Shown here piece by piece: positions 1-64,000 of a stretch of 64,000 nucleotides of DNA. Position 1 is the stretch's first letter. Every line of letters begins with the position of its first letter. A program made the translations under genes and the position numbers. The notes beneath the pieces are model-generated. The model ran no database searches and was not told the DNA's origin. It saw only the letters and a program-made list of their open reading frames with translations. The DNA is from Amphibalanus amphitrite (Eukaryota; Arthropoda; Thecostraca; Balanomorpha; Balanidae). The stretch covers positions 620,001-684,000 of the forward strand of contig NW_024881675.1 of assembly GCF_019059575.1 (NCBI RefSeq). Reading direction: 5' to 3'.

Positions 1-235
1 CATATCTAACGTCCGTGGAAGAATCTAAGCTCGTGGCTCCTTAACTTCATGGTTAAAATCCAGTTTAAATGACGGGGAACCGCATAACGTCGCGAAAATA
101 AAACCCACGAATTCCAAAAATTGTGCAAAATGTAAAATGAGCTCTACATTTTGCACATACTTTGGAATTCGTGGGTTTTTATTTTCGCGACGTTATGCGG
201 TTCCCCGTCATTTGAACCGGATTTTAACCATGAAG
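1..235. repeat. Head-to-head inverted pair of 144-bp satellite monomers
   Basis: Positions 1-130 are the reverse complement of the satellite unit found further right, and 142-235 is the same unit in forward orientation, so the two face each other across a short centre near 131-141 (AAATGAGCTC). Arms of about 100 bases are nearly perfect, for example the block around CGCGACGTTATGCGGTTCC, read forward at about 186-204 and reversed at about 77-95. This is a large DNA palindrome and marks an inversion of the array. The array probably continues left of the window. Confidence 0.9.
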
Positions 236-239
236 TTAA

Positions 240-1118
240 CCCTATTAGTGGCAGGCTCCTGGCTACCCCATATTAGTGGCAGGGGGGGGGGGCTGTTTAC
301 GACCCCCCTTGATATCTCGAGATCTAACGGGCCGATTTTCAAAATTCAAACGGCATTCGATTTGGCTCAACGAGATCTACATTTCTAAAAAAAGTAAAAT
401 TAAAAAATGTCAATAGGGGGGTACAGGGGGGCAAAAAAGGGCAAATTGCAGATACATTTTAGACTGTTTATCACGGCCAGGTTTCTGAACCAATCTTAAC
501 GCAACTTTTGCCGATCGATAGAGAATGAACCAGGAATTCACATGGATCCTAAAAATATGCATTTTCAAAAATCATAGGCGGATACAGATCATTGAGATTG
601 GGGGTACACAAAAAGTATAGTAAATAAGGTTTTTGTTGGTACTGTTTCTAAAAAGGGTGGCAATGGTCTTGTTATGTTACAATTTTCTTATGAGAGAACG
701 ACTAAAATTGTATTGGTCATGCATAGGCGGTGTCAGGGCACCTATGTTGGGAGGTAAAAAATAACCCCCCTTTTTGGACGCCTGGATCCGCCTATTACAG
801 CAAAAACGTGTCAAAAGAGGATGCACAATAACTTTGTATATGTTATCACATGATACCTTTCATTCACTGTTCGTAAAACTGGTGCAGCATCGTGATCTTC
901 GCCCAAATGACTCGCTTCACGAATAGGACCCCCCAATTCCCAGTGCTCTGGAGCCGCCCCTGGTAAAGTTATGAACTTGAAATTTTCAGGGAATGTGCCC
1001 AATTTAGTTTTAAGAAAAGTCAGAAAATTTCAGCATCGTAGCTTCAGCGGTTTCGGAGATATTCCCGAAAAACCTGAGGGGTGGATAAAAACAACCCCCC
1101 CCCCTGCCACTAATAGGG
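240..1118. mobile_element. TTAA-flanked piggyBac-like MITE inside the satellite
   Basis: An 879-bp non-coding insertion flanked by TTAA on both sides (236-239 and 1119-1122). Ends are inverted copies, CCCTATTAGTGGCAGG on the left and CCTGCCACTAATAGGG on the right. The end motif is repeated once more at about 267-284. A G-run (282-292) followed by a C-run (303-308) lies just inside the left end, and a C-run (1094-1103) inside the right end. The interrupted satellite sequence (GAAGTTAAAGAGCC) is present uncut in neighbouring monomers, so the target and the TTAA duplication are visible directly. TTAA plus CCC ends is the piggyBac superfamily signature. No transposase is encoded, so it is non-autonomous. 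Confidence 0.85.
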
Positions 1119-2712
1119 TTAAAGAGCCACGAGCTTGGATTCTGCCACGGACGTTAGATCTGGATGAGCTCTACATTTTGCACATACTTTGGAATTCGTG
1201 GGTTTTTATTTTCGCGACGTTATGCGGTTCCCCGTCATTTAAACCAGATATTAACCATGAAGTTAAAGAGCCACGAACTTGGTTTCTTCCACGGACGTTA
1301 GAACTGGATGAGCTCTACATTTTGCACATACTTTGGAATTCGTGGGTTTTTATTTTCGCGACGTTATGCGGTTCCCCGTCATTTAAGCCAGATATTAACC
1401 ATGAAGTTAAAGAGTCACGAACTTGGATTCTTCCACGGACGTTAGATCTGGATGAGCTCTACAATTTGCACATACTTTGGAATTCGTGGGTTTTTATTTT
1501 CGCGACGTTATGCGGTTCCCCGTCATTTAAGCCGGATTTTAACCATGACGTTAAAGAGCCACGAGCTTGGATTCTGCCACGGACGTTAGATCTGGATGAG
1601 CTCTACATTTTGCACATACTTTGGAATTCGTGGGTTTTTATTTTCGCGACGTTTTACAGTTCCCCGTCATTTAAACCGGATTTTAACCATGAAGGCGTTG
1701 AGCCACGAGCTTGGATTCTTCCACGGACGTTAGATCTGGATGAGCTCTACATTTTGCATATACTTTGGAATTCGTGGGTTTTTATTTTCGCGACGTTTTG
1801 CGGTTCCCCGTCATTTAAACCAGATATTAACCATGAAGTTAAAGAGCCACGAACTTGGTTTCTTCCACGGACGTTAGATCTGGATGAGCTCTACATTTTG
1901 CGCATACTTTGGAATTCGTGGGTTTTTATTTTCGCGACGTTATGCGGTTCCCCGTCATTTAAACCAGATATTAACCATGAAGTTAAAGAGCCACGAACTT
2001 GGATTATTCCACGGACGTTAGATCTGGATGAGCTCTACATTTTGCACATACTTTGGAATTCGTGGGTTCTTATTTTCGCGACGTTATGCGGTTCCCCGTC
2101 ATTTAAACCGGATTTTAACCATGAAGGCGTTGAGCCACGAGCTTGGATTCTTCCACGGACGTTAGATCTGGATGAGCTCTACATTTTGGATATACTTTGG
2201 AAATCGTGGGTTTTTATTTTCGCGACGTTATGCGGTTCCCCGTCATTTAAACCAGATATTAACCATGAAAGTAAAGAGCCACGAACTTGGTTTCTTCCAC
2301 GGACGTTAGAACTGGATTAGCTCTACATTTTGGATATACTTTGGAATTCGTGGGTTTTTATTTTCGCGACGTTATGCGGTTCCCCGTCATTTTAACCAGA
2401 TATTAACCATGAAGTTAAAGAGCCACGAGCTTGGATTCTTCCACGGACGTTAGATCTCGATGAGCTCTACATTTTGCACATACTTTGGAATTCGTGGGTT
2501 TTTATTTTCGCGACGTTATGCGGTTCCCCGTCATTTAAACCGGATTTTAACCATGAAGTTAAAGAGCCACGAGCTTGGATTCTTCCACGGACGTTAGATC
2601 TGGATGAGCTCTACATTTTGCATATACTTTGGAATTCGTGGGTTTTTATTTTCGCGACGTTATGCGGTTCCCTGTCATTTAAACCGGATTTTAACCATGA
2701 AGATCAGCTCAA
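1119..2712. repeat. 144-bp tandem satellite array, about 11 copies
   Basis: The period is exactly 144 bases, measured from successive AAAGAG(C/T)CACGA starts at 1121, 1265 and 1409. Each monomer carries CCACGGACGTTAGA, GAGCTCTACATTTTGCA and CGCGACGTTATGCGG. Because 144 is a multiple of 3, one frame stays open for 449 codons with a repeating 48-residue translation. Copy-to-copy differences are largely amino-acid changing (Asp/Glu, Ile/Phe, Ala/Thr, Val-Lys/Gly-Val) and one copy has an in-frame stop, so I read it as non-coding satellite. The last copy decays after about 2700. Confidence 0.92.
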
Positions 2713-4531
2713 AAGTTAAAATAAATGTCATATTCGTGTTCAGCATGGTCAACTTAACCCATGCCATGAATCTGAAGTGATTTGGAATTCGTCGCTGAAT
2801 ACGTATACGTATACGTCGCTAAGTTCACGGACATTTTACACCGGACTGTCTGTCCTGATTGTGCATGTTATAGAGCGGATGTTGCGGGATGACTTTTTAA
2901 TAGGCCGACTCGACCCCATTCCACCGGACAGGCTGGATCGCCATCGCTGGGCCACACCCGGACACTTGAGGACGCGAAGGTCGCGAGTATGAGGCAACAG
3001 CGACAAGCAAAGGGTCCGCCGTCACGCTGGTGGTCCAGTCATGACCCAGTTGTCGCTATCAGCAAAAATCGTGTCCATGTGAAACTAGGAACGCCGACAC
3101 ATTGGTTGGACACAGGACAACTGCCCAAGACGGATAGCGTATAACGGCACTGATGAGACCCCGATTTGAAAGATTTAATTTACGGATGAAGCGCGAATGC
3201 GATTTAGCTTCATGGGCACGCTTTGCTGTCCTTATCACGCATGGTGAATGTACTGATGGATCCGGGGCATTTAGAGCCATGCACCTCTTCAGTTGCACGT
3301 TTGTTTGTTCGACCTCTTCCCCTCCCCCGCTAAAATGTCGAAATGCGAGATTTGCGTCGCCCCTTGCTTCTAAACAGCCTCTGCCGCACGTCAACCAACT
3401 TATTAGACATGGGCCATGAATTGTTCTCCCTTCCATCCTCCAAAAAGTCTCGCCATTGCTTTCCTTTTGCCAAAAAAATAAACAGATATGTAACTAAAAA
3501 GGTAACAACGGTCTGGCTTCACGGAATCACGGCCGTGTGACTGACAGCTCCACAGCTAAGCTCCCTAAATGGACGGCGAGGATTAATTAGCACCAGCTTT
3601 GGCGTGTTGTGCTAGCGGGAGCGCGCATGGAAAGGTCCAGAATCCGCCGTGGTAAAACTGCCGTGGTCGGGCAACACCAGGCCTCTGCCTACCTACTCTG
3701 AGCAGGACACAGAGCGCGTTCGTCGTGCCGCCTATCATGTCATGTGTTTTGTCGTCTCATTAGCTTTACATATAAGGGTGTCAAAAGTAAGTGCGACGAT
3801 AAATAATGGCACGAAGTCGGCCAGCAGCCTGCCCCACGTCACGGCATGTGCAGTTCCACTGGCTACTGGTTTTTAATGTTTTCGCCTTTCAGCTGAATGC
3901 CGTTTGAGTGTCTGCCGACTCGCTTATATAACAAGCTTGCCGTCAGTTCGAATGTTACCTTGAACACGAGCCATCAGTGGCCAGACCCAAAGTTACGGGC
4001 GACGTTGTTTTGCCCTGTACCTACTAGCCCCTTAAAATTACTGTAATCAAGAATTATATAAAACGTGTCATTATTTTGATCTATGCATAGGTCGGATAGC
4101 ATCTAGCCCCATGCCATCATGGGAAACCCCTCACCCATAATACCATTCAAATATGTAACTGCATTGCGTGGCCAAGTTTATGGTGAGGATGCAAAGGCGA
4201 GCGCTTCTTACAAATGTGGTATGTATTGAAGCTCAATGATCGACAAGAGACGGCGCTCACAGCCATAATAAAACCAGCGCTGACCGACTCGGTCGACCCC
4301 TGAGCGGCGCTGGACTAGATGCAACAATGGCGGCCGGTCGGCCGGTCGGTGCCGGCGCTGCCACGACCCAGCGGTACCACCCGTGGGACCGACCCTGGAC
4401 AATTCACACAACACGCGATATCGGACACCTCCCACGCCGCAGGTCAGATCCAACACTCCCCACACCCACCCTGAACACAGGGACGGTCACAGGTCGTCCC
4501 GTGCCCGCGCCCCAGCCGCCGCGGCGACCTG
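2713..4531. other. Intergenic stretch, no gene seen
   Basis: Downstream flank of the minus-strand zinc-finger gene. Only short, unconvincing reading frames occur. A small (TACGTA) run lies near 2798-2816. No repeat or RNA gene recognised. The 3' UTR of the neighbouring gene must lie here, but no clear AATAAA was found on the minus strand. Confidence 0.5.
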
Positions 4532-6710
4532 TCATAACGCCAGCGGCTTCTGGCGCAGGTCCACGACGCAGCAGCGCGGGTACAGTCTGACGATCTGCGC
4601 CAGAGTTGGCACGTTGACACGCATCGACGTGGCGCCACCCAGCGTCAGCTGCGTGGTCACCTCCGAAAAGCTGCTCACTGGCGGCGGCTTAGTGCCGTAG
4701 AAGGAGTAGGGCGCAGCGATGCGGCGTGCGCCACCTGTCGATTTCAGCGCCACGCCGCGGCCGACGCGCGCGTAACTGAGCCGCGCGCCAGCGGTCGACT
4801 TGCGCGCCACACCGCGGGGAGACTGGCCCGTGGATCGGGTCGCCGACGCAGGGCCGGGCGGCCTCTTACTGGCCGGACTGACGCCGTCGGTGGAGCGTTT
4901 GGTGCCGCGACTGCCGCGGCTGCCGGTAGTGATGTCAGAGCGGGCCGGCGAGGCGCCGCGTGCCGCTGCCGGGCCCGACTGGTCGCGCACAGATCGCTTC
5001 ATCTGCTGGTACTCGCGCTCCAGGTGGTCGAGCAGCACGACCCGCTCCGGCTCGCCCGGATGCTTTCGGGCGTGGTGGCGAGACACGACGGTGCGCATGC
5101 CGTCAACGTAGCCACACGTCTCGCACTTGTAGCGTTTATAGTGCGATAGTAGATGGGCGTCAACGTAGGTTACGCGGGAGCCCGTGTAGCTGCACAGGGG
5201 ACACCGGAACGAGCCCGGCGGGGCAGCTGGAGGTGTCGACGACGGCCCGGCCGCCGCCGCTGGGGCGTCCACGACAGACGCACTCTCAGACCTCAGATCA
5301 CCGGCATCAGAGTCACCAGAAGGTGGCTCGATCGGGTGTGACGACAGTGGCGCACTCGCGACGCTCGGCTCCGCTTTACGTGCCGTGTACGATTCCACCT
5401 TGAGCTCCAGCTGTGGATGTTTCTCTGCGTGGTGCGCTTCACCAATAGCTCGAGTTGCGAAACGGGTCTCCTTGCACCATCTGCACTTGTAGCGGACCTG
5501 GCGATCGTGCGCACGTGTCGTGAAGTCGGTAATAGGTGCACCCGGGTGCACGTTTGTCAGGTGGGCGCGGAGCAGGGGCAGCTTGGCCGTCATGAACGAG
5601 CAATGGTTGCAGGCGTACCGCTGCATCTGTTTGATGATTTTGAACCGCTGGTTGCTGTGCTGCGCCTTCCAGTGACCGCGCAGCTGCGGAATGGTGCCGC
5701 GCTCGTCGCAGAAGCCGCACTTGTAGATGGGCGCCGACGGCGACTCGGCCGCCGCCGCGGGCGGAGGCACCACCCGCCTCGGTGACGCCTCGGCCTCAGA
5801 CTTCGGCTCTTCCTCAGCCGCCGTCTGCGGAACCGGCTCCGGCTCTGCTGTCGGCGGCGCCGCTTCATCGGGCTTAGGTTCGGGCCCGGCCTCTTGCTTC
5901 TCCTGTTTGGGCTCCTCGTCGGCGGGCGGCCTGCCCTCGATCTGACGCTCCTGGTGGTCCAGCACCGCCTCAATCTGCAGACGAAACGCATTGCAACCGT
6001 AATCACAAAGATACAAGAGATGATCCATTGGGAATACACGACCATTCTCAGCCCATTTTCTGCCACATCCATCTGTCTGATATGAGTTCGTGTACCGACG
6101 AAAAATAAGATGATAAATTACTTGAATATGCTACATCAATTTAATGCTCCAGAGCGAAAACAAATTAGCACCAAAACTGACAGCTATGGTAACTATTAGA
6201 TAAGTAACCAAATAACTGCAAGGACCATAGCATCCCAGAGAAAGTATAGGTATCGGTTACTGAAGTAAGAGTGCACCTCTGATTATAAACAAATCAATTT
6301 TAGTCCAATGATAGATCGAACGGACAATCTAAGATGGCAAACATGTCTACGCAACCACCAACCCACTGAAGGCAGGCAGCGGCGAAAGCTTATCTTGAAA
6401 GCAAGCTACTAATGTAATTAATAATTACTGATAAGTGCGATGTATGTGAAAACGTCGTGTAACAAAAAAGAGCAGGCATTATTTGATGATAACTCCGGTG
6501 ACTAAACAACACCATAAAATGCGTGCTATGTCAATCAAACACAGTAAAGGGGAAAATATGACATACTCACCAGGCGCGGAGCTCCTTCCAGAGCCGAAAT
6601 CTTGCGGCAAAGGAGGGGGATTGAGAAAAATAGAGGAAGAAAGGCGGAAAGGTAGAGATGGGGATGAAGGGAGAGAGACAGTGAGAGAGAGGAGAGAGGG
6701 GGAGAGGAGG

Positions 6711-6806
<96 letters not shown>

Positions 6807-9800
6807 GAGAGAGGAAAAGGAAGTGGAGCAAATACAGAGGAGAGGATAGTGAAATCAATCACGTTACTCACCCACTCTTCCTGCGCCGAGTCGGGAGTCA
6901 GCGGCACGATGGCCTCGGGCAGCCGGGCCACCTTATGCATCATCTCGTGGTGACGCTTCATGTTGGCCATCGACGTGTTCATGTGGCCGCAGTTGCCGCA
7001 CACGAACCTGAAGCACAAGACGAAGGTGTGAATCGTCAGCCAGAGCCATCCAGCTCACAGCGGCGTCACAGACTGAACGATCACGATCTGAGCTATCACG
7101 GACTGAGCTGGCCAGCAAACGGTACATTACAGACTAAGCTATGACGATTTCAGGTGTCGTGGACTGGGCTATTACGATTTCAATTGTCACAGTCTGAGCT
7201 ATAACGATCTCAGTTAACACGGATCGAGCTATAACGACCTCAGGTGTCGTGGACTGAGCTAGTACGATATCAGTTGTCACTGACTGAGCTATAACGATCT
7301 CAGTTGTCACGGATTGAGCTATAACGTAACGATCTCAGTTATCGTGGACTGAGCTATTACGATATCAGTTGTCACGGACTGGGCCATAACGATCTCAGTT
7401 GTCACGGATTGAGCTATAACGATCTCAGTTGTGGACTGAGCTAGTACGATATTAGCTGTCACGGACTGAGCTATAACAATCTCAGTTGTCCCGGAATGAG
7501 CTATAACGATCTCAGTTGTCGTGGACTGAGCTAGCACGATATGAGATATCAGTTGTCACGGACTGCACTATTACGATCTCAGCTGCCACGGACTGAGCTG
7601 CTACGATCTCAGTTGTTGTGCATTAAGCTATTACGATAAAAATCGTCACGGACTGAGCTATTATTATCTCATTTGTCGTTGACTGAGCTATGACGTTATG
7701 AATTGTCACGGGTCGAGCTATGTCGAACTCAGTTCTCGTGGACTGAGCTGTTACGATATCAATTGTCACGGACTGAGTTAGTATGAATCAGTTGTGGACT
7801 GAGCTATTACGATACCAGTTGCTACGGACTGAGCTATCACTATCTCAGTGATCACAACTTATTGTTCACGAAATGAGATCACGACCTGAGGTATCACGGA
7901 CTGAGTAATCACGTACTGTGCTTAAATTATCACGGACTGAGCTATCATAGACTGAGTTAGCCAGCAGTCAGGACCTCCAATTCATCATGAATGTTTTGAG
8001 CACGACAGACTAGTCATATAAATGAGGAAGCAATATCCGCGCGAATCAAAACTGCAGTAAAGCCCCCGAACGTTTTATGTCTAATGAAATTAATGTCATT
8101 CCCGGACGTTTGTGATTCACCTGTTGTAGCCAAGCTCCTTGTACAGATGCATGGTGAAGTCGCGTTTCCGCCTGGTCCGGTACTTCTTACACCTGGGACA
8201 GACGAACTGCTTCGCATCCACGTCCGCGTCACCCTTGGGCCCGAGCTCGCACGACTTGGACTCGAACAGCGATAAGAACTCATCGTCCGTGGCCCGCGCC
8301 GGGGCCGCACCGTCGGCCTCAGTCGGCTCCTCCCTCCGTGGAGACTCCGGCTCCGGCTCCGACGTCTGGTCAGGCTCCGACGTATGCTCATGATCAGGTT
8401 TAGGCTCCGGGACCTCCGGCGCCGCCGGCTGCCGCATCCTCCCGGAAGTCGTGTGTCGGAGCGCCCTCTTGATGGCCCTACGACGCGCCTGTCCAGCCGC
8501 CCCCTTCGAGCCGTTTCGGCTGGCCAGCGCTCCAGCCGGTGGTGACGGTAGCGCGGGCCTCTTCACTGGCGACTTCTGGCCGGTGGACAGTTTGCGTTTC
8601 ATCGGCGAGCCGCGCGCCACCTTCACCTCCTCGATGAGGATGCCGCGGACGTGACGAATGCGGCGCGGGTTGTTGCGCTGCCAGATGGGCTGGCACTGCT
8701 CCACCTTGGCCGCCGCCTCTGCGTCCGCCTCCTCCACCTTGTAGTAGAGGGCGAACACCGAGACCGGCTCGTCGGGATGCTTGGTGGCGAAGTGCTCGTC
8801 GAATTCGCTACGCACGGAGCTGCGCATCGAGCACAGGCCGCACTTGAACTGGTTGCGGCTCAGGCCGTGCCCAGTCGCCACATGTTCGACCACCTCGAGC
8901 TGCAGCAGCGCCTGGTACTTGCACAGTCCGCAGCGCCACGGCTTGAAGAGCGGCCGCGACGCCTCGTCGTCGTCGGGCTCTCGCACCACCACGTCTGCCA
9001 GCGGAAGCATCGGGTGTTTGTCACGCACGTGTCGCGTCACCAGACTGCGCTGGTAGTGGTTGTAGATGCAGTACTTGCACTTGTACAGGCGCGGCCCGTG
9101 CAGGCGCAGGTGGGCGCTCAGCTTGTCCGGGATCATGTAGAGGTCGGTGCAGTGCGGGCACGGATAGGTGATCATCTGGCCGTGCAGCGCCTGGATGTGA
9201 TACTTGAGCATGGTGTCGTTGAGCGTCAGATACACGCAGCCGGGGATGCTGCAGATGTACCGCTTGTCCTCAGTCACCTCCTTGGGCAGCCGCTCGAGGT
9301 CGGCCGGCGACAGCTCCTCGGCCTTCCTGGGCACGCCCACCTCGCCGGAGCTGCTGGCCAGGTTGGCCATCTTGTCAAACATCTTCTCGCCGCGCTGGTC
9401 GCAAGGCCGCGGGTTGATGGGCGCCGCCACGGGCAGCGGCGCAGTGCCGTCGCTGCGCCGGTGGCACAGCAGGTGCTTCCGCAGATTGCGCGTCACCTTG
9501 GTGCTGTACGGACAGAGCTTACACTGCATCGCCCGGAAGAGCACGGGTCGGTGCGGCAGCTGGTCGATCTCCTCCACGCCGAAGCTCTTCTGTTCGGCTC
9601 CGCTGGCGGCCGGCGGCTGTTCGGCGCGCGGCACGCACTGGCGCGGGTACACCACGAATTGGTCGCGCTCGGGGTCGGCGCGGTCAGCCACCAGTGGCAG
9701 CGTGGTGCAGCTCGACATGCGGTGCTGCTGCTTCAGGTGCTTGGTCACCGCGTTCGGCATGGACGCACAGAAGTCGCACATCGCACACGAGTATCGTTTA

Positions 9801-10279
9801 GGCCCGTGCTGTCGGATGTGCTCCAGGGCCGTGCCGACGTGTTTCACCTGTTTGGGGCAGTGGAAGCAGAGCAGCACGCCGTTCTCGCCGTGCGGACAGC
9901 TCAGCATGTGGTCCTTGAACGACGGCAGCGTGGGGAAGCGCTCGTAGCACCTGGGGTTGCCGCAGCGGTACAGGTCCTCGCCCAGCAGCGGCGCCGGCTC
10001 GCCGGGCGGTGAGGGGGCCTGCGGTGGGCCGCCGGTAGGATCCGCCGCCTCCTCCAGCTCTACCTGCTCCTCGGACGCCGGCCGCTCCGACTCCAGCTCC
10101 TGTTTGACGGCGGCCAGCGCGGCGTCGGCCGCCGGCGGACTGGACGGCGCCGGCGGCAGCTCGGAGCCCAGGCCGGGCTCTTGCTTCACTGACGTCACCG
10201 GCAGGGTCGGCAGCGGCGGCGGCACCTGGGGCGGCGGCGGGGGAGCAGCGGCCGGCGGCACACCGAGCACCACGTCCAT
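4532..10279 (-). CDS. Multi-C2H2 zinc-finger protein, 1245 aa, three exons
   Basis: Exons (minus): 10279-8121, 7007-6872 and 5974-4532. The joins keep frame (phase 2, then 0) with GTGAAT and GTGAGT donors and CTTCAG and CTGCAG acceptors; the total is 1246 codons including stop. The N-terminus is proline-rich and acidic with two VKQE motifs, which match the SUMO consensus. Then come many degenerate C2H2 fingers of the C-x2-C-x12-H-x3-5-H kind, e.g. CAMCDFCASMPNAVTKHLKQQH, CGLCKYQALLQLEVVEHVATGH, CGNCGHMNTSMANMKRHHEMMH, CNHCSFMTAKLPLLRAHLTNVH. Several are followed by HP(D/G)EP-type linkers. Basic Ser/Pro/Arg-rich segments lie near the end of exon 1 and at the C-terminus. Likely a nuclear DNA- or RNA-binding factor; I recognise no named orthologue. 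The start Met at 10279 is the first in a frame open to 10303, and a CAG acceptor just upstream (10304) means an earlier exon is possible. Confidence 0.85.
6713..6805. repeat. (AG)n microsatellite in intron 2 of the zinc-finger gene
   Basis: About 90 bases of nearly uninterrupted GA dinucleotides, with a looser purine-rich flank from about 6640. It lies 67 bases downstream (minus sense) of the 5' splice site at 6871, so the transcript carries a long CU tract there. Confidence 0.97.
7067..7960. repeat. 30-bp minisatellite with dyad-symmetric units
   Basis: About 28 imperfect copies of a 30-base unit in intron 1 of the zinc-finger gene. Each core reads ACTGAG-10 nt-CTCAGT, so each unit can fold as a 6-bp stem with a 10-base loop. 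The interval between hairpins is GTTGTCACGG or GTCGTGG-like. Copies are most regular between 7150 and 7850 and decay at both ends. The open frame across it (a 10-residue repeat) follows from the unit length and is not considered coding. Confidence 0.93.
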
Positions 10280-10544
10280 GGACTGAAGCACAGGGCAGAC
10301 CAACTGTCGATCACAACGCTAGTACACAACCAGATAGGACACGAATGACAGTTGACACAGACGTGCAGTGAACATGGCGAGCTAACTGGAAGTCATCACA
10401 GAAAAAGCGACTTTGTCAATTGAGAATTGATTTTTTTTTATCTCACCCTAAGAAACTGCTTTCATTTAACAATAACCTCCCTACAATACAACCCTCAAGT
10501 TAAATTAATGACAGCGTGTCAGCGATGTATATTGAACAATCTCA

Positions 10545-13500
10545 CTACTCATAAAAGTAAAACAGATCACCATCCGCGTACGGCACCTTTGGTATCCTGG
10601 CGTAGCACTTGGGCGGATCATCAGGGTGGAAATCGATCAGGTGCTTCTTGACGTCATTCTGGTCCTGGTTGGCGTAAGTGCAGTAGGCACAGTGGTAGGC
10701 GACGTAGCCGTGGCCGATGTAGTGCTGAAACACGGTGACGTACATTGTACAAGTTGATGCATGTTAATTGATTCAACATACGTTACACGCAAAAGCGAGC
10801 ATTCATCGTCGAACTTCGAGCACGCAGAAATTATAGGTCAGTGAATGCTATACAATTCCATTTTGTGATCACGAATAATCAAGCATACACTCGACTCGTA
10901 AGTCAGACCATGTTGCTGAGTATTACAAAAAAGGATAACAAGTTCATTACCGAAATGCACTACCCTACCCTGGCCGTCAATGGTAAAATCCACGGTCCAA
11001 ACTCGATACAGTTCCCCAGCCCCTCTCCCACCCCGTCACACACTACATTCTCTGTCGTCTTACCCCGATCAGGGCGGCGAAAGAGTCGGTGCGCAGGCCA
11101 CACACGTGACACGGGAACACGCTGGCGTCTGGGTGGGCCTCGGCGTAGTGCTGCTCGAGCACCGCCGCCTTGATGAACGCGCGATCGCAGCCGTCTGCCG
11201 ACAGAGAATAGAGGTAAACAGCTGGTCATATGGATGATAAGGTTAGTGCGAATGAAGATGAGGTCTAGGCAGGAGTGCCGTGAGGTTTGGGCAGGAGTGT
11301 CGTGTGCCATTTTACGGGAAAGGTGTGTTTTGATGTGTGGCAAGGTACGTACCAGGGAAAACACAAACGACGCTGGAATGACAGTGGCCTTAATTTGTGT
11401 GCACAGTGCACAGCCTACCAACAACATGATACGCTATGACACTGATCGCCCCACACCCATTATCTGGTATTTCACCCCTATTCCAGCCATCCAATCGTCC
11501 TTGCCACTGCACCCTCACCGACGCGCGGAGCGACCCCTACCTTGAGCGCAGATGTACGGCGTCAGACTAGACTCGCCGACCATCTCAGTCTCGACCAGAT
11601 GAGAGGAGTTCAGGCCCGGAGGCGGGTTGGCCGGGTCAGACTGCAAGAAGTACGTCGGCATGTCGGCGTGCCAGCGGCGCTGAAACGGAGGAAAGCGGAG
11701 AGCAGGTCGGTTACATAAGGTGATGTTCAATCACGTCGGATATGAGGGTAGGCGGAGACTTGATAGTCATGTCCATTCACAGCTGATACAGTTGATGACA
11801 TATACGGTACCGCCTACCGGTACCAGTTTGAGTTTAACTACGAACAGCATGACAAGGCAATGCTACAAGCATCATTGAAATGTTTGTAACAGATGGTGGC
11901 AAAAAAAAACTCATACATTCACAAAACTGAACACAACAAAGGCATACAACTTACATAATTAAAAAAGATCGTAAGTATCCTGCAAGTCCAAGGAACACTG
12001 AAACCAGAGAACCGTCACCAAGGGTACACCATCACCAATTCCGTCCCTCTTAACTACCTGATGTTCGTGCATGTACGCGTTCTGTCGAGTGCGGTAGAAG
12101 CAGTAGCCGCACTGGAACTGGGAGATGGCGTGCCGCTTGTACACGTGCTCGGCCAGGTCGGCGCCCTTGTAGCCGCAGTAGACGCACACCAGTCGCGTGT
12201 TCATGCACGTGTACGAGGTCTCGTCCGGAGAGCACACGTCGCACTTCTCGTGGTTGCGCAGGTGCAGCTTGAAGAGGGTGCCGTTGTTGGTGGTCAGGCT
12301 GCAGTGGACGGCGTTGCACTTGTAGGCCGACTTGTGATGCATGTGAAACATGAGTCGCATCACCTTTGACTGGTCCTTGAGCGTCAGAAAGTGCTTCCAC
12401 GGCCGCCGCTCGCCCTCCGGCGGAAACGAGAACAGGTCGTCCACCTTCTTGGCAGGCGTTTCTGCAACGGGACAGAGGCGGATGGGAATGCATACAATGC
12501 GATCAATGACAGCCAGGTCCAAGGAATCAGCCACGTAGTAATATTACTTCCAAAAGAAAAGATAAAACAGGACACAAAATATAAAGGAACTCAAGGAGGA
12601 ATAAGCTCAAAGAAGGAATAAGCTTTCCCGTAAGTGGGATAAAAGTTGTACTGAGGTCAGTTACTAAGACTATCGGCTTAAGGGTATAACAATTCCTTAT
12701 CACTATTAAATAAGGTTCATTATTAAGAATGGAAACCAATATGGAGATACTTTCAAGGCATGCAGTTTTATTTACCTGTCTGTAGAGGGTCTGCCTCGGC
12801 GCCTCCCGTCAGGCTCATTACACTGGAGATCGTCAGGCCACCGAGACCACCACCCTGCGACAGAACACGATGTCAAGACTCAAGGCACAGTCGGTATAAA
12901 ATAGCAACGTCACCAGTGTATGATAACTAAGCCAAACGGTACATTCCCATCGTCTCAAGCGACCGTAACCATTCAAAACATCACGTCCTGGTTAAAATAT
13001 GGTAATCGTTTCCATGAAATTAACTTGCTCACTGTAAGCTCAATTCATTTTCGTCGACCAAAAACCAGGGTAGATATGGTGCTCAAAGTGTGAAATAGCG
13101 ACTGCAAGTGACTTTAGCTACAGGAAGCATCGTAATGAGACGTACAGTTGCCATCTCTAACCTCAAGAAGGGCTTTTACTGATAAAGAGCATCTTAGTCG
13201 CGTACTTACCAAAGCGTCATCTGACGAGAGGAGATCGCCGCTGAGTTTGCGGATGCGCAGTTTCGGCCTGGGCGGCTCTTGTGGCTCTTGCTCACGCTCG
13301 AACCGGTCGAAGTCGTTCATCAGCGACTCGAGGTCGGCGTTCATCGAGTTGAGTCCGGCGGCAGCCCTGGCGTCCGACTCGGCGCTGAAGCCTAACTGGT
13401 CAGCCGGCTCCTGCTTGATGACGACACCGGACAGACCATCCGTCGGCGGCGGCTCGGGCGCCGGAGGCCGCAGCGCCGCCGCCAGCTTCATGGTGATCTG

Positions 13501-16500
13501 GTACCCAAACTCGTTGGGGTCATCCGGCCGCACCGCCTGCAGCTCGCACAGAGCATCGTCCAGTGGCTGTGACTGAGCGGCCTCCTCGCTTTCGCCGGTG
13601 TCCTCATCCCATGGCGGCTCCGAGTTGGCACCGTCCGAGTCGCTGTCTCCCTTTTTGTCGTCCGGACCCTGCTCTTGGCTCTGCTCCAGATCGCCTTCCT
13701 GCTCAGCGGATTCGTCCACCTTGGGCGGCTTCTCTAGGGCGCGTTGTCGCATGTCCTCGAGGTACCGCACTGGTGAGTCTTCATGGCACTGCAGCCTCTG
13801 CAGAAGCTCGCTCCCCGACGGACCAGGCGGCACCGCCAGCTTCTTTGAGTATTGCGCCATCAGCGCGTTCATGTGCTCTTTCCGGACCGCCTCCTCAGCA
13901 GACAGTTCTTTCAGCCAGCGCTCGCCAACTGCAAATACAGTTATGTCATCGATCGGCGGCGGCAGTGAAGCAGCTCGCTTCTCGTCATCCGCCTTCATGC
14001 GTTTGAGGGCCTCGCCGACCTTTTTGCTGATGTCTATAGAAGGTCCTCTCAAGCACATGTTGATCTTGGTATAGTCCGTACTCCCCTCGTGAGAATCAGC
14101 CATGTGTTTCTTGAGGTTTCGCTCGTGGAGCTGAACAAAACCACACAGCTTGCAGGCATAGCCGTACATCCATCCGTTGCCAATATCAGCTTCCTCGATC
14201 GAGATAGCATCCACTGTACTGTCCTTGTGCAGGTTGGTGATATGGTTCCTCAGAAAGTACATGCGGAACACTTTGTATCCACACTGCTGGCAAGAGTAAC
14301 GATACTCCCCAGTGTGCGAGGTGATGTGATCAAACAGCTCCTGACTGTTGACAGTTTTGAATTTGCAGAACCTACACTTCATGGAGTAGTCCTCAGGCGC
14401 CGATGTACCGGATTGTAAATGGTCTGCAATGTGTTGCAGCATGTGCCGCTTGTTTAAGGCAGTGAATTTGCAGTACAGACATGCGATGCTATAGTCAAAC
14501 ATCAAAGATGGTGGGATCCAGCTGAGATCATCGTTGAGCAGTTTCGCTTCCAAATCTTCCGGCAGAGGCTTCTTCGCCGAATCATCTCCAGGCCCAAGTT
14601 CTTCTTGAACCGCTTTTTCCAAGAATGATTTTTGCATCTTGACAGGAATGGGCTTCCCTGGATGTGACATGACATAGTGAAAGATCACTTTCTTTCCGTT
14701 GAAAGAGCAGTACATGCACTCTTCCGGCTCAATCGATTCCGTTTCAGTCTTCACCGCCGGACTATCCAGGTCCGTAGAACCAGCAGTTACGTCAGCAGCG
14801 CTGTTGCTCAGGTCGGAATCGATAGGCACTGTGCTCGTGTCTTCCTGCTGAATATCCTCCTTCGGCTGCAGATCGGAGGTGTCGTCACTCACAATTTCGG
14901 TCGTCACGTCAGCCTCGCTCCGCTTTTGTTCCACGGCGGTAGCATCCACTTGTACTTCTGCTACTGATGGTTTAGAACTATGGACCTCGCTTCCCTTATC
15001 GGCATCCGATGGCGCTTTGGCGATCGTGCGAGTTAGCACTACCATTGGTTTCTTTTTGAAGCTCTGCGCTAGTTCAGCTGTGGTCGGCGTTTGCTCGGTA
15101 TCCGTCCTATCCGTGTCTGATTCCACCGTTTCACAAGCATCAGATTCACTTTCAGTGGCTGTCTTGGTGTCGGGAGTGAGCTTGTGATGCATTTTCGAGC
15201 TTGACTCTGGCTGTTGTTTTTCAACACTCTTTGACTGCTTCAGACGATCCACGTCACAGTGACCTTTCTCCTCGCCGGGTTGTTTCACGCTGGTCTTGTT
15301 TTTTCTTTCTTCCTGTGCTGCGTTACTAGTCTTCTCCACTTCAGACTCCGAATCTGAGTCCGAGATAACGACGACCCGCCGCTTCCGTTTTTGCTTCACG
15401 ACTAATTCTTCGGTGTCAACAGTTGAGGAAACTGTATCTTCCTGGTGGCATGCCACTGGTGGCTTTGTCTGTGGGTCAGGCACCGCCTGATCAGAAGTAG
15501 TTTCTGACGTTACTGGCTTCTCCGTAACCTCCGGTTCAGACTTCTTGAGCTTTGGAATCTTGAACTTCCCCAAGGATGCTGCTTTGTGTTCTATAACAGG
15601 CTTTTGTGCAGACGTAGATCCACGACTGACTGGTTTCACCGGCTCCCGGCTCTGGAGCCCAGTCTTGACTTTGTCCCCCTTGGTCTTTTCACGTCTGTCC
15701 GGCTTGACCTCACGACCATCCGGCTTGGTTTTCTGCAGCTGTTTCTCCTTCTCTTTGCGTTTCATCCTTTCTTCTTCGTGTCTCCTGAGTATCTCAAGCT
15801 CCTTCTCAAGCTGCTGTTTCTTTTGCTCATGATAGGACATCTGAGCAGCGCGCCTGGGGTCACTTTTGCTTGGCATCGTCTTGTCCTCTTTACCCGGTTG
15901 AACGTTGTAGGGGTTGTCGAAGTTGTGTTTGCTTAAGCTTGGTCTTGGAGGAGTTGAATGTCTTGGGGCTGCCGGGTGAGGTTGAAATTTTGGACTTTGA
16001 TTGTGATGATGTGGAGCCGGCTGCTGTGGAACAAAGCCCGACCGGCCCGGCAGTGAGGGTCTTTGATTGAAACCTACACCCACCGGAGCGGGCCGAGGCA
16101 GGAGCGGCGAAGACACGCCGTGAGGGTGACTAGGGTACTTCGGATGGTATGTCCTGGGATCATGCACTTGGTGTGGATACTGAAGAGCAGTAGGCTGGGG
16201 TGCCGGTTGCGATTGCTGACTTTGACGCTTTGCGTACTGCTCTTCGCGTGCATTCATGGTTTGCTCGTAAGTTCGCTTTGCTTCTCTGAAGATGCCATCA
16301 GCGCAAGGAGATATTTTCACGGGATTTCCATGCACTTCCTTGTCTGCAAGTTCCTTTCTAGCTCGCTTCGCCTCAGAATGTTCTGCTAGCTTAGCATAAG
16401 CTATGCCAGCACATGTGAATGAAAAGTGCACCTCAAGCACGAGCTCCACGATACCGAAGCCATGGAACAGGCGGAAAATATCTTGCCGCAATGTGTTTGG

Positions 16501-19500
16501 AGGGAGGTTCCGGATGACCAGACATGTAAATGTTTGCTCGAGGTCATCTGCTGGCAGCTCCTTTTTTCTTGCCACGGGACTCAAACTTTCGTGCACAGTT
16601 TTTACCAGTTCCTGAACGGAGTATTTCTTTAACTGTTCACTTACTTTTTCCACTGTCGCATCAGGTTTCTTGGAAGTTTCAGCTGCTTCATCAGATCTGG
16701 AATCGCCTTGCTTTCTCGGGTCTTTCACAGAACCCGTTTTCGTTTTCGGATCCATGGACAATGATTCAGTGCGGTTCCTCCCCGTCGAATCTTGAGACGT
16801 CTTTCCTGTCGCTTTTTCTTTCGAGTCCACTTTATCAGTATCCCCATGCCTAGAGACATTTCGGTCGGCTTTGTGGGACGATGGACGATCTTGAGAATGC
16901 TCTCTGCGATGATGGCTTGAAGAAGATCTAGATGGTTCGTGACGACTTCTTCCATGACTAGAATGCTTTAGCTCTGCTTTTCGCTTTTTTCTCCTCTCGA
17001 TCTCAGCCTTCTTCCACTCTTCAAAGCGCCGCCGTTTCGCGTCCGCTAATGTTTCGCCTTTCCTTATCACAAGTCTGCTTTCACTGGAGTGAGGACGATC
17101 CCTTCGATCTCCTTTATCACGTCGATCATCAGTTGAGCCATGTCTTCTGCTACCGGACTCACCAGATCTGTGCCGACTTCTAGATGAGGAGCTGCTGCCT
17201 CCTTCTCGTCTTTTCTCCTCTGAGGTCCCACCAGACGTGCTACCTGCACCCAGGTCTCTGTTCAGCTCTTCCAAATCCTCTTTAGAGAGCGGTGGCTTCG
17301 ACATAAAAGATGGCCTGAAGGTCGGCTTCTTTCGAATCTCGCTCCACTCATCTTCCGGATTGTATGCATCACTCTCTGCGGGCATTGTCGTCGCGCCACG
17401 GGGATCTGTGCCATGATCACTGCACCCCGGAACTGCGATATCATCAACACGCAGCTCACTATCGGGGGTATCAGTGGAGCTTTCACGTTCAAGCGGAATG
17501 ATTTTCGGACCCCTCGAAGCAGATGCATCAACGTCTGGTGGACTCTGTACTTCAGTTTCATCCAGGGTTTTTGACATGCCGATCATCAGCTTTCGGAGAA
17601 TTTCTCTTCCCCTTTCAAACTTTTTGTCCTTGTGGTCATTTCCAGCAAACGCCCCTGGGATCTGGGCTACGACTTCGGGACTTGGACTACGAGGTTGGTC
17701 CATTTCGTTGAAACTCGCGGAGGGCGAGGACATGCTTATCCGTTCCACAAATGAGCTGAGTGGTGGACTGTGAACCGGAGGGTCGTCGGAGAGTCGGCTG
17801 AAACAAAACACAAACATAACTGTTAGTGTTGTAAGAACAGGTACCGATCCAATACAGGATCGGGGTATTTATGCATCTGTAAAGTATGGTCGTTCATTCT
17901 ACAGTATTCTAGGCATTCGAGGCGGTCATTCAAATTCTTGGACTTAACAGAAACAGAAACCTGGTGGTTACATTTGATGAGACAAAGCTACGATTCACCG
18001 TACATGCTTACACATCTTATACACGGTAAAAGGCTTTGCAGCGCCTTTTCAGGACCCGATGTTTATTGATTCCATTCCATTACAATACAATGCATACAAG
18101 GGGAAATATTCTTGCAAAGCGGACGAATTAAATTAAATGAATAAAAAGGGATGGTAATGGCGCTGCCTGAATACCTCGCGCCTGATGAACTGGGGGCAGA
18201 GCGCTGAACTTCACGGGGAGGCGATGGCCTCTCCCACTCCGATTCCGGATACAGCATGCGCCTTTGATGCTCTGGTGGCGGCGGCCGTTGGGGCTGTGGT
18301 CGCGCTGGCTGAGGTAGCTCCATAACATCATCATCCGATTCCTGAAATGCCAGACGAAATCAGGAACGATTGTTTGCTGTAATACGTCCAAACAGCACTA
18401 CCACACAAATGACGTTTCAGTCTGAACTGTATTCAACAGTTTTCTTATTTAGTGAACATGTATATGCTGCACAAAAACACACGTTCACCGGTGAGTTTCA
18501 ATGGCTCACAATTGTACTTTACACAGTCATTCCGTTGCTTTAAAATGAACTCTTGTTTCAATGGTAGGAACATCATAATGCTAGGCTCAAAAGCGAACAT
18601 TAAAGCTTCCGAAACTTACCCCTTCAATCTTGTCATGTAGCTTTTGAAGGACACCCTCACATTTCACCAGCAGCTCGTATTTAAGCCTGCAAGATGTGGT
18701 TGTGCATAAATTACTCAGAAGTAAATGGAAACGAAAGAATCGATAACAGCGATGACTGACATCTTTCGGAGATCATAATACAAGAAAAAAAAATATATAG
18801 GGATATACCAACAACTAGAAAATGCATAAATGGACCAGTAACGTTTCTACACTAAATATCTTGGAAGCCTATCCTTAGTTCAAAACATATCGCTTTCAAA
18901 TATCAGAAACATACCTACCGAGAATTTATATTTGCCCCGAATTCACAGAATATTTACAGCAGTGGAAATACAATGCAACGATACATTTTCCTCGATGAAT
19001 TTGCTATCAAAACTAGTGGCAATGCAAGCTCCTGGTTCACGAGATTCCCAGATGAGGTAAGTTAGTGCACGGCCACCAATAATAAATTAAACCGACGGTT
19101 TAACTTAAACCGTGCCGGGCCGGAGGTGTTTAGACACCTCCCCTCCCCCAAGCAGTTTTCCACAAATATCTTTAAAAAACGGCGGCGGCACCTTTTCATG
19201 CATGTTTTTTGCATACGTTGTAAAAATTTCAGTCTCAGCCCCAGGTCTATCAAGGTCAGGTCACAAGTTCACATTCAGTGGTCAGTAACCTACCTAAAAA
19301 AGCTTCTATTGCTCGCCATAACTATACCGACTGAGCAATCGTTTTGAAACTTTCAGCGATTGATAACTGTAACAGTACCTTAGCATATTTCTCGGAACTT
19401 GGATATCTGTGACAAAGGGTCAAGTAACTTTTGCGACTCTCCATTACCAGTCAATGGGAGAAAATTTATATGCGCCGTTTTGGACGAATCATACTAACTA

Positions 19501-22500
19501 AACACTCTCAAACATCGGGTTACAGGTAAATATGTCAAATTAAATCAGAAACTCGTACCCGTGACACCTCTTAATGCTCCTGAGGTTATCTAAGGCCATG
19601 AAAGGTCTCCGAAAGTTAAACAATAAGTCTTGATAGACACGCTAGAGCAATAAAACAACCGTTAATGTGTTGAACTCGATGGTACGGATCGACTGATATG
19701 CAACAAGACCTTTTGTGGTCAGATCATGAACATGACCTGAGATCAAATCTTCAAAATGACCTTTCAATGTAAGGTTAAATCAGTTCTTTCGGGAGGGGAG
19801 TGCGATAGCGGCCAAATCAATGTCGTGCAAGTTTTTTTAAGAAAAAGGTTTTGCAGAAAAGCGTTTTCTGAAAAACGTCAATTTTTAGTTTTTGCTCTTT
19901 GGATGCCAAACATTGATCATAGATCAAATCTGCAAAAAGTTAACAGAAATAAAATCGTTAAAATATCTATCAAATGCGTTTTTCCACGGCACTGTGGCTC
20001 TATTTCTTCTAGAGTTCACGACAATGTCAAAAATGTTGAAATAGACAAAGATTGACCTTCGGTGACCTCTGGTGACCTGACCTTTGACCTATTATAAAAA
20101 AAATGACTGGAGTACTAATAACTCGTGATTTTTTTTTGACGCTCTTTCTAATGCCACTTGACATGTGTCGCTACGTGGCCCAAGAGAGACACATCGTTTC
20201 ATATACGGAATGCGAAACGGCCTTTCAGTAAACATAAGAGCGGAACGTGAACGTAGCACCAATACTTAAACTTGGCATTTTAGCTACCTATGCTTTCTAG
20301 CATGTGACAGCTAATTGATTAGGCCTACGATATGCATAAAGAATTCAGCGCTATCATAAAACACACGATTGAAGACCAAAGTTGGTTAAATATCTCGGAT
20401 ACTTATTGCGTTAACACCTAGTGGTACCTCCCCCCCCCCCCCCCATATTCAACGTCCCAAGGTCAACAGACTGCTTAAAATTAAACTTTTCCTTCTAACA
20501 CAGCAAAGGAGTCCATTAGTTGAAAATTGCACCATTAACCCTAGAACGCCTAGGGGGGGGGGGGTTGTATCAACCCCCCCCCCCCTGAGGTTTTTTCGAA
20601 GTGCACGCTAAACGGCTTGTCGTAGCGGGCTGAAATTTTCAATACCCTCTGGGGCAACCTTTGCGCATCTTTTGCCGAAAAAAATTGATCGGGTCATGTC
20701 AGGTCACGGAGTTATGACGTCATAAGAGGTACAGCCTCCGGCCGGATTTTCACAAACTGAGTGCCAACGCCCGAGGTTTCCTGCCGGTGGTACGGACATC
20801 GGTTGATGGATCGTGATGAAACTTCCCATGCATGTTGGGGCAAGTATTGGCTATCATATGGTATAAAAAATTTGACCGGGTCAGGTCAGATCACGGAGCT
20901 ATGACGTCACAAGAGGAACAGCGTCCGGTACTATTTTTGAAAAGCGCCCGAACCACTATTTTGCTAATTCTTGTCACCTCAATGGGAATATGCAGCAATA
21001 TTAGCTTCTATAGGGAGCAAATGAACCTCCCAAATCCAAAAATACAATCAGATTTCAAAAATTTAAATTTTGATTTTTCGAATTTCTGCCGCCGACTGTG
21101 ACCTTGCCGACTTCCGGCGCTCCCAACGCGCCATTTTTAGAGCTAGGGAAACGAAATACATACCAAACGATAGAGAATTGATCAAGGAACACGATAGTGA
21201 AGGTTTCAAGTCGATATCTCCCACCGTTTTGCGGCAATCGCCGCCGAAAGTTGAAAAAAGTCTATTTTTCCGAAAATTTGACCTTTGACCGGTCAAAAGT
21301 AGGTCAAATGTTGACCTAGGACCAAAAAATATACCACCAATCGCGAGATCTCGTTGAGAGCAATCTGTTGGTTTTTTCCGCTAAGCTCTACGACCTTCCG
21401 TTTCGAAACGCCAGGGGGGGTCGTAACAACCCCCCCCCCCTGGTCGTTCGTGTTATGAGAAATGGCCTGGTCGTGCGAGGGTTAAGGAGTTTCCACGGTC
21501 TAAAAGCAAAGAAATTCTCTAGCCCAAAAAAGTATTTTAGTTTGCAATCGGCATTCCATCAATCAACCCATACTGTCAACCTTAACCGGGAATGAAGGCG
21601 TAGGTATTAAGCAGTTGCTTAGTGGCAAGCCAGTCATCTTACATTTGGTCTAGGCTGCTGTTTGGCATACAAGGGAGCGCACCGATACTTAGAAGAATGA
21701 TCGGCGTATGTTTCAGTAGCGATACAACTTCTGCACCCAGCAGAATACATTGTGAAGTGAAGACATTAGGACAGAACCCCTTTTACAAATCCTCATATAC
21801 GCCCTGCTTTTAAGATCAATCCCTTTTTAAATGCAGGTATTGAAATACAGCTTACGGAACGAGACAGTTTCCATAAAATTTTACGATCAAGGTAATGTAG
21901 CGCTGTATGTCCTAGCCCCTTTTTTAATTTGCCACGTTCCAGCACACGTTTTATCCAAAGCAAGACTTAATGAAATATGCCTTAAACTCACAACATTGTG
22001 GTGCAAGAATGACTAGCCTTTAGTGAAAATAAAATCACACCTACTTTCTGGAGCTGTCCGTCAATATTGCATGCAGATGTTTCATCTTTTGCAGCTGCGC
22101 CGTTCTCGTAGGATCGTTTGTACGCTCCAGTTTGGTGATCATTTTCCGCAGGAACGGCAAGTAGCGCTGGAGCTTTTCGAGCTTCTGCTCGTACGATGGA
22201 TTGGGACCTGAAAACATTAGCAAAGGAACGGTATGCAAAAGCTCACCATGAACAGATAGGAAAAAATTGCCGCAGATACACGAGCAAACAAATGAAAACG
22301 AATCAAAACAGGATTTAACATTGAACATCGACCGCAATTGCGTACATGATGAAATGCACATACTTCGATCGTGAATCTACGGACTACGGCAAAAGCGCAT
22401 CAAGTTAGTTCTGAAATTCAAACACCGTAAGGTCTTCATGAAGCGGTCCGAAACGTCTTGCTGAACTACGCAGCCCTCATACAGAACGGTGCAGCATAAT

Positions 22501-25500
22501 ACAGGGGCGTTATTATGGCATGGAACGCATCTGATAGACGGTATTGAAAATGTGTTTGAATAAAGCGATGACGGATTATCTGCTCACCTTGTAAGTTGCT
22601 CATGGCTGGATTCAACAATGGACTCAGAAGCGACGAGCTGAAAAGGAATAAAATCGTACAGTAACGAGTAGCCCGTTGTTTATTTACAACAAAATCCACG
22701 TTCCTGCTCTAATAAATAAAGATGACATTATTAAATCAGGTTTTATTTTAGGTAAAAAGCCCGGTCCAACAAAAATGACATACCGCAATGTTGGAAAACG
22801 TTTGATGAAACAGGCATTAAGGTGCATAGATGCTCCACCAGCAGCATGGCAGACTTGTGACAGCTCAAGAAAAAAGTGAGCTCGCTCAGCTCAACTCCGT
22901 CTTATCCGCTCCCGCTCAGCTCCCGCTCAGTTTAACGCGGCTCAGCTCAGCTCACGTTCCGCTCAAACCGGCTGCGCTCCGCTCACGCTCAGCTCAGCTC
23001 AGCTCAGTTTCCGCTCAGCTCAGCTCAGCTCAGTTTCCGCTCAGCTCAGCTCAGCTCAGTTTCCGCTCAGCTCAGCTCAGTTTCCGCTCAGCTCAGCTCA
23101 GTTTCCGCTCAGCTCAGTTTCCGCTCAGCTCAGCTCAGTCTCCGCTCAGCTCAGTTCAGTTTCCGCTCAGCTCAGCTCAGTTTCCGCTCAGCTCAGTTCA
23201 GCTCAGCTCAGTTTCCGCTCAGCTAAGCTCAGCTCAACTTAGTTCCCGTTCAGCTCAGCTCAGTTTCCGCTCAATTCAGCTCAGCTCAGTTTCCGCTCAG
23301 TTAAATTCAATGCCACCCATTGCCGAATGCCGAATGCCACCCATATCTCCGTAACGTGTCGGGGTCCGGCCAATGACGTCACGGCAATGCGTGTGCTGAT
23401 TGGTCATGGACATCGAATCATCGGGACACAGGTCGGGACATCACGCCGCAGTGGATAAGGATACCAACCGAACGGCTTAAAACGGTGCGAACGGGGTGCA
23501 ATAGAGGAATGTAGCGATTTCCCGACCGATCGCTTCAGTTTGCGGTGTCGAACTACATGGCCTTTCACCTAGTGACGTCTTTGGTTTGTATTATAATATT
23601 ATTTCCAGTTTATCATGTTTCTAGTGTTTATAGTGTATCAATATTCAATGCACATTGCATTCGGTTTTATATTTTTATCCGTTCTCATCATCTTCCAGTG
23701 TACCTACTACTAGAACTGGATCAGCTCAGCTCAGCTAAATCAGCTCAGCTCAATCAGCTCAGCTCAGCTCGCTCAGCTCAGCTCAGCTCAGCTCAATCAG
23801 CTCAGCTCAGCTCAGCTCAGTTCAATCAGCTCAGCTCAGCTCAATCAGCTCAGCTCAATCAGCTCAGCTCAGCTCAAGCTCATTCAGCTCAGCTCAGCTC
23901 AAGCTCATTCAGCTCAGCTCAGACAGCAGCTCAGCTCAATGCATTACTGAGCCGGCTCAGCTCACAGCTCAACAATTTGGCAAAATGTTGAGCCGGCTCA
24001 TGAGCTGAGCTGATTTTTGAGCCGGCTCAACTGAGCTGATCACAAGTCTGCAGCATGGAGCCAGATGTCTTGCAAATGGAAGCACAAAACGATCGAACAT
24101 TAATACACGAATGTGACAAAAGTTACAACTACTATTACATGTGTAAGTACTTCCATAGGTGATAAGCAGGCACGCACCCAGGATTTTGCTCAGGGAGGGG
24201 CCACAGGTCGCGGCCTAGTCAAGTACACCCTCAAAAAAGGAAAACTCCTCGGATTTGGCCCACTATTTTTCGGGGTATGGTGCAGCTGTTTTAATCTATT
24301 GTTATTTTTTATTCAATTTTATTTTATTTTTTCGCCTTCAGGGGGGGGGGGCATGGCCCCCGTGCGCCCCCTTGGCTACGTCCCTGGTGATAGACAAGTA
24401 GTTTGACATCCGTCGCCATAAGTCCGGCTCAGCTCGTGAAGTTGACTTTGAGGCCGTTCTTGAAGAAAAATGATGGCATCACGGGGCCCGTGCCCTCTTA
24501 CTGGGATATTTATCAACAGCATCATGCACTCTCCGGATGAATTCCAGTCCGTATGGCATCCGAGCACCGCGAATGCTTCTTCCCTTTGGCTACAGATGCG
24601 GTCATCGCCAGGCGTCGCAAATCGAGCCTGATCTCCAAAGCAAAAGATCTGACCACTCTTAGGAACGAGATAATCCCTACGTTTCCATGAACGCGTAAAA
24701 CAATTGAACGAAATTCCACGTGCATTTTTCTCGGATACTATTCACCTTTGCAAAAAATGAGCGCACATAGGCTATGCCTATGGCTTTAGGCATAGCCTAT
24801 GGCTTTAGCTAGCACCTAATCCTATATTTACAATTCTAAACGTCTAAATAATATGACGGAGAATCTTTTTTTTTGCAAAATCGGCCGAACTTGTGCCATG
24901 GTAACGTAGTAAATCTCTTATAACGCCCCCTTCCTATATACCGGGTGGCGCAGAAAAAAAAAAACACGTTTCTAGCTTAAAATCAATATTTCTCAAAGTG
25001 ATAAGGTTACAACATTGAAACTTCGAACAGTCAATGAGTCATATTTTCAGTAAATAGTGTGATCTTTATGCAAATCAGTGACTAACTTTTTGAACCGTTC
25101 GTGCTTCTATCATGCCATGTAAAAATTGCATTTTGCTCAAATTTTTACTCAAAATGAGTGATCGAGCTACTTTCATAATTCATTCCCGCGCCACGGCCTG
25201 CGCCCTATGATTGCTACTCGCAGCTAGTTTCATTGATGGTTCAGGGTGACACGTTCTGTCAGCAACCACGACGGCTCTCTGCAAGTGGCTACAATGAGTT
25301 TCCAGTGTTCTAACCATCTTCAGGTGGCTCAAATGCTCTACTGGCTGGTATTGCTGGGAAAATGTAGCTTTCAACCAGCTACATGACATGGGAACGTCTT
25401 TACAGCCCTAGTGTAACGCAAGAGTTATGTTGCTTGTTGAGCTGTGGAGCGCGATATCTAATGAGTAATGCCTCTAGTTTCCAGAGACGAGACGTGCTCT

Positions 25501-28500
25501 GTTGTCCTGTGTTTTGATGATGGTCGCATTTTCAGTCAGAAGTTTTCTAGTGATAGGTCTGGTGCGCTTGCGTCATGTTTTGTGCTGTATTTGTGTTGAT
25601 TTGGTGCCCCGGCCGTCTCTAAGGTGCATGGTGAGACGACTTGATAGTGATGTGGTTGTTTGTAGCGCCAATGTAGTTTATTTCACGAAACCTGTAATCT
25701 TCGTACGGACATGAAAATTCGCAAACTACATTGGTGCGTTTGAGTTTGTCTGTGTTGTCTTGCATGTTGTTCCGTACGAGCAGGCTACTTGTTTCGCTTT
25801 TTTTTGTAAAAGATGATGAATTTCAGTTGGTCAGTGGCGTTTGTACAGGTTATGTTTTCCACGATAATTTGTTTGATGACGTTTTCGTCTATTTTGTACG
25901 AGGGAGACACGTGGTTGCGATAATACAGCGTAATAATATTTCCGGAACGGCCTTTTGGGGTCATATTTTTGCTTGTCTCTCTATATCAAGATGCTGCTTA
26001 ACCCACACCCTGCTGGGGGGAGGGGATGTTCCCCTCTCCCCTGCGGGTTTTCGCCAATATCTAAAAAAACAGCGGCGCATACCTACATCATTTCTACATA
26101 TGTTGTGAAAATTTCAGACCCAGGTCACTTAAGGTCTCCAGGTCAGGTGAAGTGACCTCACTACCTACATAAAAAAGTTTCCATGTCTGCCATAGCTAGT
26201 AGCTACACAGAGTTACCGATCGCTTTGAAACTTTCAGCGATTGAAAGAGCAACGGTATGCACAAAATGTTTATCTCGAAATTTTGATATCGGTGACCTAA
26301 GGTCAGGCGAATTTTGCGACCTCCCATTATAAGTCAATAAGAGAAACTTGAAAGTCGCCTCTTTTAGACGGAAGTCATTATAAACACTCAAACACTGAAT
26401 TACTAGCTATATAGTATCTTAGACACACTGAACATGAAAATGGCACCCGTGACCCCTTTTATGCCCCTGTGGCCGTATTCACAATCACCGGTTAAGGGTA
26501 GGGGTAGGAGTAACGGGTAACGGGTTATTTTTTGTGGCCGTATTCACAATCGAGGTTTACCCCGATGGTCGCCCGGCGGCACCTGGCCTGCGTGCCGCGT
26601 GGTGCCGTCTGCGTGACGCCGGGGCACCGGGCGACCATCAGGGGTAAGCTTCGAATGTGAATACGGCCACAAAAATAACCCGTTACCCGTTAATCCTACC
26701 CCTACCTTTAATTAAAGGTAAATTGTCAGCTAAAATACAAAATTTGATATTTGGTAGAATCAGCACTCCACTTTACGAGACTGAAATCAGATTTTCGAAA
26801 CTCGGTCTGAGCCACGACTCACGAGTAATTTCATGTTGAAATTGGGATTTCACCTACTTTTTGTACTATTTTTACGTTAAAACCCACCAGATTCCTCAAC
26901 TATCACTACCGGTCAGGTCATGACCTTGACCCCAGGTCAAATCTTGAAGTTGACCTTTCAAGGTCAACTTCAAGTTCATTCGACGCGTCTTGACGAGAGG
27001 AACACGATGCTGGTAAAAGAAAGTTCGTGCTAGGTTTGAGTCAAAAGCTATTGCAGAAAAACTGTTTCCGAAAAAATCGGCTATTTAGGCGGTTTTTGCC
27101 CCCTGCAGGCAAAACCATTGACGATAGGTCAAATCTGATGGAATTTGTCAGAAACAGCGTTACTGGGACTATCAAATGTGCGCTTTTCAGCGGCACTGCA
27201 ACTTTATTAGTTTCCGAGCTGTGCGTCGATTTGTTGAAAATTGTCGAAATCTGACCTACAAATCGGCGAATTTTGGCCTTCAATGACCACTGGTGACCTG
27301 ACCATTGACCTGACTAAAAGTGGCCGAAGTGATTTCTTCCTTAGTTTTGACGCTCTTCCGAACGCCGCCTTTTCCGTATCGCTACGTGCCCCAGGAGCCG
27401 ACATAGAAGGGGGTGTTCAAACCACCCCGCAGCAGGGCGTGGAAATCCAGGACCCCCAGCGGGGCGCGGGTTAATTTCTTCGTCAATTTCCCTAGTGGAA
27501 AAGCGAAAAGCCATTGTTGACCAAGATCTATTTCAGTCTTTCAAATTCCACTTGTATGAGTACCCAAGAGGAACCGTCTTCGACGGGTCTTTTGATGAAG
27601 GCTCTGATAACACTTGTTTTGTATCTCCCTGAGCACTCACCTTTGCCGTTTAGACATTACCAAGAGTCTGTGGATTTCCTGTATACTGATGATTCATAGT
27701 TCATTGAGCCTCTTACGTTAACCATGATAACTATCTAGGAAATCTAGGAAAGGTACCTAATCTAGGCAAGGTTATCCAGGAAAGTTAACTTGTTTTCAAC
27801 ACTAAGTCCGTAAGTTAACCCTCGCATGTGTAGGGGGGGGGGGTCGGATGGACCCCCCCATGGTTTTTCGCGAATAACTCGCGTAAAAAGCGGCCGATCG
27901 CGACGAAACTTTCAGTACCCTCGCATTGAGCAATTTTACACCTACCCTGAAAATTTCATGACCCTGACCCAAATGACCTTTGACCTGTGACCTCTTTTCC
28001 GAGACCATGTTTGGCCGGAATCGCGATTTCGCGTATGTCGGCTCGCACTAGCCGCGTGTTTGCAAGCTTTTCGTGGTTTCAAACGTTCAAACATGTGATT
28101 TGATGCTACTCCCGTGTGTGTCAAGGTCACCTGAAGGTCAGGTCAGGTCATTGACCTTTGGTGACCTCGGGTGACCTCGGGTCACTTTTTCGAGTTTTAC
28201 ATGTTTCTAGGCTAGTTTTTGGAGCTGAATTCGAATTTAGCAACCATTTGAACATTTACGAAGTAGTTTTGGTGATTTCGTAACATGTTACGAAGCTGTC
28301 AGAGGCGGTTGACACGTACTACGAATACCCGTCACGACGCCTACTGGTTGACCTGACCTGACCTGGCCCGACCTGGTCTAAATGCTTCAAGACATCATCT
28401 GTGATCAAAACTAACACGATATTCGTGATCAGCACCCCGAAAAACCCCTTAACAGCCACACTTTACGACTTTCTAACAGGTCCCGATTTTCCCGACTTTG

Positions 28501-29305
28501 GGTCATTGACCTGACCTGGAAGGTCAATCAATGACCTAGGACCTTAAAATTGGGTATCATCGGCTTCCTCTCGTCACGGGCAACACGCTCGTTTTTTCCG
28601 CGAAGCTCTAGCTCGATCAGGGGCCAAACGGCAAGGGGGGGTCCAACCGACCCCCCCCCTACACATTAGAAGCTGGCAAACGCCGCACACATGCGAGGGT
28701 TAACTTGAGCACTGAGTTTGTCTCCATTTTCTTGATAATCTTTAAGGTGGTCTTTTTTCAACTTCGCTGGTGTATTGCCATCACACACACACGCACAGCT
28801 AACAAAGAAAGGACAAGAAAGAACTCAACGGCGTAACAATACGTAAGTTAACTTGAGCACTGAGTTTGTCTCCATTTTCTCTATAATCTTCAAGGTGGTC
28901 TACGTCCATAACGTAGGGCTATTTCCAATCATCAGTTTGAGGGCACAAAGCCACCATTACTAGGCATGAAGCGCCATAAGCCATCGGTTATGCTAAAATA
29001 TCGGAATTATTGGTAAGACTCGAACCCTACTAAGCTGCAAAGAAATAACGTCTACACGTCCCGAAGCCCCCCTTTCCCTTATCCTCCGCAGGGGCTTACC
29101 TATGTGCAAAGCTAATGGTCCGATGATGAAAATGGATGGAAAACGGTTTCCCACGCACTTTGTTTTTCATTTCGTTTAAAGCTAACTTTTCCATTTCCGG
29201 TAACACGCCACTAATTAGGCTCAATTATGACTCTCACCAGGCAGCATGAAAATAGATCATGCCGGACCGCAGCGGCAAACAGTCTGGGACAGGGCATAGT
29301 CGTTC
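10545..29305 (-). CDS. RRM plus multi-C2H2 zinc-finger protein, 5' end incomplete
   Basis: Visible coding exons (minus): 29305-29238, 22637-22588, 22207-22045, 18686-18620, 18341-18175, 17797-13210, 12854-12776, 12461-12058, 11679-11541, 11194-11064, 10724-10545. All junctions are GT-AG and in phase, giving 2011 residues plus stop. Order: a short cysteine segment (CPVPDC); a leucine-rich helical pair (KLEKLQRYLPFLRKMITKL) whose spacing recalls helices in MED15; a charged Ser/Arg-rich region; an RRM at about 591-675 (CLVIRNLP as RNP2); Lys/Glu-rich coiled segments; acidic SDSDSESE; about five fingers at roughly 1200-1400; an IKQEP SUMO-type site; then about six more fingers, two of them split by introns. 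Probably a large nuclear RNA/chromatin-associated factor. No named orthologue recognised. The first two exons are the least certain, and the initiator Met is not found. Confidence 0.78.
13210..17797 (-). CDS. Giant 4.6-kb internal exon (RRM and five zinc fingers)
   Basis: A single exon of 4588 bases with acceptor TTTCAG at 17803-17798 and donor GTAAGT from 13209. It encodes the low-complexity charged region, the RRM (about 16540-16290), Lys/Glu-rich helices (about 15880-15720), the acidic Ser/Asp cluster (about 15370-15330) and fingers such as CMYCSFNGKKVIFHYVMSH, CRFCKFKTVNSQELFDHITSH and CKLCGFVQLHERNLKKHMADSH. It makes up about three quarters of the visible protein. Confidence 0.88.
19105..20197. 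mobile_element. Decayed TTAA-type element, intronic
   Basis: Starts near TTAAACCGTGCC and carries a perfect hairpin GGAGGTGTTTAGACACCTCC at 19127-19146. The body matches the element at 26002-27470 over much of its length (for example GAAACTTTCAGCGATTGA and the tract ending near GACGCTCTTTC). The right end is not clear, so about 20197 is where the similarity fades. Contains several AGGTCA/TGACCT motifs. No coding capacity seen. Confidence 0.65.
20539..21481. mobile_element. TTAA-flanked piggyBac-like MITE
   Basis: A 943-bp element between TTAA at 20535-20538 and 21482-21485. Ends read CCCTAGAACG and, reverse complemented, CCCTCGCACG. Just inside each end is a G-run/C-run hairpin: G-run, TTG-TAT-CAA, C-run at about 20551-20584, and CCAGG...GGT...ACC...CCTGG at about 21411-21442. 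The body repeats motifs around GGTCAGGTCA. Non-coding. Confidence 0.85.
21486..22849 (-). other. Intron sequence between and around small coding exons
   Basis: Apart from exons 22207-22045 and 22637-22588 of the RRM/zinc-finger gene, this stretch is AT-rich with no feature I can name. Confidence 0.5.
22850..24050. mobile_element. Non-autonomous hAT-type element filled with GCTCA arrays
   Basis: Flanked by a perfect 8-bp duplication CAGCATGG (22842-22849 and 24051-24058). Terminal inverted repeats begin CAGACTTGTGA on the left and end TCACAAGTCTG on the right. Both arms are GCTCA/TGAGC pentamer arrays (about 22865-23310 and 23718-24045) around a roughly 400-bp unique centre. The left array alternates with CAGTTTCCG spacers, while the right one contains GAGCCGGCTC palindromes. 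The 8-bp duplication with CAG ends is diagnostic of hAT. No transposase is present. Confidence 0.88.
24167..24386. mobile_element. Small hAT-like MITE, 220 bp
   Basis: Ends CAGGCACGCACCCAGGATTTT on the left and, reverse complemented, CAGGGACGTAGCCAAG on the right. They sit between GTGATAAG (24159-24166) and GTGATAGA (24387-24394), an 8-bp target duplication with the last two bases diverged. It carries a G-run near the right end and no coding capacity. It lies only about 110 bp from the larger hAT-type element. Confidence 0.75.
24395..25997. other. Intron sequence, no gene seen
   Basis: Intron of the RRM/zinc-finger gene. The only structure noticed is a small repeat/palindrome of TAGGCATAGCCTATGGCTTT type at about 24766-24812. 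A poly-A tract lies at about 24954-24963. Confidence 0.5.
26002..27470. mobile_element. TTAA-flanked MITE, 1.47 kb, with a nested palindromic insertion
   Basis: TTAA at 25998-26001 and 27471-27474. Left end CCCACACCCTGCTGGGG with the hairpin GGGGAGGGGATGTTCCCC near 26015-26032. The right end is CCCCCAGCGGGGCGCGGG. The body carries GGTCAGGTGAAGTGACC-type motifs and is related to 19105-20197. A second element (26469-26708) interrupts it. Non-coding. Confidence 0.8.
26469..26708. repeat. Nested double palindrome with GTGGCCGTATTCACAATC ends
   Basis: An inner inverted repeat (26534-26670) starts GTGGCCGTATTCACA and ends TGTGAATACGGCCAC, with a GC-rich stem containing GATGGTCGCCCGG/CCGGGCGACCATC. 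It sits in the middle of an outer palindrome whose arms are TAGGGGTAGGAGTAACGGG and its complement. The outer left arm begins with the same GTGGCCGTATTCACAATC at 26469, so one palindromic element seems to have landed in the centre of a relative. Confidence 0.85.
27819..28699. mobile_element. TTAA-flanked piggyBac-like MITE, best preserved copy
   Basis: An 881-bp element between TTAA at 27815-27818 and 28700-28703, with inverted ends CCCTCGCATGTG and CACATGCGAGGG. Subterminal hairpins: G-run, TC-GGATG-GA, C-run (about 27833-27859) and G-run, TC-CAACC-GA, C-run (about 28635-28660). The body has dense GGTCA/TGACC motifs, for example 28135-28185 and 28349-28377. An uninterrupted copy of the flanking sequence at 28841-28905 (GTAAGTTAACTTGAGCACTGAG) gives the empty target site. 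Confidence 0.92.
28700..28912. repeat. Direct duplication of host sequence beside the MITE
   Basis: TTAACTTGAGCACTGAGTTTG and about 50 further bases occur at 28700 and again at 28848 with few differences, 148 bases apart. The second copy lacks the MITE and retains the GTAAG that lies left of the inserted element at 27810-27814. Confidence 0.85.
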
Positions 29306-30539
29306 CTGTAACCGATTCGAAACAAGTTGAAGTGGAAAATGAATAGTTAATCCGCAATACGCGATAAATGATGAACGATATTCCGCATATTTCATAAAAA
29401 ACATTACCGACTCGGTCAAAACAAGCACGTAATATCGTCACTCGTAGAAGTCATATTGATCGCAGATGTCTATGGCAAGACCGTCCTTTTCACCACCACC
29501 TATCACATTCACAGCCCTTACTCCTCAGCGAGTACATGCGTGTGTGTGTGGGGGGGGGGGAGGGGGGAGGCGGTGCCGATCGATGATAGGGCTCGACTCC
29601 TCCACATTTCTAACAAACTGGGAAACGGAAAGTCACAGACCACAGTTCAGCAATAAATCAACTCAAGCTGACCTACCCCGACATCCCCCTCCCCCCCCCC
29701 CCCCAACACGCATACGGCATACCGATCGCTTTCGGGCTACCATTCCCGTATGCCGCGTACAGATAATGCCTGAAACTTCGGAGACGGTAAGTACACATCG
29801 GAGCAGCGGGCATATGGAGAAGACGACTTAGCTTGTAGGCCCACAAAGACGTGATATATAGCTTCCACCATGCCTAATATGGGTCTTCCATCCATGAGCT
29901 GTGCCGTGTGCGATCAATGCACTGCACAGTCGAGTAGTCAAAGGTAGCAATATCGTGAAAGCTACTGGAAGCTATGGAACAGCCAGCCAGCCCCACTTCT
30001 CAATTCTAGAACTACCGAAATCAATAGCATGCTACCTAATTCCATCCACAACAGCGAAAAGTTCGGCTTCAAAATGGCCGTCTTACGTCAGGCATGCGGT
30101 CTGCCACCGCAATGGCGGACTGACGCTAGGGAAGCGTCAAGCGTTACGACAGGGGTGCGCGGCCTTCTTCTCATATGTTATGGCAAAATGGTATACAAAT
30201 CTCAATCTCATACCTTGTAGACTTATGAAGCCTGGAACTTAGCAGGTTACTTCAGCTTCTCACTGTAACTGATGGGATGACGTCCGATGTCTATCCATCG
30301 TTTGCACCGCAGACAAAGGCCCCTCAGCGCCGCCCGCCGCCGTAGTCCTTCCAGCCAATCTGAGGATACGAATAGTCCTTGGAGTGCGCACAGGCACCCT
30401 CCTTTCCGATCCTCTTGCCTAAATGTCACACTTCACCTACACACATTCAACAACTGTGGTTGAAAGCCAGCAAAAACAGAATGGGATCTATTCAAATTCC
30501 CCAAACTCCACACAGCACAACACATACCAAGCGGCGGCA
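28913..30539. other. Non-coding stretch with one small exon
   Basis: Contains exon 29305-29238 of the RRM/zinc-finger gene. Otherwise only simple runs are seen: (GT)n/G-run at about 29540-29562 and a C-run at about 29690-29704. A possible non-coding exon (about 30264-30215, minus; CAG acceptor, GTATGAG donor) has in-frame stops, so it could only be UTR. Confidence 0.45.
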
Positions 30540-30690
30540 GTCGACTGTCGCCTTGCCTCGTTTCTGAGCATGCGCAGTAGAGCTGCGCGTGAGTTGTTCT
30601 CACCGCAAAAATGGCGGCGCCCGTCTGGCGACACGCGTGACGCGCTTTTCGCCGCGCTTTCACTGCCGCTGTGTTGCTGATGCCAATTCT
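30540..30690 (-). promoter_or_regulatory. Likely CpG-type promoter of the RRM/zinc-finger gene
   Basis: A GC-rich island in AT-rich surroundings. It holds GCATGCGCAGT (NRF1-like) at about 30567-30577 and AAAATGGCGGCGCC (YY1-like) at about 30608-30621. On the minus strand the sequence ...CATTTTTGCG is followed by GTGAGAAC (donor at 30603), as expected for a non-coding first exon. It lies 1.3 kb upstream of the first coding exon found. The transcription start was not observed. Confidence 0.45.
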
Positions 30691-31252
30691 TCAGTCTACA
30701 CGATTCTGGAAAGCATAAGAGCTACCTCACCGAAGCTTTAGATACTACAGGTGGGTGGTTATCATAAGATGATTAAGATTTGAAAGATTTGAGGGCTTTT
30801 GTCATCTTCTGCTGCTGAACTGGAACCTGCTCAATATTGATATTGCGGTTTAATGTATTACAATTATTGTTGAATTTCTCTTGCTCATCTAGCAACAGGA
30901 TGATTTTGAAATGATAACTTTAATTGGGAACTTTTGATGGAGATTAATTGCTCAAGTTCAAGGCATTGATTTGATCATCAAATTGAAATGGCTAGGTATC
31001 TTACCTATCCAGTCTAGGTAGGTATATTTAACCTACCAGGGTCAATATATACCTCAACCTACAGCATTAGTCCTGAATTTAGTTTGATACTAATATCCTA
31101 CCTATCTATAGATAAGTTTGGCAGAGGAATATTCACTGGTTTTTATTGATATTGTACTTTTGTTTTTGTTGATATTTTTAGGGCCTCAGTCATTCATATG
31201 TCATTTGGAAGCAATACTTAAGTACCTAACTTAATATTCTGACAGACATTTC
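30691..31252. other. Intergenic, AT-rich, nothing recognised
   Basis: Contains short TAGGTA-type runs near 31010-31050 only. Confidence 0.5.
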
Positions 31253-32495
31253 TGTTGTGTCCCGCTTCTGTCCACCTCGTCACACGCCCGGGAGACCCCA
31301 GAGTGCGGGTTTATTGCGAAGAAGCCAAAGGAAAGCACAACATAACCGATTGTTTACATTTTTCCAATACCACGTTTCCGGAAGAGAATGAGCCTGTAGT
31401 GATGGGGGTCCTCTTCACTCGCCATCACTGACCGCGTAAACTACAACTATTACACCTTAGTCTCTTATCGGGGCTGGACGTTAGATCTACAGAGACCCAA
31501 AGAACTCGGTCCGACATTACAGATATAGGATCGCTTCTTCAACAAGAAACTAAATATACGTAATACACTCACAGAAATCCAGCACTAAACAGAGTAATAA
31601 ATAAATACAACTTCGGCGCGCCTGAGACATATTCGGCGCACAAACAAACTCCAACACCACCCCTCCCTTTGAGGGAACACACTCTACTCGGGGCAGCCCC
31701 CTCGACCTACCTACTGGTACCGGTCCGGCGTGAACCGGTCAGGAGCCCGGCGCCGGCGACTGCCACGGCGCGGAGAAACAGGAGAGGTCTGAGGATCCGC
31801 CCAAGGCACGGATAGCTCCCCGGCGGCGTGTGACACAGGGCGGACTCTGGGCGGACTGACAGCGCCCTCAGCGCTCCCAGATGGGACCGAGGAATCCGGA
31901 ATAAGGCTGGCCGGTAGCTCCTCCACTACCGGCTCCTCTGTGGCACGCCCCGGCACGAGACGCCTGGCGTGCACTCTGTCCCCCGTGCTTACCCTGTAGC
32001 TCACAGGGCCGGTCCTCTCCCGGATCTGGACCGCCGGCTGGCCTTCGACCCGACCGCTGACCGGCTTACGAACCCGTACCCAGTCTCCTGCCTCCCACCT
32101 GGGGGCGGCGGTCGCGGTGCGATCGTACCTCCTCTTGTACGCCGACTGATAGCGGCGGTGCCGCCGGCGTACCGCGCGTTTCCGGCTGTTTCCGGTGGGC
32201 GCGTCCCGCTTCAGCACGTCCAGGGTCGTGCGCGCCTCCCGCCCCCTCATCAAGCGGAACGGCGTCTCCCCGGTGGCGGGGTGCGGAGTGGCGCGGTACT
32301 CACCCAGGAACCGACGCAGGTAGGGTGAGCGCGGCTCCCGCGCCAGCCGAGCCGACTGAATGGCCCCTTTTATCGTGCGGTTCAACCGCTCGACCAGCCC
32401 GCACGTCTGCGGCGAGTACGGCGAGCTGAACGTCTGCCGCACACCACATTTCGTCAGAAATGCTCGGAGCTCTGCCGATCTGAACGCTGAAGCGG
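31253..32495 (-). mobile_element. 3' remnant of an old Ty3/Gypsy-type LTR retrotransposon
   Basis: On the minus strand, a stretch matching the end of an integrase (core segment with SPYSPQTxGLVERLNRTIKG and an arginine-rich C-terminal region) is followed by a purine-rich tract and a probable LTR at 31253-31659 (TGGTG...ACACAACA in minus sense). Only the 3' end of the element is present: gag, protease and reverse transcriptase are not seen and no second LTR was found, so it is a broken fossil. Family assignment rests on integrase style and is tentative. Confidence 0.75.
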
Positions 32496-33504
32496 GACAC
32501 AACAATTTCGTGCCATGCGCTTGATAGCCTGCCTGTACTCTATTGCCCACCCAAAAGCTCCAACAACACACACAGATGTTTCTCGCAAGGCACTTTATAC
32601 GTCCTATACCATCACAGCAAGCATTGCCTTTTACCAAGGTTTTAGTATGAGATTTAAAAATAGCTAGATCCGTGCTGATGCCACAGAGTCAGAGCATTCA
32701 AATGCATAAGTCCTTCTGAATCAAAGTGCTGCAGCTTTGAACTTCAATGTTTTCAATTTAATGCATTTCTTGATGCTGCAAGTGCTGATGCGATGCAGGT
32801 GATTGCGAGCCAGGGACCCCAATTTGGCTAACTCTCCAAAAATAGTTTGCTGATTAATTTCCTGTAAGCTCCATCACTCTGTGTGAGAGACTCACTAGGA
32901 GAGTTGTGAAGTTGTGTCACTTTGGAACGGTGTAGAGATTTGCTTATGATGTTGTAGGTCAGTGAATTGACCTGAGCAAAAATGTGTTGGTGTCTTTTTT
33001 TTTAATCAAAAGTAAGCTATGCCAACTTTCATCTCTGTCCCTAGCAGGTGCTAAGCAGTCATCTAAAAATGGAGTAGCCAGACACTACCTTACAGTGTCC
33101 CAAAGTTATATTTTGGCTTGGGTGTCAGAGGGAGAAATTCTCCACCAAAAAGGGGATAGTGAAAAATTTTCTGTTATGTGGGACCCTAAAAGAGTGGGAA
33201 AGGATCAAAAGTATATATTTCTATTCAATTATGGTAGGATATAGGATGTAAAAGGACCATACATGCAAATGCTTTTTCTTGGTTAAATTGGGAGTGGAAA
33301 ATTGCTCTTCAAAATTGGAGAAGAAAGTAAAAATTGATCTTCATTTTGATGTTGTTTCCCAACCAAAGCTACAAATTTTGGAGCGGTAATCTGTTATGTG
33401 TCAAAGAACTGCTTTGAACTGCTGTGAATGGTTTACTTCATGCTGCAAACTTTTGAGCATATGTTTGAAAATAGCTTGATGTCACTCAAGTCACATTCTT
33501 ATAA
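32496..33504. other. Intergenic, AT-rich, nothing recognised
   Basis: No gene or repeat recognised. The 32500-32640 part borders the LTR fossil and its origin is unclear. Confidence 0.45.
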
Positions 33505-35134
33505 GGGGGGGGGGGGGGGGTCGAACAGACCCCCTTGGTTTTTCGTGAATAACTCGCGTAAAAAGCGGCCGATCGCAACAAAACCCGGCGACCCGCTGGG
33601 CTATTCAGCCATACGCGCCCTGCTGGGGGGGGGGGGCAGATTCTGCCCCCCCCCTGTCTAACATCCGAACCGATGGTCGTAGAAAGACGGGGAAAACGGC
33701 AATCGAAAGCTCTCAACAAGGCGGATCTTAAGAGCCCAAAATTTTTTGCTTAAGTAGGTCAGAGGTCAAGTCAAGGTCAGGTCAAGGGTACAAAATGCAA
33801 GTTTCTACAGTATCGGTCTTGCACCGTAGTTGCCGAAGAATGGACTGAGCCTGATTGCCCAAAACGTGTCCTTAGACTACCAAGACAATATTTGTTGCAT
33901 ACAATGTCATTCAAAGGTCAAGGTCAGGTCAGGTCAGGTCACCAAAAACAAAATATAGAAACGGACATGTGCGACACATGTTTTATGGGTCATTTTACTC
34001 ATAGAATTCAATAGGCACACTCAATAAGTGATATGGACCACCTCTGGATGAATTTCAGGTCGAGGTCAGGTCAAGGTCAGGTCAAGTGAGGTCAAATTTT
34101 GAAGTTGGTTGTTAAGGCCTAAAAAGGTGTCTATCTGATGCAGTTTTTCAGGGCGAATCGAATGGTGCTATTTTTGTTTCCGTACGAGGTCTAAAACTTA
34201 AAACAAAAAATCATTTTTCAAAATTTTTGTATGTCGTTACTTCATAAAATTTTGAATAACTCCCACATTTTTGAACCCATTCTTTTTAAAGTTGGTATGT
34301 AGGTGCACATAGACCACTTCTCTGACATACATTCCGGTTTTTTCGATACACTTAAAATTTTGGATTTTATAATTATTTTCCCAAAATCGTTAGTTTTTTT
34401 AGAAAAAAAATTGGACCCAAATCAAAAATTTTCAAAAAACCGAGATAGCTATTTGATAGACAAAGTAGAATTACGTGTAATCTTTTTTTTTTTTGTTACG
34501 TCTTGATTCCTTTAAAAATGAAGATGTTAGCGGCGTTTGAAATTTTGCCGTTTTTGAGGCGAAAATGGCGAACATGACGTCACTAAAACGTCAATATCTA
34601 AAAAAATTTCTGATGGATTTCGCTCAAATTTTCAGGGAATGTGTCAACTTGATGTATGATAAAGTACTGAAAGTTTGACGTCGCTGGCGTAACGCGTTTA
34701 GAAGTTATTGGCGAAAAACGGGAGGGGCAGATTCTGCCCCCCCCCCCCCCAGCGAGGCGCGGGTTAAGAAATTTTACACGTACCCTAAAAATTTCATGAC
34801 CCTGCCCCAATGACCTTTGACTTGTGACCTATTTCTTGAGACCATGTTTGGCCGGAATCGCGATTCGGCGTATGTCGGCTCACATTATCCGCGCGTTTGC
34901 AGTCTTGTGGTTTTAAACGTTCAAACATGTGAATGATGTTGTCCCCATGCATTGTGGTGGGTGTCATTGTCACATGAATGTCAGGTCAGGTCATTGACCT
35001 ATGACCTATGACCGAAAATGCGGAATTTTGAAAATCGGCCGGGGAATTACCGAGATCATACGGAACGCCGCCCCCCCCTCCCCCCCCCCCCTCTACGGAT
35101 GGTAGAGTCCGCCGATAGCCCTAAGGGGCGCGGG
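33505..35134. mobile_element. TTAA-type MITE split by a second element
   Basis: The left part (33505-33590, G-run then TC-GAACA-GA and C-run, then TTTTTCGTGAATAACTCGCG) and the part resuming at about 34768 (AAATTTTACACGTACCC) align with consecutive sequence of the element at 27819-28699, so they are one copy interrupted by another. The right boundary is near TTAA at 35135-35138. About 20 bases of the host element are missing at the left junction. Confidence 0.75.
33591..34763 (-). mobile_element. Nested TTAA-type MITE, same family as 37400-38580
   Basis: In reverse orientation it matches 37400-38580, including the block CACCGTAGTTGCCGAAGAATG at about 33823 and the tract GGTCAAGGTCAGGTCA. Identical hairpin cores GGGGCAGATTCTGCCCC lie near both ends (about 33631-33647 and 34724-34740). 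The right end reads GCGCGGGTTAA. The left boundary is approximate. Confidence 0.78.
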
Positions 35135-35138
35135 TTAA

Positions 35139-36014
35139 TAACTTCGCAAAAAACGGCCACAGAGCTGCGATTTTGGCATCATCGTGTTCGCCTTGCTCAG
35201 GCTTGTCGAATGGTATACTTTTTGTTCGGGTGAGATCAATTTGAGGCGTTGACCTCGGGTCAAGGTCAGGTCAGCGCCCCCAGGTCACGGACTTGGTCGA
35301 AGGAGGTCATGTCGCATATTGTTCGATTCAGCAGGTCTTGTTAAGTCCATTGGTGGCTTTCACGATTCGCTAGCTCAATTTGATCCGGACTTATTAACGA
35401 AAAACTCTTTTGACCCAAGTGACGTCATAAATGACGTCACGCAAGGTCAACAATGCAAAAGTGAAGTATCGGACCTTGCCAGGAGTGCAATAAATTATGA
35501 TTCCGTTTGCTTGAGATAGTTTGAGATTGTTCCCGGCGTTAAATAGCAGTTTTTCCCCCATCGACTTATAACGAGTTGACAAGGTCACGTGACCGACATG
35601 ACCTCATGTGACCTCGAGGAAAAATCCGAGGTATGTAAGTTGTGAGACCTCTGGAGGATACTACATCCTGTATGTTTCATCTCCGGTAAAGGTTCCTCTG
35701 GCACTGAGGGCGTAGCGAAGTTGCGACATCTGACTGTGCATAGCTATAGGTTCACTTATGACGTCATAGGCCAGTGACCTGACCTGACCTGAAAATGCGT
35801 TTGAAGTCACAAGATGCGGCTTGGATCAAAGGTCAGGTATGCCAAGTTTCAGCTCTATATCCCCGGCGTGGTCGGAGCTATCGCAAAAAAGTCAATGGGG
35901 AGCCGGTTGCCGGCCGAGGGGGAGGAGCGGGTGCCGCCCCCCCCCCCTCAGTTTTTTTTGCGATAGCTCTGAGCACGTTGGCGATAGAGAGGTGACACTG
36001 GGCATAGCTGACCC
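35139..36014. repeat. Repeat segment shared with 36245-36900
   Basis: Begins TAACTTCGCAAAAAACGGCC and runs through AGCGCCCCCAGGTCACG. The same order of motifs recurs at about 36245-36700 and, inverted and more diverged, at 37185-37380 and 59640-60120. GGTCA and TGACC motifs are frequent. It looks like the interior of another TTAA-type element whose ends are not clear. Confidence 0.65.
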
Positions 36015-36018
36015 TTAA

Positions 36019-37076
36019 CCCTCGCCGCCCGCCGGACCTATTGGTTTTCTACATACGCGCCGGCCGAGGGGGGGGGGGATGGGTACGACCATCCCCCCTT
36101 CGCCGTTTCACCCCTGGTAGAGCTAGCGCGTCGTGGAAAAAAACGAGCGTGTGCGCCGTTACGATACGCAGAGATTGATATCCGATTTTAAGGTCCTAGG
36201 TCAACCGGTGACCTGTGGGGTCAGGTCAAGTGCTTTAAGGTACGGTTCCGTTTTTGGTGAATAACTTCGCAAAAAATGGCCGCAGAGCCGTGATTTTGGA
36301 AGCATCATGTCTGCCTCGCTCAGGCGCGTCGAATTATATACTTTTTGTTTGAATGAGGTCAACATAGGGTGTTGACCTTGGGTCACGGTCAGGTTAGCGC
36401 CCCCAGGTCACGAACTTGGTCGAAGGAGGCTATTTCACATACATATCATTCGATTCGGCAGGTCTTCCTGAGTCCATTGGTGGCTTTCCCGACTCGCTAG
36501 CTCAATTTGATCGGACGTTATTCACGAAAAACTAATATGACCCTAATGACGTCGTCAGCATTGCAAAAGTGACGCATCGAACCTTGCAAGGAATGCACGA
36601 AATCATGATTCTGTGTGCTTGAGATATTTGAAGATCGTTCCCGGCGCCAGAATGGTGTAGGTATAATGGTGAGGTCACGAAAACCTCAAACCTGACCTCA
36701 TGTGACCTTAAGGAAAAATCCGAGATAAATGTACAAGTTGTGAGACTCCTAATGGATACTGCAGCATTTTAGGCGCAATTTCAAAAAAGAAAGTTAAATT
36801 CAAAACGTTCACGTGTGTTTCGAACTTAAACTTTTTGAATTTGGCCTTTAACTTATTGAAATTGCGCCTAAAAAGGTGTAGATCCTGCAAGTTTTTTTTT
36901 ATTTGTGAAAGTTCCTCTGGCAGTGAGGTTATTTGGGTCAGGGTCATGAAATTTTTAGGGTAGGCGTAGAATTGGTTAACTGGAGGGTACTGAAAGTCTC
37001 GCCGCGATGGGCCGCTTTTTGCGCGAGTTATTCGCAAAAAAAAACGAGGGGGTCCGTCCCCTATAAGTGCGAGGGG
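36019..37076 (-). mobile_element. TTAA-type MITE, reverse orientation
   Basis: TTAA at 36015-36018. The left end CCCTCGCCGCCCGCC and hairpin GGATGGGTACGACCATCC (about 36077-36094) correspond to the right end of 27819-28699 reversed. The other end, GTGCGAGGG at about 37067-37076, follows a G-run/C-run hairpin near 37045-37062. The TTAA on this side has been lost. An interior block is shared with 35139-36014. Confidence 0.75.
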
Positions 37077-37399
37077 TTTGGTGGAAATATGGAAACTGCG
37101 ATGATCTAAAACTACCCGAAACACATGGAATTGTGATTTCATGCACTCCTTCCAAGGATCCTAAAAGAGAGGCAATGAGATGCCTCTCTTTTGCATCGTT
37201 GACCTTGCGTCCTTGACCTTGACCTTGCGTAGTAAGGTCATCAAAGTTTTTGTCACTAATCCCCGATCAAATTTAGCTAGCAAATCGGAAAAGCCACTGA
37301 CTCGGCGTGACCTGTCGAATCGAATGATATGCGAATTATCTCCTTCGAGCAACGTTGTAACCTGAGTGGATCTGACCTTACCTTGGCCCTAAAGGTTAA

Positions 37400-38580
37400 C
37401 CCGCGCGGGACTGGGGGGGGTAAATTTTACCCCCCCCCCTTGCGAATTTTTGCAATATCTCAAAAACGGCGGCGCGCAGCGCCGCCAAACTTTCAGTACC
37501 TTTTCTTACATCAATTTGACACGTTCCCTGAAAATTTGAGCGAAATCCTTTGGAAGTTTTTTTTTATAGAAAATGACGTTTTAGTGACGTCATGTTCGCC
37601 ATTTTCGCCTCAAAAGCGGCAAAATTTCAAACGCCGCTAACATCTTCATTTTTAGGGGAATCAAGACGTAACAAAAAGTTTACACGTGATTCTACTTTGT
37701 CTATCAAATGGCCATCTCGGTTTTTTGAAAATTTTTGATTTTGGCTCAATTTTTTTCTTTAAAAAACTGACTTTTTGGGAAAATAATTATAAAATCCAAA
37801 TTTTGCGTGTATCAAAAAACCGGAATATATGTCAGAGAAGTGGTCCATGTGCACCTACATACCAATTTTTAGAAGAATCGGTTCAAAAATGTGGGAGTTC
37901 TTCAAAATTTTATGACGTCACGACAAACAAATATTTTGCAAAATGGTTTTTTTGAAGTTCTAGACCTCGAACGGAAACAAAAATAGCACCATTCGATTCG
38001 CCGTGAAAAACTGCATCAGGTAGACACCTTTCTAGGCCTTAACAACCAACTTCAAAATTTGACCTCACTTGACCTGACCTTGACCTGACCTCGACCTGAA
38101 ATTCTTCCAGAGGTGGTCCATATCACTTATTGAGTGTGCCTATTGAATTCTATGAGTAAAATGACCCATAAAACGTGTGTGGCACATGCCCTTTTCTATA
38201 TTTTGTTTTTGGTGACCTGACCTGACCTGACCCTTGACCTTGACCTCTGAATGATATTGTATGCAACGAATATTGTCTTGGTAGCCTAAGAACACGTTTT
38301 GGGCAATCAGTCTCAGTCCATGTCTCCATTCTTCGGCAACTACGGTGCAAGGCCGATACTGTAGAAAGAAACAACTTGTACCCTTGACCTGACCTTGACC
38401 TTGACCTCAAACTTTAAATTAAGTGCATGTTATTAGTTGTTCGTGATGAGATCTTTCGATTTGCGTTTGAATTTTCCGAATCGGACCATTAGTTCGGGAG
38501 ATTACAGGGGGGGGGGGGGTAAAATTTGCCCCCCTCCCCCAGCCCCGCGCGTTCGGCTGGAGACCCCAGCCCCGCGCGGG
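37400..38580 (+). mobile_element. TTAA-type MITE, 1.18 kb, rich in GGTCA/TGACC
   Basis: TTAA at 37396-37399, decayed to TTAG at 38581. Ends CCCGCGCGGGACTGG and CCAGCCCCGCGCGGG. Hairpin cores GGGGTAAATTTTACCCC (about 37423-37439) and GGGTAAAATTTGCCC (about 38517-38531). Overlapping TGACCT motifs at 38058-38098, 38213-38248 and 38382-38408. Confidence 0.85.
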
Positions 38581-39523
38581 TTAGCTCAGCTTCGTTAAGG
38601 GCAGGCTATTGAATTAGGAAGCCGTCCATTGGACGGATTGTTTTGAACTTTTCGACGATTTTTGCAGATGCTAACTCAGTTGAATTAGGAGCATTGGTGA
38701 AAAAAACTGATCCTTCAAAAACTGCCTTGGGGCGTCATTTACATTTGCCGTTGTGCAGCTAGCGTGTAAAATGGGATTCTAATCTTCCACCATAGGATCA
38801 AGTATATCACTTTCGCAGGAAAGAAGATCCGATTCCCATTAAGCTATCATCAATCGGTTGGTCACTCATGGCTTTATTAACGTCGTCAAAACGACTGTTC
38901 ATGTCATGGGACCGGGGTCGTCTTTTTACGTTACATTTTTTTTTTATTGACGCACGAAATGCGTGGCACATTTGCTAAACACATTTAAAACCATATACGT
39001 TTGGCATTTGCCAGCTCGCGGATTGCTGCACGGTCCGGCTGGCGAATACGGGACGGACTGGGCGGGCTACCGCCCAGCCGGCTGATCATGATTACATTTG
39101 TCAACAGGCGTCAGTCTGGCACTGTAGATCGGTGAAAGTAATGTTTTTAAGGTGTTTTAGAAAAGAGAGGGAATCGCATACCATAAGCAATCTTGTTTTT
39201 TTTTTTTTACAAAGCGTTCATGCAATGATAATTCGCAATTCACATATTGAGCTGATTATGATTACAAGTCATATTATGCTCCTTTTTGTGTGTGTAATGA
39301 TGGTTTGCCTGGCTGTTCACTCGCCATTGAATTTGCCCCCTGTACCGTTTACGTTTGTGTTTGTAATGGGTGGCGCTGTGTTGGTGGCGTGTGTGGGAGG
39401 AGCCGGGCGGACTGCCGGCCGGCCGGCCTGCAGGTGTGCCGTCACCGCTCTGAGTAACGGCCCGTCTCCGCCGCAGCTGGCCGGCCGGCAGCCCCGAGGA
39501 CGCCTGCCCGCCGCGCCGACACC
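38581..39523. other. 5' flank of FOXRED1
   Basis: No further gene is seen. GC content rises sharply from about 39360, next to the FOXRED1 start. A CCGCCGCAG at 39469-39477 could be a splice acceptor, so a non-coding leader exon is possible. No convincing TATA box. Confidence 0.45.
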
Positions 39524-41035
39524 ATGCTGAGCCTCAGCGCGCGCGCCGGCCGGCTCGTGGCCCGGCAGCTGCACACCACCGCCGCCGTCCGACGGGCCGC
39601 CGGCGCCGACGAGCAGCCGCCGCCGACACCGACGGAGCCCATCAGACGGGAGCGCGCGCCGCCGCCGGAGGACCCGTTCCAGCGGGCGGCGCGCATCTTC
39701 TCGGACGACATGCGCTTCCTCTGGGAGGGCAAGAAGAGCCGCACCTTCTTCCCCAGTCACTGCGACGTGTGCATCATTGGCGGCGGCATCATGGGCTCGG
39801 CGATCGCGTTCTGGCTGAAGCTGCGCGCCGGTCCCGGCGTGCAGGTGGTGGTGGTCGAGCGCGACTCGACATACCGCACCGCGTCCACGCCGCTGTCGGT
39901 CGGCGGTCTGCGGCAGCAGTTCTCACTGCCCGAGAACATCCAGATGTCCATGTTCTCGGCGCAGTTCCTGCGCAACGCGGACCGCTTTCTGACTGTGGAG
40001 GGCGACGAGCCGCCGGCGATCCAGTTCCATCCGCACGGCTACCTGATGTGCGCCAGTCCGGAGAAAGCCGAACTGCTGGAGCAGAACTATCGCACCCAGA
40101 TGGAGAACGGCGCCAAGATGGAGCTCATGACGCCTGCGCGACTCAAGGAGCGCTTCCCATGGATCAATACGGACGGCGTGGCGCTCGCCTGCCACGGCCA
40201 GGAGAACGAGGGCTGGTTCGACCCGCACGCACTGCTCAGCGCGTTCCGACGGAAGGCCATTCAGCTGGGTGCCGAGTTCGTAGAGGGTGAGGCGGCTGGG
40301 TTCGAGTCGCGGTACGTGCCAAACATGCAGAGCATGGGTAAACAGTCAGTGGCTGGCGGGAACTACGTGCTGGACCGGGCCGTCATACGACTGAAGAACG
40401 GTGACGTGAAGACGGTGAAGGCTGCCATATTTGTGGCGTCGGCCGGCGCTAACACGGCCCAGGTGGCGCGCCTGGCGGGGATCGGTGAGGGCGAGGGGCT
40501 GCTGGCCACTCCTGTGCCGGTGGAGCCGCGCAAACGCTACGTCTACTTCTACCACTCGCCGGACGGGCCCGGCCTGGACTGTCCGCTGCTGATCGACCCC
40601 AGCGGCGCCTACTTCCGACGCGAGGGCCACGGCGGCCACTACATCGGCGGCAAGTCGCCGACGGGGACCGCCGACGACCCGGAGCCGTCGGCAGACAATT
40701 TGGACGTCGACTACGACTACTTCCAGTCGCACGTGTGGCACCACCTGGCGCACCGAGTCCACTCCTTCGAGAACCTCAAGGTGAAGAGCGCCTGGGCCGG
40801 CTACTACGACTACAACACGCTGGATCAGAATGCCATCATCGGCCCGCACCCACACCACCATAACCTGTTCATGGCGACTGGGTTCAGCGGGCACGGCATC
40901 CAGCAGGCGCCGGCAGTCGGCCGAGCCATCACCGAGCACATTCTAGACGGCGAGTACCGCACCATCGACCTCACGCGGATGGGCTTCGAGCGCGTGCTGG
41001 CCAACCAGCCGCTGTATGAGCAGAACATTGTGTGA
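39524..41035 (+). CDS. FOXRED1, FAD-dependent oxidoreductase domain protein, complex I assembly
   Basis: A 503-residue single exon. FOXRED1 is a mitochondrial DAO-family flavoprotein needed for assembly of respiratory complex I. The N-terminus (MLSLSARAGRLVARQLHTT) is Arg/Ser-rich without acidic residues, as in a mitochondrial targeting signal. A Rossmann FAD-binding motif follows at residues 81-98 (DVCIIGGGIMGSAIAFWL), then STPLSVGGLRQQFS, characteristic of this protein. Toward the C-terminus WAGYYDYNTLDQNAIIGPHP and MATGFSGHGIQQAPAVG close the FAD domain. Length is close to human FOXRED1 (486). The first Met of the frame fits the targeting signal. It is unusual in having no intron in the coding region. 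Confidence 0.95.
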   Translation: MLSLSARAGRLVARQLHTTAAVRRAAGADEQPPPTPTEPIRRERAPPPEDPFQRAARIFSDDMRFLWEGKKSRTFFPSHCDVCIIGGGIMGSAIAFWLKLRAGPGVQVVVVERDSTYRTASTPLSVGGLRQQFSLPENIQMSMFSAQFLRNADRFLTVEGDEPPAIQFHPHGYLMCASPEKAELLEQNYRTQMENGAKMELMTPARLKERFPWINTDGVALACHGQENEGWFDPHALLSAFRRKAIQLGAEFVEGEAAGFESRYVPNMQSMGKQSVAGGNYVLDRAVIRLKNGDVKTVKAAIFVASAGANTAQVARLAGIGEGEGLLATPVPVEPRKRYVYFYHSPDGPGLDCPLLIDPSGAYFRREGHGGHYIGGKSPTGTADDPEPSADNLDVDYDYFQSHVWHHLAHRVHSFENLKVKSAWAGYYDYNTLDQNAIIGPHPHHHNLFMATGFSGHGIQQAPAVGRAITEHILDGEYRTIDLTRMGFERVLANQPLYEQNIV

Positions 41036-42215
41036 CGGAGCGCCCGGACCGCCAGTGGCGACACCTACATAGGTGACGAGAGGAGCGGGCCGGCCGGCGG
41101 CGGGCGGGCGGCGCAGTGGTAGGCGAGTCTACCTCAGTAGCTGTGACTGGAAGGTAGTGAGTGCCATCTAACCCGCCGGCCAGGTCCGAATTCTGACCGG
41201 CAGGCGGTGGGCAGGTGGCGCCTGGCGCAGCGGTCGGCGAGTCGATCCCAGTAGCCGGAGGGAAAGTAGTGACGTTCACCCGCCTGTCACGGCCGCCTTC
41301 TGCTGGACTCGTTTTATTAGGAGAATTAGTGGCTCAAAGTCAGCCAGGTATTTTGTACTAGTCCCATGTTGTGAGGCATGTGCTGACGATGCTCTGAGGG
41401 ATGCATGGTTACCTGAGAAAGGGCATATAAAATAACTATACTGTGGTTTCATTCACCGTCAATTATGGGTCAGTTTGACTAACATTTTAGTACCGTGCGT
41501 TAAATTTGATAACGCATTGCAATTTGCATGATCATACCTGAGACGTTCGTCATTCAATGTTACTCATTCAGTATCCACTTGGAAGTTGTACACTGGTCAG
41601 CGTTCGTACCGCTGCCCATTGGCCGCTGTATGAACTCGATGTGTCGTATGCTGCCGAAAATGGAAGTCTGGGTCGTTGTTGGTTATTGTTGCTGCCGCCG
41701 CATTTCGCCCGGTGTCCACATGGGCGGGCGGGTAGTGATACACTACCGACTTTGGCCCATGTGCTGCAGCTGCTGAGAGGCAACTGGTCGTGATGGCGTT
41801 ACCTTGACAGACGTGAGAAGATTCAGTGAACTGTGATGTTCAATTGATATAAATGCTCGGGTGGACGTGAAAGATGTAATGCAATACAAAGGGGAATGCG
41901 ATGAAAATGGTCTTTGAATGCGTGTCGGCTAATTGGAAAGCACGATCGACGACGACTTGATGCATTTTCATCTGACCAGTTGCCAATATGAACGGGAAAC
42001 ATTACTATTGATTTCCCTGAAATAACCAGTGAAGCGTGTCGTTCCCTCCTGCCTCCAAGGGTGTCATGGGGTAGGTATGCGAGTTGAAGTGCAACTGTTA
42101 CGTGTTCGTGCGACTCCACCACGAATGGTATCAACATTGTATCGTAGTCACATAACCTAAGCTAGCTTAACCCAAGATTCCTTTACTACTCAGGTTGGTT
42201 CACTAGGGAAATAAA
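41036..42215 (+). other. Probable 3' UTR and poly(A) signal of FOXRED1
   Basis: The first AATAAA downstream is at 42210-42215. A diverged direct duplication of about 57 bases (41110-41166 and 41224-41279; GGCGCAG(T/C)GGT, CAGTAGC) lies just after the stop codon. No other gene seen. Confidence 0.4.
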
Positions 42216-43903
42216 GGCACCGTGGTGACGTCACGGTAAAGGGATTCTGGAGCTCGTGAACGGGGGCTGGCTTAACCTAACCGGTAGTTTATCTTATGGA
42301 GTTGATTTTTTTCATCAAGTAGGACTTAGGAGGGCATTCAATAATTTTCCAAATATAATGATGGGGCGCACATTTGTGTGAACATTTGCGCATCGTTGCA
42401 CATGCACTAACGTGATTAGAGTGATCTTTTCCTAACGTTTAATTGGCCAAATAAGACAAACTCTGAGTGGTTGTTAATAGAACTAGGGCCTTGAATAGAA
42501 CTATGTAATTCTTAATCGTTCTTCATCACCTTCTTCATCGCCTCTTTATTCTTTTTCCGACATTAAAGCTGGTAGGGATAATATTGACCCTCCCGCAGGT
42601 ATCTTGGGTGCGCATTCTCAATTTTTCGTGTTTACTTAACCCAGGCTCATCTGCGCTCATTCGTGCATGGGAGCTGGCCTTTGGCTGGATAAGCTGCCAG
42701 AATGAGTAAGTTAGGTATAGCAACTTGGAAGTGTACCTACTATATTGCAGCATTGCTTATGAAGGTGAAACATACATATCCCATTAGTGAAATGGCTTCT
42801 GCGTCTTTTCCAGGCTGCGTCTATGTAGACACCGTCAGAGGGTTTGGTTGTTTATTAACGGCGAACAATGATTATTATCGGACGGTTACGCTCAGCCACT
42901 ACGCGAACGTCATTGTTCCCAGCATATACAGTAACGAAGGGTCATAACATCGGCCGTTGTGCGACCGGCCCGTACACATCTTACAGTTTGATCAATGGCA
43001 GCAAGCAACGTCTTAATAACTGAACGGACACATCCCCGGCTAATGCGATTATACTATCCCACCGTCTCGCGATTCGTTCCACATTCGTTGCCCCTCGTTG
43101 CACAGAGGTGGGAGCGTGCCGCCCCTCAGCCCGGCGCCGCGTGCCAGCAGCTGCCATTATGCCAAATCACAGATAATGAGCACCGCCGGATCGGCTGAAT
43201 GCTCGCGTCCACACACACACTCGATTCGTCTCAGCCCTCTTTCACCATGTACCCGCAAACCGAATAGTTGACACGTCGCGCACAGCGGGCGGCGCACCTC
43301 GCCTTATTGTCGTCTGGTATTGGACATGCCCGCGTGGTGAGAAAACGACGCCTGGTGTTCTACATATCCCTAATATCTCCTACTAAGACAGGGACAGCGA
43401 TAGGTGACAGGAACAGCCTATGTGCAGTTATAGCGGGCACCAGTGATAGTTATTGCCTTCTCTGTTTAACATGCCAACTATAAAAAAAAAACTTTCAGAA
43501 AAGACAACAGATTGGAGTGCAAGAGAAACGAGTGTTGTGAGACGAGGCAGTGAAATTGCATTTGCAACTCATCGTAAGCTATGTACAGATACATATAAAA
43601 GATCCGTCCGACCTGGCGCGGACACTCTGGGCAACACAAACTTCATAACAACACTATACACATTCTAAAACAAGTACAAGGTTAGCTCTCTTTGCCACGC
43701 CGATCGCGCTGGGACCATGCGTCTAAAAAAGCACACACCTATTGCACACATCATCTCCCGTCGCAACATGGGGCCGCTGTTGGCTGCTGGGCCGCGGTCC
43801 CGGGTCCGCCGCGCCCGCGCAGGTGGCGCTGTCGGCGCGGCGGGCCCCAGTCGCTCACGAGATTCAGGCACACGGTATCACAACTCGCGGCGGAATGGAC
43901 ACT
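42216..43903 (-). other. Convergent intergenic region and probable 3' UTR of the GAS2-like gene
   Basis: On the minus strand the nearest AATAAA is at 42550-42545, 1.35 kb downstream of the GAS2-like stop. No coding region or named repeat recognised. Confidence 0.4.
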
Positions 43904-46900
43904 TCAGAGACACGTCTCGGTCGGCGAGCGCGTCTGCTGGAAAAAGGTGGGCGCCGGGATGCGCGACTTGGCCGTGCCGGCGCCGGACTCCTTGCGCGGA
44001 GTGACCCGCGCCGGCGCCGGAGGGGTGACTGAGGGCGCCGGCGGCGATAGGCCCTCGACCTCGCGCTGCCGCTGCGCCAGGAACGGCTTGTACTGGCGCA
44101 CCAGCTCCTCCATCTTCTGCAGCACCTTGGCGTCGTCGTCGAGCTCGGGGTCGTCCATCAGGTCGGCCAGCAGGTGGCTGTGCTTGCGGCGCGGCGCCGG
44201 GCTGGCGGCCGGCTGCGGCGGCGCGCGCCGGCGCGGTCCCGGCGACGCCGAGGTGGCCCGGTTGGGCGGCGGCGCGCGGAACGTGTCGGCGCCGAGCGCG
44301 GGCCGCTCGCGCTGCCGACCGCCGCCGCCGCTCCACGTGTTCTTGCCGCAGCGGGCCAGGCGCGCCTCGCTGGCGCGGTTGGAGCGGACCGAGGCGCGCA
44401 GGCCGGCCTCGCTGCCGCCCGACTGGCTCCGCTGCAGACCGCCGCGGCGCAAAGAGTCCGACGACAGGCGACGCGTCGGCGCCGGCGGCGGCGTGGCGGC
44501 CGTCGGCGTCGGCGTCGGCGAGGCCTTGGGCGGACGTAGGCTCTTGATCATGCGCTGCGCCGAGTCCATGAAGGAGCGGCGCGACTTGGCGGGCTTATCG
44601 GGCCAGGGCGCGGTCGGCGTGGTGGGCGTGGTCGGCGATATGGGCTGCTCCGTGGTCGGGTCACTGGATTCCGTCGATGAGTGCGTGAGACTCGATTCAG
44701 GGCGGTCTGAAAAAGAGATAAGCAGCCAGTCAGCAAGCTTGCAAAAAAATCTGGCGCGAATTAGCGCTTATGAGAATTCACACGTGCTGTGCGTGATGTG
44801 TGACTGCATAGCAATAGCAGGCAGCAGCCAGCGTTTCCTCGATTAACTCCTGAAAGCAGCTTACCATGTTCTGTGAATATGAATGAACCAAAGTATAAAC
44901 CATCTCTAACGAGCACATGTCTTCTGTTTCAGACATGACCGACAGTAAACCACCCGAAGGGGAGGTGGCGAGGGCCAACACACTGCTGGCCGACCTCACG
45001 GACGGCCTCGGCAAGGCGAGCTCGCTGGTGACGGCGCTGACGGCGAAGGTGAAGGACGGCCAGCTGGACACGGCGCAGGGACTCAGCTTCCTCGAGATGA
45101 AGAACAGCCTGCTGCTCAGTTACCTGGTGGACCTGGCGCGAGTGATGTCCCTGAAACTACACGGAAAGTCGATCGCCGGGGACGCCGGCATCGAGCGCCT
45201 GGTGGAGCTGCGCACGGTCCTGGAGCGTATCCGGCCCATCGACCAGAAGCTGCGCTACCAGGTGGACAAGCTGGTGCGGATCGCCACCACCGGTCAGCTG
45301 GGCGAGAGCGACCCGCTCCGGTTCCGGCCGCAGCCGGGTAACCTCGCCAGCCGACTGGAGGGAGACGAGGCCAGTGACAGCGACCAGGAGGCCGACAGCG
45401 CCGCCGGCAAACCGGGCAAGGCCAAGGAGGGGGTGTACGTGCCGCCCAAGATCACGGCGGTCCACTACGACGGCGACGAGACAGCCGAGTCGCGCAAGGA
45501 GCGGCGACTGGCGGCGGCGCGGCGGCGCGCGCTCAGCAGCTCAGTGATGCAGGAACTGGGCCGCCAGTACCTGGACACGCCGGAGGAGGTGCACGACTAC
45601 AGCGACACCTACCGCAACCGCAGCACGCGCGAGGAGGCCGAGCGCACCAAGTACGAGGAGGACTTCATGGTGCGCCTGCCGGAGACCAAGCAGGACCAGC
45701 GGCGGAAGAGGGAGCTCACCACCGACTGGTCGCTGGGCGAGGAGCTCACCCAGCGGGCTGACCTGTCGGCGCTCGAGGGCCGCCTGCCCGTGGCTGGTGG
45801 GAAGAAGCGGCGTGCAGCTTCAGCCGCCAAAGCCGGGCCCAAACGCCGCAAAGGCAGGGGGAACAAAAAGCCAAGGTTCAACCTGTAGTGCTAGTGAAAT
45901 AATACATTTACTTTACTTACGGCTGAGTTTGTCCTATGGACGCTTGGATTGCTTAAGACCTGCGTTGGAAGCACAGGCAGGTAATTGTCAAATGCTGCTC
46001 TCCGTTGCAATGCATATCGTTCTTTTTTAGTTATACTGAAACACATTGCAAGATTATCTGACCGTACCTCTATACAACGCCATAAATAGCTCAAAATCAT
46101 GACACTGCTCAACACACATATGTATTTAGTACAATGATAGCCCTCCGTACTCACCAATATTATCTGCCCCTTTGAGCGAGTGTGCTCCCTTCCAGTGACC
46201 CTGGGAGCGGTAGCCCTCGTCGGAGACCTCGGAACTCGAGTCGCCAGACACCTCCTCGTAGAGACGTTTGTCGGGCGCGCTGAGCTGGGACGGTCTCCTC
46301 AGTGCCGGCGAGCCGCGGAAACTGATGGGCGTGCGCAGTGCCGGGCTGCCGCCCACGTCGTTGTTGTCGCCGTCCAGTCTGTGGGTGAGGGTAGAGGCGG
46401 GTTAGTGAGTGGCGTGGAGATAGTGATTCGGACGCGACAAAGGGAGGTACGAGAGACAGCGGTCTTTGAAACAGGCTGGAAAGGTATTGAGCACTGTCCG
46501 TCCATGTGCTCTAGTTTGTACAGGTGTCGGCAAGAAAGGCAAAGCGCCTGAAGGTTATGGGGTATAGCTATATTTTCGCACGCTTTGCTTATTAACATAA
46601 ACAGCGTTTCTGCTGAATGTTAAACTGCTTCCAAGAACCACTAGACCTAGCAATACTAGGCCTCTGTGTCATGGCTATTGGCTACATTCATCGCCCGGCG
46701 CCATGTCTACAGCCAACACCTTGTGCCATGTCTCCCCGAAACTGCTGCTTCCGGATCGGGGTGTCGCCGCTCATCATCGTCTAAAAATGGCCCGTCTCCC
46801 CCGCGGAACTGGGTGACGTTGTTTACAGCGCGCGGCGCGCGGGGTGGCGCGACAGCGGCACCGGTGTTGTGAGGCGGCGTCAGTGCGCGCGGTGCCGGCA

Positions 46901-49900
46901 GATGTGTGTCGGCGCAGCGCCGGCTAATGACGCCGTGTCGGGCCCGGACTAGAGAGAGGTGACGGCGCGTCATTTGTACCGGCGCCCGGCGCGCAGAGAC
47001 GATCGTCGATCGGTCTCGACGCTGCTGCAGGTGACGTGCCGCCGCCAGAGCCGCCCTCAGTGAGAAATGACTGTTCTCTCCCGGCAGGATAACAAATGAA
47101 TGTTTCTAGTTTGGGAATTTTACCAGATGGTGTCCTTATGCATTCAGAGGAGGTACCAAAGCTCGGCTGTTAGACTCACACTTGTGTTAGTGAGTCACCT
47201 GAAGTGATATCGACGAAAACGGTCATCGTGGTGCCCCGTAATGCTTCAACATGATCGCGGAACGGAAGGGCTCCTCGGGTCGATTTAGACGTCTCCGATG
47301 ACTGACGCTAGCACTGACGTGTTATAGCTCGAGTGTTGGGGCTGTGAGTCGAACCGACCGGGTGGCGTGGCTTTCCTTTGAACTCCCGCCGCAATGTGAG
47401 TCAACATCCGTCGGCTAATTTAGACGGCGCCACTGACCCGAAGCCGCCGGGGCTGGGGTCCGGATCACTCCCCTCAGCGCGGGCGGTATTCTGACGACGC
47501 ATCTTATCTGTATCGTATCACACGCCTCTGGACGCGGCATTCTGACAAGCGGGTGCTCAGCCTCCGTCGGTATCTGGCCCGAACATGTGGACAAATCGAC
47601 TGGCCTGTTTCCTTATCGAAGTCGTTAGTCCGCGGCACATACGCACAGCAATCGGGGCAACGCAGGTCACTGACCAGGAGGGAGGGGCGGGGTCTGGGTC
47701 GGTCATCGCCCATACCACAGCGCTATCAGTCACTGTCCTGAGACTGGAAATGGATCGGACGCTGTGGTAATGAATAACATTCATAACTTCCAAGTTCAAA
47801 CCGATTTAGTTACTTCTTTGAAGCACTATCGATAATTTATGGTCTGCTTTCGCATTGCGTTTTCTAATAATCGAAATCCTTTGAGCGAGTAGCAGACATA
47901 TTGGCCTGCGATTATGATAGAAGTGCAGTGTTGGCACCGCTCCCGCTCGCCCCGGGTCACTCACCGTTCGTATTTGACGGCCGACAGCTGCCTCTCTCCG
48001 TCGTGTGTGCCCGGCTTCATGAACAAACGTGACGCTATGGCCGCCCGGTGACCTGGAGATAAGGGAGAAAGACGTGTCACATACTGGGAACCAGCTGACG
48101 CCATCACTGCAGACAAGGGGATACACATGTGCGTATATCAGCAACATTCAGAGCACACGCGAGCAAGCTAACGTTATCATCCCGTCGACATTATCGACTT
48201 AGCTCTGACAAAGACAGCTACAGCAGCACCGACTGTGATTCGCGTAACCGGTGACACGATAAATGTTTGACACATCGGCTGTCTTCAATCGGCGCGAGGG
48301 TGACGCGCTGATCTAGTGCTGACACCATGTTCCTGATTGAGCTGCCGTCTCTGCGTGAGGCAGTACACCGCTCATCAATCTCCCACGAGTTTTACCGAAC
48401 TGGAGGCTCATTTAGCACCGCCGCGGGCGAGCCACGCGCCGGCAGCGCCCGCGGGTCAGCGCTGACAATCAGCGGGTCAGCGAACTCAGCCCGCGGCCGT
48501 CGGTACTGCACCACATTTCATTCGGTAATGGGCCATCCGGCCGGCGGGCCCGCCGCGCTGCGCCCGGTGCCGACCCACCCCCACCGGAACATCGCCCATC
48601 ACATGCAGATCGAATCTGCATAGCCGACCGGTGGTGAAGGACCGGGGGCGAACGGACATGGAGGACTGCGCGAAACAGGCTCGGAACCGAGGTGCCGTTC
48701 ATTTTGAGAAGGCGGAGATTGGAATGTGAGTCCATCCGATCCGGAAAGTTATCGTTGAACTGAGGCACACAGCCGTTCCGCCCATCCAGCACAAAATCCA
48801 CGCCATTGCATGGGATGGTGGACTAATCTGATTTTTGGGCGTTACATGCATGGTTGCAGCGGCGGACAGTGCATCAACGTAAGTGGGACACGACAGGGGC
48901 GCCCTGCGGGCCCGCACGGTGACGGCTGACAAGGCCCAACAACGGTGTTGACCGGGGGATGGGAGGGGTCATCAGGGGCGACAAAGCACGAAACCACCTA
49001 ATTACTTACCCCGCGGCGCGCGGGGGATGTCAGCACTCCTGCTAAAACACCGCGTCGCCCGCGAGACACGCATGCAACCGGCACAAAGAGCGCTGTGCGC
49101 CGGGCGGGGTGCGACGCACCAAAAACAGCGGCGTTGCCCGGTGTCGTCTGTCGGTCCGATGGGCGTCATTATCGGATTGGACCAGAACGGGAGCGTCGGC
49201 GGCTTTGTGCCTGTCACTGTCAGATTTCACCGCAAAACGTTCCCACCCAGCCCGACGCGCCCGTCCGCGCTGTGCAGCCCGGCGCCCGGCCTGCCCGGTC
49301 GGTCAGTGGGACCCCGCGCCGATGGCACATGTGACCGGCGGGTTAGGAACGGGTGGCAGACGGTCGGGTCTTACCTGATCTACAGCGGCACGGGTCGTGT
49401 TTGTCCAGGTAGTGCTCCAGAGTGTCCCAGCCACCGCCGACACGAACCATCACGTGGTTGCGCAGAATCTGAGGAAAGAGACGTATGTTAGAAACATGAA
49501 CAGCATGTTCGCTAAAGCGGTCCAGCTAGTTACCATGGAAAAACGCTCGGTATAACCGCGCCACGACAAGCATTATGAAATTGCGGGAAACCTTTAGGCA
49601 ATTAAATCATCAACTAAGACTGCTCCTACAAGGAGATTATTACGTGATTAACTATGGCGTAATGAGCATGTTAATGCGGCACGCGTGCGCACTTACAGCC
49701 TAATCCTCTTGAACACCACTCGGGGCATGATCGGTTACTGAGCAATGACGCGTGTCGAGCCGAGCACGCGTGACAGGCCCTTCAATGTGACGCCGCCGCG
49801 GCCTGGCCGTTCCCGTGAACTCGGCGCCGTCCGTTCGGGGCGCCCGGTTTCATGAAACGGTAGGCGGCGCCCTTCAAATGTCTGGTGAAGGGCGCTGCCC

Positions 49901-52900
49901 ACCTTTCCTTTACGGTGTTCGGCACAGGTATGACAGCGTTTTATACGAAACTGTGCCACATTTACAAGGCATGAAGCTGAAAATTCCGCCGCAACGCCTC
50001 GCCCCGAAGCGCCGATGCCCGTTCGGTTAAAAATGTTCACGAGCTCAGCCGAACGGGCCTCTTTCTGGCAATGTTGTAGCTGTTTTGGCCCGTGCCGATG
50101 GGCGCCGATTGACGTCGTTTTCCGCGATCGTGTTATACCGCTATCACCTTCCTCGATCTAGCCTGTGGTTTGGCAGGCCGCTCGGCAACTGTTCGGAATC
50201 AGGTAAACGGACAGACAGGCGCCAGCATTAACAAAACTACCATCCCCAGCTACCGATGAGTGTGAAAGCTATAGAGTCCTTCAATGATGAATCACCAGTC
50301 AGAAAACTTAGTAGCTGTGAAGAACAGAGAGCCTATTCCGGCCGAACATCAGACGTCTACTTCATGCATTCACGATCGCGAGAATCGCATAATGTTCAGC
50401 TCGACCTGGAGGAGTGCCCGGCCGTCCAGCCCGCCCATCACTGGGCGTCGCCAAGTTGCCGATGACGGCCGCGGCGCTGTTCGGAGGTCATGGGCGGCGC
50501 TCTAACCGCCGGCCGTCTGTCGCGTGCAAGGTCGTGCACTCTCACTGCAGCGGGCGCCGCCGAGCACAGCCCAGGCAGTGACGAGAGATTAACTCGGGAC
50601 GGGACACGGGCGAAGCTCAGACGGACTGGGACAGCGCCCGGGCTACAGACAGGTCTGCAACGAGCCGGCCGGACACTGATGGAGCTTTATGGCCGAACGC
50701 CACAGTTGTGACAGGTCTGAGCGGTGTGCGAGGCCAGAGAGTAGCGCCGAGTTAGTTGTCTGCACTCAAAACTTTTTTACTACCTCCTGGAGAGTTCATT
50801 TTCATCAAACCCGCAAGATAATAGTATATTGAAAGGGTAACTCGCTGCTACCATTATGTTCATAGTAACGGTACGTGGTTAATATGAACTTATTCGCCAG
50901 CGAAGAGTATTATTACCATGTAAATATCAATATTACTCTCGCGATCCAGAAAATCACGAAAACTCTTTCCTCCTGGGTATCGTGACTCGGGTACAGATAG
51001 TCGTTTCATGCGTGGATCTTGTTTACCCTCGTGAAGATGATATTTGAAATGGAAACAATCAGCCAATCAGAAACGAGATCGGCCGTTTGCGGTTTGAAGG
51101 CCGCGCGCATCTGTCAGTTTTCGGCCGTTGGTCTCCGAGAGCGGATGTGAGCAGTGTCGGTGCCGCGCGGCGTGGCCGTTGGTGATTGTGCTTGTGTGTT
51201 GTTCATCGCCTATAGAGCCTCTGTGGACATTTTATTGTAAGTACCGATGTGCTAGAGCATTGCGTGCCGTTGAGTGGTGCTAATTTGACCTGGTTAACAG
51301 GACCCCGTGCACGGCCACGTGGCCTAGTGTTGTGAGTACGTACATTAATTTTGTTGTGATGCTACAAGTTTATGCATTTTGTTGGTGACTTTGAAAAAGC
51401 CTTGCACTGTAGTGATCCAGTCTCATTATCTCACGCAGACGGGCGACCTGCACCCAGGAACGCCGTCGCTCACTTCAAATATTGTGCGCTCTGCCTAATC
51501 CAATATGAGGGCGCTGAATGTCTTGTATTCATATTCAAATTGCATTCAAGTTGTATCGTGTTGTTTATTTACCGCTTGTGCATTGCTGAACGCTTTGTAT
51601 AAATTTGTATGAATAAGTGAAGAGTCTCACAATGTTCATGGTTGGTGTGCCCCTCGTATTGTTTGTACGGAAGCCAAATATACCTACATTGTTGCTCTTG
51701 AAACATTTTTTTTTTTAGTTGGTGAGATCCGGTTAACAGAAGCTTCGTGAAGCTTCTGAAGGAAGCGTCTGTGGGTCTGTTACCATCCTCTGGGGGGTTT
51801 ACACTAAAGGAAAGAGTAAACATTACCATGTGACAAAGGGTAGGCCATAAGAATATACTCTCTGTAGGAGGGTAAAGCACAGAGTAGATGATGCGTTACT
51901 CCCTAAAAAAGGGTTCCGTTAAAGATTTACCCTTTCAAAGAGTGTAACCCAAAAAATGTTACACTCTAGACAAGAGTAAATCAAAAGAGTTTACCATTCA
52001 GAAGATGGTAAAAAACGTCTGTGTGTCATGTTACCCCTCCCTGGCGAGTTTACTCTTCATGAAAGAGTAAAATTTACCATCTGGAAGGTGGTAAAAAACG
52101 TCTGTGTGTCAAGCTACCATGCTATGGCGGGTTTACCCTTCAGGAAATGGTAAAAAAGTTTTCAGTGTGCAGTCCGGAGAAGCGCCGACCACCACCAACT
52201 GGGAACATGGCGTTCCGCACACTTTAGCTAAGATTAAGTGCTTAGAGTGCTCTGCAAGACACGTGCCATGTGGTGTCATGAGTGGCCATAACTTATCACT
52301 GCACCAAAATACGTGTTTCTGCGGGGTAAATGTCAGGCAGTGTCACCAGGCGGGTCGTTATTCAAGTCCGGTGTCACCGTGTCCTGACACCTGTCATGAC
52401 AGGACAAACGGCGGGCAACCCACGATGGTGCCGGTACCATGACAGTCCCCAGCGCGGCAGACACATACTGACGTCAAGACACCGGCCATTGCAGAATAAA
52501 AACACCACCGGCGATTACTCTCGGGCACTCCTGTCGTCTCTCTGGGTCTCTCTCCAGGTGCTAGCAGCCATGTCGCGACCAAATGCCGCCGTAAGTGCCG
52601 TGTATCGGCCTTTTCGTGTGACTGCACAGCGCTGAATCAGGGATTAGCGCGATCGCCGTCCCATGCCAGCCACTCTCGTGAGGTCCCCAAGGGCCGGGGT
52701 CACTCGGGGACTACTGAAGGCCCCTCCGTATAGTCTGACCCACAGAGTACTCAGCCTCACATGTTTGGGACTGCTAACCACCTCGGTCACGGCTCGGGGA
52801 CTCCTGAGTGGGGGCGGCCCCTGGAGAGGATCCGTCTGAACACACGCAGAGGGGAGGCGGTGGGTACACAGCACTACCCGGAGAGCGTCTGTTGACCCAA

Positions 52901-55900
52901 TGACGAGAGGGTGTGGGAGCTCTCTCCGACTGTGCATGGTCGGGAAATGATTGGTATGCGCGGTCGACGCGCCACTCGAACCGGCCTTGCACTTTCGTTT
53001 GAACAGGAGCCGACAGCAAGGCTGCTCAATGGCATTTAAAACAATTGGGCTGCGCAGCGTCAATGAAAATGCCGATCGGCAGATAAGAGTTGACATTTTT
53101 CGGTAGCACAAAAGAGACCTGCTGATGGAAACATTGATTGCAGATTGCCTTAATAAAGTGACGCATTTAACCAATGCAGTGCAGCAGGCTTAATTGTGAG
53201 AAGGTGAAAGTGATAGTAGCAAAGCACCGATGATATACCTATTACCTGAATAAACGAAACGAAATAAATAAGATCTTTGATGATTAAGTCCGAAAATTTG
53301 GAATGATAAAACTTTTTTACCGAAGCATGATAAAACTAATTTAAAAATTAAATAGGTACATCTATTGGTTTCAATATAAATTTGATCAAATTCACTATGA
53401 ATGTTGGCCGGCGAATGAGTCTGGCGTAGCAACCACTCCTATTGCTCTGCAGAGCCTAAGGACTGGAACCGCCCCTGCCCCATGGGGGATTGGTGGCTGA
53501 CAAATGCTATCCAATAAGCTGACAATTAGGGCTTCACCACTGCCATCAAACATCGATTATCGATTCGTAACGCCACCGAATATACCTATTCAATATTCCC
53601 TGCATAACCAAAATAGACGGTCATCAAGACGAATTCTTCCAGAACCCCTCGCACCACTGCGGTTTCAAGCCCTATCTTTTGAGAGTAACGCAGGCAATCA
53701 AAAAACCCTCAAAGCCCTCAAATAGCGGTGCTGTAATCTTAGCCAGGAGTAGGAAACGCAAATCAAAGCCTTGTGACGATAGCTAAGCTCGCATGTCCGA
53801 ACGTAGATCATGCCAGTTTGCGTAGCCAAAACATCCATCGTTTGTGAGGCAGACGAGACACGATATTTCGAATACTGATACAGGGCCGCAAACACCATGG
53901 GCGTGACGAGCTCGCATGACAGCCGCTCATGAGCTCTTGACTCTAAACGGAGCCAAAAAGAATGGGCTACGTGACACTAATGCGAACAAATCATCGGGCG
54001 TTGAGAAATATCTCCGCCGCTTTTAATGACTATCGATGTTCGTAGACGCTCGAATAGGTTTTATTGCCCTCCATTTATGATGCGATGATGGAGAAAGACG
54101 TACGATAGGTCGTTTTGATTTAACATGAGGTAATCAGCGGGCTGGGCGGCGGTTATTAATCATTCCGCCAGTACCTGCTTGGTACACTGAGGCACGTGTT
54201 CGTCTGCCCGGCGCCTATCATCCGCATCGCAGTTTTATCGCATATATCGACAGCCGATCACCACATTGATAGTCCGCGATCGCAGAAGAAGACAGGATGT
54301 TTGAAACTCCGCCCCATCATTCAGCAATGAATCAATCAGGGCGACAGACACATTTCCAAAGTAAGATCGCGCCCCGTGCACGCCTTCTGTAACCCGAGAC
54401 TGAATATGAAAAGTCGCGAAATAGCAAGCATTGTAGAATACGATTATGTCAACCGGTCCCTTGTACCGACATCATGAATTATCCAGTCACATTATCAACA
54501 CACAAAGCATCTTTGTTCCATATACGAACTAACTAAATACACGGTCAGATAATGGAGCAACCGGACCAAACTCCCTAAAAAAGACAAACGCCCCATAAAG
54601 GTGAAGCATGCTGTTCTTGGCTCGAGTTATGGCCGTAATAACGCCACAGCGAGCTGCCTCGCTCGCCCTGGAGCCGAGGCAGCTGTGTCCCGGGCAGACA
54701 GCCTTATTCACAAAGTTCCGTGCCATGTAGGGACAGAGTCTGATGCTGGTGAGGGACGGACGTCGTCGTTATGCCCAACGATGCGCAAAAGAGAAAGAGA
54801 ACAGGCTACGAGAACGACAACTGGAGAACGGAAACAAATGGCTTAAAAAGAACGAAAACGGATGAATATATTGAGTGTTCTAAATCAAGCCGGATTTGTG
54901 CGCCGGTACCACAAACACTTGGATTGAGCTTGAGGTGAATGACTAAGTCCCGCCGTCCGTGATTCGTGACCCGTTGCCCGTGCCGGCGCCAGGTGTTTCA
55001 GGTTCCCTTGCAGGGGACACCGGCCGGCCGTGACTCTGCGGGGCCGGCTGGGCCTCACGGTGACCCGTGCTCCCGATCCGGTGATGTGTGTGCGGGCAGG
55101 CGGCCTCGATCAACCCCCACCCGGCTGGCCAGATGGCCGCTGCTGATGCAACTGGACCCGCCACCGGCCCGCGAGCCTCATCAGGCGAAACAGTCCCCGA
55201 CAGAAGCTGGGACATAGGCCCGCCGAAACGACTTCAAAGGACCGTCGCGAATGTTTGAACTGACCGCTGTTAGCATGCCAGCAGTGTATAGCGGTGGCCT
55301 AACATTGAAACAAGAACCCAACAGCGACAAAGAAGAGTGTATCGGCGACTCGATTCCGACTAATTGTAAACTGATATTCACTATAGAGGCCGATACTTGT
55401 ATGTCTTACCTCTGTCAAAACATAAATAAAAAACTGTTATGAGCTTATTTTTCCTAAAAAAATGCATCTTTTATCGGAGAAGCGATATTCTGCTAAGACA
55501 GATTAGTGACATTTATAACATCAGACCGTTACCATCACCCATCACCTTTCAGTTCAGCGAACTTTGAAGGCCGCCAGCGTCATGAAAACTCGAAACCCGT
55601 ACTAACCGCGGCATAAATTATACGATTCATGCACATAACAGGCTCATGCGTTTTTTCAAGAACATTAAATGCAAGTAAAAAGCAGCTCATGACTAAGACG
55701 ACACTATAATAGCAAGACTGTCATGCACATTTTCAGCCATGCTATTTTTGAAACCGTAGGTAATCCAGCGCGGGCTCAGGGCTGTCGTGGTCGTTCTTGA
55801 TATTAATTTTGCACTAATAAACGACTCGTCTGAAGCTCTTCATAACGTTCTAAACCGGAGATCTCACTCCGATAGTGTACCTAAGGCACTGAACGTGACG

Positions 55901-58900
55901 CACCGCTTACAGTATAAAATGTTTCATCTCCCTCTCATGCCCCCAGAATCCCGGTGGTGCAATGTTTGTTTATGTTTGGCCGCCAGCACAATCTTATCTA
56001 ACGGAATGAATATGCATGAGCGCTGATTGAAACCCATGGTTTCAAGGCCGCAGCTGCAGTCGGAGAGCTTCTCTCTGGAGCGCTTCAGCTACAGTACTAC
56101 GATTGGACAGTTTTGAGTATTCTGCCTATGCCCACAGCTTTGCCTCCCTACACCAGAGTGAATTGTGACGGTGCAGCCGTCGAAGGCCGTCACGCAGAAC
56201 ACCAAGACTCCCGTCAGCGCGCACACACGTCCGGCGCTCAGCTCGCCTTCGCCAATGTTCCAGTGTTTACACAGTCACGCCTCTGCTGACCCGAATGTCC
56301 AGCTCGGACCGCGTCGAGGCCAAATGCCTCCGGGTCGGGGAGGCAATCCTCCGCCGAGAGGCAATCCTCCGCGGACTGGGAGCGTGAGGCAACCGGCTGC
56401 GGTTGGCAGCACGGTCCAGACGGACGGGCGCCGCCGCAGCGCCGCGACGAGCGCGCGAGCCGACAGAATGGAAAGTGTGGCCACGGCCAGTCGCTCGGAA
56501 CGGCTCCCATGTGACCGTGCGCCGGCCGGCCGACTCCCCGAGGCAGTGGATGACTCGGTGGGCCGCTCTGGGCGGTCTGAACAGTCCTCAGGACGGTATA
56601 CACCTGGCAGGGGACTCAGGGAGGCTATATTCTGCAGTCTGCCGCGGATACTCGGCTACCGACCGGACCAGCTGGGGACCAGATGGGTTACGGGCACGTC
56701 GGGCAGCATGACACACGGCACCGAACAGCCGGAGATTATTTTGGCTAGCGGGGCGTCTGGTCCACCCTTCCGGCAAGGCCGCGACGGTGGGGCGCCGGCG
56801 AGGACCGCTCGGAAGGCGACAAAGGGTGGAGACGCGGGTCGGACAGTGGGTGGGGTGGTAACATGGTTCGAGTCCATCACACTTGTAAAACAGTGAGAGG
56901 GCGAGACACTAGTGTCCTGAAATGTTCCGTTTGTTCTGCTGGTCAATAGAACACCGCTCCGACGGCGCTCGGACCCGCCTGCAGCAGCTCCGTTCCCGCC
57001 CAGCAGATCAGTCTCGCTAAGCGTGTTGCAACGCCGCCCAACAGCTCAGGGAGCGGTTGGTCGCACATAGCTCACTGCGCGCTTCGGTCCACTCAACTCC
57101 CACCATTAGCGAACGGCACGAGCCAGCTGGGAACACGGCGACGGCACCGCTCCCTGTCACGAGCCGCCGAGCCGCGGCCGTCACCTTGCCGGCATCAGCG
57201 CGCTCGTCGGTCAGCTGAACGGTTAGCCAACGTCGCGCCTTTCTAACTCTGTGCTGCAGCTCACGACACCCGGGAGTCGGGGCTCGGTGTCAGTGACACG
57301 CCGACCTCTGGACTGACACGATGGGCGGCCGCGCTGACACCGTGGACAATAGGTTGCCTGGCCATCCGGCAAATCGGCTCTGTCGGGCGGCGCGGGGGGC
57401 GGGGGGTGAGGGAGCTAACGACAGCCGCGCTGAATGACTGCTAACTGGCCCACTTCCGAGCGGCATTGTGGACGGTGGACCTGTCCGCCGGTACACAGGG
57501 ACACGCCCCGCCGCTCTGCCGACGGGACCACGCCGGTGGATGAGGGACAGAGTGACAGCCACCGACCGGCGCAGCTCGTGAATTTCCGGCGCTAATGATA
57601 TGGTCGCGTTCAATGGTATAACGTGGCATAAATGGCCATTGTGGGGTGAATTGTGAACGCGCATCACGCATGGCGCAAAGGCTAGGTACTGCCGCGCACA
57701 CAGCAGTGCTCGTCATCCGTAAGTGGAAAGCAAAAACGTGATTTAATTATACAAGGTAAAATAAACGTTACTTTCCTCATCATTCCCATTTTGTCTTACT
57801 TGGTATAGCTAATATAATAGCTAATATAATTAAAACGTTCTTATGGAACCGAGCAGCTTAGTGATTTTTAGGCATAGTTGATCAAGCTCTAAGTCGCAAC
57901 TCGCAAGCCGCTTCAATAGAATGAATCCTAAAAATATATTTCCCTTAGATTTTCAGATGAAAATGATTGAAAGCTTGAAATGATTGCACGCTCATTGCAT
58001 TCGAACAAATAGATGAAGCCCCTTTGTCGAGCGTAGCAATGCTTGAGGCCGCATCATGAACTGCAAATGTACGATTAAAAGTAGATAAGTGAATAGCAGG
58101 GCGGAAGAAAGTCAGAATACACAAGCATAGCGTGCGGTGATTATCGTGCATAAAGACATCAACAGCCCATTGTTCACCAAAAATGGCAATCACTGGGGCC
58201 CATTTATAGGTCGCTGCTGCCTGATGTCTTTGTTAGTTGGATAAAAAATAGTTCAGCAATGAGGCGATAAAACACTACCGGGCATCATTAGCGCAGCCCC
58301 GGATACCGTTGCCCAATCACGTCTCAGCGACCATCCGAGGCTGCAGGGTTTCGTGTAGGGGACGCTGTTTCCAAACGGCGCTGGGCATTGTTCAGACGAC
58401 AGGTTCGCCCAAATCGGTGAAAGGCGAAATTCCTTAAAACAACACCAACACAGTTTTTGCCGTCAAAATGCATGGCGAAGTTGTCTGTACCTTGCGATTG
58501 TCCGCCTGATTAAGAACAGCTTTGTCCGCAACCCGGCTTCCATGTTTACGTGCGACTTTTGCGTGATAAATAAGCGATTCACTTAAACGGACATGTCGCC
58601 CCATTCACCCGACAAATAAGGAAGCTCCGTCGACATTAATCACTGGAGGAATGTGTAATAACGGCAACCAGCCGGTGCTAGCAGCTGAAGGCCCAAACGC
58701 CGGCCACAAAAGAATGCCTTCCTACACCCGGACCTAGCACTGTGGAAAGTACCGGTCCCCTTATCTGTAAACGTTACACGGAGATATCTAAATGCATCTA
58801 CGTTCTACATACCTATTAGAATAATATCTACATCTTGTTAAACGTTTGCAAGCTACCAGGATATCTTTGTAATCCGTGTCCCCGAGTGCCGCTTACCCTT

Positions 58901-60950
58901 ATCATCTGGCAAAGAACATAACATAAGAACACGAAAAAATATACTTTTTATGTTGAAGCACGTCAGGAAATTTTCCAATCTAAATATTGATGTGGTATAT
59001 TACGACTTATGTCATTTAGGTTAATTACATCTAACCTCACGGCAGGGTGACAGCCGGGGCATTCCACGATAGATCGTACCACTTTTTCCAATTTGACACC
59101 CTCATCTCTCGGATTTTAACGATAATTGGTCTAAGGGGTAATCAGGGGCTCTGAATCCTCCTGTGAAAATTTCAGACTAATCCAATGAGTAGTTTTTGAG
59201 TTATAAGGTATAACATGTTTTGAATCTTGCGTTGCAGCGCCAAGTTTGGCGGGCTGTAACTCTAAGACGGATAATCCAAATGCCAAATGCTATACGGCAT
59301 TGAACTTGCATTGAAACAAAGAATAATATGCATTTTTAAAAGTTTGAAATATAAACTATTTTTGATATATAACACATCGAGTTTCCTTTCATTTGCATTT
59401 TTATGCCTTTGGGACCAAATTTTTTGGAATTTTTATTTGCTTAAAAACATTTTTGGATCATTATTAAGTAGTATGCGAAAAATTAGGAAGGTGTTCTTTC
59501 TACAAATGTGCTTATTTTGCGTCACCGTAATGGTCTCGAATTGTGATTTCGGGAAGAGAGCCTACGAATGGCGTGGTAAAGCTGCCTAGTGATATCACTG
59601 GTTACTGAAAGTCCAATTGAAGTCATTTTTGCCTCACGTTTGCATTGTTGACCTTGCGTGACGTCATTCGTACGTCACTAGGGTCATAAGAGTTTTTCGT
59701 CAATAACTCTCGATCAAATTGAGCTAGAGAGACGGGAAAGCTACCGATGGACTCGGGAAGACCTTGCGAATCGAATGATGTGCAATATGATCTCATTCAC
59801 CCAGCTTCGTGGCCTGACCCGACTGTTAACCATCTCTGTGGCGGCGCTGTTTGTCCAGCGCCGCGCTGGTTGGCTTTGCCGCGGACTCGGGGCGGTCACG
59901 TGATGCCCGGGGGCTGGCTGCCGGCTGGGCCGCCCGGTCGGGGAGCGGAGCCAAATACACGGCAGTGTGCTGACACGAGGTCAGCGACTTAAGCTGACCT
60001 CACCAGAACAAACAGTATACCATTCGACGCGCCGGAGCTAGGCAAACACAAAGATGCTAAAATCGGGGCTGTGCGACCATTTGTTGCGAAGTTATCTACC
60101 AAAAAACCGGACCCGTAATTTGGGTCACTTGAAATGATCTCAGGGGTCACCAATGAACCTGAGACCTTAAAATGTGGTATCATTCGATGCATCTTGTAAC
60201 GGCGCACATGTTCGTTTTTTTCCGCAAGGTTCTAGCTCCATTAGAGGCGAAACGGCGAGCTGGGGTCGTACCGACCCCCCGGAAACCCATTTTGTATGCA
60301 TTAAAATGAGAAACTTATAGAAAGAACACCTTTCTAATTTTTTGCATGTCGATTTTAAATGACCTGAACTTTATTTTGAAGAAATAAAAATGGCAAAAAT
60401 TTTGGTCCCAAGGGCCGAGATATACAATTTAAAAAAAGTATTACGACTTTTCTCAATATGTTAAGCTTTTCCTTCCAATTTTAAAAAAGCCGTATTAATC
60501 TTTGATTCATCGTTAGTTCAAAGCTGTTTACCGTTTGTTGCTTGCTTAGTTCGTTTTTGAGTTATAGCTCATCAAACTCACCCTTACAATCTGAAGTTTA
60601 GAAAATATTATGCAATGTAGCTCAAAAAGTTTTCGACTGAGAAGTCTGAAACTTTGACAGGCGTTTTTGTAGCCTATGATTACCCCTAGTACCAATTTTC
60701 ATTCAAATCTGAGAGATGAGGGTGACGGGCCTGGTACGATCTATCGTGGAATGCCCCAGCCATGTCGAGTTAAAACCAAACCGCACTGCGCCCGTCTTGC
60801 CCTTCCCCTTCCAACACAGACGCACGAGATTCCGGTACTCACCCGTACAAAGATGAGGGTCTTGGTGTCTCCGATGCGGTACTTGCCCTCGGAGACGCGG
60901 ATCATGGGGAACTGGCTGGGGCAGGAGCACCGCTCCACCAGGTCACGCAC
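43904..60950 (-). CDS. GAS2-like protein (pickled eggs/GAS2L family), 5' part outside window
   Basis: Exons (minus): 60950-60843, 49468-49375, 48052-47965, 46378-46155, 44706-43904. All are GT-AG and in phase; 438 residues plus stop are visible. Residues 1-66 form the GAR (GAS2-related) microtubule-binding domain, from [21 protein letters not shown] to [20 protein letters not shown]. Family members cross-link actin to microtubules through an N-terminal CH domain plus this GAR domain. No CH exon was found in 60951-64000, so it should lie beyond the right edge. The tail is Ser/Pro/Arg-rich, with [20 protein letters not shown] near the end and SRIP, a match to the EB1-binding SxIP motif, about 19 residues before the stop, as in GAS2L proteins. 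The 11.4-kb first intron splits the GAR domain. Confidence 0.92.
44935..45888 (+). CDS. Neuroguidin (Sas10/Utp3/C1D family)
   Basis: 317 residues, against 315 in human NGDN. The family acts in the nucleolus in small-subunit rRNA processing; vertebrate neuroguidin also binds eIF4E. The N-terminal Sas10/Utp3/C1D helical domain covers about residues 10-90 ([31 protein letters not shown] is typical). Then come the conserved [15 protein letters not shown], an Arg-rich helix, [19 protein letters not shown], and a basic tail ending KKPRFNL. An upstream in-frame ATG at 44917 exists, but TTCTGTTTCAG (44922-44932) looks like a splice acceptor, so the Met at 44935 (MTDSKPPEG) is preferred with the leader in an upstream exon. 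Coding sequence has no intron. It sits inside the 44707-46154 intron of the GAS2-like gene on the other strand. Confidence 0.93.
   Translation: MTDSKPPEGEVARANTLLADLTDGLGKASSLVTALTAKVKDGQLDTAQGLSFLEMKNSLLLSYLVDLARVMSLKLHGKSIAGDAGIERLVELRTVLERIRPIDQKLRYQVDKLVRIATTGQLGESDPLRFRPQPGNLASRLEGDEASDSDQEADSAAGKPGKAKEGVYVPPKITAVHYDGDETAESRKERRLAAARRRALSSSVMQELGRQYLDTPEEVHDYSDTYRNRSTREEAERTKYEEDFMVRLPETKQDQRRKRELTTDWSLGEELTQRADLSALEGRLPVAGGKKRRAASAAKAGPKRRKGRGNKKPRFNL
46379..47964 (-). other. GAS2-like intron, GC-rich, nothing recognised
   Basis: GC-rich block at about 46680-47050, otherwise no gene or repeat. Short reading frames here are not supported. Confidence 0.5.
48053..49374 (-). other. GAS2-like intron, nothing recognised
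   Basis: GC-rich with several overlapping open frames on both strands that have no recognisable domain. Treated as chance frames in GC-rich DNA. Confidence 0.45.
51063..52590 (+). promoter_or_regulatory. Possible promoter and first two exons of a plus-strand gene
   Basis: A CCAAT box (51063-51067) lies about 50 bases upstream of an initiator-like TCAGTT (51114). A GC-rich leader follows, ending at the donor GTAAGT (51237). At 52558-52590 a short exon fits: acceptor TCTCTCTCCAG, then a leader and ATG at 52570 encoding MSRPNAA, then GTAAGT at 52591. No continuing exon was found, so the product is unknown. It lies inside the 11.4-kb GAS2-like intron on the opposite strand. Confidence 0.35.
51765..52158. 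repeat. Hairpin-bearing tandem repeat
   Basis: Diverged copies begin GCGTCTGTGGGTCTGTTACC (51765) and (A)CGTCTGTGTGTCA (about 52014 and 52102); the last two are 88 bases apart. Each contains small palindromes such as TTTACCATC...GGTGGTAAA and TTTACTC...GAGTAAA. Just upstream, AGAAGCTTCGTGAAGCTTCT (51739-51758) is a perfect hairpin. Confidence 0.7.
53000..59055. other. GAS2-like intron 1, nothing firmly supported
   Basis: Mostly AT-rich, with a GC-rich block at about 56160-57480 that has an open frame of 243 codons on the plus strand and others on the minus strand. None shows a known motif. A small GAGGCAATCCTCCGC duplication lies at about 56338-56372. Confidence 0.45.
59056..60757. mobile_element. 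Long-TIR foldback element with an inserted TTAA-type fragment
   Basis: Ends are inverted copies, GGGGCATTCCACGATAGATC on the left and GATCTATCGTGGAATGCCCC on the right, followed by long imperfect arms (59056 to about 59500 and about 60310-60757; for example GAAAAATTAGGAAGGTGTTC against GAACACCTTTCTAATTTTTT). AGCC flanks both sides (59052-59055 and 60758-60761), a possible 4-bp target duplication. The centre (about 59520-60300) is unrelated to the arms; it carries the GGGGTCGTACCGACCCC hairpin (about 60273) and motifs of the 35139-36014 repeat in reverse, so it is a second element inserted near the hairpin apex. No coding capacity. Confidence 0.78.
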
Positions 60951-63570
60951 CTGCAGAACACACAGACAGACAAACACGGGTCAGATCTCTAGCACGATGG
61001 TTGCGGTGTTAAATCGACCGCAACGTTTCACACGTAGCAGAGCGCACGTTGATTAAACTCATGAGAAGTGGACTGAAGCCTTTGAGGACCGGTAAGACCT
61101 GATGCGAGGATAGGAACAGAAAAACGAATATTTTAGGTTTGCCTCTATACGCAACCTTTTATGATTATTGAGTTGGCCAATGCGGGCATGAGCTGCTAAA
61201 CCTGCATTTATGCATGGGAACATCGGGAGTCTGGTGCAATTGGCGACATTGCACGTTGCAATCCGCCAATTCCCACAGACACAGCGCTATGGCTTGCGTC
61301 ACATGTCCAGCTCTCTCACAATCCCGGATGGTATTGTGTATGATTAAATCGTAATTCAGCTCATATTCAGTAAAATGAGAAGACAGCCGAATATATCATT
61401 GTCCCGTTTTGTCCGGTTGAGAAGACTGAAAGTTACATGACATGACATATCCCAGGATAACAGCCGACAAGAAAAGGTCCAACATTCTATCATAAAACAG
61501 AAAATTTAAAAGAAATAGCTCTAACAATTGAAAGCAACGACTATCGATCAGTAAGATTGCAATATAATACAAATATTTTTGGAGGGAGGAGCATGATGGT
61601 GCAATGGGCTCTGTCAAGCTCTTGCCACAAGCAGTCGGCGTGATTTAATTGCAGACACAAACGAAGACCGTTCCTTGCCGCCTTCACTCCCTGCATTTCC
61701 CAATCGCGGCGACCGTCACATTGTTCCAGCCACTGTTCCTTTGTATCAACACTCGGCGGAAACCGCAATGCCGCCGGCTTTCATCATCCTCCCCCCTCCC
61801 CTCCCCCTCCACTTCCCATCGCCGGCGGCACCATTTGGTACGCACGACACGCGCTGCCCCCTCTCTGAGTGCGTTATCGCCGAGACGAGAGGACGGGGGG
61901 GGGCGGAGTCCGGGGGCGACGGGTCAGAGTCCGGGGTCGCCAGGCACGTGTCTCCACTGGGGAGGGGAGGGGAGGCTGGATTCAGCTGGGCTGCAGCTGG
62001 AGTATTGTGATCGCCAGATGTCTCAGTGCCGAGCGTCAGTTTCGGGCTGAGATGGTCCGACGGGCGGCGAGATGACACCTCGACGCCCCTGCAGGCGCCG
62101 GGAGGAGGTCGTAGGATGGGTCGGGGTAGGACGCAGCGCCCGTCGGAGCCCCGGGTCTAATGAGGGGGGTGTCGTCTGACAAGAGAGGATCGCGCGGGTC
62201 GGATGACAGTCCAGTCTGGCCAAGACGAGTTACCGAGTTACTCGTTTATCAGATAGCGAAGCAGACTTTGACATCGGAGCGACCCACGTCGACAGGCAGC
62301 TGCGCTCTCATACTGTCAAATCCTGACAGTCTGTCCAGTCCGTCAAGACTTCACTGACCCATTCTACCGACCAACAACCGGCCTGACCTGACCGGTCCAG
62401 CTAACGGTCCACCCGGGTCACCTATTGACATGTGACCTCCTGCCCCAATCGGACGCACATCTGACGCGGCCCGCTATAGCGGCACCATCCAAACGTCGAT
62501 CTCACCGCAGATCTGACGCCATTTTCAGACGGCCGAAACACGTGAATGATGACGAGGCCGTGATAGGGCGGCACAAACGCGCTATCGGCGCTTCGTCTCG
62601 CCGCCGGCCGCTCGCTCGTTTGGCTGTTCCGGGCCCAACTAGGAAACGCGGCGGGACGCACGCGCCGTCCGTCCGATGTATAGTTTATCTTTACGAAGGG
62701 CAGCCCAGAAAACGCTTCCGCCTTCGCTGTGATCTCCGTTGGTAGGACAAAGTGGACCAAGGATAAGACTGATAGCGTAAAATTTAAAATCCAGCAGCCG
62801 ACGCCAGGAAAGAGCCAGAGAAAGCATGACTGCTTCTGTAGCGGTGCTGCTGGGCGGCTTTGCGGTGCACATGTGCCGTGTGAGTGACGGGTGGCAGTTA
62901 GCGGTGTGATCGTCCGCCTCGGAGGACGACACCGGGTGGGCAGGTGGACCGTCTCCTCTTTAACGCCTGTCCGATTCCCACTTGGCACCAGCTCCGCCGT
63001 CGTGCAGTACAAATTTATTTGAGAGGCTTGCAATTTCCTTACAACATATAGCCTTCACTGCTCGGGGAGGAATGGGTTCAATTTGGAAGGGATGGGATTT
63101 GCCACCGGCTGCTGGAATTGCTTGGCTTTAAATCCCAGGGCAAGGCCTTCCCATGTTCCCATTTCGTATCCGTTCGATGCCAAGGGCTCTATCCCATCAG
63201 AGAAATAAATGCAATTCGAGCATGAGTGTCTAGCTCCCACTGGTCCTTAATATAACCATTCGTTACTCCCTTTCATCCGCGCACGCACATTTATTCGATC
63301 ATGCATACATCTACGAAGAACATTCGGCTAGACAAACCGACCCTCCCGTTTCCATCTAATCCCCCCAGTGGCGCTGAAAATTGCATGGTTATCTCCTGAG
63401 GTGAGTTTATACCCTGCTTGGTACTTATGCGCGCATAATGAGGTGTTAACCCCTTTAAGTCCCCGAATTCTAAGCAAATTGGCACTGGGTGTCCTTCTGA
63501 CCCCATTTACGTTGTAACTCTCTTCCGCTGAAGTTACGTTTCTCACGCACTCCCGGCCACCAGTGCATAC
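60951..63570. other. Upstream side of the visible GAS2-like exons, no exon found
   Basis: Presumably intron. It was scanned on the minus strand for the CH-domain signature without success. GC-rich between about 61790 and 62130 with G-rich runs, otherwise unremarkable. Confidence 0.5.
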
Positions 63571-63976
63571 ATTTCCATCGACTACCTCTCTCTCGCTCGC
63601 GCGCACTGCCACAGTGCGGATAATTTCGCCCAAGCTCAAAGGAAACAACGGTTGTACGCACCTCTGCCGGTCTGTCGACTCGGTGTTGTGGGTGGTCCGG
63701 TTGTGCCTCAGTTGAGGGATCAGTTCCTAAATGATAATACCCTCGGCGGAGCCACTCCGCATAACAACTCTACATTTCCATCGACTACCTCTCTCTCGCT
63801 CGCGCGCACTGCCACAGTGCGGATGATTTCGCCAAAGCTCAAAGGAAACAGCGGTTGTACGCACCTCTGCCGGTCTGTCGACTCGGTGTTGTGGGTGGTC
63901 CGGTTGTGCTTCAGTTGAGGGATAAGTTCCTAAATGTTTATACTCTCGGCGGAGCCACTCCGCGAAACCATAACTC
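63571..63976. repeat. Tandem duplication, 203-bp unit, two copies
   Basis: ATTTCCATCGACTACCTCTC starts at 63571 and again at 63774. Copies are highly similar throughout, including CTGCCGGTCTGTCGACTCGG and CTCGGCGGAGCCACTCCGC, with a few substitutions. The second copy ends near 63976. No coding role seen. Confidence 0.93.
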
Positions 63977-64000
63977 TGTGTTTCTTCTGAACACCTCGGC

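Follow-up and report, generated by a model that had tools for sequence, protein, structure and literature searches.

Subterminal G-run/C-run palindromes with concerted half-site changes in TTAA-flanked elements of Amphibalanus amphitrite

The 64,000-nucleotide stretch of Amphibalanus amphitrite DNA analyzed here (contig NW_024881675.1, positions 620,001 to 684,000; hereafter the window) contains TTAA-flanked elements in which a palindrome composed of a G-run, a core, and a C-run lies just inside 17 of the 18 element ends examined. We consider it probable that these are non-autonomous piggyBac-like elements, and that the palindrome is a duplex site read half by half by a dimer of transposase C-terminal domains. 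A sequence-only reading of the same DNA had called the hairpin undescribed, which is too strong, as the available portions of three papers describe inverted repeats at subterminal and inner positions in piggyBac-like elements (PMC7351741, PMC11707139, PMC12324416). What appears to be new here are the G/C-run arms and the half-sites changing in concert, subterminal repeats as such having already been described; among the matches listed from the literature on piggyBac-like subterminal palindromes, the text available does not describe half-site covariation or G/C-run arms.

Results

Elements and their ends

Element A, which runs from TTAA to TTAA at 236..1122 on the plus strand, has its long end on the left (palindrome 282-308) and its short end on the right (palindrome 1078-1104). 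The reverse arrangement, with the short end on the left, is found on the plus strand in C (20535..21485; palindromes 20553-20585, TTG-TAT-CAA, and 21414-21440), D (25998..27474; 26015-26041 and 27409-27428), B (27815..28703; 27833-27859 and 28635-28659), and F (37396..38584; 37413-37439 and 38507-38534), the last with a changed TTAA beside its long end. Element E (33584..34767, minus strand) has its short end at 34767 (palindrome 34724-34750) and its long end at 33584 (palindrome 33625-33654), where the left TTAA is lost. It is nested at a TTAA within B2, a partial copy of B (33487..35138, plus strand), and this TTAA, matched by eye, is uninterrupted at 36976-36979 in the related copy B3; a comparison by eye also indicates that at the left junction of E the TTAA is gone together with a small deletion. 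We take 33487 (short palindrome 33505-33534, tip eroded) and 35138 (long end, minus strand, a G-run without a C arm) to be the two ends of the single element B2. In the case of G/B3 (36015..37079, plus strand), the long end at 36015 has the palindrome 36068-36098, ATGG-GTACGA-CCAT, and the short end, at about 37079, has the palindrome 37048-37061 and a TTAA that is not kept; B-like sequence inside both suggests that the G and B3 ends belong to one element. There are in addition two single ends. The short end H (19105..19143, plus strand) consists of TTAA, 13 bp, and then the palindrome GGAGGTGT-TTAG-ACACCTCC within 19122-19143; its long end was not found in the window, and its interior is 68% identical to element D. 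The long-end palindrome K, TCG-GTA-CGA (60262..60280, minus strand), comes from a B-like element that has lost its tip.

Classification and coding content

The TTAA flanks by which the piggyBac superfamily is recognized are found at both ends of A, B, C, and D and at one end of E, F, and G/B3, where the partner is changed or lost. The tips likewise agree with the CC[C/T] terminal motif and 12-19 bp TIR of piggyBac elements: CCC is present in 15 of the 18 ends, the exceptions being H (ACC) and the eroded B2 and K, and within an element the tips resemble each other, with a perfect match in A only. The complex ends of the T. ni group, with a subterminal palindrome at both ends and a shift of about 28 bp, are also matched, the repeat lying at 26-28 bp in six of seven long ends, and the long end of B2, which has no palindrome, is an exception to the both-ends pattern.

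No stop-free frame above 123 codons was found inside the seven elements as cut, and two longer frames (911-2320 and 36708-37160) cross element borders into the flanks. Eight frames, drawn from C, D, E, F, and G/B3 but not from A or B, were scanned against Pfam with no relevant match and one weak below-cutoff match that we judged to be chance. From this lack of coding frames and Pfam matches the elements are taken as non-autonomous. An exact 20-base search with the inner sequence of B found no match in viral and bacterial/archaeal collections, from which entries close to the window's own genome may be missing. Elsewhere in the window, a FAD-oxidoreductase-like frame (PF01266) is located at 39458-41032, and the Pfam scan of window frames gave a below-cutoff integrase match.

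Palindromes compared with chance expectation

The 48 TTAACC/GGTTAA sites in the window (one of them, at base 56, with its flank cut by the window start) include 16 TTAACCC/GGGTTAA tips, of which 11 lead to a palindrome, one (35138, minus strand) to a lone G-run, and four (2754, 42167, 42636, and 63446) to neither. Another six ends, in which the tip or flank is altered (H, E_long, F_long, B2, B3, and K), bring the total to 18, and the end at 35138, having no C arm, was left out of the complementarity counts. All 11 stem positions named in the sequence-only reading were found in the window sequence, and we added six palindromes, at 282, 1078, 21414, 27409, 37048, and 38507.

For the chance tests the G and C runs were removed, and the outer three pairs of the cores (fewer in short cores) were compared. 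Across all 17 palindromes, complementarity holds at 38 of 49 outer core pairs, against a mean of 14.2 and a maximum of 28 in 50,000 within-core letter shuffles. When the 3' triplet was swapped between the 15 ends whose cores have at least six bases, the observed 36 of 45 compared with a mean of 19.2 and was reached in none of 50,000 swaps, and with 3' partners swapped among eight ends, one per family, 21 of 24 compared with 10.4 (exact fraction 1e-4). The palindromes that had been listed before contribute 28 of 32 complementary pairs and the six added 10 of 17, for which the shuffle mean is 4.9 and the fraction reaching 10 is 0.006. A tiny control (n=6) of other G4..C4 stretches in the window, two of them with cores three bases long and one of them (35918) perhaps an eroded end, has 7 of 13 outer pairs complementary, a score that its own shuffles reach at 0.06, and the ends exceed this control at P = 0.09 only (Fisher). 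The control member at 35918-35947 is an isolated imperfect G/C palindrome without a TTAA tip, and it follows a GCCGGCCGA motif that also stands before long end G.

Core length is odd in 14 of the 17 palindromes, which is suggestive only. The G- and C-run lengths are unequal in 15 of 17, the tip-side G-run being longer than the inner C-run in 10 and shorter in 5, with 2 ties (sign test, P = 0.30).

Geometry of short and long ends

Each of the seven two-ended elements (A, B, C, D, E, F, and G/B3, the last as paired above) has one short and one long end. The distance from TTAA to palindrome in these elements is 13-14 bp at the short end (in D_short, up to the start of an interrupted G-run) and 40-49 bp at the long end. 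The distance from tip to palindrome centre is 21-35 bp for the nine short ends and 52-67.5 bp for the eight long ends, the values for B2, B3, E_long, F_long, and K resting on assumed tips; the spread partly tracks G-run length, and may have arisen through run-length change after insertion. The tip motif of the long end is repeated further in, at 28 bp in A, 27 bp in C, D, E, and F, 26 bp in B, and 32 bp in G, which falls outside the 26-28 bp range of the other six, with shuffle fractions of 0 to 0.066 over the seven long ends. A candidate cryptic palindrome in the long-end spacer stood at 0.03 of shuffles in F only and at 0.26 or above in the other six, and we make no claim for it.

Counted outward from the centre, complementarity is found in 7, 11, and 13 of 17 palindromes at 1-3 bp, in 15-17 of 17 at 4-8 bp, in 13 of 17 at 9-10 bp, in 10 and 8 at 11-12 bp, and in 0-8 of 15-17 beyond; part of the symmetry at 5-8 bp follows from the use of the G and C runs to recognize copies.

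Half-sites at the two ends of an element

The short and long palindromes of the same element have 27 of 42 stem letters alike, against 16.0 when permuted (0.006 of 5,040 permutations). The exceptions are D, whose two palindromes are unlike, with 0 of 6 letters in common, and G/B3, with 1 of 6. A fold would permit the two ends to drift apart and one homodimeric reader of four half-sites would not, so that this end-to-end sharing favours the dimer.

Elements E and F are identical at 808 of 873 aligned interior bases (93%) and nevertheless differ in the palindrome at both ends. Their short palindromes are identical at 16 of 33 positions; the first 17 bases have an identity of 0.76, and the neighbouring and opposite end segments one of 0.59-0.73. 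The half-sites of E are CAG...CTG at both ends, and those of F are TAA...TTA at the short end and CAA...TTA at the long one. Between E and F, three pairs are altered on both sides, and one on one side only, which leaves a mismatch. The earlier statement that both bases of a pair change together is borne out between families and for three E-versus-F pairs; C_long, F_long, A_long, and A_short have one-sided mismatches. The contrast between interior and ends in E and F suggests an exchange of whole ends. Comparison by eye of G with K reveals matching extra bases in both arms, ATG and CAT, and the two palindromes of E have the spacers AAT and ATT, which are related by inversion or one transversion.

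Second palindromes and inner sequences

The short end of B contains a second palindrome, TTTTTCGCGAATAACTCGCGTAAAA (27864..27888, plus strand), 28 bp inside the first, with a shuffle fraction of 0.001. T-run/A-run palindromes of this kind, placed 26-36 bp further inward than the G/C palindrome, occur in short ends A, B, B2, B3, F, and H (uncorrected fractions of 0.001 to 0.053, those of A, F, B2, B3, and H being weaker than that of B), the uncorrected fraction being 0.05 or less in five of nine short ends, and there was no marked excess over shuffles in short ends C, D, and E. The second palindrome may be a further binding site. Candidates inside the long ends, for which we make no claim, were reached by at least 0.54 of shuffles in six of eight and by about 0.05 in A and C. 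The motif AATA(A/T)CT occurs at the second-palindrome region in eight of nine short ends (not C), and because of this common motif the short ends look homologous across families despite their differing G/C palindromes. The long ends B, C, G, and K are mutually related inside.

The window also contains a repeat family without recognized ends, with copies at 35141-35665, 36264-36763, 59634-60092, and 37179-37389 that are 72-80% alike, and two of these copies begin with AATAACTTCGC, resembling the inner motif of the short ends. Inside element D, at 26492-26711, there is an inverted repeat whose two arms, about 80% alike, include GTGGCCGTATTCACAATC-like sequence, and which is probably another nested foldback element. 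Adjoining the right end of A at 1118-2702 are 11 tandem copies of a 144-bp unit with 93% matches, at the period of which TTAACCATGA recurs, and two GCTCA-type pentamer arrays with higher-order periods of 14-31 bp are located at 22883-23300 and 23720-23940.

Discussion

If the palindromes are docking sites for a protein dimer, the one at each end would be bound as double-stranded DNA by a dimer of transposase C-terminal cysteine-rich domains, and the tip motif ahead of it would be read by the transposase core. The second copy of the tip motif in the long end, about 27 bp from the first, would provide a seat for a second transposase dimer, and the two unlike ends would then synapse asymmetrically. 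One homodimer would read both half-sites, so that a change in specificity would require both half-sites and both ends to be altered, and such concerted change would look like stem covariation. The binding protein is one that we infer, because no transposase was found. Several observations count against a duplex site read by a dimer. The centre distances spread over 14 bp in short ends and 15.5 bp in long ends, which is wide for a rigid complex; D and G/B3 have unlike ends, the B2 long end is without a palindrome, as are four TTAACCC tips, and the ends are set apart from the G4..C4 control at P = 0.09 only.

Selection by a dimer explains the keeping of symmetric states but not the route by which the second half comes to match the first, and here template switching between the arms is a likely helper to concerted change, as well as a possible rival. 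In its pure form, that rival holds that a polymerase template switch copies one arm into the other by mutation alone, leaving stems complementary without selection. Such events are documented for short inverted repeats, with arm homogenization and spacer inversion (PMC8604942, and also PMC7202029 and PMC3820800, in the parts available). The extra bases matched in both arms of G versus K look more like one templated event than two, and the AAT and ATT spacers of E fit spacer inversion (or one transversion). Mutation alone nonetheless accounts neither for the geometry of short and long ends, nor for the motif repeat at 26-28 bp, nor for the word common to both ends of most elements, and mismatches persist in several palindromes, so that we regard it as unlikely to be the whole account. 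Less likely still is that the fold itself works, as an extruded or single-stranded hairpin recognized by the transposase or priming copying. The sequence-only reading had taken the paired changes as what would be expected if the fold rather than the sequence is kept, and single-strand DNA folding did yield the drawn stem for each of eight palindromes (eight of 17, the better ones; z -0.8 to -5.4), but any such palindrome would fold, and the result does not discriminate. No sign of hairpin-primed copying was noticed. A preprint, in the part available, suggests that such repeats, as hairpins or cruciforms, may recruit domesticated PGBD5 (PMC12324416); in the solved piggyBac and piggyBat complexes, as the accessible text reports, the palindromes are bound as duplex (PMC7351741, PMC11707139). 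The covariation is real, but it needs no fold, because the symmetric half-sites of a homodimer covary exactly like stems, and the run lengths of most arms, as given above, are unequal. The distance from TTAA, the short/long asymmetry, the motif repeat, and the half-site that most elements have in common between their two ends instead point to a homodimer duplex site, and among the roles proposed earlier, transposase recognition is the one that is supported. It is scarcely credible that the palindromes are a product of chance or of polynucleotide runs, with adjoining G- and C-runs mimicking hairpins around cores picked by eye: the six palindromes omitted earlier are poorer and the G4..C4 control does not fall clearly short of the ends, but the shuffle and partner-swap tests included all 17, and the palindromes are placed just inside TTAA tips.

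Within the dimer-site reading there is a further possibility, which we put forward tentatively and with more doubt than belief, that the half-site words turn over fast and in concert at all four half-sites, through arm-to-arm template copying and whole-end exchange, with the 0.9 kb interior staying 93% identical, and that MITE lineages would switch transposase by trading ends. If this were true, the words would record shifting transposase specificities in this genome. Within a single genome, the families supply a natural series of altered half-sites, and the co-evolution of transposon ends with transposase C-terminal domains could be followed in it directly. Covariation in DNA palindromes is not by itself a sign of a functional fold, as dimer sites give the same signal.

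Comparison with known systems

The letters of the piggyBac palindrome are not known to be related to the G/C-run arms in the window. The window elements further differ from piggyBac (IFP2) in having such arms at all, in being non-coding, and in stems that vary between families. In layout the two are alike, as piggyBac (IFP2) of Trichoplusia ni (LE35/RE63) is described, in the portions available, with TTAA, a short and a long end shifted by about 28 bp, a duplicated motif, and a subterminal palindrome at both ends (PMC7351741, PMC12324416). Its 19-bp repeats are separated from the TIRs by 3 and 31 nt, which is a shift of 28 (PMC12324416), and RE bp 34-63 are a near-repeat of LE bp 7-35 (PMC7351741). 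The subterminal palindrome of this moth element is bound by a dimer of C-terminal domains, and at the left end the palindrome centre is at about bp 25 and the CRD site covers bp 17-33, or 8 bp on each side (PMC7351741), compared with a window symmetry that holds in 15-17 of 17 palindromes at 4-8 bp and fades beyond about 11 bp.

In the case of piggyBat of Myotis lucifugus, the accessible text describes a motif and an imperfect palindrome bound by the core and a CRD dimer, with an A/T-rich palindrome middle, similar to the window ends; the imperfect palindrome is bound via a differently folded domain, and the DNA bend is centred near bp 25 (PMC11707139, PMC13405395). Unlike the window elements, piggyBat is reported there to have palindromes on the left end only, in three units at 44 bp spacing (PMC11707139). 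The STIR and IIR of piggyBac-like elements, in the part of the preprint available, have arms of 5-15 nt and a spacer of 2-10 nt and occur at both ends, as in the window (PMC12324416), although some window arms are above 15 nt or contain mismatches. Elements of the IIR type differ in sequence from one end to the other (PMC12324416), whereas in the window the families differ and the two ends are mostly alike.

The CMITEs of corals are about 100 bp, unlike the window elements, and their main text does not contain the words palindrome, stem, or secondary structure (PMC2872659). They are nevertheless TTAA MITEs with differing TIRs and a conserved inner sequence, as in E and F, and the whole-end exchange suggested for E and F finds its parallel there, where, in the text available, a shared interior with differing TIRs suggests the same (PMC2872659).
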